Shown here piece by piece: positions 1-64,000 of a DNA stretch of 64,000 bases. The notes under the pieces are model-generated. The model did not search any database. It worked only from the letters and a program-made list of their open reading frames with translations, and had not been told where the DNA came from. The stretch is from Halarcobacter ebronensis. GTDB lineage: Bacteria > Campylobacterota > Campylobacteria > Campylobacterales > Arcobacteraceae. The first letter of the stretch is position 1; each line of letters starts with the position of its first letter. The translations under genes and the position numbers were made by a program. The stretch is from contig NZ_CP053836.1 in the NCBI RefSeq assembly GCF_013201825.1, forward strand, positions 2,914,001 to 2,978,000. Reading direction: 5' to 3'.

Positions 1-1058
1 TTAAAAAATTTTAAAATTTTTGTTAAAGAGTTTGTTTTTATATGTGAAGATAAGTCTAAAAGCTGGTCACTGCTCATTTTTACATTAAAAGGAGGTTTTA
101 TTGTTTTTATTGGTTGTTCAAACTCCTCTTTTATATAAGCTAAAACATCCCTTCTTGTTGCTCCTAAAAATCCCACTTGATGATGACCATATCTTCCTGC
201 ACGACCTGCAATTTGAACAATCTCGTTTACAGTTAATTTTCTTCTACTTTTACCATCAAACTTTGTATCAGTTGTAAAAAGAAGATTTTTTATTGGAAGA
301 TTAAGTCCCATTGCAATGGCATCTGTTGCTATTAAAATATCACTTCTTTTTTCCCTAAATCTTCTTGCTTCATCACGTCTTACTTCAGGTGATAAATTCC
401 CATAAATTACAGATACTCTATATTTTTTTTGAAGTCTTTGTTTTAGCTTTAAAACATCACTTCTTGAAAAAGCTATTAGGGCAGTCCCCTCTTCTAAATG
501 TTCAAATGAGGTAAATCTAGCCAATACCTTTAGTGGAGTTTTTCTTTGGAATTTTACTATTTCAAGCTCTTCGCCTAAATATTGAGCAATTTTTTTAACC
601 GCATCAAGGGCATTTACACTTCCTGTCATAATAACAGTTTTTGCTGGAGCTCCAATAATTGCATTTACCCAAGCCCAACCTCTATCTTCATCCTCTAACA
701 TCTGAACTTCATCAATTATTGCCAAATCAACATCTAAATTAAAATCCAACATCTCAATTGTTGAACAAACGTGAGATGCATCTTCATCAATTAGTTGTTC
801 TTCTCCTGTTATTAAAGAAGCTTCAATATTATTCTCTTTTAAATCTTCATACCCTTCAAGTGCTAAAAGTCTAAGTGGGGCTAAATATACTCCACTATTT
901 AAACTTTTTAATTCACTCATTGCACTATAGGTCTTTCCTGAGTTAGTAGGACCAACAAAAAATTTTAGTTTTCTATTCATACTTCTTGCTAGTGGGAATA
1001 GGGATTTTAAATCACAGTTTAGCAGTGATTGTAGCTGTTCTTGGAAAGTCTCTTTCAT
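1..1058 (-). CDS. Suv3-like DExH RNA/DNA helicase (3' end cut by window)
   Basis: Superfamily 2 helicase whose reading frame stays open to the window edge, so its C-terminus is missing. About 352 residues are visible. A Walker A motif GPTNSGKT lies at residues 36-43, a DEVQ box (motif II) near residue 115, and the C-terminal RecA-like lobe carries ATDAIAMGLNLP and QIAGRAGRYG (motifs V and VI). The GPTNSGKT/DEVQ/QIAGRAGR set is typical of the Suv3 family of mitochondrial and bacterial RNA helicases; a role in RNA turnover is inferred from the family. No clear Shine-Dalgarno precedes the ATG at 1058, and a TATAAT lies only 7-12 bases upstream, so the mRNA could be leaderless. Met27 is an alternative start. 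Confidence 0.8.
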   Translation of the reverse strand, partial: MKETFQEQLQSLLNCDLKSLFPLARSMNRKLKFFVGPTNSGKTYSAMSELKSLNSGVYLAPLRLLALEGYEDLKENNIEASLITGEEQLIDEDASHVCSTIEMLDFNLDVDLAIIDEVQMLEDEDRGWAWVNAIIGAPAKTVIMTGSVNALDAVKKIAQYLGEELEIVKFQRKTPLKVLARFTSFEHLEEGTALIAFSRSDVLKLKQRLQKKYRVSVIYGNLSPEVRRDEARRFREKRSDILIATDAIAMGLNLPIKNLLFTTDTKFDGKSRRKLTVNEIVQIAGRAGRYGHHQVGFLGATRRDVLAYIKEEFEQPIKTIKPPFNVKMSSDQLLDLSSHIKTNSLTKILKFF

Positions 1059-1064
1059 GTGAGT

Positions 1065-1070
1065 ATTATA
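1065..1070 (-). promoter_or_regulatory. possible -10 box of the helicase gene
   Basis: TATAAT on the minus strand, ending 7 bases before the ATG at 1058. If used, the transcript would begin at or next to the start codon. No -35 element is evident, as is common in Campylobacterota. Confidence 0.3.
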
Positions 1071-1080
1071 GTAAATAGAA

Positions 1081-1086
1081 TATAAT
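1081..1086 (+). promoter_or_regulatory. possible -10 box of trmA
   Basis: TATAAT in an AT-rich run 37 bases before the trmA ATG, in the 64-base divergent gap. No matching -35 hexamer is seen. Confidence 0.4.
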
Positions 1087-1122
1087 ATTAGATTAAATCA
1101 AATTATTACATTAGGGAAATTA

Positions 1123-2244
1123 ATGCATTGTGAATATTTTGGCAAATGTGGAAGCTGTACACTTTATGACAAATCTTATGAAGAACAACTAAATTTCAAG
1201 ATTCAAAGGGAGAAAAATAGGTTTAGCAATCTAACAAACTTAGAGTTTGAAATCATAAAAAGTGATGAAAAAAACTTTAGAAACAGAGCAGAATTTAGAA
1301 TCTGGAAAAGCTTTGATGAAAATAACAATCCAACAATCTCTTATGCCATGACGGGTTTTGATAAAAAGCCAGTTGAAATTAATAGTTGTGAAATAGTAAC
1401 TTTGCATATAAAAGAGATTATGCACAAACTTTTAAAAGAGATTAAAAAAGATGAAATTTTAAAACATAAACTCTATGCAGTTGAATTTTTAAACTCAACA
1501 ATAGATGATATGTTAGTAACACTAATCTATCATAAAAAACTTGATCTATTATGGGAAACAAAAGCAAAAGAGATTGAAAAATTATTAAATATTAAAATAA
1601 TTGGTAGAAGTAGAGGTCAAAAAGTTATTTTATCAAAAGAACATATTAATGAAGAGCTTAATATTGATAATAAAAAATATAAATTCTTATATCAAGAGGG
1701 TGGCTTTACTCAACCAAACAGCAAAGTAAATGAAAAAATGATTACCTGGGTATTAAGCAACCTTGAACAATCAAATAAAGATTTGTGTGAACTATATTGT
1801 GGAGGGGGGAATTTCACAATTGCATTAAGTCAAAAATTCAATAAAGTTCTTGCAACTGAGATATCTAAAACTTCAATCAAATCTGCCCTTAAAAATTGTC
1901 AATTAAATGAAGTTACAAATATAGATTTTATAAGAATGAGTGCCGAAGAGTTTGTTGAAGCCTTAGAAGAGAAGAGAGAATTTAACAGACTAAAAGACAT
2001 AAACCTAAAAAGTTACGATTTTGATACAATTTTTGTTGACCCACCAAGAGCTGGATTAGATGATACAACAAGAGAATTAGTTTCAAATTTTGAAAAAATA
2101 ATTTATATTTCATGTAACCCAGAAACATTGCATAGAGACCTTGAAAAGCTGATAAAAACACACAATATAATTAAATTTGCACTTTTTGATCAATTTTCAT
2201 ATACAGAACATATAGAATCTGGTGTTATTTTAACCAAAATTTAA
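1123..2244 (+). CDS. trmA: tRNA (uracil-5-)-methyltransferase TrmA
   Basis: S-adenosylmethionine-dependent enzyme that makes 5-methyluridine at position 54 of tRNA. At 373 residues it matches the roughly 366 of E. coli TrmA. The C-terminal methyltransferase domain has ELYCGGGNFTIAL (SAM-binding motif I) near residue 225, DPPRAGLD near 306, and ISCNPETL, whose Cys is the catalytic nucleophile of the RumA/TrmA family. The N-terminal CxxCGxC-like segment (CEYFGKCGSC) resembles cluster-binding relatives, but a cluster is not certain. AGGG lies six bases before the ATG. It is followed after 51 bases by the first flagellin gene, which appears to be a separate unit. Confidence 0.9.
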   Translation: MHCEYFGKCGSCTLYDKSYEEQLNFKIQREKNRFSNLTNLEFEIIKSDEKNFRNRAEFRIWKSFDENNNPTISYAMTGFDKKPVEINSCEIVTLHIKEIMHKLLKEIKKDEILKHKLYAVEFLNSTIDDMLVTLIYHKKLDLLWETKAKEIEKLLNIKIIGRSRGQKVILSKEHINEELNIDNKKYKFLYQEGGFTQPNSKVNEKMITWVLSNLEQSNKDLCELYCGGGNFTIALSQKFNKVLATEISKTSIKSALKNCQLNEVTNIDFIRMSAEEFVEALEEKREFNRLKDINLKSYDFDTIFVDPPRAGLDDTTRELVSNFEKIIYISCNPETLHRDLEKLIKTHNIIKFALFDQFSYTEHIESGVILTKI

Positions 2245-2295
2245 ACTTTGCTTAGATAATATTATTCATACTCAAAATACACAAAAGGAACAGAT

Positions 2296-3144
2296 ATGAG
2301 AATTAATACAAATGTCTCGTCTCTTAATGCCCAAGAAGCTGCTGTTAATACTAATAATGAATTGACGGCTTCATTGGAAAGATTAAGTTCTGGTTTAAAA
2401 ATCAACAAGGCATCAGATGATGCTTCTGGTCTTGCAATTGCTGATAAATTAAGAACACAAGCTACATCTATTAACCAAGCTGTTGATAATGGTAATTCAG
2501 CTGTTTCATTACTTCAAATTGCAGATAAATCTATGGCAGAGCAATCAAATATTCTTAATACAATTAAAGCAAAACTGATTCAAGCAAATACTGATACTAC
2601 TTCTGAATCAGGTAGAACTTCAATTGCAGCTGATATTAATAAACTTTTAGACCAATTAAATAATATTGCTTCTCAAACAAACTATAATGGGAGTTATCTA
2701 CTACAAGACAGTGCAACTTCTTCACTTGCTTCAGGTGCTCTTACTTTTCAAATTGGAGAAAATGCAGGAAATGCAATTACCACTGCGACAATAAGATCAA
2801 ATGTTACAGGCTTAGGATTAAATACACTTAAAGCTTCTGTTTCTGCAGGAGGGATAACACAAACTTTAGCATCTTCACAACAAACAGCAGTTGATTCAGC
2901 AATTACTACCTTAAATGGATATAGAGGAGATATAGGTTCTACTCAAAATCAAATAGAATCGGCAGTTAGAAACTTAATGACTCAAGCAACTAATATAACA
3001 GCAGCAGAATCTGTTATTAGAGATGTTGATTATGCAGCAGAATCTGCAAACTTTAATAAACAAAATATTATTGCACAAGCTGGTTCTTATGCAATTTCTC
3101 AATCAAATCAAGTTCAACAAAATGTTTTAAAACTACTTCAGTAA
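2296..3144 (+). CDS. flagellin, first copy
   Basis: Structural subunit of the flagellar filament, 282 residues. The N-terminal D0/D1 region (MRINTNVSSLNAQ, then LSSGLKINKASDDASGLAIA) and the C-terminal D1/D0 region (ESVIRDVDYAAESANF, then a QANSV-like heptad tail ending VLKLLQ) are classical flagellin ends. The middle is very short and rich in Ser/Thr/Ala, so the large D2/D3 outer domains of enterobacterial flagellins are missing. The Ser/Thr residues around 140-200 are the likely sites for glycan attachment. AAAAGGAA precedes the ATG by five bases. A strong hairpin closes the gene. It is a near duplicate of the next gene. Confidence 0.95.
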   Translation: MRINTNVSSLNAQEAAVNTNNELTASLERLSSGLKINKASDDASGLAIADKLRTQATSINQAVDNGNSAVSLLQIADKSMAEQSNILNTIKAKLIQANTDTTSESGRTSIAADINKLLDQLNNIASQTNYNGSYLLQDSATSSLASGALTFQIGENAGNAITTATIRSNVTGLGLNTLKASVSAGGITQTLASSQQTAVDSAITTLNGYRGDIGSTQNQIESAVRNLMTQATNITAAESVIRDVDYAAESANFNKQNIIAQAGSYAISQSNQVQQNVLKLLQ

Positions 3145-3205
3145 TATTATAGTAGCTTCAAGGCTACTATATTATTACTAAAATTTTTTCATTTTTTTTA
3201 ATTTA
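3141..3205 (+). terminator. intrinsic terminator after the first flagellin
   Basis: A 16-base inverted repeat with one mismatch (arms 3141-3156 and 3163-3178, six-base loop) begins at the stop codon and is followed by two long T runs. It probably makes each flagellin its own transcription unit. Confidence 0.8.
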
Positions 3206-3422
3206 AACTAACTTTAAGAATTGGTGTGCCATAATTCTCATTGAGTATATGAAGTGAAAGCTTCAATCTAGATTCAGATTTTTATATCTGTTTCTTTTGT
3301 GTAAAATAAAAATGTAGGGGCAATGGCTTCCAAGAAGTAATCTTCATGCTTGGTAAAACAAGAAGGTCAATTGGCTGCAAATAATAAGTTTGCAATGTGT
3401 CATAATATCGAAAGGATTTATT
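3206..3422 (+). other. 217-base gap before the second flagellin, probably promoter and leader
   Basis: No gene is visible. The stretch is less T-rich than the terminator before it and holds several small inverted repeats, for example CCAAGAAG-TAAT-CTTC near 3329. I could not place a convincing sigma-70, sigma-28 or sigma-54 promoter. It must hold the promoter of the second flagellin because a strong terminator stands upstream. Confidence 0.4.
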
Positions 3423-4271
3423 ATGAGAATTAATACAAACGTATCGTCTCTTAATGCACAAGAGGCAGCAACAAACACAAACAAAACACTTTCTAGTTCT
3501 CTAGAAAAATTAAGTTCAGGTTTATCAATTAATAAAGCATCTGACAATGCTTCTGGTCTTGCAATTGCAGATAAATTAAGAACTCAAGCAACATCAATTA
3601 ATCAAGGTGTTGATAATGGAAATTCAGCAGTTTCATTACTTCAAATTGCAGATAAATCAATGGCTGAGCAATCAAATATTCTTGATACAATTAAAGCTAA
3701 ATTAGTACAAGCTAATACAAGTACTACATCAGCCGATGGTAGAACTTCAATTGCAAAAGATATTAATAAACTTTTAGATCAATTAAATAATATTGCTAAA
3801 CAAACAAACTATAATGGTACATATTTGTTACAAAATAGTGCAACAGCAACTACTGCATCGGCTACTCTATCTTTCCAAGTTGGTGAGACATCAAGTGATA
3901 TTATTAGTGCAAGTACAATTCAATCTAATGTTACAGGATTAGGTCTTACTGCACTTAAAGCATCGGTTAATGCTGGTGGATTATCTAGTGGTGGTGCTGG
4001 AACATTCCAAACTGCTATTGACTCTGCAATTACTACCTTAAATGGATATAGAGGGGATGTAGGTTCTACTCAAAACCAAGTTGAGTCAGCGGTAAGAAAC
4101 TTAATGACTCAAGCAACAAACATATCAGCAGCTGAGTCTGTTATTAGAGATGTTGATTATGCAGCGGAATCTGCTAACTTTAATAAACAAAATATCATTG
4201 CACAAGCTGGTTCTTATGCAATTTCTCAAGCTAACTCAGTACAACAAAACGTACTTAAACTATTACAATAG
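3423..4271 (+). CDS. flagellin, second copy
   Basis: Filament subunit of 282 residues, the same length as the first copy. Both ends are almost identical to it, while the Ser/Thr-rich centre (about residues 140-200) differs and contains a Gly-rich SSGGAG segment. The start is set at 3423 rather than an in-frame ATG at 3390, because AAAGGA lies six bases before 3423 and the protein then begins MRINTNVSS exactly like its partner. The downstream hairpin is shared with the convergent Maf gene. Tandem flagellins of this kind are usual in Campylobacterota. Confidence 0.95.
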   Translation: MRINTNVSSLNAQEAATNTNKTLSSSLEKLSSGLSINKASDNASGLAIADKLRTQATSINQGVDNGNSAVSLLQIADKSMAEQSNILDTIKAKLVQANTSTTSADGRTSIAKDINKLLDQLNNIAKQTNYNGTYLLQNSATATTASATLSFQVGETSSDIISASTIQSNVTGLGLTALKASVNAGGLSSGGAGTFQTAIDSAITTLNGYRGDVGSTQNQVESAVRNLMTQATNISAAESVIRDVDYAAESANFNKQNIIAQAGSYAISQANSVQQNVLKLLQ

Positions 4272-4280
4272 TTTTTAAAA

Positions 4281-4315
4281 GAGGGCTTTCTTTTAGAAAG
4301 TCCCCTTGCTTTTTA
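4281..4315. terminator. bidirectional terminator between the second flagellin and the glycan island
   Basis: Hairpin GGGCTTTC (4283-4290), loop TTTTA, then GAAAGTCCC with one bulged base, followed by a T-rich run on the plus strand and an A/T-rich run on the minus strand. It overlaps the last codons of the Maf gene and probably ends both converging transcripts. Confidence 0.6.
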
Positions 4316-6362
4316 AGATATCTTCTAAATATTCAATATACTGTTTCGTCAATCTTATTACTTGATTCAACCAAACTTTTTTTACTTCCATTATTTTTTT
4401 TTGTTCATTTTTAATTTTTTTATTGTTAAAACAGTAACAAATATAAATATTCGCTAGTTTTGAATACTCTTCATACACAAAATTTAACAATGTAGCATAT
4501 CCTATTTTTTTTATATTTTGATTTGTAGCCTCTAACAATTGTTTTAATTGATTAAAATTGTCTATTTTATGTTTTTTTTCATTTTCTAAACATTTTATCA
4601 ATTCTGAAAAATACTCTATCTCCTTTTTGACTATTGCTAACTCTCCTACTGTCAATTTGTTTTCACTAATTTTATTTAAATTTTCTAATAATATTTGTTT
4701 TATATCTTTCTTATTTATTTTATTAAAAGTGTTTATTTCTATATCTTCTACTTTTTTTGCTTCTGAACCTTGTAAATATGCACCATGATTTGAAAGGTTA
4801 ATTACTTTTTGATTTTCTTTCTTAAAATCTTCAAAAGTTTGCATATATGCAAATATTGAACTAATAAATATTCTTGTAGTTAAGACTTCCTTTTCAAAAT
4901 TTCCTGTTACAGGAATTAAATCATCTTTATATGAAGTTTTAGTTGTCTCTAAAGATTTAGTTATATTAATATTTTGGACCTCTTTTTTTACTAAATCTTT
5001 ATAATTTGAGAAATGCGTTTCCCCTGTTTTTTTATTTATTGCTAAATCTGTTCCTAACATATAAAGCTCTTTTACTCCCATATCTAATAGTAAAGAAACA
5101 GTTAATTCTCCTACACTATACCCTTTATATATTGTTGAATTACTTTTAAAAGAGTTATTTATCTCAAAATAAAAGACATTTTCTGGATTAATAGTATTGG
5201 TCAGTTGTTTAGGCGTTATAATAGAAAATAAAAAAATTGTATTTTGTAAATTTTCTATATTTTCTTTAGTAAAATGATGCTTTTCTAATTCCCAAAAACT
5301 TGGTTCAACCGAACTTATAATATCTGGAGTGATTCCATTTTGTAAAAGTAGTTTATAAGAAGCTCCAATTGCAACAATTATAAACCTATCTTGATATTTT
5401 TTAAGCCACAGTATATTATCTTGTAAAGATGGACCTGCTGCAACAAAAAGAACAGGATTACTATTTGAAAAATCAAATCCTTTTTCCTTTTTATTTGCAA
5501 CTAATATATTATCACTATTAACCCTTTGTGATGTCAATTTTACAAGGTTATATAAACTTCTAGTATAATCAAAAGTCATGGGATTTATTTTGTACATTGT
5601 AGAAATAATCTTATTCATCATTTCCGACACATTATAATTTGTAGTGGAATATTTTATATAATAATTTTCATCTGAATTATCTTCCAAAAATAGTTGATAT
5701 TTTTTGATGAAACTATTTTCATCGTCCATAATTGAAAATCTAATCTTAGTTCCATTGAAAACATCAGCATAATTGATTACAAAAAGAGAAAGTCTAAAAA
5801 TTTCTAAATTATTTTCACATATAAAATAACTCTTTGCCATTATTTTTCTATGAATATCAATAAGGTGACGTCCAAGTAAAGTCCCTACAAAAACAAATTT
5901 TTCAATTCTATTAAAAACTTTTTCCTTTGTAGTATCATCTTTTAATATATCAGTAAACTCTTTCATATCATTATAAATCATTGGTTCTAACTCTTCATAT
6001 GATTCATAATCAAAATTCACTTCTTGATAACTATTATTTAAGTCATAAGGTTCTCGTAAGAGGGAAGAAAAATAACTTTTTTTATCTAAATTTACACTAT
6101 TAAATAACCTTCGATTAAATTGTTTTGGCTTTCTTTTGTAAAGATACTCTTTTGTATGAGAATCATAAATATCAAATTCATTAGCTTCTTGGATAAACTC
6201 CAGGAAGTATCTCTCTTTATATACTTCAGTTTCTATAGCTTGAGAAAGTCCATTTACTCTACAGTATAGTTCATTATCAAATTTTTTTAATAACTCTAAA
6301 TTTGAAAAAAATGTTTTTACTAATATTTCCTGTAATTGCTCTTGGGCTTTTTCTAATGACAT
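4293..6362 (-). CDS. Maf-type motility accessory factor (DUF115), putative flagellin glycosyltransferase
   Basis: Protein of 689 residues. The central third carries the DUF115/MptE-like domain: NPVLFVAAGPSLQDN and IVAIGASYKLLLQNGITPD near residues 300-345, then LYMLGTDLAI. Maf proteins of Campylobacter, Helicobacter and Aeromonas are needed for flagellin glycosylation with nonulosonic acids and are thought to transfer the CMP-activated sugar to Ser/Thr of flagellin in the cytoplasm. The C-terminal 150 residues look like a helical coiled-coil region. AAGGA lies five bases before the ATG. It is the last gene of the island and abuts the flagellins, which supports the assignment. A nine-A tract lies near the 3' end. 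Confidence 0.85.
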   Translation of the reverse strand: MSLEKAQEQLQEILVKTFFSNLELLKKFDNELYCRVNGLSQAIETEVYKERYFLEFIQEANEFDIYDSHTKEYLYKRKPKQFNRRLFNSVNLDKKSYFSSLLREPYDLNNSYQEVNFDYESYEELEPMIYNDMKEFTDILKDDTTKEKVFNRIEKFVFVGTLLGRHLIDIHRKIMAKSYFICENNLEIFRLSLFVINYADVFNGTKIRFSIMDDENSFIKKYQLFLEDNSDENYYIKYSTTNYNVSEMMNKIISTMYKINPMTFDYTRSLYNLVKLTSQRVNSDNILVANKKEKGFDFSNSNPVLFVAAGPSLQDNILWLKKYQDRFIIVAIGASYKLLLQNGITPDIISSVEPSFWELEKHHFTKENIENLQNTIFLFSIITPKQLTNTINPENVFYFEINNSFKSNSTIYKGYSVGELTVSLLLDMGVKELYMLGTDLAINKKTGETHFSNYKDLVKKEVQNINITKSLETTKTSYKDDLIPVTGNFEKEVLTTRIFISSIFAYMQTFEDFKKENQKVINLSNHGAYLQGSEAKKVEDIEINTFNKINKKDIKQILLENLNKISENKLTVGELAIVKKEIEYFSELIKCLENEKKHKIDNFNQLKQLLEATNQNIKKIGYATLLNFVYEEYSKLANIYICYCFNNKKIKNEQKKIMEVKKVWLNQVIRLTKQYIEYLEDILKSKGTF

Positions 6363-6372
6363 TCTTATCCTT

Positions 6373-7434
6373 CTACTTTAATATTTGATCTACCATTTTT
6401 TGAATATTTAAATCCATAGATAAAAAAGGATTTTCTTTTTCTTCTTTATTCTTACTCAAAAGTTCTATAACTTTTTTTAGTAGTTCATCTTTTGTTGAAA
6501 CCCAACACATTAATCCTTCGTCAATCTGATATTTATCATAATGACAAATAAAACTTCTTGTTGATATTGTTGGAGTATTAAAAAAACAGGCTTCTGTATT
6601 AAGTGTACCACCACCACCAATAAATAAATCGGCATATGCCAAAAGATGTTGAATAACCACTTTTTCCTCTAAAATAGTGGCAAAAGGAAATTCATTTTTT
6701 AAGTATTCACTTTCATACCTTGGAATTATTATAATATTTGCATCTGTCAATGTTTTTATATTTTCCAAGGCTTCATAAAGAATAGGATATTTTTTATCAA
6801 CATATGAAGATTTATACTCTTCTTCTCTTATAACAATCAATTTTTTTGATAAATCAAGGTTATATGGTTTTAGAATCTTTTCTACATAAGAAAAATCTGG
6901 TTTAAAATCTTTTAACCAAATTAATGGGTCAATAAAATCATAAGTAAATATTTGCTCTGAATCTAAAGAAAATCGTAAAAATATCTCATCAGGAACAACA
7001 AAAGGTTTAAATACTTTATTAGAGAGAGGAAGAGTTAATCTTGCTTGAGGTAAAGCTTTTTTAAAGTTTGTTTCCCAATCAGATAAAGGAATATCATAGA
7101 AATTAACAACTGGTATACCAAGACCAAAAGCAACTCTGTTTGCATCAACAGAACATAAACAAACTAATTTTTCAATATTGTATAAAGTAACAAACTCCAT
7201 CAAAGATTTTTGTCTTTCAATTGAAGCATGAAGTTTATTTTTTAACCCAGCTCCACCAAACTCACCTCTATTTACAAACTCCATATTATATAGTCTTAAA
7301 AGTTCTACAACTTCTGTATAACCAGAACCTTCTCTAGCTGTAATTAAAACTTTTCGACCCCTTTTTTCAATCTCTTTAATAATAGGGATAAAAAATAAAA
7401 CTGACTTTGGAGTCACAAGATCAAACCAAATCAT
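6373..7434 (-). CDS. DUF354 family protein, GT-B-like glycosyltransferase or epimerase fold
   Basis: Protein of 353 residues that begins MIWFDLVTPKSVLFF and continues with a Rossmann-like segment, as in the DUF354 family found in archaea and bacteria. The C-terminal half has IGGGGTLNTEACFFNTPTIS, the glycine-rich nucleotide-sugar site shared by GT-B enzymes and UDP-GlcNAc 2-epimerases. Family members sit in polysaccharide loci; the reaction is unknown. Its position between Maf and a methyltransferase suggests a role late in glycan assembly. AAAAGG precedes the ATG. Confidence 0.7.
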   Translation of the reverse strand: MIWFDLVTPKSVLFFIPIIKEIEKRGRKVLITAREGSGYTEVVELLRLYNMEFVNRGEFGGAGLKNKLHASIERQKSLMEFVTLYNIEKLVCLCSVDANRVAFGLGIPVVNFYDIPLSDWETNFKKALPQARLTLPLSNKVFKPFVVPDEIFLRFSLDSEQIFTYDFIDPLIWLKDFKPDFSYVEKILKPYNLDLSKKLIVIREEEYKSSYVDKKYPILYEALENIKTLTDANIIIIPRYESEYLKNEFPFATILEEKVVIQHLLAYADLFIGGGGTLNTEACFFNTPTISTRSFICHYDKYQIDEGLMCWVSTKDELLKKVIELLSKNKEEKENPFLSMDLNIQKMVDQILK

Positions 7435-7446
7435 ATATATAACCTT

Positions 7447-8124
7447 TTAGTAGAAATAACAAATACCTAATTTCTTTAAATCTTTATATTCTTTTACCAT
7501 AGAATCATTTTTTATAATTTCCCATGCTTCAATCATTCCCTTTGACCAAGAAATATCATCAAAAATAACAATTGATTTTTCAGATAAAAAAGGTTTAATC
7601 TTTTCAAAATAATTTAGTGTTGCCTTTTTATCGTGGTGACCATCAATGAAAGCCATATCAATTTCTTTAATTTCATTTAAAACATCATCCAATATATCTT
7701 GAAATCTTCCTACAAATTGTTTTATATTACTACAAGATGCGGCTTTTATATTTTTACTAGCAATTTTAGCTACATTTTTATCACCCTCTATTGTATATAT
7801 TAAAGAACTACTACATCCTTTTGCCATATATATACTAGAAAAACCACAACATGTTCCTAGTTCTAAAACTTTCTTGGGCATATTTTCTTTTACTAAGGAA
7901 TAAATTATTTCAGCCCATTTTTCTTTTAGCCCAATTGAACACTGTTCAAAAGTATTTGTTATTTTTTCTACACCCTTATACATCGTATGTGCACTTCTTT
8001 CATTTTCAGGATTTCCCGCTCCATAATCTATAACTTTAATAGGAATATACTTTTTTTTAATCTCTTCTCTAATTTTTTCAATACTTTCAAAGATTTCATA
8101 ATCTTCTTTTGTCAAATTTATCAT
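7447..8124 (-). CDS. class I SAM-dependent methyltransferase (Methyltransf_24 type)
   Basis: Protein of 225 residues. LELGTCCGFSSIYMA (about 92-106) is motif I for SAM binding, with an acidic IEGD following it. IDGHHDKKATLNYFE and VIFDDISWSKG resemble the metal-binding and catalytic region of small O-methyltransferases of the Methyltransf_24 group. The likely substrate is a sugar hydroxyl of the glycan made by this island; this is inferred only from location. AAAGG lies six bases before the ATG. A broken reading frame lies immediately upstream. Confidence 0.75.
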   Translation of the reverse strand: MINLTKEDYEIFESIEKIREEIKKKYIPIKVIDYGAGNPENERSAHTMYKGVEKITNTFEQCSIGLKEKWAEIIYSLVKENMPKKVLELGTCCGFSSIYMAKGCSSSLIYTIEGDKNVAKIASKNIKAASCSNIKQFVGRFQDILDDVLNEIKEIDMAFIDGHHDKKATLNYFEKIKPFLSEKSIVIFDDISWSKGMIEAWEIIKNDSMVKEYKDLKKLGICYFY

Positions 8125-8133
8125 CCCATACCT

Positions 8134-8379
8134 TTATGATTTTTTAATGCATAAAAAATAATTATATATTAATATTACAAAAACTTTATTGATTATAAGA
8201 ATACTATTTATCTTTCTCATAAATTTATTTAACAATTTTATTAATAAATCTTTATAATTTGTATTGTACACTATTGAATATCTATCAATTAATACATTTC
8301 TTTTTTTAGAGGATTTATTTTATTGTAAATCCATAAAAATCGCAATGTTATAATCAAGTAGATAAATCCAATTAATCAT
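8134..8379 (-). pseudogene. possible decayed small gene in the island's largest gap
   Basis: The 326-base gap 8125-8450 holds no intact gene of normal size. A textbook ribosome site AAAGGAG (8386-8392) stands six bases before an ATG at 8379. The frame gives 19 codons, hits TAA at 8320-8322, and then stays open for about 61 more codons to TAA at 8134, ten bases before the next gene, the spacing expected for an operon member. In a shifted frame the first part reads as a hydrophobic helix followed by NKINPLKK, so a frameshift is also possible. No family is recognised. The 19-codon ORF could itself be the functional unit. Confidence 0.3.
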
Positions 8380-8450
8380 AAAATGCTCCTTTAAGGATAA
8401 AACATACTCTTTACTTGACTTAATTACAAGATATAATAAATACCATTAAG

Positions 8451-10199
8451 TTAATAATTTTGATTAAACCATTTAGCAAAAATATACAAACTCCAAAAGT
8501 GTTGTTTAAATCTACCATCTTTTGATTCAGTATAAATATATTTTAAAAAATTCTCATCAAATAACCCAAGTTTCTTATTAGCTTTTAAAATGGTAGATAA
8601 TGACTCATCTTTTAACTCTTTATGTAACCACTCTATAAATGGAAATGAAAATCCTTTTTTTCTTCTATTTACAATTTCCAAAGGAAGATACTTTTCTGCT
8701 ATTTTTTTCAAAAGATATTTGTTTGTATTTCCTATTTTAACACTTTTATCAATACTAAGAACATATTCAACAAGCCGATAATCTAAAAAAGGCGCCCTTA
8801 ACTCTAATGAATGTGCCATAGACATCCTATCTATTTTTGTCATTAGAACATCTTCAATCCAAATTTTAAAATCTATATATGTTAACCATTTAAAAGGTGG
8901 ATAATTACAATTATAATTATCGATATATGATGAAGCCTTATAATTAAGCAACAATTTTTCTTTTTGAATCTCAGTAAAAGTTTCTCCACTTGTCTGATAT
9001 ATGTGTTTTTTGTTTAGTGCCCTAAAGTTATATTCCCAATCTTTAGTCAAATTAAAAACTTCTTTTTGAGGCTTCTTATCATAATACTCCAACATTTTGA
9101 AATAATTATCATAGCCCAAAAAACTCTCATCACTTCCTTCACCAGATAATGCGACTTTAATGCCATGTTTATTTATAAACTCACTTAATAAATAAGTTGG
9201 AATTGATGCACTATCTGCAAAAGGTTCATCCATCTGATTAAAAACTAAATCAAGTGTATTTACAAAATCTTTACTATTCATGATTAACTCATGATGATTT
9301 GATTTTATATGTTTCGAAACAACTTTTGCATAATTAAGTTCACTATAATGTTCATATTCATCATAACCTATACAAAAGGTGTTAATCTTCTTCCTTCCAA
9401 TTTTTGCATATAGTGCTGACACTAAAGAAGAGTCAACTCCTCCAGAAAGTAATGTTGCAACTTCAACATCAGAGACAAGTCTACTTTTAACTGAAGAGAT
9501 TAAAATTTCCTCAATTCTTTTTAATGCCTCCTCTTCATCAAAAACTGTAGTATTAATATTATCTATATCATAATATTTTTTTGTAATAAACTCTTTCCCT
9601 TCTTTATACAAAAAACTTCCAGCAAAAAGTTTTTTTATATCTTTATAAAAAGTATTTGTATTTATTGGTGTCATAAATGATAAATATTCATAAAAAGCAT
9701 TCATATTCATTTCAGGTTGTGTGCATAAAAGTTTTAAAATTGATTTAATTTCACTCGCATAAATAAATATTCCATCTTTATGATAATAATAAAATGGTTT
9801 TTTCCCAAATCTATCTCTAGCACAAAAAAAACTATCTTTTGTTTTATCATAAATACAAAATGAAAACATCCCATTAAGTTTATTTAAAAAATCCTTTCCA
9901 TATTTTTGATATAACCTGATTAAAACCTCTGTATCTGACTTAGTTACGCAGTGAAGTTTTTCACTTTCAATAAGTTCTTTATAATTATATATCTCCCCAT
10001 TAAAGGTTATAACTAACTGATCAAATTCCATAGGTTGATTAGCTTCTTTATCTAAATCAATAATTGATAATCTAGTATGTCCAAACTGATTATTCTTATA
10101 TTCATAATAACCTAAATTGTCAGGACCTCTATGTTCTAATAATTCCACAGCTTTTGTGAAATTTACTGATTTATTATTTGTACCAATTATTCCACACAT
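8451..10199 (-). CDS. asparagine-synthase-like glutamine-dependent amidotransferase
   Basis: Protein of 582 residues with the AsnB layout. Cys2 follows the initiator Met as the class II glutaminase nucleophile; HRGPDN (23-28) and FNGEIYNY (66-73) complete that domain. The synthetase domain has the ATP pyrophosphatase loop SGGVDS at 252-257 and ALSGEGSDESFLGY further on. AsnB makes asparagine, but copies in polysaccharide loci often amidate a sugar acid, and the genomic context favours that here. The Cys2 requirement fixes the start. It overlaps the preceding glycosyltransferase gene by 13 bases. Confidence 0.85.
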   Translation of the reverse strand: MCGIIGTNNKSVNFTKAVELLEHRGPDNLGYYEYKNNQFGHTRLSIIDLDKEANQPMEFDQLVITFNGEIYNYKELIESEKLHCVTKSDTEVLIRLYQKYGKDFLNKLNGMFSFCIYDKTKDSFFCARDRFGKKPFYYYHKDGIFIYASEIKSILKLLCTQPEMNMNAFYEYLSFMTPINTNTFYKDIKKLFAGSFLYKEGKEFITKKYYDIDNINTTVFDEEEALKRIEEILISSVKSRLVSDVEVATLLSGGVDSSLVSALYAKIGRKKINTFCIGYDEYEHYSELNYAKVVSKHIKSNHHELIMNSKDFVNTLDLVFNQMDEPFADSASIPTYLLSEFINKHGIKVALSGEGSDESFLGYDNYFKMLEYYDKKPQKEVFNLTKDWEYNFRALNKKHIYQTSGETFTEIQKEKLLLNYKASSYIDNYNCNYPPFKWLTYIDFKIWIEDVLMTKIDRMSMAHSLELRAPFLDYRLVEYVLSIDKSVKIGNTNKYLLKKIAEKYLPLEIVNRRKKGFSFPFIEWLHKELKDESLSTILKANKKLGLFDENFLKYIYTESKDGRFKQHFWSLYIFAKWFNQNY

Positions 10200-11272
10200 A
10201 AAGCTTCTATTTCCTTTTTATAATTTTGCAATGTTTTTTCTAGCGTAAAATTTTGTGATTTTTCAAATAGTTTTTTTGAACAATCTATATTCTCTCTCTC
10301 ATTATTTAAATAATATAAAATTTTTTCTGACAATTTCTTAATATTTCCAAGGGGAACTATATTATCTTCATATAATATTTCTTTACTTCCTTTATAATTA
10401 TATGAAACAATATTTTTTTCACAACTCATAACTTCAAGAATAGTATTTGAAAACCCTTCATAATAAGAAGGAAATACAAAAAGCTTACAATTTTTTATGT
10501 ATTTGTAAGGGTCATCATATCCTACCAATAAAACTCTTTCACCTAAGTTGAATCTATTGACAAGACTTAATAACTCTTCTTTCATATTACCATCACCAAC
10601 AATAATTAAATTGACATCTACTTTATCTTTAATTTCATTAAAAGCTTTGATTAAATCTTTTTGACCTTTTTGAGTATGAAGTCTACCTATATTTAAAATA
10701 AAATTTGAATATTTTGACGAAACCACATCATTATTGTGAACTATACCATTGTATATTGTTATGATATTATCAAGTTGAAAATCATCTATTAGTTCATTTT
10801 TTATTGATTCGCTTACAGTTATTATTCTATCTGCTTTTTTATATAATTTTTTAATCATATTGTAATAAAATTCTGATTCTAAAAGATGAATTCTTCTTTT
10901 TTCATAACTATCCTTTATACTTACCCTACAAGAAATAATCTTCTTACATTTATATTCACAATTTAAAGTAATCAAATTATTATAATCTTCATAACTTATT
11001 AAAATATTGGGTTTCACTTTATTGAGAAGATTATCAAGTTCAATAATTCTATATTTATAAAGTTTTTCTCCTACATTAGGATCTTTAATATTTATTAATG
11101 GAGTCTTAATTTGTAAAATATTTATCCCATCAATTTTATATCTTATTTTTTTATTATCCTCTGCAAGAATAATTGTTAAGTCATACTCTTTTTTTAAATA
11201 ATTGGCTAATAAATATACTGACTTTTGTACTCCTCCAAAATCTAAATTCTGGGTAAATATTATTATTTTCAT
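10187..11272 (-). CDS. family 4 glycosyltransferase
   Basis: GT-B glycosyltransferase of 361 residues. The N-terminal domain starts with FTQNLDFGGVQKSVYLLA, an acceptor-side loop typical of GT4. The C-terminal domain has NIGRLHTQKGQKDLIKAF near residue 195 and FPSYYEGFSNTILEVMSC near 290, the EX7E nucleotide-sugar motif (first Glu in YEGF, second in LEVM). A retaining transferase using an NDP-sugar is expected; donor and acceptor cannot be read from sequence. No strong SD is seen; it starts five bases after the preceding gene's stop. Confidence 0.85.
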   Translation of the reverse strand: MKIIIFTQNLDFGGVQKSVYLLANYLKKEYDLTIILAEDNKKIRYKIDGINILQIKTPLINIKDPNVGEKLYKYRIIELDNLLNKVKPNILISYEDYNNLITLNCEYKCKKIISCRVSIKDSYEKRRIHLLESEFYYNMIKKLYKKADRIITVSESIKNELIDDFQLDNIITIYNGIVHNNDVVSSKYSNFILNIGRLHTQKGQKDLIKAFNEIKDKVDVNLIIVGDGNMKEELLSLVNRFNLGERVLLVGYDDPYKYIKNCKLFVFPSYYEGFSNTILEVMSCEKNIVSYNYKGSKEILYEDNIVPLGNIKKLSEKILYYLNNERENIDCSKKLFEKSQNFTLEKTLQNYKKEIEALCVE

Positions 11273-11276
11273 ATCT

Positions 11277-12038
11277 TTATTTATTTTTCAAGATTAACCA
11301 AAAGTTTGGACTATAGTTTTTTAACTTTATAATATCTAAAAGTAATCCAAATAAATTATTTATTGCAAATGTTATTAATAAAAATGGTAATCCAATTGTA
11401 TTCCTTAAAATCTTATTTAAACTTAATAACTCCCAAATAAACCCATTAATAATTGAAAATATTGTAGTTCCTAAATAACCTTGCCTATGAAGTTCAATAA
11501 TCTCAAAATTGTAATCATTACAAATTTTTTTTAAACCAAACTCACTAAATCTAAAATAATCATATGGCACGGCATGAGCTTGGTATATAAAGGGTACTGA
11601 TAGAATAAGTACACCATCTTTTTTTAAAATTCTTTTAGCTTCACTAAGTGCTTTAAAGGGATCATCTATGTGCTCTAATACTTGAGTTAATATTATAGTG
11701 TCAAAACTATCATTTAAAAAAGGTAATTCTTTTATATCAGCATCTATAAACTTTTCCTTTAAAGATGAAAACATATGCTTATGAATATTACTTTTATCAA
11801 CAGATATATATTCAGCAATACCATCAATAATAATTTTTTTATAAGGAGAATTTCCTGAACCTATATCAACACACTTGCCTTTTATGTAAGGTTTACTCTT
11901 CAATATAGATGTTTTAAGATGTCTCCAATTCAAATAATTTAAGTTTGTTATATACACATACGGTTTTTTATTTTCTCCAGTTAAGAAAGGTATTATTTTA
12001 AAAGATATAAAGTTGTTAAGTCTATTTAATATTTTCAT
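11277..12038 (-). CDS. class I SAM-dependent methyltransferase (Methyltransf_11)
   Basis: Protein of 253 residues. GKCVDIGSGNSPYKK (about 55-69) is motif I, followed by a TQVLEHIDDPFKAL stretch and ILKKDGVLILSVPF, the usual order in Methyltransf_11 enzymes. A hydrophobic C-terminal segment (about residues 215-240) could anchor it to the membrane. It overlaps the FkbM gene upstream by four bases (ATGA), so the two are probably translationally coupled. The substrate is probably a sugar or glycan intermediate, by context. Confidence 0.75.
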   Translation of the reverse strand: MKILNRLNNFISFKIIPFLTGENKKPYVYITNLNYLNWRHLKTSILKSKPYIKGKCVDIGSGNSPYKKIIIDGIAEYISVDKSNIHKHMFSSLKEKFIDADIKELPFLNDSFDTIILTQVLEHIDDPFKALSEAKRILKKDGVLILSVPFIYQAHAVPYDYFRFSEFGLKKICNDYNFEIIELHRQGYLGTTIFSIINGFIWELLSLNKILRNTIGLPFLLITFAINNLFGLLLDIIKLKNYSPNFWLILKNK

Positions 12039-13165
12039 ATTAACTCATTAGGTATAGCATACAATACAGTTTCCCCATGTTCATAATGATATTGTCCTAA
12101 TCTGAAAGTATAGTTAGCCAGGTTATCATATAAAAATAATGGTATTTCATATAAGTGTTCATATTTATGATAAATAGAAATACTTAATTGTGGTCTATCT
12201 TTCTTTAATGTATTAATTGCACCTTTTAAGCAATTATATTCGGCACCTTCAATATCTAACTTTAAAAAATCCAATTTATCAATTTTTCTTACATTCATAA
12301 AATTGTCTATTGATGTAACTTCTATTGTTTTAGACAAAATACTTTTTACTTCACTAACTGAAGCTAGAGGAAGGGAATCAGAGATATTTATTTCCAAGTT
12401 AGTATCAACATCCCATAATCCTTTTAATATAACTTCAAAATTATTATTTTCTTCAAGATATTTTTTATGTTTAGACTCATTATATTCATTAAATATAGGG
12501 TCAAATCCAAATATCTTACAATCTTTTGATAATAAGGACAAAAATTCAATACTATTGATTCCATCTGCTACACCTCCTTCAATAACATTTTTAATTTTTG
12601 AAAAATCTAAATACTCTAAATAATGTCTCCCTATTTTTTCAAAATTGTTAACAAAATAATCCTGAATAAGTTCATCTCCTTCATGCCAACAACTGACTAT
12701 TGTACTATAAAGTTCTTTGTCAACTTCATTTGTAAAAATTGACAATACTCTTTTAAGCTTATCTTTCTCTTTATATTCGTCAAAACTATGTAACTTAGAT
12801 ATATATTTACGTTTATTATTGTAAAACTTTTTGAATTTAAGAAATTCAATGTCATCATGAAAATAATTTAACCTTATCAATGAATAATTGAATTTTGTAT
12901 TTTCTCTTAATCTATACTCAATTTTGTCACTTAATAAAAGTGTTACCAAAATTAAATCATTTTGTGAATAAATATCGTTTAAGTCTTCAAAAGTAATAAT
13001 CTTTAAATCATTATCTGAATTTTTGTAGTTATCATCAACTATACATTTTATAGTTTGATTTGGTCGATAAATACTTAAAAATTTTAATAACATCTGTCCA
13101 GCATGTCCATACCCATAAATTATTAGTCTTTTATTTTTGGGTATATCATTAAGAGAAAAAATCAT
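12035..13165 (-). CDS. FkbM-family methyltransferase with N-terminal Rossmann-like domain
   Basis: Protein of 376 residues in two parts. Residues 1-100 look like a small nucleotide- or sugar-binding Rossmann domain (LIIYGYGHAGQMLLKFL, then CIVDDN), similar in outline to the PglD N-terminal domain. Residues 165-376 are an FkbM methyltransferase: NVIEGGVADGINSIEFL is motif I, and DFLKLDIEGAEYNCLKGA is the FkbM signature. FkbM enzymes methylate hydroxyl groups of sugars and other substrates. AAGGAG lies five bases before the ATG. A similar accessory domain closes the GT2 protein at 15438. Confidence 0.75.
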   Translation of the reverse strand: MIFSLNDIPKNKRLIIYGYGHAGQMLLKFLSIYRPNQTIKCIVDDNYKNSDNDLKIITFEDLNDIYSQNDLILVTLLLSDKIEYRLRENTKFNYSLIRLNYFHDDIEFLKFKKFYNNKRKYISKLHSFDEYKEKDKLKRVLSIFTNEVDKELYSTIVSCWHEGDELIQDYFVNNFEKIGRHYLEYLDFSKIKNVIEGGVADGINSIEFLSLLSKDCKIFGFDPIFNEYNESKHKKYLEENNNFEVILKGLWDVDTNLEINISDSLPLASVSEVKSILSKTIEVTSIDNFMNVRKIDKLDFLKLDIEGAEYNCLKGAINTLKKDRPQLSISIYHKYEHLYEIPLFLYDNLANYTFRLGQYHYEHGETVLYAIPNELI

Positions 13166-13166
13166 A

Positions 13167-14105
13167 CTATCTCCTTATCCCTTTCATACCTAATAAATAT
13201 TTATTAGGTCTTATTTGTTCAAACTTTGCTTCTTCAAACCAGCTATAAACTTCATCTAAATAATGATAATTTATATAAGTTGGACTGTACATATCAAATG
13301 TATTTAATTGTCTAACTTCAATATCTTTATCCATAGCTATTGGAATACGTTCTCTTAATCCATCGCCTAAAATTGGTATTAAATATAGATAATATAAATA
13401 CGAAGCAAATTTACTAAAAATATATAATTGCTTAGATGAAAACTTTGAAGTTATATTTTTTCTTATCCAATTTTGGTTTCTTATTTTTCTTTCCCAATAT
13501 TTTCCATATAGCCAAATTGAAACTTCTCCGTTTTTTTTTACATAGGGTATTACTGCATTAAATGCGTCTTTAGTATTAGGAGTATGATGCAGAACCCCTA
13601 ATGAATATATTAAATCAAAGATAGGCTCTTTAAAAGGTAAAGAAAATAGGTTTGCTTGTATTATTGTTATGTTTTCTAGATTTCCTACATTTTCATACGC
13701 TGCATCAACCGCACGACTTAAATCAACTCCTATAACATGTTTAGCTCCATATTCTCTTCCAGATACATCTAAGTATGGTCCTGCTCCACAGCCAATTTCT
13801 AAAACCATTTTATCTTTGATATTAACTTCTTTTAACCCTAGATATTTATCCATTTCATCTTTAGACATATCAGTTTTACTATTCTTTACCTTTTTAAATA
13901 AATGCCATTCATCTCCAAAAGAGCTAACATATTCTTCATTTGTAACAAATCTTGGAACAAAATTAATAATTTTATAACTTGATGAACAAGAAGAACAATG
14001 GAAAGTTCCTTCTTTTATTCTATTGTTTTTTTCTTCCTCAACATCAATACTTAATGAGTTTTTACAAGAAGGACAAACAAAAATATCTACTAATTTTGAT
14101 AACAT
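13167..14105 (-). CDS. SAM-dependent methyltransferase with Trm112-like zinc ribbon
   Basis: Protein of 312 residues. An N-terminal Trm112-like region has two cysteine pairs (CPSC at 12-15 and CSSC near 37-40) that probably bind zinc. The methyltransferase domain follows with VLEIGCGAGPYLDVSG (motif I) near residue 100 and DLIYSLGVLHHTPN near 165. The combination is frequent among glycan-locus methyltransferases. AAGGA lies six bases before the ATG, and only one base separates it from the FkbM gene. A nine-A tract lies inside the gene at 13531-13539. Confidence 0.75.
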   Translation of the reverse strand: MLSKLVDIFVCPSCKNSLSIDVEEEKNNRIKEGTFHCSSCSSSYKIINFVPRFVTNEEYVSSFGDEWHLFKKVKNSKTDMSKDEMDKYLGLKEVNIKDKMVLEIGCGAGPYLDVSGREYGAKHVIGVDLSRAVDAAYENVGNLENITIIQANLFSLPFKEPIFDLIYSLGVLHHTPNTKDAFNAVIPYVKKNGEVSIWLYGKYWERKIRNQNWIRKNITSKFSSKQLYIFSKFASYLYYLYLIPILGDGLRERIPIAMDKDIEVRQLNTFDMYSPTYINYHYLDEVYSWFEEAKFEQIRPNKYLLGMKGIRR

Positions 14106-14125
14106 TTATATTCCTTGACTTAAAA

Positions 14126-15382
14126 TTATTTTGCTTCACTATAAATTTTTTTAATATTTTCGTCATCAGAAAACCCATCTTTTACTTTTTTACTCGCTAA
14201 CTCAATAAATTCTCTTGATTTTTCAATTTTATTTAATATATTTTCTTTTTCATTAATAATGGAAATAAGTTCTTTTTCTAAAGTTCTTATATTTACATTA
14301 ATAATTGGAGCATTATCAAAAAAATCTGAATAAAATTCATAATCTTGAACCAATGCAAGATCAATTAATCTATCATCAATATTTGTTAATACTATATTCC
14401 CTTTTGCCATTGCTTCTAAACAACCAGTACCAATAATACCATTAAACAAATGTTCTATAAATATATGAGAAGAGTCAAGAATCCTTAATGCTTCTTCTCT
14501 TTTTACCCCTGAAATAGCTCTATACTCTATATTATAACCTTTTTTAATTAAGTTATTACATACTACTTTTATAGCATTAGATCCTTTTCTTTCAGGGTGG
14601 TTTGCAAAATGTGAAATTATTATCTTTTCTAAATTTTGATTTACATTATATTCTAACTCATTTGTCTCAACAAAGAAATGAGCTAAGCTGAAACTATTTA
14701 CAACAGGTAAATATCTCACATCTCCAGAAATCTGATGTACATATTTACACCACATGTAATTTCTTTTAATCTTTTTTAAATCCATCATAAAATACCTTTT
14801 TCTATGCTGGGTTAAACCTATTTTAAAATTTAAATTATTATTAGATTGCAAAATTGTCCATTGATCTGCTCCATATGCTTGCATAATAACTCTTTTACCA
14901 AATAGTTCAAGAATAAGAGGTTCAACTCTCCATAAAAAAGTTCTTTCTAAAATTGCTCCATCAAAATGCCAATAAAATCCATTATATTTTCTTAATGCCC
15001 ATAAAAGTACAAAATAAGGAGCTATGTCATATGCATTTTTACCTACTATCCATTTAGGAAAAATATCTTTAGCAGAAATATCATAATAACTTTTTTCATT
15101 TAGCCAGTCTTCAAATATAAATATTTCTATTTCATATTCAGGTAAACCATGTTCTAACAAATATTTATAATGTATATTGCTTACAATAGGATGAGTACCT
15201 ACCATTATTCTTCTTTTTTTAGAAGGAATAAGTTTATTTATAAGTAATACTATAGGTAAAGATACAATTAAAAAAATTGCTCCAAAAAAATCTATAACGG
15301 CTCTTTTTAATAAATATTTAAACTCATTCGTTGGTTTAGAATGTGGAGCAGAATTAAAAGATATTGAGCCACTATTCAACAT
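14126..15382 (-). CDS. putative membrane-anchored GT-B glycosyltransferase
   Basis: Protein of 418 residues. A hydrophobic helix near residues 28-50 (FFGAIFLIVSLPIVLLI) is flanked by positive charge and suggests membrane association. The C-terminal half has IISHFANHPERKGSNAI and later HLFNGIIGTGCLEAMAKGN, which fit the nucleotide-sugar-binding domain of GT-B glycosyltransferases. I do not recognise a precise family. AAGGA lies six bases before the ATG. It is probably one of the chain-extending transferases, and its membrane helix is unusual among its neighbours. Confidence 0.6.
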   Translation of the reverse strand: MLNSGSISFNSAPHSKPTNEFKYLLKRAVIDFFGAIFLIVSLPIVLLINKLIPSKKRRIMVGTHPIVSNIHYKYLLEHGLPEYEIEIFIFEDWLNEKSYYDISAKDIFPKWIVGKNAYDIAPYFVLLWALRKYNGFYWHFDGAILERTFLWRVEPLILELFGKRVIMQAYGADQWTILQSNNNLNFKIGLTQHRKRYFMMDLKKIKRNYMWCKYVHQISGDVRYLPVVNSFSLAHFFVETNELEYNVNQNLEKIIISHFANHPERKGSNAIKVVCNNLIKKGYNIEYRAISGVKREEALRILDSSHIFIEHLFNGIIGTGCLEAMAKGNIVLTNIDDRLIDLALVQDYEFYSDFFDNAPIINVNIRTLEKELISIINEKENILNKIEKSREFIELASKKVKDGFSDDENIKKIYSEAK

Positions 15383-15437
15383 TATTATTCCTTAAAAATA
15401 TAATAATTAGGATATCTAAACATTTCTTAAAATTAGA

Positions 15438-16712
15438 TTATGCTATAATTTTATCTTTATCAACTTTCTTATTTATTAGTTTTTCATACATTTTCTCAAC
15501 AAAATTAAACTTATCAGTGGCAATAACATATAGATCTGCTTTAATATCATCAGTTTTTTGTATATTATGTACAAAAACATTTTCTATCTCATACCCATAA
15601 GAAAAATCATCAAGAAAAGATTTTATCTCTTTTCCTTTTTTTTCAAAAAATGACTTATACTCTAAAGCTCTAATTTTAGTTCCATAGATTATTACTGTTT
15701 TTGCATCATCAATTTTTTTATTTTTATTTTTATAAATATGATCATATTTTGAATACTCTATAATTTTCTTGTCTATTTCTTTTTGATATAGTTTAGAATA
15801 TTTAATTGCTTTTTTTTCTATTAAATTAAAAATATTATCATTTTCTAAAGAACTATTTATAATTAATTTAACAAAATCTAAAAACTCTTCATCTAATACT
15901 GACGATACAAATGATGTACAATTGCAATAGTACTCCCATTTCTTTAAATAGATTGTTTCTAACTGTTTTTTACTAAAAATTGATTCCTTTAAAGCATACT
16001 TTATAGGTCTTACAAATGATTTCAAGATTAATATATATTCATAAATATTCACTTTAAATTTATTTAAACTATGTTCCCCATTTGTAAATATATATGAAGC
16101 TTCAGGGCAATATATAACATTTTGTTTTAATACTTCTAAATCAAAATCTTCAACAAGACTCATAGTAGATTCTTTATAATTATCCCCAAATCCTTTAAAA
16201 AAAATATCCCTTTTAAAACAATTTGCACCATCTAATATATGAGGGTATTCTTTCCATATATCTATTAATGTTTTTTTATCATAATTTTTCAATCCATACT
16301 TATCGTGAATATCTTTATGACATGTTGATTGCGTAATCCCTAAATCAATCTTTGTGTTAGTTAAAACCATATGAACATCATCATTTATCACTAAATTCAT
16401 AACTTCAGATACATAGTACTTACTATTAAAATAATCATCATCCGCTAATAAAAATACCCATTCTCCATTTGCTAGTTCTTTAATAGTATAAAAGTAATTA
16501 TCTCCTTGTCCTTTATTTATTATATGCTTAAAATACTTTACTCTATCATCATGCAAGAATTCTTCAACTACTTCTTTTGTATTATCATCTGAACAATCAT
16601 CACTAACAATAATTTCTAAATTTGAGTACACTTGAGAAGTAGCACTAAGTAAAGCTCTTTTTAAAAAATTTGCTCTATTAAATGTAGGTATTACTATTGA
16701 AGCTTTTTTCAA
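15438..16712 (-). CDS. family 2 glycosyltransferase with C-terminal Rossmann-like domain (TTG start)
   Basis: Protein of 424 residues. The N-terminal GT-A domain opens SIVIPTFNRANFLKRAL and has VSDDCSDD near residues 35-42 and FLLADDDYF near 88-96, the aspartates that bind the nucleotide and metal in GT2 enzymes. Residues about 325-424 form a separate domain (VIIYGTKIRALEYKSFFEKKG, then FLDD) resembling the small sugar- or nucleotide-binding domain at the front of the FkbM protein at 12035. The initiation codon is TTG at 16712, supported by AGGA seven bases upstream. Confidence 0.75.
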   Translation of the reverse strand: MKKASIVIPTFNRANFLKRALLSATSQVYSNLEIIVSDDCSDDNTKEVVEEFLHDDRVKYFKHIINKGQGDNYFYTIKELANGEWVFLLADDDYFNSKYYVSEVMNLVINDDVHMVLTNTKIDLGITQSTCHKDIHDKYGLKNYDKKTLIDIWKEYPHILDGANCFKRDIFFKGFGDNYKESTMSLVEDFDLEVLKQNVIYCPEASYIFTNGEHSLNKFKVNIYEYILILKSFVRPIKYALKESIFSKKQLETIYLKKWEYYCNCTSFVSSVLDEEFLDFVKLIINSSLENDNIFNLIEKKAIKYSKLYQKEIDKKIIEYSKYDHIYKNKNKKIDDAKTVIIYGTKIRALEYKSFFEKKGKEIKSFLDDFSYGYEIENVFVHNIQKTDDIKADLYVIATDKFNFVEKMYEKLINKKVDKDKIIA

Positions 16713-16716
16713 TTTA

Positions 16717-17886
16717 TTATCCTATACCTAATAATTCATTTTCTAAATAGACAATTGTTTCAACAATAAAATCTGCATCCTTTGAAGTATAGTTTTCATT
16801 AAAAAATAGATTAAATGAATTATTTTTAACCTCTAGTGCATTAGTAGTTTTAAAATCATCAGATAAATATTTTTGTGCCCAAATCCAATCAGAAATAACA
16901 CATCCATAATTTACATTATTGGGAACACCTTTTTTGTTTAATCTTTCAGCAAAATCTTTTTTTGAATAGTTAATTTTAGAAGTATCAACAAAAATTGGAA
17001 AGAAGAAAGGTGAAAAGTTTTTATTAAAATTATAAGGACTACAAAATTTAGATTTTTCTTTAAGTAATGGAATAAAATATTCAAGAAATAATACTCTTCT
17101 TTTTATTGTTTCATCTAATCTATTAAGGGAAGAAATACCAATTGAACAAGATATCTCATCTGTATTCAAATTAAGTGCAGGGAAAAGTGCACAACCTGGA
17201 TCATTTTGATTAATATCATCTCTCCAAGGTTGTTTACCTCTATCTGCATGGGCTAATGCAAGGTGATATAAATCTTTACTTTTAGTAAAAACAATTCCTC
17301 CGGAAGAGCCTGCAATCAAGTTCTTTCTATACATTGTAGAAAAAGCAGCAATATCTCCGAAAGAACCAACCTTTTTACCATTAACTTCTGCACCAATTGA
17401 TTGAGAACAGTCTTCTAATATTTTTATACCTAAACGTTTAGCCTCTAAAACAATATCTTCAATATCCTCAATAGGCTCACCTCCAGTGTGAACTAAAACT
17501 GCCCCTGTTGTATTTGGTGTTACTCTTTTCTTAAATTGTTCTAAATCAATATTATAACTTCCTTTTTTACTATCAATCAAAACAGGTTTATATCCAAGTA
17601 TTATAATACAATTCAAAGGTCCATTATCTGTAACAGGAGATATTAGAACATCACTACCTTTAGGTAAATTCAAAGATAAAAGTGCTGTATAAATTGATGC
17701 TGTACCAGTTGCTACTGCATCACTATAGCCTCCTCCCATATAAGAAGAAAATTTTTCACAAAACTCTTTTTCAAAAACACCATTATAGCCTGGATCTTCG
17801 CCCCTTTGCTTATAATAATTAATTACTTTTTCTATTGCATAAACTTCTTCATTACCAAAAGAAAATCTTGCTGGCATTTCATACAT
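16717..17886 (-). CDS. DegT/DnrJ/EryC1/StrS-family PLP-dependent sugar aminotransferase
   Basis: Protein of 389 residues. ATGTASIYTALL (about 59-70) binds the cofactor phosphate, ILEDCSQSIGAEVNG (156-170) carries the PLP-ring aspartate, and Lys188 in STMYRKNLIAG is the expected Schiff-base lysine. The family aminates ketosugar nucleotides. The N-acetyltransferase next to it would acylate the new amine. No NDP-sugar 4,6-dehydratase of the PseB/LegB type is present in the window, so the ketosugar must come from an enzyme elsewhere or from a new one in this island. GAGGA precedes the ATG by eight bases. Confidence 0.85.
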   Translation of the reverse strand: MYEMPARFSFGNEEVYAIEKVINYYKQRGEDPGYNGVFEKEFCEKFSSYMGGGYSDAVATGTASIYTALLSLNLPKGSDVLISPVTDNGPLNCIIILGYKPVLIDSKKGSYNIDLEQFKKRVTPNTTGAVLVHTGGEPIEDIEDIVLEAKRLGIKILEDCSQSIGAEVNGKKVGSFGDIAAFSTMYRKNLIAGSSGGIVFTKSKDLYHLALAHADRGKQPWRDDINQNDPGCALFPALNLNTDEISCSIGISSLNRLDETIKRRVLFLEYFIPLLKEKSKFCSPYNFNKNFSPFFFPIFVDTSKINYSKKDFAERLNKKGVPNNVNYGCVISDWIWAQKYLSDDFKTTNALEVKNNSFNLFFNENYTSKDADFIVETIVYLENELLGIG

Positions 17887-17887
17887 T

Positions 17888-18400
17888 TTAATTTTCCTCT
17901 TTTTTATTCACTATTAATTCACTATACTCTTCAGTTTCCATATCAAGTTTTTTTACACCTGAAATATCCATATCAGGTTTAGAAACTAATACAAAGCCAT
18001 TTTCTAAAAAAGTTTTTTTCGAAGCTACATTTATTTTTTTAAACATCGCAAATAATTTCTTCACCTCTTGATTCTCTTTTAGAAAAAAGTTCAAAGATGC
18101 TTTTAGTATTAATTTTCCATAACCTTTGCCTCTATACTCTGGATTTAAATTTATACTTACTTCATATATATTGCTTTCTTTAAAGTCAAAACGAACTACC
18201 CCTAGTTTATTTTGATTTTCCAAAGACATTAATAAAATTCTTTTTTCACTCTTTAAAGTATTTTCATACCATTTGATATGGTCTTCCCATGGAACAAATT
18301 CATTTTGCTTCATCATTTTTCTAGTGGTTTCATCATTCCACCATTTCCAAATAATCTCCTTATCCTCTTCTAATGCTTTTCTAACTTCAATTTTTCCCAT
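17888..18400 (-). CDS. GNAT-family N-acetyltransferase, PseH-like
   Basis: Protein of 170 residues from ATG 18400; an in-frame ATG at 18412 adds four residues but lacks a ribosome site and overlaps the upstream gene. The GNAT acetyl-CoA loop is seen as NPEYRGKGYGKLIL, followed by the motif B region KINVASKKTFLENGFVLV. This arrangement matches the PseH/RimJ-like group that acetylates amino sugars. Placed directly after the aminotransferase, it probably N-acylates the amino sugar made there. That role is an inference from position. Confidence 0.75.
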   Translation of the reverse strand: MGKIEVRKALEEDKEIIWKWWNDETTRKMMKQNEFVPWEDHIKWYENTLKSEKRILLMSLENQNKLGVVRFDFKESNIYEVSINLNPEYRGKGYGKLILKASLNFFLKENQEVKKLFAMFKKINVASKKTFLENGFVLVSKPDMDISGVKKLDMETEEYSELIVNKKEEN

Positions 18401-18401
18401 T

Positions 18402-19592
18402 TTAATTCCCATAACAACTTTTACAACAAGAAGGGATATCTCCTTCTAAATGTTTTTTTCTAAAGTCTTGGTATTCTTTACCATTCCACAAACTTTTAAA
18501 TTCACTTATATCTCCAAAATTAATAACATCAGGATCAGCTATCATGCAACATGGAACGACTTTAGAATCAGAACTAATGTACGGTCTATTAAAAACCCAA
18601 GGGCATAAATTCTCTAAAGAGTCTGTTTTATATTTATTTGCTTGCTCCCAAACACTAATATCAATATCATATTTTTTTGACAATTCTAAAAGTTTTACTT
18701 CCTCTTCTTCACTTAATCCCTTTGATTGCAACTTCTCATTTTTCTCATGCCACTCTTCTCTTCCCCAATCATTTAATGTAATTGAAAAACTTATTCTTTT
18801 AAAATTCATCTGTTTTGCTAATTCAACAAAATCAAATAACTGATGCCTATTATAATTTTGTATTAATGCCCACATTCTTGTATATGGTCTATTTTTTTCA
18901 TTGGCATAATTATTTAACAAAGTAAAATTACTTACTACTTTTTCAAAATTTGAATTAACTCTAATTTTTTCATACACTTCTTTAGTTGCTCCGTCAAAAG
19001 AACATTGGACTTCACCTATCTCCGCATCAATTAGTTTCTTATAATTTTCATTTTTATGTAATAAAGAACCGTTTATTGAAGTTCTTGTCCATATATGTTG
19101 AGAAGAAAGATATTCAACCATTTTGAAATAATCTTTATGAAGAAGAGGTTCTCCCATTCCATGTAATTTTATTTCTATAAAATTTTGATTAGAATCTATA
19201 AATTCTTTAAACTGTTCAAAAGTCATATCTTCAGCTCTTTTTCCTTTTTCCCAAGATGAAACATGACACATGATACATTTAAAATTACATCTACTATTAG
19301 GTTCTAAATCCATTATTGTAGGGAAAAAGTTTCTAACTGGTAAATATTCTTCTTCTTTTGAGACTATATAGTTTTTTAGTCGATGAGGATATTTTACAAA
19401 TCCCTTGTAATAAGTCATTTTATGAGAAAACTCATCAACACTAGGTGCTAAAAGTTTATTTTCTCCCCTCTTTAATTTTTCTATTTTATATCTTAAAAGA
19501 TTAGGGTTTTTAACAAAATACTTCGCTTCTGCTAATTTTTCATTAAATATTTTTCCATATAACTTGTAAAACTCTTTATCAGATAATAACAT
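18402..19592 (-). CDS. radical SAM protein with SPASM-like C-terminus
   Basis: Protein of 396 residues from ATG 19592, chosen over a TTG at 19598 because AGGA lies six bases before it. The radical SAM cluster motif CNFKCIMC spans Cys102, Cys106 and Cys109. HGMGEPLLHKDY is the GGE-like SAM-binding strand. The C-terminal part holds further cysteines (NLCPW, VVPCCM, CCKSCYGN) consistent with an auxiliary iron-sulfur cluster in a SPASM or twitch domain. About 90 N-terminal residues precede the barrel. Reaction unknown; location suggests modification of a sugar nucleotide or a glycan-linked group. Confidence 0.8.
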   Translation of the reverse strand: MLLSDKEFYKLYGKIFNEKLAEAKYFVKNPNLLRYKIEKLKRGENKLLAPSVDEFSHKMTYYKGFVKYPHRLKNYIVSKEEEYLPVRNFFPTIMDLEPNSRCNFKCIMCHVSSWEKGKRAEDMTFEQFKEFIDSNQNFIEIKLHGMGEPLLHKDYFKMVEYLSSQHIWTRTSINGSLLHKNENYKKLIDAEIGEVQCSFDGATKEVYEKIRVNSNFEKVVSNFTLLNNYANEKNRPYTRMWALIQNYNRHQLFDFVELAKQMNFKRISFSITLNDWGREEWHEKNEKLQSKGLSEEEEVKLLELSKKYDIDISVWEQANKYKTDSLENLCPWVFNRPYISSDSKVVPCCMIADPDVINFGDISEFKSLWNGKEYQDFRKKHLEGDIPSCCKSCYGN

Positions 19593-19604
19593 TTCCAATC
19601 CTAC

Positions 19605-21065
19605 TTATTTATCTAATTTTTTTTGAAGTAATTGCTTAATCTCTATTTTGGAATACTTCTTTCTCTTTTGTGTTATATCACCCTCAAACAACTGCTTAAA
19701 CTCAAACTCATCTGCAAAAAAAGAAGGTCTTCTAAACAACTCCCTCTTATGATATTTTTCAAATAATTCGTGTTTTTTATTAATAAAAATTCCTGTCCAC
19801 ATACAAAAACTTTTGGCTTGAATAACAATATCATTTAAATTTAAAATATTAAACCCTCTTTCGATAAAGAAAGTCTCAAATGTATCATATATATTTTGTG
19901 AACGAGTACCTATAATAACTTTTTTTGAAGATATCTTGTGTTGTTTAAGCATTGATGTTGATATGAATTTATACTCTTTAAAATCATCGTGGTGTGTTAT
20001 ATAATCATCAATGATAACTACACTCTTATCTTTTAATAATTTATCTTTTTCTTCATATAAAAATTTTTTAACTTGCATGGTAAAAGGTGAAAAAACAACT
20101 TCATCCTCATCCATAATTTCTTTTTCAATAACTTTTAAATCATATAGGTTCTCTACCTCACTTACAATAGCAATTGGTGCAAAATCAGCTTGAAAAAGTA
20201 ATTGTCCTAATTCTTCTCTTTGTGTTGCAGAAGTGTGATGCCCAGGACCATTAACAAAAAAGAATCCTTCTTTATCAAGTTTATTTTGAATAAGGTCTAA
20301 ATAATATGTTAATGCACCACTGCTAAATTCCAATAGGTTACTATTTGACATTATAATGTCAAAAACATTCTTACTTTCATATAAACTCCCAAGTTTCCAC
20401 CATGGAAGATGAAAAGCTCTTTTCTCCTCTTTATTACTAATAAAATTGTTTTTATCTAATTCAATTAATGTTTCATCATTGATTCCAAATGTTTTGTTTA
20501 TTTTAGGTTCTACATACTCAATAGGAATGGGTACTTTTTGTTCAAATTGACTTCCAAAACAAAATTGATTTACTTGATTTTGTAATAAATAAAAACTTTC
20601 ACAAGCTTCTATTGCAGTATAATTTTTCAAACACTCTCTATGTTTTAGATAGAAACTAAAATAACCACAACCTGGTCCAATCTCTAATAAGGTTTTATAC
20701 TCAGGTTTTAATTGTTCTAAACGGTTTTTTATGACTAATGCATGCAATACTGTATCATAAGATATGATAGGTTTTTGATGAGGAAACATATTTACTTGAA
20801 AATAGTAACTCTCTTTTAATGCATGAAGAAATTCCTCTAACTCATCTTCTGTCAAACCATCTAATTCGTTCATAAATGATTCAAATCTATTCTCTTGCAT
20901 TGTATCAATAAGCATCCTAAGTTCCATGTTGTTTTTGACTCTAACTGGAAAACTTGCTTTTTCAAATAAATCCAAATTAAATAAAGCCTGAATTCTCCAA
21001 TTGGTTAAATTCATCTTTGCAAGGTTTTCATAAAATCTGTATGTTGAGAAGTCTAAACTAATCAT
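19605..21065 (-). CDS. large methyltransferase, putative sugar O-methyltransferase
   Basis: Protein of 486 residues from ATG 21065. A start at 21095 is open but overlaps the upstream gene by 28 bases, whereas AAAGGA (21073-21078) stands seven bases before 21065. The middle has TLLEIGPGCGYFSFYL (SAM motif I), as in the putative sugar O-methyltransferase family, and YYLDLIQNKLDKEGFFFVNGPG. A second domain near the C-terminus (VVIIDDYITHHDDFKEYKF, then KVIIGTRSQNIYDTFETFF) looks Rossmann-like and may bind a sugar or nucleotide. Substrate unknown. Confidence 0.65.
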   Translation of the reverse strand: MISLDFSTYRFYENLAKMNLTNWRIQALFNLDLFEKASFPVRVKNNMELRMLIDTMQENRFESFMNELDGLTEDELEEFLHALKESYYFQVNMFPHQKPIISYDTVLHALVIKNRLEQLKPEYKTLLEIGPGCGYFSFYLKHRECLKNYTAIEACESFYLLQNQVNQFCFGSQFEQKVPIPIEYVEPKINKTFGINDETLIELDKNNFISNKEEKRAFHLPWWKLGSLYESKNVFDIIMSNSNLLEFSSGALTYYLDLIQNKLDKEGFFFVNGPGHHTSATQREELGQLLFQADFAPIAIVSEVENLYDLKVIEKEIMDEDEVVFSPFTMQVKKFLYEEKDKLLKDKSVVIIDDYITHHDDFKEYKFISTSMLKQHKISSKKVIIGTRSQNIYDTFETFFIERGFNILNLNDIVIQAKSFCMWTGIFINKKHELFEKYHKRELFRRPSFFADEFEFKQLFEGDITQKRKKYSKIEIKQLLQKKLDK

Positions 21066-21067
21066 TT

Positions 21068-22177
21068 CTATATCCTTTTCATAAGTTCCATACATTCTTT
21101 AACAATAATATCCATATTATCATAATGATAAGTTCCCATTCTACCTAAGGTATAACAGTCTTTAGGAAATAATTCTTTATATTTATCTGCTTTATTAATT
21201 TCTGATTTAATTGGATAAGGATACAACTTATTTTTTAAAGAAGGTGTTTCTATCCCTATTAAAGTATGAGGAGATTTATATCCTGTCATTTTTTTATATT
21301 CCACAATCCTTGTATATGGTTCTTCTCCTGAATAATGAATAAAATGATAAGGTTCAGGAAAGACATTTTCAATAGGTAAAATAATTTTTTGAAAATCTCG
21401 TCCTATATATCTTAGTTCCCCATAACAATACTCAAAAACTGAATCTAAAGAAGCAGTATTTACTATAACATCAGCACTTATCCATTCAGAATTAACTTTT
21501 ACTCTTTTATTTTCAAAATCAAAAATTTCTACTTTTTGATTTAGTATTACATTTGTGCCATCTACACACTTATCAAAATATGTATTATATCCATCTAATT
21601 CAATAGGGTAAGCAATATTCTTTTGATCCACAAAACATTGTTTTGATCCACTTTGTATTGTTTTACCCTTTGGAGAGAAAGCAAATTCATCTAGTTCGGT
21701 ATTATTTTTTATTTTCCACATTTTTTCAGAATATGAATGTATAAATTTATCATAAAGTGTTGTACCTATAGAATTTATCCAATATTCTTCAAAATTATTT
21801 GCCTTTGAAACATCTTCCTTATTTTCCAATTCAAATTTTATTTTTTCATAATCTGGCATAGATTCAACATCATCAATATGAATAGGATAATTATAAAATG
21901 CTTGATCATTTTCAACATAAGTTAAACAATGATGTTTTAATTCTCTTAAATTTAAAAATTTTTCAAAATACTCCCAAACATACATCTCATCTTTATTTAT
22001 TAATAAATGGTGAGGTCCATAAGTATAAGGGTGCCCACCATAAAAGAAAGTTCTACATCCACCTCCTAATAAAGAACTACCCTCTATTAGTGTAACCTTA
22101 AAACCTTTTTCTTTCAGCATATAAGCTGCTGTACAACCAGCAAAACCACCTCCAATTATTAAAGCTGTTTTTTGCAT
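21068..22177 (-). CDS. UDP-galactopyranose mutase-like flavoenzyme
   Basis: Protein of 369 residues, the length of E. coli Glf (367). The FAD dinucleotide fold is IIGGGFAGCTAAYML (7-21) ending in an acidic IEGSSLLGGGC. YGPHHLL, YSEKMWKIKN, TRIVEYKKM, YPYPIKSEINKADKYKEL and LGRMGTYHYDNMD correspond in order to signature blocks of UDP-galactopyranose mutases. The family converts UDP-galactopyranose to UDP-galactofuranose; the sugar handled here could differ, since several blocks are diverged. AAAGGG lies five bases before the ATG. It overlaps the FkbM gene by 19 bases. Confidence 0.75.
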   Translation of the reverse strand: MQKTALIIGGGFAGCTAAYMLKEKGFKVTLIEGSSLLGGGCRTFFYGGHPYTYGPHHLLINKDEMYVWEYFEKFLNLRELKHHCLTYVENDQAFYNYPIHIDDVESMPDYEKIKFELENKEDVSKANNFEEYWINSIGTTLYDKFIHSYSEKMWKIKNNTELDEFAFSPKGKTIQSGSKQCFVDQKNIAYPIELDGYNTYFDKCVDGTNVILNQKVEIFDFENKRVKVNSEWISADVIVNTASLDSVFEYCYGELRYIGRDFQKIILPIENVFPEPYHFIHYSGEEPYTRIVEYKKMTGYKSPHTLIGIETPSLKNKLYPYPIKSEINKADKYKELFPKDCYTLGRMGTYHYDNMDIIVKECMELMKRI

Positions 22178-23067
22178 TTAAACCCTTTTCTAAATATATA
22201 ATTTGCAATATTTGTATTATAATTAATTGGTCCATTCTCTTTACAAATAATTTCAAAAGATTTTTCTTCTAAAATCTCTTTTACCTTTACATGTTCCGAA
22301 AAATTCAAATCTAATTCTACGCATATTTCTTTAACACTTTCTAATGCTTTATTCGCGCCTAATATAACATTTAATTCATTATTATCTACATCAATTTTTA
22401 ATTTTGTAGGAGAAGGGATATTATAATTTTTTATCAAGTCATCCAACGACATAGTAAAAGTATCAATAACTTTTGTTGATAAATCAGGATTTTCAAGAAG
22501 ATAAGATTTATTTCCAATTGAATGTAATGCGTCCCCTTTAGAAATATCTTTTAAATAAAACTTTTCTAATGCCGTTTCATCATGAACAGCAAAGGGAACA
22601 GGAGTACATAATTTTTCGACATTATTTAAAAAAATATTTTCATATAAAAGAGAAAGGTTTAAAATCTCTGGTTCAAAAGCAAAACTTCTTATTGATTTTT
22701 TAGCTGCATATATTGAATAATTTCCTACATTTGCACCAATATCATAAAAAATATCATTTTCTGAAAATCTATCAATCCATTCAATTGTCATAGGTTCTTC
22801 AGTTAGCAAAGTCTTAGCTCTCCATAATAATCTACCATGTCCTGTTCTAAATAAAATACTATCATTAGAAGATATAGGGATTTTTATTTTTGGTTCTAAA
22901 ATTTGTATAAACTCATTACTAAATCGATTTACACCATTTAATTTAAATAGTCCAATTAATACTTTAGAAATGCCTCTTAAAAATTTGATATAAAAATTTG
23001 GTTCAAAACCTTGTTTTTGCTGATCCCTTGGCAAGGGAAACAAAATTTTTCTAATTGATTCCTTCAA
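22159..23067 (-). CDS. FkbM-family methyltransferase (TTG start)
   Basis: Protein of 302 residues. DIFYDIGANVGNYSIYAAKK near residues 108-127 is the SAM-binding motif of FkbM enzymes, and PTKLKIDVDNNELNVILGA matches the FkbM signature region. It lacks the N-terminal Rossmann-like domain of the other FkbM protein at 12035. Translation probably begins at TTG 23067, with AAAGGA seven bases before it; the TTG overlaps the stop codon of the preceding gene. The likely role is O-methylation of a glycan sugar. Confidence 0.75.
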   Translation of the reverse strand: MKESIRKILFPLPRDQQKQGFEPNFYIKFLRGISKVLIGLFKLNGVNRFSNEFIQILEPKIKIPISSNDSILFRTGHGRLLWRAKTLLTEEPMTIEWIDRFSENDIFYDIGANVGNYSIYAAKKSIRSFAFEPEILNLSLLYENIFLNNVEKLCTPVPFAVHDETALEKFYLKDISKGDALHSIGNKSYLLENPDLSTKVIDTFTMSLDDLIKNYNIPSPTKLKIDVDNNELNVILGANKALESVKEICVELDLNFSEHVKVKEILEEKSFEIICKENGPINYNTNIANYIFRKGFKCKKQL

Positions 23068-23861
23068 AAATTATTCCTTTTCCTTTTTAATACCCATTTT
23101 TTTAGAACACTCTTAGTATTATTTGGAGTAAATCCATATAATACTTTAGCTTTTTCTATTGATATATTAAAAAAATTATATTTTTCATTATTTTCTAAAA
23201 TTGTTGATTTCGATTTAATCTCTTTTTTTAAATAAAGAACTATATCTTTCAAACTCATTTCTTGTTCAAGTGCAAGATTTAATAACTCATATTGTTTTTC
23301 AAATCTGTATCCAATTATAAAATTAAAAATTGATTCTACATCAATAAAATTATTACTTAACTTCTTTGCATTATAAAGATAAATTGTCTCATCATTATTA
23401 AGTTTTAACAAAAACCTATTTAGGAATCCATTACTACTATCTTTTGTAAGAATCATTGGTAATCTCAATATCAAACATTTTAAAGAAGATTCTTCTAGTA
23501 TTTTTTCTCCAAATAATTTAGAGGTAGAATATAAATTTAGATTTTTATAACTTGATTTTTCGCTAACATTTAACTTATTTTGATTACCATATATACTCAT
23601 TGCAGAAAAGAAAATAAACTTTTTAATCCCATTTTTATAACAATACTCAATTATTGTTCTTAAATATTCTATATTTGAATCTATTAAATCATTATAGTTA
23701 TTTCCAGTTTTTGCAGCAAGATGAATAAAACACTTAGCATTTATATTTTTTTTCAAATCAGCTTTTTTATATGTAATATCTGAATTCTTTAAAAAAAGAG
23801 GAAGTAGTTCATTACCAACATTTCCATTTATTCCAGATATTAAATAATCAACAGATTCCAT
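23064..23861 (-). CDS. NAD-dependent epimerase/dehydratase-like SDR protein
   Basis: Extended short-chain dehydrogenase of 265 residues. ISGINGNVGNELL (8-20) is the GxxGxxG nucleotide-binding turn, FIHLAAKTG follows, and the catalytic set is SAMSIYG (Ser) with YSTSK (Tyr and Lys). It is shorter than typical NDP-sugar epimerases (about 310-350) and closer in length to RmlD-like reductases. It shares one base with the radical SAM gene upstream (TAATG) and leads into the FkbM gene, so it belongs to the radical SAM/transketolase block. The sugar is not identifiable. Confidence 0.75.
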   Translation of the reverse strand: MESVDYLISGINGNVGNELLPLFLKNSDITYKKADLKKNINAKCFIHLAAKTGNNYNDLIDSNIEYLRTIIEYCYKNGIKKFIFFSAMSIYGNQNKLNVSEKSSYKNLNLYSTSKLFGEKILEESSLKCLILRLPMILTKDSSNGFLNRFLLKLNNDETIYLYNAKKLSNNFIDVESIFNFIIGYRFEKQYELLNLALEQEMSLKDIVLYLKKEIKSKSTILENNEKYNFFNISIEKAKVLYGFTPNNTKSVLKKWVLKRKRNNF

Positions 23862-24931
23862 TAAACAAATCCTAAATGATCTAAATCTACATTTAAATAA
23901 TCTAAAATCATTTTATTCTTTTCATTTGCTATACAATGATGACTGCAATCACATTTTGGATTTATCTTAAAAAATTTTTCTTTATCATTAAACCAAAATT
24001 CTTTAAAACTTTTTTCTTTAATATTTCCAACTAATCCATTATCCAAGTTATATGCCTTATCTTGACATGAATAAATATTTAAATCTGCACCTATTATTGG
24101 TAATATTTGGATATATGGACACCAATCATAATCTTTTTCAAATTTTTCTTCAAGTAGATGATAAGTGTCATAAACTTCAAAACTTTCATCTTCAAGTTCG
24201 GTTTTTACTTTTTTTATTTGTTTTTTTACTTCATCATATATTGGAGCATGATATTCATTATTTTCTTTTCCTAGATTACTTACTATACATGGTGACATTT
24301 TTATACTATCTGCACCAGTAGCTTTTATTTTTTTTGCCATCTCATAAATGTGATTAAAATTTTTATTATCAATAATAAAACTAACCCCTAAAGCACATTT
24401 ACCACCAAGAGATTTAAACTCTTTCATATTATTTAGTATATTTGTAAACTCTGTTTTTTTTGTTTTTCTATACTTTTTATAACTTAAGTCATCCCAGCCA
24501 TCCATTGAAACTCTAATCCATTCACCATATTTTGAAAAAATTTCTGCAACTTCTCCTTTTAACTTAGATCCATTAGTTAATGATGCAAATTTAATATTAG
24601 ACTTTGAAAGCTTCTTAACTGTATCAAGAAAATATTTATAAACAAATGGTTCTCCACCTCCACTAAAAGTTATTGATTTTACGTCCATCTCAATGCAATC
24701 ATCAAGTATTTCCATCATCCTATCTTTTGGAATAAAATCCCTAACTACCATATCTTGTCCCAATTGCACCTCATCAAATCTGTAAGAGCAATACCAACAA
24801 CTATGATTACATACATTTGTAGGTTTAATTCTTATATGTATTGGAGAGCTTATTTCCTCCACATCTTTTGGTAAAGAATCTAACTTCTCTTGAAAGTGAA
24901 ATACTTTAAATTTAGAATATTTTGATGCCAT
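23861..24931 (-). CDS. radical SAM protein with auxiliary-cluster C-terminus
   Basis: Protein of 356 residues. The cluster motif CNHSCWYC holds Cys41, Cys45 and Cys48, followed by ITFSGGGEPFVYKYF. The C-terminal region has DWCPYIQILP, IYSCQDK and CDCSHHC, which could ligate a second cluster. The order and the closing residues (NVDLDHLGF) parallel the radical SAM protein at 26908, so the two are probably paralogs. AAGGA lies eight bases before the ATG. It may carry out a radical step on the sugar built by the neighbouring transketolase, but nothing in the sequence shows the substrate. Confidence 0.8.
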   Translation of the reverse strand: MASKYSKFKVFHFQEKLDSLPKDVEEISSPIHIRIKPTNVCNHSCWYCSYRFDEVQLGQDMVVRDFIPKDRMMEILDDCIEMDVKSITFSGGGEPFVYKYFLDTVKKLSKSNIKFASLTNGSKLKGEVAEIFSKYGEWIRVSMDGWDDLSYKKYRKTKKTEFTNILNNMKEFKSLGGKCALGVSFIIDNKNFNHIYEMAKKIKATGADSIKMSPCIVSNLGKENNEYHAPIYDEVKKQIKKVKTELEDESFEVYDTYHLLEEKFEKDYDWCPYIQILPIIGADLNIYSCQDKAYNLDNGLVGNIKEKSFKEFWFNDKEKFFKINPKCDCSHHCIANEKNKMILDYLNVDLDHLGFV

Positions 24932-24942
24932 TATTATTTTCC

Positions 24943-25605
24943 TTACTCAAAGTATATGAATTCATAATCACCAGTATACCCATACTCATCATATAACCAT
25001 ACCCATTCATCAGGTCTAAAAAAGCTCTCACAAGTTAGAGCCCAGCATTCTAAATTAAAAAGCTCTGCATCATTTCTATAACCTTCTACTAAAACATACT
25101 TATTCTTTCCAACACGCTCAATCTCTTGTATCGCTTGTTTAAACTCATAGATTTTTAAATTATGTAAAGTATTTATAGAAATTACTAGATCAAATTCATT
25201 ATCAACAAATGAATATTTATCTTCTGCTCTATAATTATATAAAAAATTTTTTACTTCTTCTTTTGCATTTTCTATAGAATAGTTTGAAACATCAAATCCA
25301 ACAATATTAGAATTTGGTAAAAGCTTTTTAAACTCATAAAGTAGAAATCCTTTTCCACATCCTACATCAAGTATTTTACATCCATCGTGTAAATTATATT
25401 CTTCAATTAATTCTTTTGCAATAATATTCCATCTTCCATCATACTTATATCCACCATAACCATATTTTCTATCTCCATCCCAAAAGTCATATTCAAACTC
25501 TTTTGCCTTTTTCATACATAAAATCTTTTCCCTATTCATTCTTTCAAGGTAATCTCTTTGTGTACTTTTATGAAGTTTAGTTATTATATTTAGTAATTTC
25601 CCCAT
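24943..25605 (-). CDS. class I SAM-dependent methyltransferase
   Basis: Protein of 220 residues with CKILDVGCGKGFLLYEFKK near residue 75 (motif I), NIVGFDVSNYSIENAKEE next, and DNEFDLVISINTLHNLK as the motif IV region. The family is the broad Methyltransf_25/11 group. It lies between the radical SAM gene at 23861 and the two transketolase pieces, 11 bases from each, and is probably co-transcribed with them. C- or O-methylation of the same intermediate is the natural guess. AAAGG lies seven bases before the ATG. Confidence 0.75.
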   Translation of the reverse strand: MGKLLNIITKLHKSTQRDYLERMNREKILCMKKAKEFEYDFWDGDRKYGYGGYKYDGRWNIIAKELIEEYNLHDGCKILDVGCGKGFLLYEFKKLLPNSNIVGFDVSNYSIENAKEEVKNFLYNYRAEDKYSFVDNEFDLVISINTLHNLKIYEFKQAIQEIERVGKNKYVLVEGYRNDAELFNLECWALTCESFFRPDEWVWLYDEYGYTGDYEFIYFE

Positions 25606-25615
25606 ATCTTAACCT

Positions 25616-26098
25616 TTAAAGAGTTCTTACATAAACTGGACCATCATAAGTAAACATCTTTTTTATATCTTCTACTAAAGATGACTCATCAGGATCTAAT
25701 ATTAAAAGATTTTTAAAAAGTGACATTAAGTAAACATCATCTTTATCCATACAATGACTCCTACCTAAAGCTTTAAAATAATTATCAGCACCTACTCCAA
25801 TCATTTTTATATTTAGGTTATGTTCACATACATCATATCTAATCTGTTCAAATGAACGCATAACTAAAAAAGGTATTTGTGAATATACAATAGGTTTCAT
25901 TCCAACCATTTCCATTCCCGCTGCAATACCAATTGTCGCTTGTTCTGTTATTCCTGTATTAAAAGTACGATTAGCATGATTATTAAAGAAATCATCAAGT
26001 ACTGCAAACCCCATATCTCCAGCTAAAAGAACCATTTTTTTATCTTTTTTAAAATATTTATATATCTCTTTCATTACATCTTTTTTAGAAATTGCCAT
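25616..26098 (-). CDS. transketolase-like small subunit, pyrimidine domain only
   Basis: Protein of 160 residues from ATG 26098, chosen because GAGGAA stands just upstream and the gene then follows the partner's stop by one base; an ATG at 26167 would overlap the partner heavily. It matches the pyrimidine-binding domain of transketolases: Glu52 in FNTGITEQATIGIAAG is the catalytic thiamine-activating glutamate. The usual C-terminal domain of about 120 residues is absent, and the next gene begins 11 bases on. Split transketolase small subunits are normally about 300 residues, so this one is minimal. Confidence 0.8.
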   Translation of the reverse strand: MAISKKDVMKEIYKYFKKDKKMVLLAGDMGFAVLDDFFNNHANRTFNTGITEQATIGIAAGMEMVGMKPIVYSQIPFLVMRSFEQIRYDVCEHNLNIKMIGVGADNYFKALGRSHCMDKDDVYLMSLFKNLLILDPDESSLVEDIKKMFTYDGPVYVRTL

Positions 26099-26099
26099 A

Positions 26100-26897
26100 T
26101 TATAATTCCTCTTCTTTAAAGATATAACCATCTTCTGTTGGGCATCTATAGTGATACTTTGTATCATGTTGAATCATTTTTAAGCCATTTCCCTTTAAAG
26201 TGTGTGCTACTACTATAGAGATATTTTCATTTTTTCCCGTATAAAACTTTTTGTAAACATCTCTTAATTCTTCTTCACTATGCCCATCAATTTCATAAAA
26301 AGATTCAGGAGAAAAAGCATTTAAAATTTTTGCTAAATGTTTATTCTCAACTGAAACATCTTTTACATAATCCATTGCTTGTAATTCATTTGCATCTACA
26401 ATAACAAGTAAGTTATTCAACTTAAACCTTATAGCGAGAAGTAATGCCTCATAATTACTACCCTCTTGCATCTCTCCATCTCCAACAATACATATAACTT
26501 TATTTTGTTTATTCTCTATTTTAAAAGATTTTGCCATCCCAACTGCAATTGGAAGTCCGTGACCTAAAGAACCAGTAGATGCTTCAATCATATAGTTATT
26601 ATTTTGAACTAAACAACCTTTTAAACTTGATTTTTCCGTATTAAAATAATTTAGTTCATAGTCAGGTATAAATCCTAAATGATTTAAAATAATATAATAA
26701 GTATAAGCGCCATGACCTTTTGAAAATATAAGTCTATCTCTCGATTCATTCCTCGGATCATTTTTATCAAACTTTAAAAAAGATTCAAAAAGAACTTTAA
26801 GTATTTCAACTGTAGATAAAGATGAACCTAAATGTCCGGCATTTGTATCACATGAAAACTTTATTGTTTTTTGTCGTAATTCTTTTGAAGATAACAT
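26100..26897 (-). CDS. transketolase-like large subunit, thiamine-diphosphate-binding domain
   Basis: Protein of 265 residues. GHLGSSLS (21-28) corresponds to the GHPG substrate-phosphate region of transketolases, KGHGAYTYY (60-68) follows, and the thiamine diphosphate motif starts GDGEMQEG at 139-146 and ends with Asn170. With the 160-residue partner it should form a two-chain enzyme that moves a two-carbon ketol unit between sugars. A housekeeping transketolase is not expected inside a glycan island, so a role in building a special sugar is likely. AAGG lies eight bases before the ATG. Confidence 0.85.
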   Translation of the reverse strand: MLSSKELRQKTIKFSCDTNAGHLGSSLSTVEILKVLFESFLKFDKNDPRNESRDRLIFSKGHGAYTYYIILNHLGFIPDYELNYFNTEKSSLKGCLVQNNNYMIEASTGSLGHGLPIAVGMAKSFKIENKQNKVICIVGDGEMQEGSNYEALLLAIRFKLNNLLVIVDANELQAMDYVKDVSVENKHLAKILNAFSPESFYEIDGHSEEELRDVYKKFYTGKNENISIVVAHTLKGNGLKMIQHDTKYHYRCPTEDGYIFKEEEL

Positions 26898-26907
26898 AGT
26901 TAATACC

Positions 26908-27966
26908 TTAAATAAAATTAATATGCTCTATATCTGGGTGTTTAATATTCCAGAGATAGTTATTTATTTGATGATGTCTACAATTTGGTTGACACATATT
27001 TTTTTCAATACAATTATTAATATAATTTAATGCATTTTTTTTCTCTTTTGAATTCCAGATCTCTTTAAAACTATTTTCAAATATATTACCATGTATAGTT
27101 TTCTTATCATGCTGGTGTGAAAAACATGTATAAACATCCCCTAACTCATCAATAAAAACAATAAACTCCAAACCATAACATTTATCATATACCCTTTTTG
27201 ATGAAAGGTTTTGTGTACTTCTAATAACAAAAGAAAAATTATCATCACTAATTTTTTTAGATTCATCTTCTAGCATTTTTAAAAACTTTTCATCTAAAAA
27301 ATTTGAATCTGTACTATATTCATTGTGTTCATGATTATAAAAATGTTTTACACTAAAATAATCAACTCCCAAGCTTTTTAACCTATTCGCATGTTCTATT
27401 ATATAATCTTTATTTTCAGGAATTAAAACACATTGACTACCTATAGTAATCTCACTTTTTAATCTCTGCTTAGTCTCTTTTAACCTTTTAATATTCTCTA
27501 AAACTTTTTCAAAATCAGAAGAATCAGTTTGATGTACTAAAGCATAATTTTCAGCACTTCCTGCATTAAATGAGAACCGTATCCATGTTAAATTTTTAGC
27601 TAAAATCTCAAAATGTTTCTCTTTTAGAATAGCTCCATTTGTACTTAATGCTACGTCTATACCTAAACTTTTTGCCAGCTGTATCGCTTCAAAGGTATCC
27701 ACATGTAAAGTTGGTTCACCATTACCAGCAAAAACTAAAGATTTTACTCCCATTTTAGCAAATTCACGTACAAGTTCTAACATTTTCCCTTTTTTAAATC
27801 TTCCTTCATGTCCTAAATAATTATAGTTACAAAAAAGGCATTTATGATTACATACTCCAGTAGGAGATATTTCAACATATATTGGTGCCGTTAAGTTACC
27901 ATCTAAAAATTGAGCTATCTCTTTTGGATGATAATTGATTTTATGTGAATCTAAAAAATTATCCAT
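26908..27966 (-). CDS. radical SAM protein with auxiliary-cluster C-terminus
   Basis: Protein of 352 residues. CNHKCLFC gives Cys39, Cys43 and Cys46, followed by LVFAGNGEPTLHVDTF. The C-terminal part has YDKCYGLEF, VYTCFSHQH and CIEKNMCQPNCRHH, suggesting an extra iron-sulfur cluster, and ends PDIEHINFI, close to the end of the radical SAM protein at 23861. It overlaps the radical SAM gene upstream by eight bases and precedes the transketolase pair by 10 bases. Such tight packing suggests that the products act in one pathway. The reaction is unknown. Confidence 0.8.
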   Translation of the reverse strand: MDNFLDSHKINYHPKEIAQFLDGNLTAPIYVEISPTGVCNHKCLFCNYNYLGHEGRFKKGKMLELVREFAKMGVKSLVFAGNGEPTLHVDTFEAIQLAKSLGIDVALSTNGAILKEKHFEILAKNLTWIRFSFNAGSAENYALVHQTDSSDFEKVLENIKRLKETKQRLKSEITIGSQCVLIPENKDYIIEHANRLKSLGVDYFSVKHFYNHEHNEYSTDSNFLDEKFLKMLEDESKKISDDNFSFVIRSTQNLSSKRVYDKCYGLEFIVFIDELGDVYTCFSHQHDKKTIHGNIFENSFKEIWNSKEKKNALNYINNCIEKNMCQPNCRHHQINNYLWNIKHPDIEHINFI

Positions 27967-28948
27967 CTATATACTCTTCATCTTTTTCATAATTGTAAGA
28001 ACCTAAACCATAATTTTTATTAGTTTCTAGATATAATCTCTCTTTTTCAGTTAATTCTCTAATATTTTGAATATCAACTGAAGTGTGACCAAAAATCTGG
28101 TGTCTGTTCGTTTTCACTTTTATATCACATGGATTACAATGACCAAAAACATAACATGGTCTATGAATCTGTTCTATATCAAAATTTGGGTCAAGAATAT
28201 GCCCTATAGGTGTTCTATTCTCATAAAGGTCTGAATGACATCTAAATACATGCCCACTTGGTGCAATTATAAGTTCTGTTGTTTTACAATCACAATATTT
28301 TTCAACTTTTTGAGAAATTGCTTCTGGATACTTATAGGTTCCATGCCACTCTTTTCCATCAAAACCTAAATACTCTTTTACTCTAAAGTCAATTTTTTCT
28401 CTAAGGCACTTTTCTTTTACCTCTTCAATATGTTTTTGATTTTGAGGAACCATTACTGAATAAATCCCTATATAGAATCCTGCTTTATCAAATTTTTTTG
28501 CTTTTGCTATCAAGTCATCTATATCATTTTGCCCTGGATGATAACTAACTCTAATAGCTGCATATTTAGCTTCTCTTGTAAATTTTTTTGGGTCAATATT
28601 GTTTATAAACTCATCCACATCAAAAACCATATTTGTTAACAAATCAAGTTTTACATCATCATCAACACCATTTACAATATCAAAGAACTCTTTGTGAATG
28701 GTTGGTTCTCCTCCTTGTAAGGTTACAGGTAAATCTGTATTTAAAATCTTAAGTCTATTGATCGCTTTTGCCCAATCTTTTCCCGACATAGGTTTTCTTG
28801 AAACACTTTTTCTTGTTGAATTTTCTTCATTTAAATTTATGCAATAACTACAAGACAAATTACATCCTAAAGAGACAAAGGCTCCTATGTAATTATAATC
28901 TTTTGGTACTATAATTTTTTTTTGTTTTAACACTTTTTCTAATTTCAT
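27959..28948 (-). CDS. radical SAM protein
   Basis: Protein of 329 residues. CNLSCSYC contains Cys29, Cys33 and Cys36, and VTLQGGEPTIHKEF is the SAM-binding GGE strand. Later cysteines (KYCDCKT, VFRCHSD, RPCYVFGHCNPCD) may bind an auxiliary cluster. It is clearly diverged from the paralogous pair at 23861 and 26908. A nine-A tract (28915-28923) falls within codons 9-12, so slippage would shift the frame almost from the start. It follows the GT9 gene by four bases. No strong ribosome site is visible. Confidence 0.8.
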   Translation of the reverse strand: MKLEKVLKQKKIIVPKDYNYIGAFVSLGCNLSCSYCINLNEENSTRKSVSRKPMSGKDWAKAINRLKILNTDLPVTLQGGEPTIHKEFFDIVNGVDDDVKLDLLTNMVFDVDEFINNIDPKKFTREAKYAAIRVSYHPGQNDIDDLIAKAKKFDKAGFYIGIYSVMVPQNQKHIEEVKEKCLREKIDFRVKEYLGFDGKEWHGTYKYPEAISQKVEKYCDCKTTELIIAPSGHVFRCHSDLYENRTPIGHILDPNFDIEQIHRPCYVFGHCNPCDIKVKTNRHQIFGHTSVDIQNIRELTEKERLYLETNKNYGLGSYNYEKDEEYIDG

Positions 28949-28952
28949 TTAT

Positions 28953-29855
28953 TTACTTATTTTTGAATAGCTTTTGAACACCATCAATAATATCATTGAT
29001 TTTAATATCTTTCATTTTATTAGTTTTTGATTCAATTACTATACTTTCCTTTGTGAAAAATATTTCAGAACTGGGTGTTGGTCCAAATAAACCAATAAGC
29101 TTTTTTTTCATAGCAAGAGCTAAATGTAAACCTAAGCTATCTTGTGAAATAATCATTTCACACGAATTAATCCACTCAAAATATTCCTCAAGACTATTTA
29201 AACCCTTTTGCCAAGAAATTGAATATCCTAAGTCTAATAATTTACATTCTAAATTTTTCCATTTTTTTTCTGACATAGCTTTTTCTGGCCATTTATTCCC
29301 AACCTTATAATTTAAACCAATCTCATTTATTGGTTTATTTTTGGGTTTATATCCTAGTGTATACTGTTGTTCTTTCCATTTAAGTCCTAGCATTTCAATA
29401 ATCGTTTTTTGCCAATAATCATGTCTATTACAATTAATCTCTTTTTGATTAATATAATCAATAAATTCTAAACCTTGTTCATACCCATCATAATTACCTG
29501 TATCACTATTAAAACGGAAACCATACTTATTCCACGCTTCAATTTTATCTCCTATTGCACACACTCCAGGAATTTTTTCTAAATTAATCATCAAATCAAA
29601 TTTTTCCATCAGAAGTTGAAAGGGAGTAAACTCATCCCAAACAATAACTCTATCAATATAAGGATTATTATTTAATAAAGGTTCTGCTTCTCTAGATACA
29701 AGCCAAGTCAAATGTGAATTCTTATATTTATCTTTTATTGCTTCAACTACAGGTGTAGTTCTTAAAACATCACCTAAACTAACTACCCTTCCAATTTCTG
29801 AATCTAATGTTTCAGAATATCCTAGTTTTATAAATAATATTTTTGTTTTTTTCAT
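28953..29855 (-). CDS. family 9 (heptosyltransferase-like) glycosyltransferase
   Basis: Protein of 300 residues. ILFIKLGYSETLDSE and SLGDVLRTTPVVEAIKDKY at the N-terminus, then SCEMIISQDSLGLHLALAMKKKLIGLFGPT in two adjacent blocks near residue 230-260, are the GT9 pattern seen in ADP-heptose:LPS heptosyltransferases. No heptose biosynthesis gene is nearby, so the donor may be another sugar, perhaps the product of the adjacent radical SAM/transketolase block. No good ribosome site precedes the ATG. Confidence 0.8.
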   Translation of the reverse strand: MKKTKILFIKLGYSETLDSEIGRVVSLGDVLRTTPVVEAIKDKYKNSHLTWLVSREAEPLLNNNPYIDRVIVWDEFTPFQLLMEKFDLMINLEKIPGVCAIGDKIEAWNKYGFRFNSDTGNYDGYEQGLEFIDYINQKEINCNRHDYWQKTIIEMLGLKWKEQQYTLGYKPKNKPINEIGLNYKVGNKWPEKAMSEKKWKNLECKLLDLGYSISWQKGLNSLEEYFEWINSCEMIISQDSLGLHLALAMKKKLIGLFGPTPSSEIFFTKESIVIESKTNKMKDIKINDIIDGVQKLFKNK

Positions 29856-29870
29856 TTTTGTTTTTTTAAC

Positions 29871-31721
29871 CTATTTATTTATTGCATCAATAAATGACTC
29901 AAATGTTTTTACAGATAAACTAGTTTGTAATAACCTATTCTTATTTTCTTCTGATAATTTTTCTCTAATTACATTATTATCAATTAAATTTACTGCAAGG
30001 TTTATATAATCTTTTTTACTAAAAGCAAATATTCTTTCATACTTTTTATCCCATTCATTTCTAAATATTTCTTGCATAGCAGGATGCTCTTTTGGCAAAA
30101 GAATAACAGGGACTCCACCTTTTGAAATAAACTCATTTAATGATTCCCCAGAACTTTCAGGAAAAGTATTTAAATAAATATCTATAACTTTTATGTATAT
30201 TTTTGGATCTACAAAACCAATAAAAAAGAATCTACTCGACAAGCCTCTTTTTTCTACTTGTTTTTTTATATTTGTTGAATCTCCAGCTCCACATACCAAG
30301 TAAACAGTATTTAACCTTTTTTCCATTATCTCAAAAATTGTTTCAAGATATTCATTATTGTCAAGCTTAATTAATCTACCTATGCTACCTAAAACTATTA
30401 CATTTTTGGAGAAGCTATTTTTAATTCTTGCAATTTCTTTTTCCAAATTTTTATCATTATCATTATTATAATTAGATAATAAGTTAAATACATGAAATTT
30501 AAAATTATTAGGAGTACTTCCATGAGCTATTCGAATATCAATCCCTTCAACATCATAATAATCATTACTATTATGATACCAATAAATCTGTTTAGGTGCT
30601 GTTCTTGTTAAATAAAAAAACATATACTCAACTCTAGTATGTAAGCCTATAAGAATATCAATATTATCTTCTATTAAAATTTCTCTACTTTTTATACACT
30701 TTTCAAGTAAAGAGTAAGTTTCACTTTTATTATTAAATATTTTTTCATGCAAATTCACGTATTTTAGTCCAAGTTTTTCAAACTCTTTTATAAATACTAC
30801 ATCGCTTCCCCCCGATTCTGGAAAAGCTAAATCGTATAAAATAAATTCATATTTATCTTGTTTCTCTTTCATAAGAGATTCCATCAAATAATACAAAACT
30901 TTTACGGTAGAGTGTCTTATAATTCTTTGCATTACAAAAGCAACTTTTTTCTTTGAAGAATCTTTCACTTTCTTTTTATTTGGAGTAATTTTATATTTTG
31001 GGATAATATGATTTTTGATATATTTTTCTAGTGGTTTTTCAATCTCAACTTGAAAACGTTGATTAGCTTCATGTTTATTTCTATGTGTTCCTGCATTAAA
31101 ATAATGTAAAGGAGTATAGTATAACCAAAAAGCAACTTCTGTTTTTTGATAATTCAATGCATTTTGAAATAGGTGTTTTAACTCATTGTATGCAAATTGA
31201 GAAGCTTCATTATCATGATAAACTTGCAACGATAAATTCCATGCTTTATATAAACAATCAATTTGAATATTTTCATCTAAAATTAAAAATTTATTGTTAA
31301 AGATATACTCTAAAAAATAACCATATAGCTCTTTTACGCTCCCGCATAATATATTAAAAATAAAAAATATATCAATAAATAATTCTTTTGGCGTTTTTAA
31401 AAAAATCTCTACAAAAAATTTTTGTAGAAAATCTACATTTTCACTATTTTGCAAATAATCAATTGTGATAACAAAAGCGATATCATATGGGTATAAAGAG
31501 TTTAATAATTGATTTTTTAAAATATCCATAGTTTCGTTAAAGTCACTATTATGAAGATATGATACTTTATACTTTTTTAATAAAGAGACATCTTGAATCA
31601 ATGTCAAAACATAATCCCTATTTAGTCTGTTATTGTCTGAATAACTTGATGCTACATTTATAAAATCTTGTTGTATTAGATTTGAAAGTTGGGTTTGTAT
31701 TGGAAGTTGTTCATTATTCAT
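29871..31721 (-). CDS. large GT-B glycosyltransferase with helical N-terminal region
   Basis: Protein of 616 residues. Roughly the first 240 look all-helical without a recognised family. The rest is a GT-B enzyme: VAFVMQRIIRHSTVKVLYYL starts the first Rossmann domain, and VIVLGSIGRLIKLDNNEYLETI, FFIGFVDPKIYIKVIDIYL and ESSGESLNEFISKGGVPVIL form the nucleotide-sugar domain. It resembles large glycosyltransferases of bacterial surface glycans, and the size recalls protein-acceptor enzymes, but that is a guess. Its ATG overlaps the upstream stop (ATGA). Confidence 0.7.
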   Translation of the reverse strand: MNNEQLPIQTQLSNLIQQDFINVASSYSDNNRLNRDYVLTLIQDVSLLKKYKVSYLHNSDFNETMDILKNQLLNSLYPYDIAFVITIDYLQNSENVDFLQKFFVEIFLKTPKELFIDIFFIFNILCGSVKELYGYFLEYIFNNKFLILDENIQIDCLYKAWNLSLQVYHDNEASQFAYNELKHLFQNALNYQKTEVAFWLYYTPLHYFNAGTHRNKHEANQRFQVEIEKPLEKYIKNHIIPKYKITPNKKKVKDSSKKKVAFVMQRIIRHSTVKVLYYLMESLMKEKQDKYEFILYDLAFPESGGSDVVFIKEFEKLGLKYVNLHEKIFNNKSETYSLLEKCIKSREILIEDNIDILIGLHTRVEYMFFYLTRTAPKQIYWYHNSNDYYDVEGIDIRIAHGSTPNNFKFHVFNLLSNYNNDNDKNLEKEIARIKNSFSKNVIVLGSIGRLIKLDNNEYLETIFEIMEKRLNTVYLVCGAGDSTNIKKQVEKRGLSSRFFFIGFVDPKIYIKVIDIYLNTFPESSGESLNEFISKGGVPVILLPKEHPAMQEIFRNEWDKKYERIFAFSKKDYINLAVNLIDNNVIREKLSEENKNRLLQTSLSVKTFESFIDAINK

Positions 31722-32887
31722 ATATTTCTCTTTTGTATTAGTAAATCAATAAATTCTCTTACCGCACCATCTCCACCAGAATGAGTTAAATTTATTATAC
31801 TATACATTTCTTTAATCTCGTTTAATGAATTAGAAGGACAAGCTGCAATTCCTACATGTTCTAAAAGTTCCTTACAATTAATATCATCACCTATATATGC
31901 AACTTCATCAAGAGATATTCCCTCTTTTTCACAAATTTTCTTTGCTACTTTTAGTTTTCCTCCATGCTCCACACCTTGATATAAATAATCAACTTTTAAC
32001 TTTTTTGCTCTATTTTCAACTATTTTTGTTTTTTCACTCGTAATAAGTCCCGTTTTAATCCCAGCTTTTCTTAAAAGTTCAAAACCTTTTCCATCGTGTG
32101 TATTAAATTTTTTAAACTCTTCTCCATTCTCTCCATAATACATTCCTGCATCGGTTAATGTTCCATCAACATCGCTTAAAAAAAGTTTTATTTTTTTACT
32201 TATTTCTTTTTCTCTCTCTTTTAATATATGTTCTCTCATTAGATTTTCTGCAATCTGCCAATCTAAGGTTTCATCTATTTCAACAGAGGTATAATCTGCC
32301 ATAATATATAAATCAATCTCTCCTGAAAGCCTATTTTTACTCTCTAAAATATTTTTTACTCTATTTATATAAAAGGCTCCATTTTCTAAAAAATAACCTT
32401 CAAAATCTTGTCTTCTTGGTCTTTTTTTATAATCATAATTTAAAGACTCACCAGCTTTATTCCAAAAAAATCTTTTTTGATTTACAACAGTTAGAAGAGA
32501 ATCTTTTTTAGACTCTTCTAGTTGCTCTATTGCTTTATCAAAATCCTGAGATTGGGTCAGAGGAGAAGTTGCTTGAACAAGCAAAAATAGATCCTCATCA
32601 TTTTGTTTATGCTTTCTTAAAAATTCTAGCATTACATCTTCTGTAGAGGAAGTATCTCTAGCATTTACCTCATCTCTTTTATAGATAATACTTTTTTTAA
32701 ATTTAAACTCTTTTACTCTTTGTGCAATTTCATCACAATCAGTTGCTACATAAACTATATCAATATATTTTGACTCTTCAATAGCCTTTAGATTCCAATA
32801 AACCAAAGGTTTTCCACAAAACTCTTTTATATTTTTAAAAGGTATAGATTTACTTCCACATCTAACTGGTATAAAGGCTATATTCAT
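31718..32887 (-). CDS. CMP-nonulosonate synthetase fused to KdsC-like HAD phosphatase
   Basis: Protein of 389 residues with two enzymes in one chain, the arrangement of animal CMAS. Residues 1-225 are a CMP-sialate synthetase domain: IPVRCGSKSIPFKNIKEF is the CTP-binding loop and VQATSPLTQSQDF follows. Residues 232-389 are a HAD phosphatase of the KdsC type, with the DxDGT nucleophile motif at 239-243 and IGDDINCKELLEHVG near the end. The fusion suggests that the precursor arrives as a 9-phosphate, is dephosphorylated and then CMP-activated. AAAGGA lies six bases before the ATG, which overlaps the preceding stop codon. Confidence 0.85.
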   Translation of the reverse strand: MNIAFIPVRCGSKSIPFKNIKEFCGKPLVYWNLKAIEESKYIDIVYVATDCDEIAQRVKEFKFKKSIIYKRDEVNARDTSSTEDVMLEFLRKHKQNDEDLFLLVQATSPLTQSQDFDKAIEQLEESKKDSLLTVVNQKRFFWNKAGESLNYDYKKRPRRQDFEGYFLENGAFYINRVKNILESKNRLSGEIDLYIMADYTSVEIDETLDWQIAENLMREHILKEREKEISKKIKLFLSDVDGTLTDAGMYYGENGEEFKKFNTHDGKGFELLRKAGIKTGLITSEKTKIVENRAKKLKVDYLYQGVEHGGKLKVAKKICEKEGISLDEVAYIGDDINCKELLEHVGIAACPSNSLNEIKEMYSIINLTHSGGDGAVREFIDLLIQKRNI

Positions 32888-33735
32888 TAATTTTCCTTTG
32901 TAAAACTTGCAATTATTGTATCTGTTGCATTTAATGTTGCCAATTGAGACTCATAGGCATTTGTAAGCTCTTTTGAATCTAAAAAATTTCCCCATTTTTC
33001 ATGTCCACCAGGGGCATTTTTACTTAGCCAATATAGATGATTTGATAGGGGATATCTTTGTATATGTTTTATAAACTCAACTTTTAATCCTGCTTTCTTT
33101 GCCAATAAAGATAGAGTGTATTGTGTATACAAATATAGGTGGCAACTCCAATAGGTAAAATGGGAAAAAGCTTCACTTTCATAAATAGTTAGTAAAGCAT
33201 CATTTGCATTTGGAACTTCTATTATCAATCTCCCTTTATCATTTAACATAGATTTTAGTTTTTCTAAAATTTCTATTGGTTCTTTTATATGTTCTATCAC
33301 ATGAAAAGATGTGATAATATCAAACTTTTTATTGCACTCATTAAGATTAGAAAACAGCTCTATTTTATCTTTTTCATAATACTCTTTAACTGCTTTTTCA
33401 AGCTCTACACCACAAACTTTAGTACAAACATTTTTTGCTAATTTTAAAAATCCACCATTACCACTACCAAAGTCTAAAAGCTTTTTATTTGTAATTGTAT
33501 TTTTTAAAGATTCAAACCTTCTGCTGTCATCCTCAAAAGTCTGTTTTCTCCACTTCTCAAAATCAAAACTACTATGCATCTTTGAGTTTTCATAAAAAGT
33601 GTCAGATATTTGATAGCTTTCAGATAGATAAACCAATCCACAATTACAACACTCATAAATATCTAAATCTTTATTATCCCTTACACTTCCACTTCTTTTC
33701 CTATGCTTATTACTACCACAAAGTTTACAATTCAT
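32887..33735 (-). CDS. SAM-dependent methyltransferase with N-terminal zinc ribbon
   Basis: Protein of 282 residues. Two cysteine pairs at the N-terminus (CKLCG at 3-7, CCNCG near 29-33) form a probable zinc ribbon. The methyltransferase domain (Methyltransf_23) has KLLDFGSGNGGFLKLA near residue 84 and ITSFHVIEHIKEPIEIL near 141. It sits inside the nonulosonic-acid module, between the NeuB-like gene and the CMP-synthetase fusion, so the nonulosonate or the sugar attached to it is a reasonable substrate. It starts four bases after the NeuB-like gene ends. Confidence 0.75.
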   Translation of the reverse strand: MNCKLCGSNKHRKRSGSVRDNKDLDIYECCNCGLVYLSESYQISDTFYENSKMHSSFDFEKWRKQTFEDDSRRFESLKNTITNKKLLDFGSGNGGFLKLAKNVCTKVCGVELEKAVKEYYEKDKIELFSNLNECNKKFDIITSFHVIEHIKEPIEILEKLKSMLNDKGRLIIEVPNANDALLTIYESEAFSHFTYWSCHLYLYTQYTLSLLAKKAGLKVEFIKHIQRYPLSNHLYWLSKNAPGGHEKWGNFLDSKELTNAYESQLATLNATDTIIASFTKEN

Positions 33736-33739
33736 CTAT

Positions 33740-34621
33740 TTACTTTCTATTTTTCAACTTATCTCTTTGAACCTGTTCAATTGGAAGAATCTCATCACTT
33801 TTATAATGTAAAGCTTCATAAGCTTCGTTGAGGCTTTTAACTAAAAGTTCTAGTTCATCTGGCTCTAAAGATGCCCCATGATCAGTCCCCTTCCAAGTTT
33901 TATCCTTTGTAAAATGACGCTCTATCCATCTAGCTCCTAATGCATAAGCAGCCACATCAAGTGCCACTCCTAAATGGTGTCCTGAAAAACCTATCTCATT
34001 TACTCTATTACCATACTCTTCATATAACCAGTTTATTTCCAAAAGTGAAACATCTTTTGCTGGAACTGGATAGCCTGAAGTACAAGAGTAGATTAGAAGT
34101 CTAGATTTTGCTTGGTCTGTCTCTTCAAAAAATCGAACTATCTCTTCAACCTCCTCTTTTCTAGTCATTCCAATTGAGAGTTGCACTTGTCCTTTAAACT
34201 CATCCCTTAAAACTCTTAGCATCTCAAAATTATTATTACAAGCAGATGGAACTTTTAAAAATAGAGGTTCAAATTCACACATCTGCTTAGCACTTGTAAC
34301 ATCCCAAACAGAAGTAGAGTAAACAACATCAATAGAGTCACAATACTCTTTTAGTTCTCTATGTTGCCCCTTTGTAAACTCTAAAAACTCCCTATGCTCT
34401 CCATAGGTATTCCCATATGAATTAGCAGGAACAGGATGAGGAGCATTGTATTGATCTTCAGTTAAAAGCTCTTTATTGTTTCTTTTCTGAAATTTAACAT
34501 ATTTTGCACCAGACTTTTTTGCTAAATCAATAAGCATTTTAGCTATACTCATATCACCTTTATGGTTACAACCTATCTCTGCAATTATCTTTGGCTCTTT
34601 ATAATCATAATTAAATCCCAT
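33740..34621 (-). CDS. NeuB-family nonulosonate synthase without SAF domain
   Basis: Protein of 293 residues from ATG 34621, preferred over 34648 because GGAAGGG lies six bases before it. The TIM barrel motifs of sialic acid synthases are clear: IIAEIGCNHKGDMSIAKMLI, AKYVKFQKR, KVPSACNNNFEML, YSCTSGYPVP, GFSGHHLGVAL and WIERHFTKDKTWKGTDHGAS. The enzyme condenses phosphoenolpyruvate with a mannose-type six-carbon sugar. Family members normally end with a SAF (antifreeze-like) domain of about 60 residues, which is absent here; the reading frame stops after the barrel. It overlaps the CBS-isomerase gene by 11 bases. Confidence 0.85.
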   Translation of the reverse strand: MGFNYDYKEPKIIAEIGCNHKGDMSIAKMLIDLAKKSGAKYVKFQKRNNKELLTEDQYNAPHPVPANSYGNTYGEHREFLEFTKGQHRELKEYCDSIDVVYSTSVWDVTSAKQMCEFEPLFLKVPSACNNNFEMLRVLRDEFKGQVQLSIGMTRKEEVEEIVRFFEETDQAKSRLLIYSCTSGYPVPAKDVSLLEINWLYEEYGNRVNEIGFSGHHLGVALDVAAYALGARWIERHFTKDKTWKGTDHGASLEPDELELLVKSLNEAYEALHYKSDEILPIEQVQRDKLKNRK

Positions 34622-35369
34622 TTTTAACCCTTCCATACTTATCTTCATATCTTATAATATCATCCTCTCCAAAATAGTCTCCTAACTGAACCTCTGCTAA
34701 AATTAAATTATCTTCTAAAGACGTATTTATAACTTTGTGTTTACACCCTTTTGGAATATAGACATATCTTCCTTGTTCTGCTTTTAATGTAGAGTCTTCC
34801 AGTATTATTTCACCTTCACCTTTTATAACAATCCAGTGTTCTTCTCTCCTTTTATGTTTTTGCAAACTTAGTTCGCCTTTAGGGAAAAGTGTAATAATTT
34901 TACTTTGTACATGTTTTGCAAGAAGGGTACTTTTATAAAAACCCCAAGGTTTCTCATAAATTTCACTGTCAAGTTCATTATCATCAATTTGAGGTAAAGT
35001 ACTAATATTATATTCCATATCTTTTAATAACATTACATGAAACTGTTTTTTTGAAATAATATTTACTAATTTTTTTTCATTATCTAAAATAGGAACAAAG
35101 TTTATTTTCTCTAATTTAAAGTAATTAAATAACTTTAAAAAAGTATCCTTTTTATTTATAAAAATATATTCTTTTGAGTAAGAGATAGAATCTTCTAATC
35201 TTTTTTTGCCAGTGATTAGAGTTCTTCTTATATCACCTTCTGTGGTAATTCCCAAAACTTTTTTATCTTTGTCACAAATAACCAAAAAACCTTTTTTATT
35301 TTCATCTATTCTTTTTAATGCTTGTAAAAGAGAAGAGTTATCATAAACTATAAATTTTTCTAAATTCAA
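34611..35369 (-). CDS. CBS-domain pair fused to type II phosphomannose isomerase cupin (TTG start)
   Basis: Protein of 252 residues. Residues 1-120 are two CBS repeats (VLGITTEGDIRRTLI is the first core, LVNIISKKQFHVML the second). Residues 137-252 match the cupin isomerase domain of ManC-type enzymes: EKPWGFYKS, LSLQKHKRREEHWIV, YIPKGCKHKV and GEDDIIRYEDKYGR in order. The nucleotidyltransferase part of ManC is missing. It would interconvert fructose-6- and mannose-6-phosphate, with CBS repeats perhaps sensing a nucleotide. The start is TTG 35369, with AGGA seven bases upstream. First gene of the island. Confidence 0.8.
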   Translation of the reverse strand: MNLEKFIVYDNSSLLQALKRIDENKKGFLVICDKDKKVLGITTEGDIRRTLITGKKRLEDSISYSKEYIFINKKDTFLKLFNYFKLEKINFVPILDNEKKLVNIISKKQFHVMLLKDMEYNISTLPQIDDNELDSEIYEKPWGFYKSTLLAKHVQSKIITLFPKGELSLQKHKRREEHWIVIKGEGEIILEDSTLKAEQGRYVYIPKGCKHKVINTSLEDNLILAEVQLGDYFGEDDIIRYEDKYGRVKNGI

Positions 35370-35401
35370 AAAAACTTCCTATATTAAAAGATAATTCAAC
35401 A

Positions 35402-35407
35402 ATTATA
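35402..35407 (-). promoter_or_regulatory. probable -10 box driving the glycan island
   Basis: TATAAT on the minus strand, about 33 bases before the TTG of the first island gene, in the 77-base divergent gap to orf67. No good -35 is seen. It is the best promoter candidate for the whole minus-strand block, since most later genes overlap or lie within 25 bases of each other. Confidence 0.4.
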
Positions 35408-35446
35408 TGCAATAATTTATTACAACTAAATTTGATAGGTTTTAAT

Positions 35447-35650
35447 ATGGCAGGTAATATCCCAGAAGATATATTGAAAATTCAAAAAAAATTAGCAAGT
35501 TTTGAAAAAGATTCTAGAAACTATAAAAAGTATACTAAAATCCTCGCTAAACATATAAAAAAATATACCATGAAAAAACGGGTAACTTCACATATTAAAA
35601 CAATAGAGAGTTTAGAAAAGATCTATAAAGAGAATAAATTTGAGGATTAA
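35447..35650 (+). CDS. small basic helical protein of unknown function (orf67)
   Basis: Protein of 67 residues from ATG 35447; an in-frame TTG at 35432 would add five residues, but AGG seven bases upstream favours the ATG. It is lysine-rich and appears wholly helical (SFEKDSRNYKKYTKILAKH, then TIESLEKIYKENK), with no cysteine and no membrane segment. I do not recognise a family. It lies just before recA in the same direction, 94 bases away, separated by an inverted repeat. Its composition would suit nucleic-acid or protein binding, but no function can be assigned. Confidence 0.65.
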   Translation: MAGNIPEDILKIQKKLASFEKDSRNYKKYTKILAKHIKKYTMKKRVTSHIKTIESLEKIYKENKFED

Positions 35651-35660
35651 ATTTAAAAAC

Positions 35661-35677
35661 TATTGCATTTTGCAATA
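35661..35677. repeat. inverted repeat TATTGCA-TTT-TGCAATA between orf67 and recA
   Basis: Perfect 7-base arms with a 3-base loop, 11 bases after the orf67 stop. It could end the orf67 transcript or act as an operator for recA, whose -10 lies 27 bases on. No T run follows, which weakens the terminator reading. Confidence 0.4.
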
Positions 35678-35683
35678 AAACTA

Positions 35684-35710
35684 TTTACTTAAAAAAAAAT
35701 CTGCTAAAAT
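35684..35710 (+). promoter_or_regulatory. probable recA promoter
   Basis: TTTACT (35684-35689), a 15-base spacer containing nine A's, and an extended -10 TGCTAAAAT ending at 35710. The recA ATG follows 34 bases later. Confidence 0.5.
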
Positions 35711-35744
35711 TCCAACATAAACAAAAAGAAGACTAGGATTAACA

Positions 35745-36782
35745 ATGGATGAAAATCAAAAAAAATCATTAGAGTTAGCTATAAAACAGATAGACAAAAC
35801 TTTTGGTAAAGGTACTCTTATTAGACTTGGAGACAAACAGGTTGTTCCTGTTGAAGCAATTTCAACTGGTTCTCTTGGTCTTGATTTAGCTCTAGGAGTG
35901 GGAGGTCTTCCAAAAGGAAGAGTTATAGAGATATATGGTCCTGAATCTTCAGGGAAAACAACCCTTACACTTCATGCAATTGCAGAGTGTCAAAAAGCAG
36001 GTGGTGTTTGTGCCTTCATTGATGCAGAACACGCTTTAGATGTAATTTATGCTAAAAACCTAGGTGTTGATACAGATAACCTACTTGTTTCTCAACCAGA
36101 TTTTGGGGAACAAGCACTTGAAATTTTAGAGACTGTTATTAGAAGTGGAGCAGTTAACCTAGTGGTTGTGGACTCAGTTGCAGCTTTAACTCCAAAAGTT
36201 GAGATTGATGGGGATATGGATGACCAACAAGTTGGTGTTCAAGCTAGACTTATGAGTAAAGCTTTAAGAAAAATTACTGGTCTTTTAAACAAAATGAACT
36301 GTACAGTTATCTTTATTAACCAAATAAGAATGAAAATTGGTATGACAGGATATGGAAGTCCAGAGACAACAACTGGTGGTAATGCACTTAAATTCTACTC
36401 TTCAGTAAGACTTGATATTAGAAGAATTGCCACTTTAAAACAGGGTGAAAACTCAATAGGGAATAGAGTTAAAGTAAAAGTAGTAAAAAATAAAGTTGCG
36501 GCTCCATTTAAACAAGCTGAGTTTGATATTATGTTTGGAGAGGGGATCTCTAAAACTGGTGAGTTAATTGATTATGGTGTTAAACTTGACATTATTGACA
36601 AAGCTGGAGCTTGGTTTAGCTATGGTGATGAAAAAATTGGTCAAGGTAAAGAGAACTCTAAAGTTTTCTTAAAAGATAATCCACAAATCTCAAATGATAT
36701 TGAACAAAAAATTCTAGCAGCAATGGGAATAAATGATTCTTTAATCCAAGGTGATGCGGAACTTGACGAAAGCGACGACTAA
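35745..36782 (+). CDS. recA: recombinase RecA
   Basis: Protein of 345 residues, the normal RecA length, with high conservation throughout. Walker [10 protein letters not shown] spans residues 65-73, [11 protein letters not shown] is Walker B, and the DNA-binding loops are visible as [15 protein letters not shown] and [27 protein letters not shown]. The acidic tail [10 protein letters not shown] closes the protein. RecA forms the nucleoprotein filament for homologous recombination and repair. AGGA lies seven bases before the ATG. The order recA-eno followed by two small genes is the same as in Helicobacter pylori. Confidence 0.98.
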
Positions 36783-36810
36783 GAAGTAAAGAGGCGACTC
36801 TTCTCTTCTT
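36781..36810 (+). terminator. weak hairpin after recA
   Basis: Arms 36781-36793 and 36798-36810 pair over 13 bases with two mismatches around GCGA, starting in the recA stop codon. No T run follows, so termination may be partial or the hairpin may only protect the 3' end. Confidence 0.35.
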
Positions 36811-36908
36811 AACCTAAAACTCTCTTTAAATATCCAAAAAAATATTATTTTATAGCCTATTATAAAACTTTCAAAGCATCTATAAAGCAAAAAAAATAAA
36901 ACTTTATG

Positions 36909-36914
36909 TATAAT
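36909..36914 (+). promoter_or_regulatory. probable -10 box of eno
   Basis: TATAAT in TTTATGTATAATATT, 32 bases before the eno ATG, in an AT-rich 164-base gap. As often in Campylobacterota, periodic A/T tracts rather than a -35 hexamer precede it. Confidence 0.55.
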
Positions 36915-36946
36915 ATTGTGATTTAATCAAAATTAGGAGACCTGAA

Positions 36947-38221
36947 ATGGTATTTATTGATAATGTCTATGCGGATGAAGTATTAGATTCAAGGGGTAAT
37001 CCAACAGTTAGAGCAACTGTTATTTTAAGTGATGGTACAAAAGCTAGTGCAATCGTTCCAAGTGGCGCAAGTACTGGTAAAAGAGAAGCTTTAGAATTAA
37101 GAGATGGTGATGATAGATTTTTAGGAAAAGGCGTTCTTAAAGCCGTTGAAAATGTGAATACAACTATTGCAGATGAGTTATTAGGATTAAGTCCATACAA
37201 CCAAGCAGAAATTGATGCAACTATGAAAGATATTGATGGAACTAATAACTACTCTAACCTAGGAGCTAATGCAGTATTAGGTGTTTCTATGGCAGTGGCA
37301 AGAGCAGCTGCAGCTTCACTTAACATTCCTTTATACAGATATCTTGGTGGTGCAAATGCAATGACAATGCCTGTGCCTATGTTTAATATTATAAATGGTG
37401 GAGAACACGCAAATAACTCAGTTGATTTTCAAGAGTATATGGTTATGCCAGTAGGTTTTGAAAACTTCAATGATGGATTAAGAGCAGTTTCTGAAATCTA
37501 CCAAAACCTTAAAAAAATTATTGACTCAATGGGTGAATCAACAGCAGTTGGTGATGAGGGTGGATTTGCTCCAAACTTAAGCTCAAATGAGGAACCTATT
37601 CAAGTTATTTTACAAGCAGTTGAAAAAGCTGGATACAAAGCTGGTGAACAAATTTGTATTGCTTTAGATGTTGCTGCATCTGAGTTAGTTGATTCAAATG
37701 GAAACTACGCTTTAAAAGGTGAAGGAAGAAGTTTAACAGCTGAAGAGTTAGTTTCATATTATGAAGATTTATGTAACAAATATCCAATTATCTCTATTGA
37801 AGATGGACTCTCTGAAGATGACTGGGATGGATGGAAAATCTTAACAGATAGACTAGGTTCAAAAATCCAATTAGTTGGGGATGATTTATATGTTACAAAT
37901 GCTAATATCTTAGCTGAAGGTATTCAAAAAGGGATTGCAAATGCAATTTTAATTAAACCAAATCAAATTGGAACAGTTAGTGAAACTATGCTAACTATTA
38001 GATTAGCACAAAGAAACAACTACAATTGTGTAATGTCTCACAGATCAGGTGAATCTGAAGATGCATTTATAGCAGATTTTGCAGTTGCTTTAAATTGTGG
38101 TCAAATCAAAACAGGAAGTACAGCAAGAAGTGATAGAATTGCAAAATATAACAGACTTCTTGAGATTGGTGCAGAGATTGGTTATGCAGAATATTTAGGG
38201 AAACAACCTTTTTCTAAATAA
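36947..38221 (+). CDS. eno: enolase (phosphopyruvate hydratase)
   Basis: Protein of 424 residues. It interconverts 2-phosphoglycerate and phosphoenolpyruvate. [17 protein letters not shown] (the mobile active-site loop), [10 protein letters not shown] (the catalytic Glu), [24 protein letters not shown] (Mg-binding Asp), [13 protein letters not shown] (catalytic Lys) and [18 protein letters not shown] are all intact. AGGAG stands seven bases before the ATG. Phosphoenolpyruvate is also the co-substrate of the NeuB-like enzyme upstream, but the gene order recA-eno is conserved in the phylum and need not reflect that. Confidence 0.98.
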
Positions 38222-38224
38222 TAA

Positions 38225-38467
38225 ATGCACGAAAATAGACATACAATCAAGAAATTTTCATTAATAGCAGTACTCTCTACTGCTGTTACTGTATTTCTTG
38301 GTTATCATGTTTCAAATATTCTTTTTGGAGATAACTCTTTGGAGGTTTATAGCTCTTTAAAACATAAAAAAGAGTACCTGCAAAGTGAAATCAAAAGATT
38401 GCAAGAAGAGAATGCCTATTTGCAAAAAGAGTATTTCGAACTTAAAAACTTGGAGCCAGAAGAATGA
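38225..38467 (+). CDS. FtsB/DivIC-like single-pass membrane coiled-coil protein
   Basis: Protein of 80 residues. One transmembrane helix (about 12-31, SLIAVLSTAVTVFLGYHVS) is followed by a coiled coil (about 45-75, KKEYLQSEIKRLQEENAYLQ), the layout of FtsB/DivIC septum proteins. It corresponds by position to the small gene after eno in Helicobacter and Campylobacter. It begins three bases after the eno stop and overlaps the AMIN gene by four bases, so translation is probably coupled. A cell-division role is inferred from the fold only. Confidence 0.7.
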   Translation: MHENRHTIKKFSLIAVLSTAVTVFLGYHVSNILFGDNSLEVYSSLKHKKEYLQSEIKRLQEENAYLQKEYFELKNLEPEE

Positions 38468-39156
38468 AAACCCTATTTACTTTATTACTTGTCTTATCTA
38501 CTAGTTTAATTGCTAGAGAAAATCCATTTGAAGCAACTAATGCCTATGAAGAAGAAGCAGCAAGAATTATTGAAATGAATGAGGTAGAAGAGGATTATGC
38601 CCTTGAATACCAACAAGAACAACAATATATAAAAAATATGTATGAGAAAATGAATGATCCTGCAGTTGAAGAGAAAAAAGAGCCAGAAAAACCAGCTTTA
38701 ACAGAAGAAGAAGTTAAAAAGATGATTAAAAAAGCTCAAAAAGAGACTGAAAGAAAAGCTGAAACTATTGCAAAAAAACTTGTTGATGAGAAACCAAAAG
38801 AGGTTGAACAAGTTGTTTACGTAAAACCAAGAGTTGATGTAACAAATGAAAAAGAGTTACTTCCATTTGTAAAAGTTGAGTATGATAATGATAAAATCAA
38901 TATCTTTTCTGATTATAAAGTAAGTAAAAAAATAACTCTTCCTGGTGAGAAAAAAATTGTATTAGATTTTGATGCAAAAGAGAACTTCTACACAGTTAGA
39001 GAAGATTTGAAATCTACAAACTTCCCTAAAGTAACTGTGGGAAATCATAAAAAAGATAAATTCTTTAGAATTGTAGTAGAGTTAGCAAATATGCCTGATG
39101 ACTACGAGGTAACTTATGATGATAAAATGGTTACAATCGTAAAACTATATGAATAA
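38464..39156 (+). CDS. AMIN-domain periplasmic protein
   Basis: Protein of 230 residues. A signal peptide (MKTLFTLLLVLSTSLIA, about 1-17) is followed by a highly charged Glu/Lys-rich helical linker (about 60-120). The C-terminal 90 residues (LPFVKVEYDNDKINIFSDY through FFRIVVELANMPDDYEV) have the beta-rich pattern of AMIN domains, which localise periplasmic proteins to peptidoglycan or the septum. No amidase or secretin domain is attached. With the FtsB-like neighbour it suggests a small envelope or division operon after eno. Confidence 0.7.
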   Translation: MKTLFTLLLVLSTSLIARENPFEATNAYEEEAARIIEMNEVEEDYALEYQQEQQYIKNMYEKMNDPAVEEKKEPEKPALTEEEVKKMIKKAQKETERKAETIAKKLVDEKPKEVEQVVYVKPRVDVTNEKELLPFVKVEYDNDKINIFSDYKVSKKITLPGEKKIVLDFDAKENFYTVREDLKSTNFPKVTVGNHKKDKFFRIVVELANMPDDYEVTYDDKMVTIVKLYE

Positions 39157-39185
39157 ATAGATACCTTCTGGTATCTATTTTACCT
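39155..39185. terminator. bidirectional terminator between the AMIN gene and the antiporter
   Basis: Perfect 11-base stem AAATAGATACC (39155-39165), loop TTCT, GGTATCTATTT (39170-39180), followed by TTTT on the plus strand and by AAAT-flanked sequence on the minus strand. It overlaps both converging stop codons. Confidence 0.75.
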
Positions 39186-40344
39186 TTTTGATATCATCCA
39201 ACTTAATAAAATATGAGATTGCTCTAATAGCAATCATTACTACTAAAACCTCAATAATTGAAGCTAAGATAAAAGCATAATAGTAAAACTGTGTAATAGA
39301 ATGATTATGATATGCTAGAGTTGCAACTGCAATTAAAAGTGTTAGAGGCATAGAGTGAGAAAGCCCTATCATATAAAATCTATTCCATCCAATTGTTTTA
39401 ATAAATAGCGTTGAAGCTACAAGTCTTATTAAAATCATTGCAAGAGCAATTAAAAGTGCATGTTGGACTAAACCATCATGAAATATAGACTCAAGTTCAA
39501 AAGAGGAACCAACATAAATAAAAAATATAGGTACTAGCCATCCAAATCCAAAATGCTCTAATTTATGTGGTAATTGTTTATTATGCTCTTCAAAAAAAGT
39601 TGTAATAAAGGTTCCAGCTATAAATGCGCCAAAAGCAACTTCTAAATGAAGATACATCATAACAGCAATCATTAAAAAGAAGATGGTCATTGATACTCTA
39701 ATATCTTGTTCTTGGTTATCTTTTTCTGGCATAAGTACAGCTTTTATCTCTGGATACCACCAAATAATATTGTGAAAAAGTTTATAAATAAATAGCATCG
39801 AAATAAGAAAAATTACAAATAAAACCATAGTTTTATAAAACTCAAAATTAATACCAAATTCAAGTGCTGCTGATACTGTTGTTAAAGCAAAGATTGATAC
39901 AATCTCCCCAATTAGTCCAACCGTAATAGAGAGTTTTATCCACTCAACATCCCCATACTCTTTCTTAAGTGCTGCCAAAAGCCCAATAGAGATAAGAGGA
40001 AGAACTATAATAAAAATTTTTCCTAAATCAAAATAGAGTGTAATTGCTGTTGCCAGTGAAAAAAGAACAATATTATAAAAAATTGAAGCTCGCAAAAGAG
40101 AACCAGATATATTTACAAGCTTTTTTAAATCAACTTCAAGTCCAGCTAGGAACATTAAATACAAAAATCCTAATTCTGCAACAAGTTCCAAAATAGAGTG
40201 TTCTACAATAAATGCAAAATATGCAGCAATTGCACCTAAAATTATCTCAATGGTAATAGTAGGTAGTTTTAATACTCTTGATACAAGTGGAGAAATAAAT
40301 ATTATTAAAGATATTGAACATATTATTAGAATTTCTTCACTCAT
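39175..40344 (-). CDS. cation:proton antiporter, CPA2/KefB-like
   Basis: Inner-membrane protein of 389 residues made almost entirely of about 12 hydrophobic helices. It shows the Na+/H+ exchanger pattern, including LGFLYLMFLAGLEVDLKKL, the CPA2 signature loop, near residue 60-78 and GAFIAGTFITTF further on. It lacks the C-terminal TrkA-N nucleotide-binding domain of KefB/KefC. It probably exchanges Na+ or K+ for protons. AAGG lies six bases before the ATG, and bioB lies 14 bases upstream in the same direction. Confidence 0.8.
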   Translation of the reverse strand: MSEEILIICSISLIIFISPLVSRVLKLPTITIEIILGAIAAYFAFIVEHSILELVAELGFLYLMFLAGLEVDLKKLVNISGSLLRASIFYNIVLFSLATAITLYFDLGKIFIIVLPLISIGLLAALKKEYGDVEWIKLSITVGLIGEIVSIFALTTVSAALEFGINFEFYKTMVLFVIFLISMLFIYKLFHNIIWWYPEIKAVLMPEKDNQEQDIRVSMTIFFLMIAVMMYLHLEVAFGAFIAGTFITTFFEEHNKQLPHKLEHFGFGWLVPIFFIYVGSSFELESIFHDGLVQHALLIALAMILIRLVASTLFIKTIGWNRFYMIGLSHSMPLTLLIAVATLAYHNHSITQFYYYAFILASIIEVLVVMIAIRAISYFIKLDDIKKVK

Positions 40345-40358
40345 ATAACACCTTGTAT

Positions 40359-41213
40359 TTAATCTCTTTCTCTTTTTATTTTAAACCCTAATCTCTCTAA
40401 CTCTTCCATATCCTCTTTAGGAGATTTTCCTGCTGTTGTAAGATAATCTCCTATTACAAAAGCATTTGCTCCATTTTCAAAGATTTTATACTGCTCTTCA
40501 CCAAACATCAACTCTCTTCCACCAGCAACCATAATTTTCATTGCATTTGGAATAGTTTTTCTTGCCAATCTTATAAGAGAAAATGCTTCTTCTCTTAATA
40601 GAGTACTTGCCTCTATTGGTAAGGCTTTATTTGGAATAAAAAAGTTCAAAGGAACATTCATTGGCTCTAAAGAGGCTATTGATTCAAGCATAGAGATTCT
40701 ATCCTCTTGTGTCTCACCTAAACCAAAAATACCGCCACAAACAAGTCTTAATCCAACCTCTTTAACATTTTTACAGGTTTGATATCTCTCATCCCAAGAG
40801 TGAGTTGTAACAATTTTAGGATAAAAATCTTTTGAGGTCTCAAGATTGTGATTATATGCATCAACTCCTGCCTCTTTTAGAGTTTGCAGTTGCTCAACTG
40901 AAGCTGTTCCATTACAGGCAATTAAGATAAGTCCTAAGTTCTCTTTTTTAACTGCTCTTGCTGCTTCACACACAAAAGCTAATCTTTTATCATCTAAACC
41001 TTTTCCAGCAGTTACCAAACAAAAACCATTTGCATTGTTTTGTTTAGCTCTTTTTGCCTCTTCAACAATTTGTTCAATCTCTTTTCTTTTATATCTTTGA
41101 ATATCTGCTTTATATTTTACACTTTGCGTACAAAATTTACAATCTTCATTACAAGTACCACTCTCAATATTACAAATTGCACATAAAAATATCTCTTTAC
41201 TTTTTTCGCTCAT
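40359..41213 (-). CDS. bioB: biotin synthase
   Basis: Radical SAM enzyme of 284 residues that inserts sulfur into dethiobiotin. The cluster motif CNEDCKFC lies near residues 21-28. Ligands of the second cluster are conserved: Cys in LILIACNG, Cys in LRLVCGG and Arg in VAGGRELMF; GFCLVTAG provides the first Cys. It is shorter than E. coli BioB (346), lacking the C-terminal extension, as in other Campylobacterota. It overlaps the upstream phosphoesterase gene by 17 bases. It is unrelated in function to the island's radical SAM proteins. Confidence 0.9.
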   Translation of the reverse strand: MSEKSKEIFLCAICNIESGTCNEDCKFCTQSVKYKADIQRYKRKEIEQIVEEAKRAKQNNANGFCLVTAGKGLDDKRLAFVCEAARAVKKENLGLILIACNGTASVEQLQTLKEAGVDAYNHNLETSKDFYPKIVTTHSWDERYQTCKNVKEVGLRLVCGGIFGLGETQEDRISMLESIASLEPMNVPLNFFIPNKALPIEASTLLREEAFSLIRLARKTIPNAMKIMVAGGRELMFGEEQYKIFENGANAFVIGDYLTTAGKSPKEDMEELERLGFKIKRERD

Positions 41214-41715
41214 ACTTTATCTCTTTTTTTAAAAATTTATTCGAATTTATATCCCTTGAGTAATAAGAGATTATATACTCATTTTCATTAATATCTAACA
41301 ATACACATTCAACCAAAGGTTTCTCTCTAGCACACACTTCACCTGGATTTATAAAGAGTGTCCCATTTTTAAAATCTGTTTCAAAAATATGTGTATGACC
41401 GTAAATAACAACATCACTATCTGGTGTTAGATAATAAGGCAAATGCATTAATTTAAAACTTGTATCTTTGATTTTAAATAAATAAGGTTCTCTTTTTATA
41501 TTATATTTTGAAGATAAAGAGATTAAAGAGAAATCATTATTTCCAAAAACACTAACATAGGTCAAGCCTGAATCTTCTAATGATTTAAGATTCTCTTCAA
41601 GACATAAATCACCTGCGTGTATCAAATACTCTGCTCCAGAGGCTTTAAGATGGGAAATGACCTCTTTTGTATAGCCACTTTTTGTGTGGCTATCTGATAA
41701 TATTCCTACTTTCAT
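41197..41715 (-). CDS. YfcE/MJ0936-family metallophosphoesterase
   Basis: Protein of 172 residues. GILSDSHTK (3-11) supplies the Asp-x-His metal ligands, IHAGDLC the next Asp, VFGNND the Asn, and VVIYGHTHIFE the closing His residues of the calcineurin-like fold. YfcE and MJ0936 hydrolyse phosphodiesters in vitro; the physiological substrate is unknown. The ATG directly abuts the topA stop codon, so the two are likely co-translated. Confidence 0.85.
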   Translation of the reverse strand: MKVGILSDSHTKSGYTKEVISHLKASGAEYLIHAGDLCLEENLKSLEDSGLTYVSVFGNNDFSLISLSSKYNIKREPYLFKIKDTSFKLMHLPYYLTPDSDVVIYGHTHIFETDFKNGTLFINPGEVCAREKPLVECVLLDINENEYIISYYSRDINSNKFLKKEIKYERKK

Positions 41716-44067
41716 CTACTTTTTAGCTGTTTTTGTAGCAGTGCTTTTTTTAGTTGTTGTTCTTTTTGCAGGACTCTTTTTGGCTGTAGTCTTTTTAGTA
41801 GCTGTTTTTGATTTAGGATCTTTTGCAATAATCTCCAAAGTCTGCTCTAAAGTTAAACTCTCAGCTTCAACACCTTTTGGTATTTTGTAGTTTTTTCTTC
41901 CCTGCTTAATATATGGACCATATTGCCCTATTAGGATACTGATTTTCTCTTCAGCAAACTCTTTTATTGTTGATTTCTCTTTTGCTTCATCAAGCTCTTT
42001 TATAAGCTCTAACGCTCTTGGAAGATCAATTGTATATGGATCATCTACTTTTAAAGAATAGAACTTTGTTTTTACTTGTAAATATGGACCAAATCTTCCT
42101 ATATTTGCTTTTATCTCATCCCCTGCACTATTTTTACCAACAACCCTTGGAAGTGTAAATAAAAACAGAGCTTCATCTAAAGTTATTGTATCCATATTTA
42201 GATGCTCAGGAATTGCAACAAAAGCTGGTTTCTCCTCATCATCTTTTGTTCCAATTTGAACAAAAGGACCAAATCTCCCAACTCTTGCACTTACAGGTTT
42301 CCCTGATTTTGGGTCAATTCCAAGCTCTCGTATTTGAAGATAATCCTCTTTATTTACGCTTTTTTCTTTTTCATCAATACTCTTTTTGAAATCTCCATAA
42401 AAGTGTTGCATTACTTGTTGCCATGCAATTTTTCCCTCTGCAATCTCATCAAAATCCTCTTCAACTTTTGCAGTAAAGCCTAAATCAACAATATCAGGAA
42501 AGTGATCAACTAAAAAGCTATTTACAATCTCTCCTGTTGCTGTTGGAGCAAGTTTTTTATCTTCTGTTCTAACCACATACTCTCTTGCTTGAATTGTTGA
42601 GATTGTTGGAGCATAAGTTGAAGGTCTTCCAATCCCCTCACTCTCTAGTTTTTTAACTAAACTAGCTTCTGTATATCTTGATGGTGGTTTAGTAAAGTTT
42701 TGTTCTAAATCTAGCTTTTCAAGATTTAAAATTGTTCCAACTTTTATTGTAGGAAGGATTTTTTCTGTACTATCTAAAGCTGTTTCAGGATTATCACTTC
42801 CCTCAGTATAAGCTTTCATAAATCCTGCAAATATGATTCTTTGTCCCTTTGATTGAAACTCATACTCTTTGTTTTTCCCTGCACTTATTTTATATGTAGT
42901 ATTAGCAATTTTTGCTGTTGCCATTTGAGTTGCAAGTGTTCTTTTCCAAATAAGTGAATATAATCTATATTGTGCAGATTCCACATAAGGTTTTATATCA
43001 GTAGGTTTTAAAGCCATATTTACAGGTCTTATAGCTTCGTGAGCCTCTTGTGCTCCTTTTGTATTTGCTTTATAAGCTCTTGGTTTACTTAAAGCATACT
43101 CTTTCCCATATTGAGCCTCAATAACCTCTTTTGCTGCACTTGTTGCAACTTTTGAAAGATTTAAAGAGTCTGTTCTCATATAAGTAATCAAACCACCTGT
43201 ATGATTTGGGATATTTCCAACATTTCCTTCATAAAGTTGTTGAGCAATAACCATTGTTTGTTTAACAGAGAGGCCAATTTTTCTACTTGCCTCTTGTTGC
43301 AAAGTTGAAGTTGTAAAAGGAGGTGCTGGATTTCTAGTACTATCTTTCTCTTCTATATCAAATAATTCAAATTTTCCTTGATTTATTGAAGCTTCAATAG
43401 CTTTTGCCTCTGTTTCATTTGTAACTTTTTGATTTTTTCCATCAATTTTTGCCAACAAAGCTTCAAGTTCTGGATCTATAAAATCAGCTTTTATTCTCCA
43501 ATACTCTTCAGGAATAAACTCTCTAATCTCATTTTCCCTATCAACAATTATTCTAACGGCAACAGATTGAACTCTACCTGCACTAAGACCATATCTAACT
43601 TTTTTCCATAAAAGTGGAGATAACTCATAACCAACAGCTCTATCTAAAATTCTTCTTGCTTGTTGAGCATCAACTAAATTTAGATTTACCTCTCTTGGGT
43701 TATTAATAGCTTCTAAAATTGCATCTTTTGTAATTTCGTGAAAAACAATTCTTTTTATAGGGTTTTTTTCTATTTTAAGAGCAGGAATTAGATGCCATGC
43801 AATGGCTTCTCCCTCTCTATCTTCATCGGCTGCTAGGTATATAGTAGTATCTTTTGTAATCTCTTTTTTCAAATCACTAATAACTTTTTTCTTATCTGTT
43901 GAGATAAGATATTTTGGTTCAAAATTATTTTGTGGGTCAAACCCCAATTTTGATTTAGGAAGATCCCTTACATGCCCCATTGAGGCCATAACTTTATAAT
44001 CTTTACCTAAGAACTTTGATATTGTTTTTGCTTTTGCCGGTGACTCTACTATAACTAAATTTTTCAC
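41716..44067 (-). CDS. topA: DNA topoisomerase I (GTG start)
   Basis: Type IA topoisomerase of 783 residues that relaxes negative supercoils. The TOPRIM domain opens LVIVESPAKAKTISKFLG, AADEDREGEAIAWHL gives the acidic metal-binding triad, and the active-site Tyr is residue 296 in GLITYMRTDS. After the core, TopoI C-terminal repeats replace the cysteine zinc fingers of the E. coli enzyme; the last 200 residues contain no cysteine tetrads. The final 26 residues are a Lys/Thr/Ala tail similar in composition to histone H1. GTG at 44067 is the start, with GAGGG nine bases upstream. Confidence 0.95.
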   Translation of the reverse strand: MKNLVIVESPAKAKTISKFLGKDYKVMASMGHVRDLPKSKLGFDPQNNFEPKYLISTDKKKVISDLKKEITKDTTIYLAADEDREGEAIAWHLIPALKIEKNPIKRIVFHEITKDAILEAINNPREVNLNLVDAQQARRILDRAVGYELSPLLWKKVRYGLSAGRVQSVAVRIIVDRENEIREFIPEEYWRIKADFIDPELEALLAKIDGKNQKVTNETEAKAIEASINQGKFELFDIEEKDSTRNPAPPFTTSTLQQEASRKIGLSVKQTMVIAQQLYEGNVGNIPNHTGGLITYMRTDSLNLSKVATSAAKEVIEAQYGKEYALSKPRAYKANTKGAQEAHEAIRPVNMALKPTDIKPYVESAQYRLYSLIWKRTLATQMATAKIANTTYKISAGKNKEYEFQSKGQRIIFAGFMKAYTEGSDNPETALDSTEKILPTIKVGTILNLEKLDLEQNFTKPPSRYTEASLVKKLESEGIGRPSTYAPTISTIQAREYVVRTEDKKLAPTATGEIVNSFLVDHFPDIVDLGFTAKVEEDFDEIAEGKIAWQQVMQHFYGDFKKSIDEKEKSVNKEDYLQIRELGIDPKSGKPVSARVGRFGPFVQIGTKDDEEKPAFVAIPEHLNMDTITLDEALFLFTLPRVVGKNSAGDEIKANIGRFGPYLQVKTKFYSLKVDDPYTIDLPRALELIKELDEAKEKSTIKEFAEEKISILIGQYGPYIKQGRKNYKIPKGVEAESLTLEQTLEIIAKDPKSKTATKKTTAKKSPAKRTTTKKSTATKTAKK

Positions 44068-44123
44068 TAATACTAACCCTCAAAACTTTTTAAATCTCGA
44101 ATTCTAACATAAATAGTTTAAAA

Positions 44124-44897
44124 CTAGAAAATTGTAATCTCTTCTTCTAAATCTATGTTAAACTTCTGCTTCACTCTATTTTTTGCCTCATTTATAAGTG
44201 ATATTGCATCTTCGTAAGTGCCTTTCCCTAGATTAACTAAGAAGTTTGCGTGTACTTCACTAAATGCCATATCTCCTACTTTAAACCCTTTTAAACCAAC
44301 CTCTTCTATAAGTCTTCCTGCAAAATCCCCTTGGGGATTTTTAAAACAACTTCCCGCACTTGGACTTTGAGGTTGATTGTCTCTCATTTTATTAAACTCT
44401 TTAAGTTTTTCTTTGCAAAAACCATACTCAATGTTAAATACTACCTCATAAACTATAGTATCTATTTTGGTTTTTCTATAAGAGTAGTTTATATCCTCTT
44501 TTTTTATATATCCATCTTTAGTTTTTATTTTATCTATATAATTAAAGATTTCCCAACTCTTTAAACCCGCATTCATTTTAACAAGCCCACCAAGATTACC
44601 AGGAAGTTTTGCAAGAAACTCTAAGTTTGCAATATTGTTTTTTCTTGTATAAGTTAATAGTTTTCCTGAAGTTGTAGCGCAACCTACATATAGTTTGCCC
44701 TCTTCTTCTCTTATATAATCAAACTGCTCTCCTAAAATTGCAAATTTAGGAGGATTTGAAGAGACTAAAAGATTATTTCCTTTACCAATTATTTGGAAAT
44801 CATCATAATTGCCTATTGTATCTATTATTTTAACATCAACAATAGGACCTATTTTGATAGAGGTATATCTTGAAAAATCTATTCTTTTAAAACTCAC
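44124..44897 (-). CDS. murB: UDP-N-acetylenolpyruvoylglucosamine reductase (GTG start)
   Basis: FAD enzyme of 257 residues that reduces UDP-GlcNAc-enolpyruvate to UDP-MurNAc in peptidoglycan synthesis. The FAD-binding region includes IIGKGNNLLVS and VGCATTSGKLL; ANLEFLAKLPGNLGGLVKMNAG follows in two blocks; GSCFKNP carries the catalytic Ser, and FSEVHANFLVN is near the end. The protein is short because the large insert of the E. coli enzyme is absent. It starts with GTG 44897, whose bases overlap the mqnD stop (GTGA). Confidence 0.9.
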   Translation of the reverse strand: MSFKRIDFSRYTSIKIGPIVDVKIIDTIGNYDDFQIIGKGNNLLVSSNPPKFAILGEQFDYIREEEGKLYVGCATTSGKLLTYTRKNNIANLEFLAKLPGNLGGLVKMNAGLKSWEIFNYIDKIKTKDGYIKKEDINYSYRKTKIDTIVYEVVFNIEYGFCKEKLKEFNKMRDNQPQSPSAGSCFKNPQGDFAGRLIEEVGLKGFKVGDMAFSEVHANFLVNLGKGTYEDAISLINEAKNRVKQKFNIDLEEEITIF

Positions 44898-45757
44898 TTG
44901 TTTCTTAATTCCTCATATTCACTTGGTATTAAATAATCTTCTGCTTTTATAAGGTTTTCATAAAAGCCATGTTTATATCCCAATTCATAAAGTTTGTCAA
45001 GGGCTTTATACTGAATTTCACTCATTTTTACAGAGTTATCATTTGCATAAAGGTCTAAATAGTTGTCAAGAAGTTTTGCATCAACTCTAATAAGCCCTTT
45101 TTCTAAAAGCATTGGAGCCAAAACTTTTCTATTTTTATTTGCTACATCAACTGCTTTTATAAGTGTATTTTCATAATCTATTGCGCTATGAAGAGGAAGT
45201 GAACGTCTAAGGCACATTCCACCAAGAGGTAGTGGTAAATTTCCACCACTTAGTTCAATCCAAATATCCCAAATCTCTTTCTCTACTTCTAATTCACTAC
45301 TATAAGTTAATATTGACTCATGTATTAGTACACCTGCGTCAACAGTTCCATCAAGTACAGCTTTTTCAATATCCAAAAAATTCATATATGTAATTCTTGC
45401 TTCAGGATAAGCAATTCTAAATAGCAATGCATTTGTAGTATACTCTCCACTTAAAGCCACTTTGAAATTTCTTTTTAGTTTTGTCTCTTTTCTTCTTATA
45501 AGTTTTGGACCATATCCTTCACCAAAAGAGACTGCTGTTTTAAGTAGTGCGTATTCATCTTTCACAAAAGGGTATAGGGCAAAAGAGATAGCACAAATAT
45601 CATATTCACCTTTTAGCGTAGCTTGATTCAAACTCTCTATATCATCTGCAATATTTTCAAACACCGCATCTTTAGGAGTCACCCAACCAAACTTAATCGC
45701 ATAGTACATAAATATATCATCGGCATCGGGTGAGTGTGCAACACTTATTTTTTTCAA
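44894..45757 (-). CDS. mqnD: MqnD, 1,4-dihydroxy-6-naphthoate synthase (TTG start)
   Basis: Protein of 287 residues of the periplasmic-binding-protein-like MqnA/MqnD family. AHSPDADDIFMYYAIKFGWV at the N-terminus is the MqnD signature; ICAISFALYPFV and GAL-like LPLPLGGMCLRRSLP follow. MqnD cleaves cyclic dehypoxanthine futalosine in the alternative menaquinone pathway used by Campylobacterota. TTG 45757 is chosen as start because AAGGA lies six bases before it; another TTG at 45763 is too close to that site. It probably forms an operon with murB. Confidence 0.88.
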   Translation of the reverse strand: MKKISVAHSPDADDIFMYYAIKFGWVTPKDAVFENIADDIESLNQATLKGEYDICAISFALYPFVKDEYALLKTAVSFGEGYGPKLIRRKETKLKRNFKVALSGEYTTNALLFRIAYPEARITYMNFLDIEKAVLDGTVDAGVLIHESILTYSSELEVEKEIWDIWIELSGGNLPLPLGGMCLRRSLPLHSAIDYENTLIKAVDVANKNRKVLAPMLLEKGLIRVDAKLLDNYLDLYANDNSVKMSEIQYKALDKLYELGYKHGFYENLIKAEDYLIPSEYEELRNK

Positions 45758-45908
45758 AATCAATCCTTAAACTTTTTTGTTATGGGATTGTATCAAGAAG
45801 TGGTTTACTTTTAGATTTAATGTTTATCCACTCAAATGTAACTTTTTGTAAATTATCCCATCATTTATTACCATTTTTTTAGCCATAAGGGCTTAAATAT
45901 GTTAATAT

Positions 45909-45920
45909 ATGAATATTCAT
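45909..45920. promoter_or_regulatory. 12-base perfect palindrome before the flavodoxin-fold gene
   Basis: ATGAATATTCAT lies 16 bases before the ATG at 45937, in a 173-base divergent gap. Position and symmetry fit a dimeric repressor site, but palindromes of A and T arise easily in such DNA. The rest of the gap shows only an ATGGGAT/ATCCCAT inverted pair (45782-45788 and 45855-45861). Confidence 0.3.
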
Positions 45921-45936
45921 TTATAAAGGGCTTTTT

Positions 45937-46539
45937 ATGAGAGTACTTTTTATTGATTGTTCTGAGAAATATCATAAGCAGATTGATACAATAATTGAGT
46001 ATTTATATGATTATTTTCACTCTTTAGATATTTATACTTCAAAAATTTCCCTCTCAAATTTGAAAATTACTAAATGTACTCAATGTAGATGTTGCACACT
46101 AAAATGGAGTGAATCTCCTGTAAAATGTGTAGTAAATGACGAGATGTCAGAAGTTATTGATACAATACAAGAGGCTAATTCCTATGTTATCCTTTCTGAT
46201 AGAACTTTTTTATTTAATAAAAATAAAGTTCATGAAAAGTTTTCCGAAAGGCTGGTTGCATATTATTACTGGCCCTATGGCCAATCTGAAGCAAGACTAA
46301 GAGATCCTTTCCAAAACAAAAACTCAATACTAATAAATTTTAACACTACAAAATACTTTATGAATCACAGCTTTTATACTACAAAACTATATATGGAACA
46401 CACTTCATCCTCTATTGGAGCAAAAGTTCAAGATTGGACTGCATTAACCCCTAAAGAGGATTTAATAAAAGAGTACAAAGAGAGATTAGATGAAATGGCT
46501 TACAGACTTGTAAGTGCTTTTCAAAGAAATGCTTCGTAA
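45937..46539 (+). CDS. flavodoxin-fold NAD(P)H oxidoreductase-like protein
   Basis: Protein of 200 residues. The N-terminal strand VLFIDCSEKYHKQIDTIIEYL and CTQCRCC followed by DEMSEVIDTIQEANSYVILSD match the NADPH-dependent FMN reductase/iron-sulfur flavoprotein family, which carries a Cys-rich loop at this point. The second half is diverged. It may be a redox flavoprotein; the electron partners are unknown. AAAGGG lies six bases before the ATG. It is a single-gene unit, divergent from mqnD and convergent with the nuo operon. Confidence 0.65.
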   Translation: MRVLFIDCSEKYHKQIDTIIEYLYDYFHSLDIYTSKISLSNLKITKCTQCRCCTLKWSESPVKCVVNDEMSEVIDTIQEANSYVILSDRTFLFNKNKVHEKFSERLVAYYYWPYGQSEARLRDPFQNKNSILINFNTTKYFMNHSFYTTKLYMEHTSSSIGAKVQDWTALTPKEDLIKEYKERLDEMAYRLVSAFQRNAS

Positions 46540-46547
46540 GCTTTAGA

Positions 46548-46568
46548 TTACTAGGAAAATCCTAGTAA
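46548..46568. terminator. hairpin between the flavoprotein gene and nuoN
   Basis: Perfect 9-base stem TTACTAGGA-AAA-TCCTAGTAA overlapping the nuoN stop codon. No T run follows on either strand, so it is a candidate 3'-end structure for the converging transcripts rather than a standard terminator. Confidence 0.4.
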
Positions 46569-48055
46569 CCTGAGATTTGTACATAATATGAGATAATATT
46601 AAGCAGCGGTTCTATAAAGAATATTGAAAGAATAGTAACTATTGCACAAAATCCTATTAATGTTTTAACACTGTTTGAAGCATTAGCCATATATTTAACC
46701 TCTTTATCTTCTAATGGCTCTTTTAAGAACATATAAACAATTGGTTTTAAGTAATAGTACCCTGCAATTGCTGAGTTAATAGCCATAATAAGAGCTAATA
46801 TAATATAACCTGCATTTACAGCACTTCCAATTAGATACATTTTTCCCCAGAATAAAGCAAAAGGAGGAACACCTGCAAGTGATAAGAAAAAGAGTGCCAT
46901 CATTGTTGCAGTTAAAGGTGAACTTTTTACAAGACCTGAATATTTTTCTAAAGCATGATCCGTTGCAAATTGTGAATTTTGTTTTGTTCTATTTAACCAA
47001 ATCATTGTAAATCCACCAAGATTTGTAATAAAGAACATCATCCAGTATAAAAACAGTGCACTTGTTGCTTGAGTAGTTCCTATTAAAATTGCACCCATTG
47101 CAAAACCTGCATTAGAGATAGATGAGTAAGCAAGCATTCTTTTTATATCAGTTTGAAGTAAAGCAATAATATTTGGAATAGTCATAGATAGAACAACTAT
47201 TGCATAAAGTAATATCTCCACATACATATCACCACTTGCTATAAAAATCTCAAAAAATCTTAAAGCTACTACAAATCCTGCCATTTTAGGAACAACAGAT
47301 AAAAATCCAGCAAAAGATGCAGGAGAACCTTCATAAACATCTGCGACCCAAGTATGATATGGAACTAAAGATAGTTTAAATCCTAGAGCTCCTACAATGA
47401 ATACAACACCAACTAAAATTACACCATAGTTATCAAAGTTTGTTCTTGTTAAAACTTCTGAGATTTGTCCAAGCTCAACAGTTCCAGTTACTGCATAAAA
47501 AAGCATAGAACCAAAAGCAAAAAATGCAGTTGCAAGTGCACCCATTGTAAAGTATTTAATTGCCGCTTCTATTGCTTTTGCTCTGTTATGCATTGCAATC
47601 ATTGTATATAGTGCCATAGATGCTGTCTCTAATCCAACAAAAATAAGAATAAGAGAATCTGAACTAACCATAAACTGGAATCCAGCTACAACAAATAGAT
47701 ACAGAGCAAAATATTCAGGATATCTAAACTCTTGAAATCTAAGTTTTGTCATTGTTGTTAAAATAAATAGAATTGAAGCAAATACAATTACTATTTGAGA
47801 AAGTATTGAGATACCATCAACTAACATCAAATCAAAGAAACCTCTTACATCGCCAGAGAAACCAATAATTGTTCCTAAATCCACAAATAAAAATAGAACT
47901 GATAACATCACATAAAGTGATTTATCAAGATTTTTATTCACTAAATCTATACATAAAATAACTAATGCTCCAACTATTGCCATAAGCATTGGTACTAAAG
48001 TTGAGAAATTTAGTGTAACAAAATCTATTACTACTGGAGGGATAAGTGTATTCAT
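46562..48055 (-). CDS. nuoN: NADH-quinone oxidoreductase-type complex I subunit N
   Basis: Membrane subunit of 497 residues with about 14 helices, one of the three antiporter-like proton channels. [35 protein letters not shown] and [16 protein letters not shown] are the conserved blocks with the helix-breaking loop and key lysines. A very good ribosome site, AGGAGG, lies six bases before the ATG, which overlaps the nuoM stop (ATGA). It is the last gene of the nuo operon, closed by a hairpin. Confidence 0.93.
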
Positions 48056-49581
48056 TCTTGACCTCCTGCTATGCTATTAGACTCCATTAATCTTACCTTT
48101 GTTGAATCATTTACAGCTTTTACTTTCATAATGTCAATCATTTGAGATACTGATTTATCAACTGGCTCTAATATAGGTTTTGGATAAATTCCCAAAATAA
48201 TAACTAAAGCTACAAGGGGAATTAAAGCTGCTAACTCTCTTCCTTTTAAATCTTTAAGTTTTTTGTTTTCATCATTTGTTAGAGGACCAAAAAAAGATTT
48301 TTTGTACATTACAAGCATATAAACTGCCCCTAAAATAATTGTAAGTCCTGCAAGAAGAGTCATAATTGGATGAACTTTAAAAAATCCAAGTAGAGATAAA
48401 AACTCCCCAACAAATCCGATTGTAAGAGGAAGTCCAACTGAAGCCATAAGCATTATTCCAAAAATTGTTGCATATTTTGGCATCACTAATGCTAAACCTC
48501 CAAAATCTTTTATAAGTTTAGTATGTCTTCTATCATAGATAACTCCAACAAGCATAAACAGAGCCCCGGAAACAATACCGTGAGAGATCATTAGGAAGAT
48601 TGAACCCCCAATTCCTTCCACATTTAAAGCAAAAATACCAAGTATAATTACACCCATATGTGAAACTGATGAGTAAGCAATTACTTGTTTCATATCCTCT
48701 TGGGCATAAGCAACCATTGCTGTATAGATGATTGCAATAAGAGCCAAAATTGCCATAGGAATTGTAAAATATACAGAGGCATCAGGAAATAGTGGCAAGG
48801 AAAATCTTACAAAACCATATGTACCCATTTTAAGCAGAACTGCCGCAAGAATTACAGAACCAATTGTTGGCGCTTGACCGTGAGCATATGGAAGCCATGT
48901 ATGAAATGGGAACATTGGAACTTTGATTGCAAAACCTGCAAAAAAAGCAATAAACAACCAAAATTGCATATCAAATGGTAAGATAAGCATATTCCAATCT
49001 AAGATACTAAAGCTCCAGTTTCCTGTTGTTTGATAATAAACATATCCTAAATATAACATACCAACAAGCATAATTAAAGAACCAAAAAAAGTATATAAGA
49101 AGAATTTAACAGCCGCATAAATTCTAAGCTTTCCACCCCAAGCACCAATAATATAAAGCATTGGTACAAGTGAAAGTTCCCAGAAAGCATAGAAAATAAT
49201 TGCATCTAGTACAACAAATACTGCAACCATAGTCATCTCTAAAAACAGAACTGTAATAATCATATGTTTTAGATCTCTTTTTTCTGTTAGTCCAATTATA
49301 GATATCATTGTCATAAATGTTGTCATTATTACTAAAAATAGTGAGATACCATCTATTCCAACTAAATAGTTTACTCCATAACTACTAATAATAGGGATTA
49401 TCTCAGTAAACTGCATATCACCTATAGATGTATCAAAGTTTGCCCACAAATAAACTGTTAAAACAAACTCAATTGCAGTTACAACGATTCCATACATTCT
49501 AATAGAATCATTTTTAACTAAAAATCCTATAAGTGCTGCAAATGCTGGAAAAAATATTAAAATTGATAAAATGTGTTCCAT
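48052..49581 (-). CDS. nuoM: complex I subunit M
   Basis: Membrane antiporter-like subunit of 509 residues with about 14 helices. The conserved proton-path blocks are present: [17 protein letters not shown] with its Glu, [21 protein letters not shown], and [17 protein letters not shown] with its Lys. It sits between nuoL and nuoN in the standard order. A purine-rich site precedes the ATG. Confidence 0.94.
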
Positions 49582-49593
49582 TAACCTAACCCC

Positions 49594-51528
49594 TTACTTT
49601 GCTATTCCAAGTGCTACTGCTAAAATAAGCAACACTGTAATACCTAAAATCATCAATCTTAAAGATGATGATAAGTTACCATTTTGGATAACTCTACTTT
49701 TATCACCACTTTTATATATAACTTTTGCAATACCATCAACAATAAAATCAACAATTTTAAGGTCAATTTTTTTCCATGAAAAGTTAGAGATTGCTAAATA
49801 TGGTTTGTTTATTAAATTTTGCATCAAATATGGCATAAAATATTGGTTTGCCAATATCTTATAACAAGGTCTATTTTTTAGTTTTTCACTAAAAAATGTT
49901 CCATCTTTTCTAAACTTGAACACTGCAAAAGCGATGCCACTTAGAGCAATACCTAAAGTTACAATCAATAAAACCCAAAAAGTTCCATGTTCAACATGAA
50001 TATGAAGTTCTGGAAGCAGTTTTGTTGCCATCTCTATAAAAGAGTCTTTAAAAGCTCCTGCAACAACAGCTAATATTGCAAGTGGTGTCATTGCTGCAAT
50101 TACATACCATTGGGCTTCATGAGGGTGATGACCTTTTTCTTTAAAATTCTCTTTTCCAAAGAATACATACATAATAAGTCTAAATGAGTAAAATGCAGTA
50201 AGTCCAGCAGTTATCCATAAAATTGCCCAAAGAATATATGAGTGAGTTCCAAAAGCAACCTCTAAGATTAAATCTTTTGAGAAGAACCCAGAGAAAGGAA
50301 AAATACCAGCTAAAGCTGTAGAAGCTAAAATCATAATAATAGCAGTTCCTTTCATATGTTTATAGAGTCCACCCATATTTTTAATACTAATCTCATCATG
50401 AAGTGCATGCATAATATTCCCTGCACCTAAGAAAAGTACTGATTTAAAGAAAGCATGAGTTGCCAAATGGAACAGTGCAACCCAATAAGCACCAAGTCCA
50501 GCAGCTACAAACATATATCCAAGCTGACTTAGTGTTGAAAATGCAATGATTTTTTTAATATTGGTTGCAACAAGTGCCATAAGTGCCGCACCAATAGCAA
50601 CAGCTCCACCTAATGTTGCAATAAAATATCCAACTTGAGGAACTATTGTATAAATCTCATTTGCTCTAATTACCAAATAAACTCCAGCCGTTACCATTGT
50701 TGCTGCGTGAATTAAAGCTGAAACTGGAGTTGGACCCTCCATTGCATTTGCAAGCCATTGGTTAAGTGGAAATTGTGCTGATTTACCCATTGCACCAATA
50801 AATAAAAAGGCTGCAATTGCTACAATTGTTCCTGTATCTAAAGTTCCTATTTTAGAAAATACATCATCATATTGTAAACTTCCTAGATTCCAATAGATTA
50901 GGAAAATTCCAACTAACATTCCTAAATCTCCAACTCTATTTGAGATAAAAGCTTCATTTGCCGCATAACTTGGAGAGATAGATGAAAATGGTGACAATGT
51001 AGAAAATGGTGATTTATAGATATCATTTGTTAAAGGTTGATCCTCTTTATGATACCAAAAACCAATTAACCCCCAAGAGCAAAGCCCTACACCTTCCCAT
51101 CCTATAAACAATCCTGCAAAGTTATCAGACATAACTAAAATCATCATTGAAAAAACGAAAGCTGAAAGCCATCCAAAATATCTATTAAATGATTTATCGT
51201 GATTCATATACCCAATTGAGTGAATATGTACCATAGTTGAAACTATAGTTACTACAACCATCATAGTAACACTTACTTGATCAACTACAAATCCAAAAGG
51301 GATATCAAGATTTCCAATTGCTATCCAATCAAGCATTCTTACATGAATAATTGATTCAATTGTATATACATATTGAAGTAAAATCAATGATGCAACCATA
51401 GACACAGCAAGTAAAAATGAAGTAATCAAACCTGTAAAAAGCATCTTTGGTTTCATCGAAAAACTTGCAGCAATCAAAGAACCTAATAGTGGAGCAAATA
51501 GTGCTATATATAAATATTTTTCCATCAT
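49594..51528 (-). CDS. nuoL: complex I subunit L
   Basis: Largest membrane antiporter-like subunit, 644 residues. FIGWEGVGLCSWGLIGFWY, FPLNQWLANAMEGPTPVSAL and NIKKIIAFSTLSQLGYMFVA are the conserved channel blocks. The C-terminal part includes the extension (about 540-644) expected to form the long lateral helix that braces NuoM and NuoN. Two Met codons start the protein; the first overlaps the nuoK stop (TAATG). Confidence 0.94.
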   Translation of the reverse strand: MMEKYLYIALFAPLLGSLIAASFSMKPKMLFTGLITSFLLAVSMVASLILLQYVYTIESIIHVRMLDWIAIGNLDIPFGFVVDQVSVTMMVVVTIVSTMVHIHSIGYMNHDKSFNRYFGWLSAFVFSMMILVMSDNFAGLFIGWEGVGLCSWGLIGFWYHKEDQPLTNDIYKSPFSTLSPFSSISPSYAANEAFISNRVGDLGMLVGIFLIYWNLGSLQYDDVFSKIGTLDTGTIVAIAAFLFIGAMGKSAQFPLNQWLANAMEGPTPVSALIHAATMVTAGVYLVIRANEIYTIVPQVGYFIATLGGAVAIGAALMALVATNIKKIIAFSTLSQLGYMFVAAGLGAYWVALFHLATHAFFKSVLFLGAGNIMHALHDEISIKNMGGLYKHMKGTAIIMILASTALAGIFPFSGFFSKDLILEVAFGTHSYILWAILWITAGLTAFYSFRLIMYVFFGKENFKEKGHHPHEAQWYVIAAMTPLAILAVVAGAFKDSFIEMATKLLPELHIHVEHGTFWVLLIVTLGIALSGIAFAVFKFRKDGTFFSEKLKNRPCYKILANQYFMPYLMQNLINKPYLAISNFSWKKIDLKIVDFIVDGIAKVIYKSGDKSRVIQNGNLSSSLRLMILGITVLLILAVALGIAK

Positions 51529-51827
51529 TACCCCTTCATACTTTGCAGAGTATCCAAATTGATTGAACCTCTCTTTTTATACCAAAGAATTAACAGTCCC
51601 AGTCCAACTGCAACTTCACTTGCAGCTATTGCAACAATAAAAAATGCAAACATTTGACCTGTTAAATCCCCATGGAATCTTGAAATTGCTGCGAATCCTA
51701 CATTTACTGCATTTAACATAATCTCTGTTGAGAAGAAAAGCATTAAAAGATTTTTTCTTCTAATAACTCCTACTACACCAATAATAAAAAGTACAGCTGA
51801 AAGAATCAAATAGGCATTAATACTCAT
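51528..51827 (-). CDS. nuoK: complex I subunit K
   Basis: Small membrane subunit of 99 residues with three helices. FFSTEIMLNAVNVGFAA carries the conserved membrane Glu of the E-channel and AIAASEVAVGLGLLIL the second. It overlaps nuoJ by four bases and nuoL by one, so all three are probably translated in a coupled way. Confidence 0.94.
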   Translation of the reverse strand: MSINAYLILSAVLFIIGVVGVIRRKNLLMLFFSTEIMLNAVNVGFAAISRFHGDLTGQMFAFFIVAIAASEVAVGLGLLILWYKKRGSINLDTLQSMKG

Positions 51828-52399
51828 TTTTCATCCTTTTCAACTGTTTGTGCCTCTAGGGCATCGATCTCTTCTTCACTTAGTTCAGAGTATGAAATAT
51901 CCATTTTCTTTCCTGCTAAAATAATTCCACCAATCATTGCAACAAGTAGCATAACTGCCGCAACTTCAAACGGAATTAGGTATTTTGTAAATAATACAAC
52001 TCCTACATCTTGTGAATTACCCCACTGTGGATGTACTGGATATTGAGCCTCTATATTTCCACTTGCAATTGGCGCAACAAAAATTAGTACAATAATTAAT
52101 GCAGATATTCCACTTAATAAAAATACCAATCTTGGATTATTAATCTTCTCTTTTACAATAGATAGTGCATCAAAGAACATCATACCAAAAGCATATAAAG
52201 CCATAACTGCTCCTGTATAAACAACAATTTGCACAGCTCCTAAGAATTCAGCATCAAGCAAAAAGAAGAATGCCGAAATAAAAATCATCCCCGCAGCAAG
52301 TGAACTTAGTGCATACAGTGGATTATTTGTAAAAACTGTTATGCAAAACATAACAATTGTTAAAATTGAAAAAAGATAAAAAGCTATTATTTCAAACAT
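51824..52399 (-). CDS. nuoJ: complex I subunit J
   Basis: Membrane subunit of 191 residues with five helices. The third-helix region (GAVQIVVYTGAVMALYAFGM) is the conserved pi-bulge segment linked to coupling. The C-terminal tail is acidic (LSEEEIDALEAQTVEKDEK). AAGGAGG stands five bases before the ATG. Confidence 0.92.
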   Translation of the reverse strand: MFEIIAFYLFSILTIVMFCITVFTNNPLYALSSLAAGMIFISAFFFLLDAEFLGAVQIVVYTGAVMALYAFGMMFFDALSIVKEKINNPRLVFLLSGISALIIVLIFVAPIASGNIEAQYPVHPQWGNSQDVGVVLFTKYLIPFEVAAVMLLVAMIGGIILAGKKMDISYSELSEEEIDALEAQTVEKDEK

Positions 52400-52408
52400 T
52401 TCCCCTCC

Positions 52409-53032
52409 TTAATACAACAATGGAGTTTTCTTGATTTTTTTATCTGCATCAGGAGATACAGCACCAAAACCAGGATACTCTTTTTGTTGTTTTAACTTAT
52501 CAAGTGGTGTTAATAAGTCCTCTTTTAATACAAAGTGAGCTCTTTGTTCACTTGCATTTTCGTATCTTCCACCATGAACAATTGCAAGCTCTGGACAAAC
52601 TTCAGCACAATATCCACAAAAGATACAACGACCAAGATTTATTGAATACTCCATTACCTCTTTTCTAGAGTTTTCATCAATCTTTGTATCCATTCTAATA
52701 CAATCAGCAATACAGATTTTTTCACAAAGTCCACAACCAATACATCTGTTTTCCCCTGATTCTAATAGGGCAAGAAGTTTATGAACCGCTCTATATCGTG
52801 GACCTATAGGAAGTTTTTCTGCTGGATATTGAACAGTATGCATTTCACCTTTGAAAAGTGCTCCTGTCATCATTTTCCAAACAATTTTAAGTCCTCCAAA
52901 AAGTTCTAATTTAACTGATCTTTTTGCAATTTGCTTGAACTCTTCCCATGGGGTTTTAGGATAATTGTCCTCGAAAACATTAATATAATCACCCATACTA
53001 ATATTTCTATCTTTTAATTTTTCTAATCCCAT
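52409..53032 (-). CDS. nuoI: complex I subunit I, 2x[4Fe-4S] ferredoxin-like
   Basis: Peripheral iron-sulfur subunit of 207 residues. Two CxxCxxCxxxC sets, [15 protein letters not shown] and [19 protein letters not shown], hold clusters N6a and N6b on the path to quinone. The N-terminal 70 residues include an amphipathic segment that contacts the membrane arm. TAGGAG precedes the ATG by seven bases. Confidence 0.95.
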
Positions 53033-53041
53033 ATATAACTC

Positions 53042-54037
53042 CTAAAACATCATCACAAAACCAGTAATCAAAATATTGATTACCGCTAATGGCATTAAAA
53101 TTTTCCAACATAACCACATAAGTTGATCTGGTCTAATATGTGGCCAAGCTGCCCTTGTCCATAAAAAGAAAAATACTAAAGAGAATACTTTTAATAAAAT
53201 TGCAATCCATCCTGGGATAAACCATAAATCATTGTATCCACCAAGGAAAATTAGTGATACAAGGAAACAGATTGTAAATAGGTTTGCATATTCCCCAATA
53301 AAAAACATCCCCCATCTCATACCTGAATACTCTGTTGCATACCCTGCAACAATCTCAGCTTCATGTTCAAGAAGGTCAAAGGGTGTTCTGTTTGTTTCAG
53401 CAAATCCAGCCATTACAAAAAGAACAAAAGCTAAAGGTTGAGTCCAAATAAGCCAGCTTGTAAAACCCTCTGCTTGATAAGCATTTATATCAATAAGAGA
53501 AAGTGAACCCACAAGCATAAGTGGTGCTAAAAGTGCAAGTCCTGATACAACCTCATATGAAAGAAGTTGAATAGCTGTTCTAGCTCCTCCTAAAAGAGAC
53601 CATTTATTTGCACTACTCATACCACCAAGAAGTGGTCCATAAAGCCCAACTGAAGCAACACCCATTACAAATAAAACTCCAACATTAATATCTGAAATAA
53701 TAGGTCTTACTGTATATCCAAAAAGCTCAAACTCGGGGAAGAATGGAACTGCTGACATTGCAATAAAAGCAGTTGCAGAAGTGATAATAGGTGCAATCAT
53801 AAATACAGGTCTGCTTGCATTTTGTGGGATAAAATCCTCTTTCATAAATAGTTTTATACCATCAGCTGCAAGTTGTAAAACCCCGTGAGGTCCAACATTC
53901 ATGGGACCTAGTCTTCTTTGCATAAAAGCAAGAACTTTTCTCTCAATATATGTTGTAAACCCAGCCAATGCTGAAAAAACTGCTAAGATAACAACAGCTT
54001 TTACGATAGTCTCAATAATAAATCCTGTTTCCATCAT
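53042..54037 (-). CDS. nuoH: complex I subunit H
   Basis: Membrane subunit of 331 residues with about eight helices, forming the quinone chamber with NuoB and NuoD. TYIERKVLAFMQRRLGPMNVGPHG, in two adjacent blocks near residue 30-52, and NRTPFDLLEHEAEIVAGY with its conserved acidic loop identify it. The first ATG overlaps the nuoG stop (TAATG). Confidence 0.95.
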   Translation of the reverse strand: MMETGFIIETIVKAVVILAVFSALAGFTTYIERKVLAFMQRRLGPMNVGPHGVLQLAADGIKLFMKEDFIPQNASRPVFMIAPIITSATAFIAMSAVPFFPEFELFGYTVRPIISDINVGVLFVMGVASVGLYGPLLGGMSSANKWSLLGGARTAIQLLSYEVVSGLALLAPLMLVGSLSLIDINAYQAEGFTSWLIWTQPLAFVLFVMAGFAETNRTPFDLLEHEAEIVAGYATEYSGMRWGMFFIGEYANLFTICFLVSLIFLGGYNDLWFIPGWIAILLKVFSLVFFFLWTRAAWPHIRPDQLMWLCWKILMPLAVINILITGFVMMF

Positions 54038-56508
54038 TACGCCTTTTTAATCACTGCTTTTTGGAATCTATATCCATCAAATAGTGCTTTTGTATCTAAA
54101 CTTTTTTGGAAGGTTGAAACATAAGCAATATCTCCTGCTATTTGATCATCAATAAAAGCATTAAGTTCTAACTCAATGTTATTTGCTGAAACTACAACTT
54201 TATCACCTTTTTGAAGTTCTAATTTCTCAAAAAATTCAGCTGAAGCAAAAAGTCCAGACTCTAAATCCTTTGCAAACTCATGGGCAATTGCAGTAAATTC
54301 ATTAAATTGATTAATTGGATTTGCTCTATAAATTAGTGTTTCACCCTCATTTACTGTTAATGTTTCTGCTAACATCGCTTCAACGTCAGTTCTAATAGTT
54401 GTTTCTTTAGAGGTTATATCATAACCTCTATACTCAACCCTATCATTTCCAAAATGGTTTGGAAGTTTGTCAAAATCTACTGCTTTAAATCCAGCTTCTA
54501 GTGGAAGTTCTTGTGTATATTCAATAGTATATTCAATATCACTTTCTAAAACTTCATTTGCAATATCATTTAAAACATACCCTTTATAACCTATTGCAGC
54601 ATTTGTAGGGATAACTTTTTTATCAATATTTGTAAAAGTCCCCTCTTGTTGGTTAAGTGCTGGCATATCTAAATTTCCATCTCCTAAAGCACTTATTTGG
54701 AAATCTGCTTTTTCATTGTATCCTACAGTTTGCCCCTCTTCTTTATCTGTTACATCACAAATCAAACTTACCCCTAAAGTGTTTGTTTGTGAAGGGATAA
54801 TTAAAACACTAAAATCTGTATATCTATCAACAAGTCCACAAAGTTTTGCTAGATTTTCACTTTTTGGATGGGTATATAAATCCTCACCTACAATTAGTGA
54901 GAATTTATCTTTTTTGTCTAAAAGTGCTTCAAAAGTATCAAGGAATTTTTCATCTAATCCTAAAGCATCAAGGAATTTTGTATATTCAAACTCAACACTA
55001 TTTTCTACTTTTTTACTAACTACTTTTTTAACCTCTTTGCTTTCACCTGTTTCTTCATCTTTTACAAGTTCAACAACAGTCTCTTTAACTGTCTCTGTTA
55101 CAATTTTTGTTTTTGTCTCTTTGTTTTGATTAATATACTCTTGAATATTTGCTGGTAAATCTTTTCCAAACTTATCTAAAAGAAGATATAAAGCAGCCTC
55201 TTCCGCTAAAGGTTTATATTGAATAAACTCTGTAGTTTTACCTCTTTTACCAACTTTTTCTATTGCTTTATCAGAGATTGGATGAAGATATAGTGCAGCA
55301 CCTTTGTTCATAACAACTGAGTTATTTAAAGCATATCTTGCATTTGGCAGGTCTGATTTTAAGTATGACCCAAGTGATACTACAAAATTAGAATCATGTA
55401 CGTCTTTTAGTGTTGAAGAGTATAAAGAACTTCCTGAAGTTGAACTATAAGCCTCAAGGAATTTTTTATAGTTATATGCATCTTTATTTACAAGTTTTGC
55501 TCCAGTTTTTGTAGCAATTTTTTGTAAAATTAGTGCCTCTTCATTTGTGATATATGAATTAAAAATAATTGATTGTGCATTTTTAAAAGCCTCTACAGCT
55601 TTTGTAAAGTTCTCTTCATCTTTTCCTTGAACTCTATTTTCAAAATCATAACCAAATCTTGCAGCTCCATTTAGTGTTGAATAGTGATGCTCATTTGTAA
55701 CTCTATATATTTTTGGTTCTGCATTTTCAATTGATTCATGTTTTGTTTCATAATACATAAAAGCACAATCACTTGAGTGGGGATTAGCTGCTGGAATTTT
55801 ATTTAATTCCCAAGCATTTGATTTATATTGGAAATCTGCTGATACAAGGGCTCCAACGGGGCAAACAGAGATACACTCCCCACAATCAGTACAAGCCTCT
55901 TCTTCAAAACCAATAAGTGATTTATTTAGTTTATTCCACATAGAGTAAGCATCTTTTGGCATTGTATCTTTGTACTCTTTTTCTAAAGCATCAGAACCTC
56001 TTTTTACAGTACTAAGTGCGTTTGAACCTATCATATCTTTACATACTGTTACACACTTTTCACATACTATACATAAACCTGGGTCATATTTCATAACTCC
56101 CCAAGTTTGTGCTGGTCTAGGTACATCTTTTATTGCATAACTTTGAGAATCAACTTTCATATATAAAGAGTAGTTTTGTAGTTCACACTCTCCACTTTGA
56201 TCACAAACTCCACACTGTAAAGGGTGATTTACATCATAAACTTCCATTATTGCACGTCTCTCTTTTGCAATATTTTCCGTATGTGTTGTAATATTCATTC
56301 CCTCTTTTGCTTTTGTATTACAAGAGTAAACTTGTTTACCATCAGCTTCAACTAAACATAATCTACATGCAAGTGTAGGAGAACATCTAGTAAGGTAGCA
56401 AATAGCTGGAATAAATATATCATTTGCTCTAGCTACATTTAAAATATACTCACCCTCTTTTGCTTCTATAGTTTTGCCATTTATTGTTAATGTAATTAAA
56501 TCACTCAT
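54037..56508 (-). CDS. nuoG: complex I subunit G, iron-sulfur subunit
   Basis: Protein of 823 residues. The N-terminal ferredoxin-like part has cysteines in AICYLTRCSPTLACRLC and HPLQCGVCDQSGECELQNY (clusters N1b and N5 type), then CIVCEKCVTVC and CTDCGECISVCPVGAL. The remainder is the molybdopterin-oxidoreductase-like domain without cofactor. A Val/Thr/Lys/Glu-rich insert (about residues 457-505) is low in complexity. The C-terminal third shares clear sequence blocks with the next gene upstream (56508). In this phylum NuoG is thought to pass electrons from a donor other than NADH. Confidence 0.92.
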   Translation of the reverse strand: MSDLITLTINGKTIEAKEGEYILNVARANDIFIPAICYLTRCSPTLACRLCLVEADGKQVYSCNTKAKEGMNITTHTENIAKERRAIMEVYDVNHPLQCGVCDQSGECELQNYSLYMKVDSQSYAIKDVPRPAQTWGVMKYDPGLCIVCEKCVTVCKDMIGSNALSTVKRGSDALEKEYKDTMPKDAYSMWNKLNKSLIGFEEEACTDCGECISVCPVGALVSADFQYKSNAWELNKIPAANPHSSDCAFMYYETKHESIENAEPKIYRVTNEHHYSTLNGAARFGYDFENRVQGKDEENFTKAVEAFKNAQSIIFNSYITNEEALILQKIATKTGAKLVNKDAYNYKKFLEAYSSTSGSSLYSSTLKDVHDSNFVVSLGSYLKSDLPNARYALNNSVVMNKGAALYLHPISDKAIEKVGKRGKTTEFIQYKPLAEEAALYLLLDKFGKDLPANIQEYINQNKETKTKIVTETVKETVVELVKDEETGESKEVKKVVSKKVENSVEFEYTKFLDALGLDEKFLDTFEALLDKKDKFSLIVGEDLYTHPKSENLAKLCGLVDRYTDFSVLIIPSQTNTLGVSLICDVTDKEEGQTVGYNEKADFQISALGDGNLDMPALNQQEGTFTNIDKKVIPTNAAIGYKGYVLNDIANEVLESDIEYTIEYTQELPLEAGFKAVDFDKLPNHFGNDRVEYRGYDITSKETTIRTDVEAMLAETLTVNEGETLIYRANPINQFNEFTAIAHEFAKDLESGLFASAEFFEKLELQKGDKVVVSANNIELELNAFIDDQIAGDIAYVSTFQKSLDTKALFDGYRFQKAVIKKA

Positions 56509-57320
56509 TATGCATCAACCTTTTCAATCTTTACTTGTTTATATCTGTAACCCTCAGATAAAGAGCTAGTATCGTCGCTTTTCATATTGCATAAAGCTAC
56601 TGTTCCCATTAAATTTTTATCAATTTTAAAAACTCTTTTAAATTTATCCAATTTGTTGTTGATAAAAATTTCATCACCATCAGTAACTTTTGCAACCCTT
56701 GCAAAAGATTCACTTCCAACTAAAGTTGAATCATCCTCTTCCCCATAAACTCTATAGATTATAGTTCCATTATATGAATCTAACTCTTGAATCTCTTCAA
56801 GCTCATCATCTAAAGTTTTCTCAATGATTTCATTGTATTGAGGTTCTAAAGAGATAACATTAAAATCGCTGTATCTATTTATAATAGATAGAATTTTAAT
56901 AATATTTTCTGCTCTTTCATGGGTAAAAACATCTCTTCCAACAATTAGAGTTTTTGCATTTTTACTGTTTCCTTTTAAAGCAGCCTCTTCAAACTCCTCT
57001 TCCCCAGCAGAGCTTTCAGCTGAAATATATCCAATATCTAAATCTTCTATAAAACTCTCTATTTTTTCATTTGACTCTTTTACAAAAGTCTCTAAAAGAA
57101 GTGAAGCAACTCCCTCTTCACTACCAACTTCATACTTTATAAACTGTGTATAATAAACTTTTAAATCAATATTATCAATTGGATGCATATAGATAAACTG
57201 AGCATTATTTTTTGCAATAGCTTCAATAATTGCCTCTTGAATCTCTATATTATCTCTTGCTAAAAAAGAACCAAAAGTTAAAATATAATCACTTTTTGAA
57301 ATTATCTCTTTAATATCCAT
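56508..57320 (-). CDS. complex I accessory subunit in the nuoF position (Campylobacterota-specific)
   Basis: Protein of 270 residues in the place of nuoF but without its FMN, NADH and iron-sulfur motifs; it contains only one cysteine. It corresponds by position and size to Cj1574c/HP1265. The sequence resembles the NuoG tail: ILTFGSFLARDN and IYMHPIDN match NuoG VVSLGSYLKSD and LYLHPISD, and TLIVGRDVFTHERAENI matches SLIVGEDLYTHPKSENL. It is therefore likely a NuoG-derived docking subunit for the alternative electron donor, probably flavodoxin or ferredoxin. Confidence 0.8.
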   Translation of the reverse strand: MDIKEIISKSDYILTFGSFLARDNIEIQEAIIEAIAKNNAQFIYMHPIDNIDLKVYYTQFIKYEVGSEEGVASLLLETFVKESNEKIESFIEDLDIGYISAESSAGEEEFEEAALKGNSKNAKTLIVGRDVFTHERAENIIKILSIINRYSDFNVISLEPQYNEIIEKTLDDELEEIQELDSYNGTIIYRVYGEEDDSTLVGSESFARVAKVTDGDEIFINNKLDKFKRVFKIDKNLMGTVALCNMKSDDTSSLSEGYRYKQVKIEKVDA

Positions 57321-57322
57321 TG

Positions 57323-57619
57323 TTACTCTTCATCATCTTCATCGTCGTCATCTTCGACTTCAGGTTCTTCTACAACTGGTTTTGGCTCTGGTTTAACTTT
57401 TTTAACAACTAAAGTCCAATCAACTTCATTGAACTTTATTGAGTTCATTAAAGTATATCCAGCTTCATAAATCACATCTGCACTTTTTTGAATTGGTGAA
57501 AAATCTCCTATTTCAAAAAGAAAGATTGCATTTTCACCATCAATAATCTCTTGGTCCATAAGCTCTAACATTCTGTCATAGAAGTTATCTTTCAAAGGTC
57601 TTAAATCAAATCTTTTCAC
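57323..57619 (-). CDS. complex I accessory subunit in the nuoE position (GTG start)
   Basis: Protein of 98 residues where nuoE normally lies. It has no cysteine and so cannot carry the [2Fe-2S] cluster of NuoE. It corresponds to Cj1575c/HP1264. A compact alpha/beta part (about 1-70) ends in a proline stretch and a strongly acidic tail of Asp and Glu. With the 270-residue neighbour it replaces the NADH-oxidising module. The start is GTG 57619, with GGAG five bases upstream. Confidence 0.8.
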   Translation of the reverse strand: MKRFDLRPLKDNFYDRMLELMDQEIIDGENAIFLFEIGDFSPIQKSADVIYEAGYTLMNSIKFNEVDWTLVVKKVKPEPKPVVEEPEVEDDDDEDDEE

Positions 57620-57628
57620 AACTTCTCC

Positions 57629-58858
57629 CTATCTGTCAATTTCACCAAATACTACGTTTAAACTACCAATAATAGTTACAACGTCAGCCAATTGGTGCCC
57701 TGGTAATAAATCTTCAAAAATACCTGTGTGCCAAAAAGATGGTGCTCTTAGTTTCATTTTATATGCGTATGGCGTCCCATCACTTACAATCATATATCCT
57801 AACTCACCCTTTGGAGATTCAGTTGCAACATATACTTCACCTTTTGGTGGTCTCATACCTTGAGTTACAAGAACAAAGTGTTGCATTAAAGAGTAGTTTT
57901 GAGTCATAATATCCTCTTTTGGAGCAGAGATATATTCAGGAGCATGAGCCATTAGTTGCAATTCACTTTTTTCATACATAGGGATAAGTTGTCTTAAAAT
58001 TTTTGCAGACTCTCTCATCTCTTGCATATAACAAAGATATCTTCCAAAACTATCCCCTGTTGAAGCAACAGGAACATCAAACTCTAACTCATCATAGATT
58101 CCATAAGGCATCTCTTTTCTAATATCCCATTTAATCCCAGAACCTCTTAGAGTAACTCCAGAACAAGCCCAAGATTTTGCAAGTTCAGGAGAGATAGTTC
58201 CTACATTTTCAAGTCTCATTCTCCAGATTCTATTTTCTGTTAGAAGCCCTTCATATTTGTTTATCTCAACATCTAAAATTTTCAAAAATTTCTCTAAATT
58301 TTCACACCAAGTTTTTGGTAAATCTAAAGGAACCCCTCCAATTCTAATTGCACTGTGAGTAAGTCTTGCTCCACAATAGTCCTCAATTAGATCCATTGCA
58401 AACTCTCTTTCTCTAAAAGTATAAAGGAAAACTGACATAGCACCAACATCAAGTGCGTGAGTTGCAAGCCAAAATAGGTGAGAAGTAATTCTATTTAGCT
58501 CTAAAAGCATTGTTCTAATTATTTCTGCCCTTCTTGGAACTTCTATCCCTAAAAGTTTTTCAACTGCTAGAGCATAACCATAGTTATTTGAAGTTGAAGC
58601 GATATAGTCCATTCTATCGGTTGTTGGTAAGAACTCGTTATACATCATATTCTCACCCATTTTCTCCATACCCCTATGAAGATAACCAACTCCTGGTCTA
58701 GCTTTTACTATCTCTTCCCCTTGGAGTTCAAGCATAAGTCTCATTTGTCCGTGAGAAGACGGGTGTTGAGGACCAAAGTTAATCATCATAGTGTTATCTT
58801 CTCTCTCAAAATGTATATTTTCAAAGAAAGGTTTTAATCTATTTACTGCTTGTTTCAT
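57629..58858 (-). CDS. nuoD: complex I subunit D
   Basis: 49-kDa-type subunit of 409 residues. [20 protein letters not shown] near residue 26-45 carries the quinone-site His, [12 protein letters not shown] follows, and the C-terminal end [11 protein letters not shown] has the Arg that closes the family. It forms the quinone pocket with NuoB. NuoC and NuoD are separate genes here, unlike the E. coli fusion. Confidence 0.96.
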
Positions 58859-58859
58859 A

Positions 58860-59669
58860 CTATCTTCTCTCTTCTAATGTAACACTTGTATCTTCGTGAA
58901 GTTTTTTAATAATAACAACTCCACCCTCTTCTTGATAACCTAAAGGTGTATGTTCTGGCTCTTTGCCATCAGTAATATCAACTCCATATGGTACTTCATG
59001 TCCAAGTCTTGCAAACCTTTGAGTATCATATCTATCAACATTTGCCCCATCTCTAATCTCTGGACCTATCTCTTCTCTAGCCTCTTTTCCAAAGATTTTA
59101 TCAACCTCATACCATTGAGCTGCTTCATCTCCATGAAGTGGATAAGTTTTTCTTAAAGGGTGGTCATACCAATCATCAGGCATAAGGATTCTTTTCATAT
59201 TTGGATGGTTCGTAACTTTTACACCATACATATCATACATTTCTCTCTCTGCCCAGTTTGCCATTTTAAATACTGAATATACAGATTCAATTGCTTGTTT
59301 TTGTCTAATAAAAGTTTTTACTCTCATTCTTCTTTTTTTAGATAGTGAAAGCATTTCATAAAATATTTCAAAACCACCTTTTTGTGCAATGTAATCAATT
59401 GCAGATAGTTCCATTAGCATCTCATACTCTAGCTCTTGTTTCAAAAATGTAAGAACATTTACATTATCTTCACTATTAATGTAAACTACTAACTCATCAA
59501 TCTCAATATATGAGTTAACAATTTCAAATTTTGATTTCAAAGCCTCTATATCAGTTGCATAGATTGTATCTTCACTTGGATCTTTTTTAGGTGTCTCTGG
59601 TGTTACATAAAATCTATCACTAAAGTATGATTTTTTTTGTACATCATTTTTAGGAGTATATTTTCTCAT
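58860..59669 (-). CDS. nuoC: complex I subunit C
   Basis: Protein of 269 residues, longer than the usual bacterial NuoC (about 200). The core shows [45 protein letters not shown] in adjacent blocks and HPLRKTYPL, the 30-kDa subunit signature. About 60 N-terminal and 50 C-terminal residues extend beyond the core. Its ATG overlaps the nuoB stop (TAATG). Confidence 0.94.
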
Positions 59670-60178
59670 TACACTAACCTTTTTTTCTTGATAGTTCTAA
59701 AAATAGACTCTCTTCTAATCTTCTTTTGTAGAAGCATAAGAGCATATTGTAAAGTCTCAGGTCTTGGTGCACATCCTGGAAGATAGATATCGACTGGAAT
59801 TACCCTATCAACACCTTGAACTGTTGCATAGGTATTAAACATCCCACCTGTATTTGCACATGACCCCATAGAGATAACCCATTTAGGCTCTGGCATCTGG
59901 TCATACAATCTTCTCATAAACTCAGCGTGTTTTTTTGTTAATGTTCCTGCAACAATAATACAGTCAGATTGTCTTGGACTTGCTCTAAAGATAGTACCAA
60001 ATCTATCAAAGTCATATCTTGAAGCTCCCGTTGCCATCATCTCAATTGCGCAACATGCCAATCCATAAGTCATTGGCCAAATAGAGTTTGATCTACCCCA
60101 GTTTACAAGTTTGTCAACAGTTGTAAGAGCAATTGGTGCTCCACCATCTTGTAAATAGTTTACTTTATGCTGTGCCAT
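59669..60178 (-). CDS. nuoB: complex I subunit B, cluster N2 protein
   Basis: Protein of 169 residues. [10 protein letters not shown] supplies two adjacent cysteines, [10 protein letters not shown] and LPGCAPRPE the remaining ligands of cluster N2, the last cluster before quinone. [14 protein letters not shown] is also typical. AAGGAG lies seven bases before the ATG; the start overlaps nuoA by 19 bases. Confidence 0.96.
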
Positions 60179-60549
60179 TCAAGCGCTCCTTTTTTCCATG
60201 CATAGATAAATCCAATAGTAAGTAGAAGTATAAATAGAATCATCTCTACAAATCCAAACCATCCCAATACTTTAAAATCTATTGCCCATGGAAACATAAA
60301 AATTATCTCTATATCAAAAAGAATAAATAGAAGTGCCATCAAATAAAATTGTACTGATACACTGCTTGGTTGTTTTGTAACTTCAGGTCCACATTCATAA
60401 AGTGTAGACTTTAATTTTTCTGTATCAAGTCTAGCTAATTTTCGGCTTATTAATCTTGCTAAAAACACTGTTGCAATAAATGCACCAAAAGCAAATAAAA
60501 ACATGAAAAATGCACCAAAATACGGATGTGAAAACTCCATATGTGTCAT
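60160..60549 (-). CDS. nuoA: complex I subunit A
   Basis: Small membrane subunit of 129 residues with three helices. [20 protein letters not shown] and [18 protein letters not shown] are the conserved Cys-containing loop and acidic helix of the ND3 family. AAGGA six bases before ATG 60549 supports that start over Met4. First gene of the nuo operon. Confidence 0.94.
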
Positions 60550-60584
60550 CTCTAATCCTTCTTATATTTTCTCATTAGTACAAG

Positions 60585-60611
60585 ATAATATCTAATCTCT
60601 TATAAAGTCAA
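60585..60611 (-). promoter_or_regulatory. probable promoter of the nuo operon
   Basis: On the minus strand TTGACT (60606-60611), a 15-base spacer and TATTAT (60585-60590), with the nuoA ATG 35 bases further on. Two copies of TTATAAG flank the -35 box and could be a regulator site. The rest of the 170-base gap back to 60719 is AT-rich with no other feature seen. Confidence 0.5.
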
Positions 60612-60719
60612 TCTTATAAGAACTTGTTATACGGATACTATTTTGTTCATTTATAACTAAAAGTATCAAATAAAAAAATTTATTAAGTGAATTTTAATCT
60701 AAAGATGACATTTTATGGG

Positions 60720-62456
60720 CTAACTAAAGAATCCAACCTTTGTCTCAGAATCAAAATTACCTTTTTTCTCTTTCTCTATTTGCTCTTCAAAAGCTTTGAT
60801 TGTAAATAAAGGATCCTCATCAACTGCAATCTTAAAAGCAGTATTTTTTATTACCATCTCAATCTGCCCACCTGTGAGCTCATGTTTGGCAAGTTTTTGA
60901 ATATCAAATCCCTCTTCCAATGGAAGATTTTCTGGTAGAAGTTTTTCCCATAATTGAACTCTTTGTTTAAGTGTTGGTTTTTTGAATTCAATTTTGTAGT
61001 TAAATCTTCTTGAAAAAGCTTTATCTAGAGATTCTAGAAGATTTGTAGTTGCAATAAGTATTCCGTCGAAGCGTTCAATCTGTTCTAAAAATATATTTTG
61101 CATCTGATTGTGCATTTTTTCACTTCCGCTACTACTTGAAGTTGTTCTAGAACTTAAAAATTGGTCTGCTTCATTTAAAAGTAGTATTGGTTCAGATTTA
61201 CTTCTATCTCTTAACTCATAATATTTGTCAAAAATAGCTCTAACATTTTTCTCACTCTCACCTACATACATAGATAAAATTTTTGAACAGTCAAAACTAA
61301 GAACCTGTTTTTTAAGTGATCTAGCCAAAGCTAAAGCAGTCAAAGTTTTACCTGTTCCTGCAAATCCATAAAAAATAATTCTAGCTTCAATTCCTCTTCT
61401 TTTGTCTTTTAATCCCCACATTTTAAGTCTATTAAATACTGCTTTATCCATCTGTTTTAAAAGTGAATCTAAAACTTCCCTTGTTTTTTCATTTAACACA
61501 ACATCATCTAAACTTTTTGTTGTACTAATAAGTTCAAAGGTATCTTGGTCTTTTATTAGTGTATCAAGTTTGATTTTTCCTGCACCCTCTTTTTTCTTAG
61601 TTGGATGAGAGATTTTATATAAAATATCATCTGGAATATAGAAGTTTCTATTTATCCCTCCAAAAGGAGTTAGAACCTCATCATAATCCACAAGTCCATT
61701 TGAAACAAGGTTTGAGCCCTCTTCTAACAAACTTCTATATTTTATCTTCTCATAAGCGTCGCTTGAGATTAAATCAATTAAAGAGTTCATATCTCTAATT
61801 GTTCCATCCCCACCTGAATACTCCTCTTTTAAAAGAGCTAAAAAAAGCATTTGTTCTTGTTCATTTAAACTGTTTTCTTTGAAAAAATCCTCAAGTAAAA
61901 TTTTATTTGTTGTCTCTTTTACCCTATCTTTAATTCTATTTTCAAGTAGAGTTAGTTTTGTCTTTAGTCTATTTATATTTGGAGAATTTTCATCAAAATT
62001 TCTTTTTACAAGATTTAACTGTTGAGCTAAATCTATTTTGAAAAACTGATCTTGAAGATACTCCAAATGATCCGTATAACTTTTGATTTCTGGAAGCACA
62101 AAATCCATTGAACCTTTTTCCAAAAACTTTAAATATGCAGGTGACAGTGTAACAGCTGAATTTAAAAGTTCTAACTGTGACATATCACTAAGTTTTATAT
62201 GATCAAAACTATTTTGAACTAACCATCCAAGTCCAAGCAAGGATTTTATCTCTTTTATATGAGCTAAGTGTTCAAACTTTTTCAAATCATAGAACTCAGC
62301 TAATATATCTATAACAATCAAAGTATCTCTACCTAAAATATACTCTTTTGTAATATATTGTAAGATTTTTGCTTCTGCTTTTGAGCACTTTAAGTGTTTA
62401 AAAAATGTAGTTTTTTCTACATTTTCAGCTTTTATATAATCTATAATCTCATTCAT
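60720..62456 (-). CDS. AAA+ family ATPase with unusual Walker B
   Basis: Protein of 578 residues. The first 330 are mainly helical and not recognised. The AAA+ core follows: Walker A YGFAGTGKTLTALALA near residue 363, MYVGESEKNVRAIF, Walker B ILLLNEADQ with Asn in place of the usual Asp, sensor 1 ILIATTN, and an arginine-finger region SRRFNYKIEF. It resembles CDC48/ClpX-like remodelling ATPases; target unknown. Its ATG overlaps the small membrane-protein gene upstream (ATGA), suggesting a pair. RFNYK and TGGQIEMV complete the lid. Confidence 0.75.
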   Translation of the reverse strand: MNEIIDYIKAENVEKTTFFKHLKCSKAEAKILQYITKEYILGRDTLIVIDILAEFYDLKKFEHLAHIKEIKSLLGLGWLVQNSFDHIKLSDMSQLELLNSAVTLSPAYLKFLEKGSMDFVLPEIKSYTDHLEYLQDQFFKIDLAQQLNLVKRNFDENSPNINRLKTKLTLLENRIKDRVKETTNKILLEDFFKENSLNEQEQMLFLALLKEEYSGGDGTIRDMNSLIDLISSDAYEKIKYRSLLEEGSNLVSNGLVDYDEVLTPFGGINRNFYIPDDILYKISHPTKKKEGAGKIKLDTLIKDQDTFELISTTKSLDDVVLNEKTREVLDSLLKQMDKAVFNRLKMWGLKDKRRGIEARIIFYGFAGTGKTLTALALARSLKKQVLSFDCSKILSMYVGESEKNVRAIFDKYYELRDRSKSEPILLLNEADQFLSSRTTSSSSGSEKMHNQMQNIFLEQIERFDGILIATTNLLESLDKAFSRRFNYKIEFKKPTLKQRVQLWEKLLPENLPLEEGFDIQKLAKHELTGGQIEMVIKNTAFKIAVDEDPLFTIKAFEEQIEKEKKGNFDSETKVGFFS

Positions 62457-62806
62457 TGATTCAGTTTTTCCTTTAACTCATTGTAGAATTTTTCTTTATT
62501 TAGTTTATCTTTAAATTCAATTTCGTAGTCATCATTTATTATAATTGTTAGTGCTCTATCATCAAGTTTTTTTATATCTTTTAACTTTATACTTTTTTTA
62601 TTGTTTTTTAAATCTACTTCAAAACTATTTTCAACTTCCATCACCTCATCGCCACAAATTCCCTTGTAACTACCTTTAGAATAAACAATATTTTCACACT
62701 TCTTATCCTTGAAATGATCTTCAATTTTGTGCATATTTGAACTATCCATCATATTTAAAACTATTACAATGGTTGCCACAATTCCTACTAAAATCATAAA
62801 AATCAT
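62453..62806 (-). CDS. small single-pass membrane protein, unknown function
   Basis: Protein of 117 residues from ATG 62806; a TTG at 62818 is in frame, but GGAG stands six bases before the ATG. One transmembrane helix (about 2-19) is followed by a cytoplasmic-looking domain of alternating strands rich in Lys, Asp and Glu (VDLKNNKKSIKLKDIKKLD, then IIINDDYEIEF), which recalls small beta domains such as bacterial PH folds. It is coupled to the AAA+ ATPase gene and may tether or recruit it. No family is assigned. Confidence 0.6.
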   Translation of the reverse strand: MIFMILVGIVATIVIVLNMMDSSNMHKIEDHFKDKKCENIVYSKGSYKGICGDEVMEVENSFEVDLKNNKKSIKLKDIKKLDDRALTIIINDDYEIEFKDKLNKEKFYNELKEKLNQ

Positions 62807-62907
62807 AAAAAACTCCAATTCAATTAAACATCTTATATATTACTACAATTTCTTTAAATCTATTCAATATCTGGTGTACTTTTTGTAACCAGCAAGTAGT
62901 TCTACTT

Positions 62908-63831
62908 TTAGTTTAGATATTGTAAAAAACCTAAAATAAATGAAACAGTAAAGAGAGAAAAAAGTGTCTCAAAAGTGATAATAGAAGCCATAAGATTTGT
63001 ATCTCCTCCAAGCTGTCTAGCTAAAATAAAAGAGGAAGATGCTGTTGGCATTGCTGCAAAAATTACAAGTATTGTCATTAAAGAAGAATCAAGAGAAAAA
63101 AGTTCTCCAATAAAAAACATCACTAAAGGCATAAGAATAAGTTTTAGTGCTGAAGAGATTATTAACTCCAATTTTGCTTCTTTTACTGAGTTTAAATCTA
63201 AAGCAAATCCAATTGACAAAAGTCCAAGAGGAAGTGCTGTTGCACTAAGTATCTCTAAAAATTTAACTGCAACAATTGGCATATAAAAATCAAAATAGTT
63301 TATTCCTCCGCCAATTAGACAAGCTACAATCAAAGGATTCTTTACGATTGATTTAATCATACCCATAAAGGTTGCTTTTGTATCATTTACATAAAAAGCA
63401 AAAACAGTTATGCATATTACATTTATAATTGGTATTGCAAAGGTTATAAGAAGTGCAGCTAATGCTATACCTTCATCCCCTAAAATTGCAGAGACTAGAC
63501 CTAAAAAAACATAAGTATTAAATCTAATAGCACCTTGAACAACTGAACTAAAAGCAGCCCCTGAAGATTTCATCTTAAAGTTTATTATTATACTTATAAC
63601 AAGAATGGCAAAAATCGCTAATATTCCAGTTACAACAAAATCAAAAGCTTCAAGATTGTTCAAGTTTGCAGTTGAGAGTTTAAAAACCAAAAGCGCTGGC
63701 ATAAGAATAAAATATGTCAATTTATCTGCATTCTTCCAAAATTCGGAAGAGGGAAAATCAATTTTTTTAAATGAAAATCCTGTTAAAATAAGTAAAAATA
63801 TTGGAATAAGTGCAGTTAAAATATGTTCCAT
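62908..63831 (-). CDS. AEC-family (auxin efflux carrier-like) permease
   Basis: Integral membrane protein of 307 residues with about ten helices. The start ILTALIPIFLLILTGFSFKK and the internal LIVACLIGGGINYF and IFAAMPTASSSFILARQLGG blocks match the AEC/Mem_trans family, which exports or takes up small organic acids such as malate. Substrate unknown. The 89 bases before the small membrane-protein gene and the 89 bases upstream of its start show nothing distinctive. Confidence 0.8.
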   Translation of the reverse strand: MEHILTALIPIFLLILTGFSFKKIDFPSSEFWKNADKLTYFILMPALLVFKLSTANLNNLEAFDFVVTGILAIFAILVISIIINFKMKSSGAAFSSVVQGAIRFNTYVFLGLVSAILGDEGIALAALLITFAIPIINVICITVFAFYVNDTKATFMGMIKSIVKNPLIVACLIGGGINYFDFYMPIVAVKFLEILSATALPLGLLSIGFALDLNSVKEAKLELIISSALKLILMPLVMFFIGELFSLDSSLMTILVIFAAMPTASSSFILARQLGGDTNLMASIITFETLFSLFTVSFILGFLQYLN

Positions 63832-63911
63832 AAACTCTTCTATTAAAAAATTAAAGAGAAATTATATCTTATCTTTTTTGAAAATAATAATTTTATACTC
63901 TCTTTTGTAGT

Positions 63912-63934
63912 TTGCAAAGATTAAATCTTTGCAA
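63912..63934. repeat. 23-base palindrome at the end of the truncated gene
   Basis: TTGCAAAGATT-A-AATCTTTGCAA, two perfect 11-base arms around one base, overlapping the stop codon at 63921-63923. It would form a hairpin in the transcript of the upstream minus-strand gene. No T run follows on that strand. Confidence 0.5.
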
Positions 63935-64000
63935 GCTTTCCTAACTGTTCTAAAATATTGTTTGCACTCTCTTCATTTAGAGGTTTATCATAACTTGTTA
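63921..64000 (-). CDS. C-terminal end of an unidentified gene (cut by window)
   Basis: The last 25 or so codons of a minus-strand frame reach the window edge and end at TAA 63921-63923, with the residues EESANNILEQLGKLAKI visible. The stretch looks like an amphipathic helix. Too little is present to name a family. A strong palindrome sits on its stop codon. Confidence 0.5.
   Translation of the reverse strand, partial: TSYDKPLNEESANNILEQLGKLAKI

Follow-up and report, generated by a model that had tools for sequence, protein, structure and literature searches.

A radical SAM and split transketolase cassette in a flagellin glycosylation island of Halarcobacter ebronensis: a candidate module for C2-branched sugars

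The window analysed here is a stretch of 64,000 nucleotides of the Halarcobacter ebronensis genome (NZ_CP053836.1, positions 2,914,001 to 2,978,000 of the forward strand). It contains an uninterrupted run of 22 genes, from 35369 to 8451, with a seven-gene cassette inside it. The features needed below are, in window coordinates:

3390–4271, plus strand: flagellin (PF00669, 3e-37)
4293–6362, minus strand: Maf glycosyltransferase (PF01973, 2e-30; PF20157, 8e-11)
18402–19598, minus strand: fourth radical SAM/SPASM gene, in the same run, outside the cassette (PF04055, 2e-16; PF13186, 3e-10)
23064–23861, minus strand: SDR, of the NAD-dependent epimerase/dehydratase/reductase family (PF01370, 9e-15)
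23861–24931, minus strand: rSAM3, radical SAM protein with SPASM-like C-terminal cysteines (PF04055, 8e-22)
24943–25605, minus strand: MT24943, class I SAM methyltransferase (PF13847, 1e-19)
25616–26098, minus strand: TKpyr, pyrimidine-domain half of the split transketolase (PF02779, 5e-12); the ORF opens at 26167, the likely start is 26098
26100–26897, minus strand: TKN, N-terminal (ThDP diphosphate-binding) half of the split transketolase (PF00456, 1e-26)
26908–27966, minus strand: rSAM2, radical SAM/SPASM protein (PF04055, 3e-22; SPASM PF13186, 1e-8)
27959–28948, minus strand: rSAM1, radical SAM protein with a Cys-rich C-terminal region, which defines the cassette sub-family (PF04055, 2e-7)
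28953–29855, minus strand: GT9 glycosyltransferase of the heptosyltransferase family (PF01075, 1e-9)
29871–35369, minus strand: conserved upstream flank of glycosyltransferase, NeuA-HAD fusion, methyltransferase, NeuB without a SAF domain, and CBS-cupin

The first-pass annotation described seven tightly packed genes, and all seven ORFs proved real and correctly placed on the minus strand, with spacings of −68 to +11 bp. Promoter- and terminator-like matches in the window were no better than those in shuffled sequence, so the operon claim rests on gene spacing alone; a search of the window with Rfam gave no RNA families. Flagellin, Maf and nonulosonic-acid genes (31718–32887 and 33740–34648) occur together, the combination by which a Maf-type flagellin glycosylation island is recognised. 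The 22-gene run is part of such an island (flagellin, Maf, NeuB, NeuA), in which flagellin is the likely target and Maf its likely transferase.

The presence of three radical SAM proteins, an SDR and a methyltransferase, claimed at first pass, was borne out by domain matches, and rSAM1, rSAM2 and rSAM3 all scored above the PF04055 cut-off. A CX3CX2C motif lies within the PF04055 domain of all four radical SAM proteins of the run. The conserved motifs of rSAM1 are CNLxCxYC and, at the C-terminus, CxC, CHSDLY and CxxxGhCNPCD. The predicted structure of rSAM2 (pLDDT 73.8) matched best the folds of BlsE (Z 23.3, 3.6 Å over 295), SkfB, DesII (Z 21.6) and SuiB, and its best PDB sequence match was again BlsE. 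BlsE and DesII are sugar-acting radical SAM enzymes; however, rSAM2 falls far short of their NCBIfam equivalog cut-offs (39.4 against 400 for TIGR04466, BlsE; 28.6 against 450 for TIGR04426, DesII), and the peptide-acting SkfB and SuiB score about equally. Because these fold scores lie so close together, the fold does not decide the substrate class of rSAM2.

Whether the radical SAM genes and the split transketolase travel together was examined in 300 genomes. Members of the three radical SAM families occur at 47 places, and at 42 of these a split transketolase lies no more than 5 kb away, far above chance; four of the five exceptions are interrupted by contig ends. By family, the figures are 8 of 10 places for rSAM1 (all uncut ones linked), which is present in 10 of the 300 genomes, and 27 of 30 relatives for rSAM2; all 7 relatives of rSAM3 lie within 3 kb. 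In the MT24943 family, 13 of 14 relatives are near a transketolase or an E1-like pair, and the SDR has a relative with 48% identity in another locus (L021). The one real locus without a transketolase, L061, carries a radical SAM/SDR/HldE set, with a transketolase elsewhere in that genome. Gene order and proximity are kept in other genera, which supports the cassette as a real unit, in keeping with the original view of it as one sugar-building unit.

These data also bear on the possibility that at least two separate pathways have become packed together, with the transketolase, methyltransferase and SDR serving one residue and at least one radical SAM protein acting on other residues (e.g. nonulosonic acid) or on a polypeptide. 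Glycan islands recombine, which fits this reading, and the cassette's upstream flank is also found beside different cassettes in two genomes (G024, G043). rSAM2 is missing from the loci with E1-like pairs and from the CDP-sugar loci described below, a 12-kb contig (L020) has the transketolase, methyltransferase and rSAM3 with no rSAM1 or rSAM2, and the fold search with rSAM2 also matches the peptide maturases SkfB and SuiB. Against it, rSAM3 adjoins the transketolase in 7 of 7 cases, rSAM1 does so in all uncut places, and gene order is conserved across families. We consider such packing unlikely.

The claim that both halves of a split transketolase are present held in part: TKN and the pyrimidine half are there, but the second half lacks the C-terminal domain PF02780, as do its two-domain relatives. 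With its likely start at 26098 TKpyr is 160 aa long, matching the length in relatives; together with the missing PF02780 this start makes the protein pair a two-domain enzyme rather than a whole split transketolase. Fifteen further loci, some of them in two other phyla, have the two-domain form, which is thus a family trait. The pair scores as transketolase, not as E1. The ThDP-binding GDG...N motif and the catalytic Glu are present, the equivalents of D155, N185 and E411 being invariant in the aligned sequences, and TKpyr keeps H473 as well as the catalytic Glu. The absent domain could mean that TKpyr is inactive or structural, the transketolase being degenerate or moonlighting and the chemistry left to the radical SAM enzymes. 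Recurrence across phyla and invariant ThDP-catalytic residues are not the pattern of decay, and we regard this explanation as highly improbable.

In contrast to the ThDP site, the acceptor side differs from that of canonical transketolase (EC 2.2.1.1). R358, S385, H461, D469 and R520 (E. coli numbering), which contact phosphate and the acceptor hydroxyl in the canonical enzyme, are here K, A, G, L and absent, respectively. Two plasmid split transketolases with catabolic-looking surroundings (L066, L067) also lack H461, D469 and R520, so loss of these residues is not specific and is not usable as proof of a ketone acceptor. The closest solved structure for both halves is the Carboxydothermus split transketolase (PDB 6yak/6yaj), whose second chain, unlike that of the window, is 341 aa long and keeps a TH...GEDGASH motif that is altered here.

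The ThDP enzyme of the cassette is exchangeable between genomes. In G024, NeuB, rSAM1 and rSAM2 are 82–91% identical to those of the window (88–91% for the radical SAM neighbours), and the slot is occupied by a three-domain transketolase of another clade (31/37% identity). In three further genomes (L055, L056, L057) a pyruvate-dehydrogenase-E1-like alpha/beta pair adjoins the same methyltransferase family. Related split transketolases also lie between CDP-glucose 4,6-dehydratase and SDR/RfbH in CDP-3,6-dideoxyhexose loci (L028, L053, L054), and in Paenibacillus an SDR-TKN fusion adjoins rfbG.

From the genes and their neighbours we marginally favour a reading in which the cassette builds or completes a single residue of the flagellin glycan, with ThDP-dependent C2 branching as the core step. 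We infer the branching chemistry, its donor and acceptor, the order of steps and the heptose identity as follows. TKN and TKpyr would use a ketose or hydroxypyruvate as donor of a hydroxyacetyl (glycolaldehyde) unit and add this unit to the keto group of a sugar, probably a heptose-type residue, rather than extend an aldose phosphate. At least one radical SAM protein would prepare or tailor the ring by oxidation, deoxygenation or epimerisation, the SDR would reduce the new ketone, the methyltransferase would methylate, and GT9 or a neighbouring glycosyltransferase would place the residue. Transfer by the adjacent GT9 enzyme, suggested at first pass, found some support: of the ten other rSAM1 loci, four (L038, L040, L045, L046) have GT9 relatives, and the presence table lists none at the loci of the other families. 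The match of GT9 to the heptosyltransferase I model (2.5e-15) is under cut-off.

The sugar had originally been proposed to be chain-extended, branched or deoxygenated. Branching is favoured because E1-alpha/beta-like pairs take the place of the ThDP enzyme next to the same methyltransferase and relatives lie in CDP-dideoxyhexose loci; lengthening of a phosphorylated sugar is the less likely course because the phosphate-site residues are changed. Against branching, L061 has its set without the transketolase, the catabolic-looking loci share the loss of H461, D469 and R520, and most two-domain relatives accompany GmhA/HldE-like genes, which also fit the making of a ketose phosphate. The cassette itself contains neither a 4,6-dehydratase nor any other gene that would obviously supply a keto-sugar. 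Among the 15 other two-domain loci, HldE-like and nucleotidyltransferase genes occur in 14 and a GmhA-like SIS gene in 10, one of these loci being from Lentisphaerota with no radical SAM genes in the stretch; the matches to GmhA (4e-35) and heptose-7-phosphate kinase (4e-63) are both under cut-off. These neighbours keep chain extension in play: the product of the transketolase would be an unusual ketose phosphate, either of a heptulose or of an octulose, which an isomerase resembling GmhA and a kinase resembling HldE would convert to NDP-heptose or NDP-octose, and radical SAM modification would come later. However, the same SIS/HldE set accompanies E1-like pairs, from which an aldose-ketose isomerase could receive no substrate; the transketolase of the CDP and rSAM1 loci has no SIS/HldE genes nearby; and the genome already encodes a full transketolase and HldE. 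With the altered phosphate site, these points make the ketose-phosphate route quite improbable.

C2 branching by the cassette would have partial parallels in known systems. In the miharamycin and amipurimycin clusters of Streptomyces a split transketolase is the proposed catalyst for placing a hydroxyacetyl group on a keto sugar, its function being unproven (PMC12247030). By description the likeness is a two-gene transketolase inside a sugar-biosynthesis cluster; those products are antibiotic nucleosides, whereas the window enzyme lacks the C-domain and lies in a flagellin island. YerE is a ThDP enzyme that places the C2 branch of yersiniose onto CDP-3,6-dideoxy-4-keto-D-glucose (PMC12247030), and the relatives in CDP-dideoxyhexose loci recall it. 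YerE, however, is a decarboxylase-type flavoprotein using pyruvate, whereas the window enzyme belongs to the PF00456/PF02779 split transketolase family, in a run without CDP-glucose genes. The two-subunit E1-like ThDP enzymes AviB1/AviB2 (avilamycin) and Pau11/Pau12 (paulomycin), proposed for sugar C2 branching (PMC4425429), are of the class that fills the slot in L055–L057; they are pyruvate-dehydrogenase-like, and E1-alpha/E1-beta are found only in those relatives, the window having a transketolase. Rif15 (rifamycin) is likewise a transketolase split into two subunits. In vitro, its ThDP adduct was shown to attack a ketone carbon that is not part of a sugar (PMC6002545), but the substrate of Rif15 is a quinone and the reaction closes with C–O bond formation.

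A search for literature on radical SAM and transketolase genes with flagellin or O-antigen gave nothing relevant; split transketolases for C2 branching have been proposed only in Streptomyces, and no report was found that ties them to radical SAM proteins or flagellin. According to a review, a transketolase that accepts ketones and branches sugars in this way has yet to be characterised (PMC12247030). More tentatively, the locus may represent an undescribed branch module, in which an exchangeable ThDP C2-transfer slot (filled by a transketolase of two or three domains or by an E1-like pair) would be coupled to radical SAM enzymes and a methyltransferase of its own to make C2-branched heptose-type flagellin residues, with a minimal transketolase working without its C-terminal domain. 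If so, transketolase-family enzymes would act in bacterial surface glycans as YerE does in yersiniose, and the two transketolase types and the E1-like pair would be natural swaps for testing which group each C2 donor introduces into the sugar. The loci would offer many candidate ketone-accepting transketolases outside Streptomyces, a transketolase without a C-terminal domain and several sugar-linked radical SAM families. In plasmid and phage collections the only split transketolases were distant ones (<60% identity), and two of those on plasmids (L064, L065) have carbohydrate-cluster-like surroundings.

The seven genes that the first-pass annotation had described as one cassette (three radical SAM proteins, both halves of a split transketolase, an SDR and a methyltransferase) were confirmed, and proved to be part of a 22-gene same-strand run from 35369 down to 8451 in which every gap is ≤55 bp and overlaps are frequent. 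The run lies in a closed 3.17-Mb genome (window at G000 C1:2914001–2978000), with a divergently oriented recA (35745) on one side and the flagellin and Maf genes (3390–6362) on the other, and its upstream end includes:

31718–32887, minus strand, NeuA-HAD fusion, HAD end closest to Kdn-9-phosphatase (171.8 of 180 bits)
33740–34648, minus strand, NeuB without a SAF domain
34611–35369, minus strand, fusion of a CBS domain with a mannose-6-phosphate-isomerase-type cupin, heading the run

Because the flagellin/Maf pair adjoins the run and NeuB and NeuA-HAD lie within it, the run is a flagellin glycosylation island. The Kdn-9-phosphatase-like end of the fusion and the SAF-less NeuB make a Kdn-like nonulosonic acid likely.

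Linkage of the three radical SAM genes to the split transketolase, for which the first-pass annotation had proposed a neighbourhood search, was found at 42 of 47 places in 300 related genomes, counting a split transketolase within 5 kb as near: 8/10 for rSAM1, 27/30 for rSAM2 and 7/7 for rSAM3. The hypergeometric values (6e-7, 5e-21 and 2e-7, respectively) take no account of kinship or of a shared island location. Of the five exceptions, four were truncated where a contig stops. The remaining one, a true exception, is locus L061, which belongs to a genome (G028) whose two-domain transketolase, the type without PF02780, sits on another contig. At L061:5051–9487, two AAA-ATPase (ATPase_2) ORFs are interleaved with radical SAM/SDR genes, with no transketolase there. 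The order rSAM1-rSAM2-TKN-TKpyr-MT-rSAM3 recurs in G024 and, interrupted by one or two extra genes, in G146, G206 and G227; G250, G272 and G150 share rSAM1-rSAM2-TKN-TKpyr.

TKN (26100–26897) is an ordinary N-half (PF00456), 75% identical to that of the nearest named relative, an Arcobacteraceae MAG. TKpyr (25616–26098) holds the pyrimidine domain only, and PF02780 was not found in it by domain search. Its relatives have equal length and an identical end point, which rules out a frameshift as the cause of the missing C-terminal domain. In a tree of aligned enzymes, the two-domain ones formed one group (98/98), including one Pseudoalteromonas and one Lentisphaerota member; the three-domain split enzymes (100/100) and those from CDP loci (97/95) grouped separately. 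The window enzyme retains the ThDP residues, while R358, S385, H461, D469 and R520 (E. coli numbering; phosphate- and acceptor-contacting residues of canonical transketolase) are K, A, G, L and absent. Because two plasmid-borne split transketolases whose neighbourhoods look catabolic, used as a control, likewise lack H461, D469 and R520, these changes mark the enzyme only as not a standard sugar-phosphate transketolase. Elsewhere the genome encodes one full-length transketolase and one DXS-length relative. Two unlike transketolase N-halves, one of two-domain type, share a 12-kb glycan contig of G028 (L020:6005–12156).

Genome G024 shares recA, CBS-cupin, NeuB (82%) and NeuA-HAD (72%) with the window, together with rSAM1 (88%), rSAM2 (91%), MT (71%) and rSAM3 (72%), but its transketolase pair is of three-domain type (31/37% identity). 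G043 shares CBS-cupin, NeuB (83%), a methyltransferase, NeuA-HAD, a glycosyltransferase, GLF and rSAM4; between these flanks stand GmhA-like, 4,6-dehydratase-like, SDR, MT (44%), E1-alpha, E1-beta, SDR, Zn-dehydrogenase, HldE-like and nucleotidyltransferase genes. Since both genomes keep the flanks but differ in what lies between, the flanks enclose a changeable cassette, whose common content is an MT24943-family methyltransferase and a ThDP enzyme. Of 14 places with a relative of MT24943, 13 have a ThDP enzyme nearby; the fourteenth is on a 3.5-kb contig. The G043 island has a copy of the radical SAM/SPASM gene rSAM4 (18402–19598 in the window, same run) at 49% identity, and so rSAM4 is shared flank, not cassette.

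Among 15 other two-domain loci, 14 carry HldE-like and nucleotidyltransferase genes and 10 a GmhA-like SIS gene. Locus L047 (G105) combines both settings: SIS, SDR, rSAM2 (76%), split transketolase, MT (70%), rSAM3 (64%), HldE and nucleotidyltransferase. At L028, L053 and L054, a related split transketolase has CDP-glucose 4,6-dehydratase on one side and SDR + RfbH on the other. These are DdhA/DdhB/RfbH (CDP-3,6-dideoxyhexose) loci of Campylobacterota with the split transketolase inside (L053:6889–12721), and are candidates for a yersiniose-like pathway without YerE. On a Paenibacillus cellulosilyticus plasmid, an SDR-TKN fusion (L065:2043–3950) is accompanied by the second transketolase half. 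Its further neighbours are rfbG, a protein with a C-methyltransferase domain, an O-methyltransferase and a glycosyltransferase.

Constant over the compared contexts are a C2-transferring ThDP enzyme, an SDR and sugar-activation genes; the ThDP family itself varies, transketolase or E1-like. Two-carbon sugar branching is carried out by YerE or, as proposed, by the E1-like pairs AviB1/B2 and Pau11/12 (PMC4425429, PMC12247030). Hydroxyacetyl branching by split transketolases has been proposed, not demonstrated, for miharamycin and amipurimycin (PMC12247030); in vitro, the two-subunit enzyme Rif15 has been shown to attack a ketone (PMC6002545). Given the family swaps and these precedents, we judge the likeliest role of the cassette, by a narrow balance of probability, to be C2 branching, in which its ThDP enzyme would add a two-carbon branch to a keto-sugar. 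The GmhA/HldE genes adjoining relatives would fit extension of a ketose phosphate by the transketolase instead, but this is improbable, as it leaves both the E1-like swaps and the CDP loci unexplained.

No dedicated heptose-activation genes were found in the window cassette. HldE-family matches elsewhere in the genome, and GT9 relatives in 4/10 other rSAM1 loci, suggest that the cassette may draw heptose from the general supply. The fold predicted for rSAM2 is that of a BlsE/DesII/SkfB/SuiB-like SPASM enzyme.

Our literature search found no paper joining radical SAM, transketolase and flagellin glycans. We judge that the cassette would fit among the C2-branching ThDP sugar enzymes, its distinctive features being the minimal split transketolase and the radical SAM partners. 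A further radical SAM/transketolase pairing, outside Campylobacterota, occurs on an Azospirillum argentinense plasmid (L064:376–8011), where a split transketolase is flanked on one side by a B12-binding radical SAM protein and on the other by a cobalamin-dependent protein + methyltransferase.
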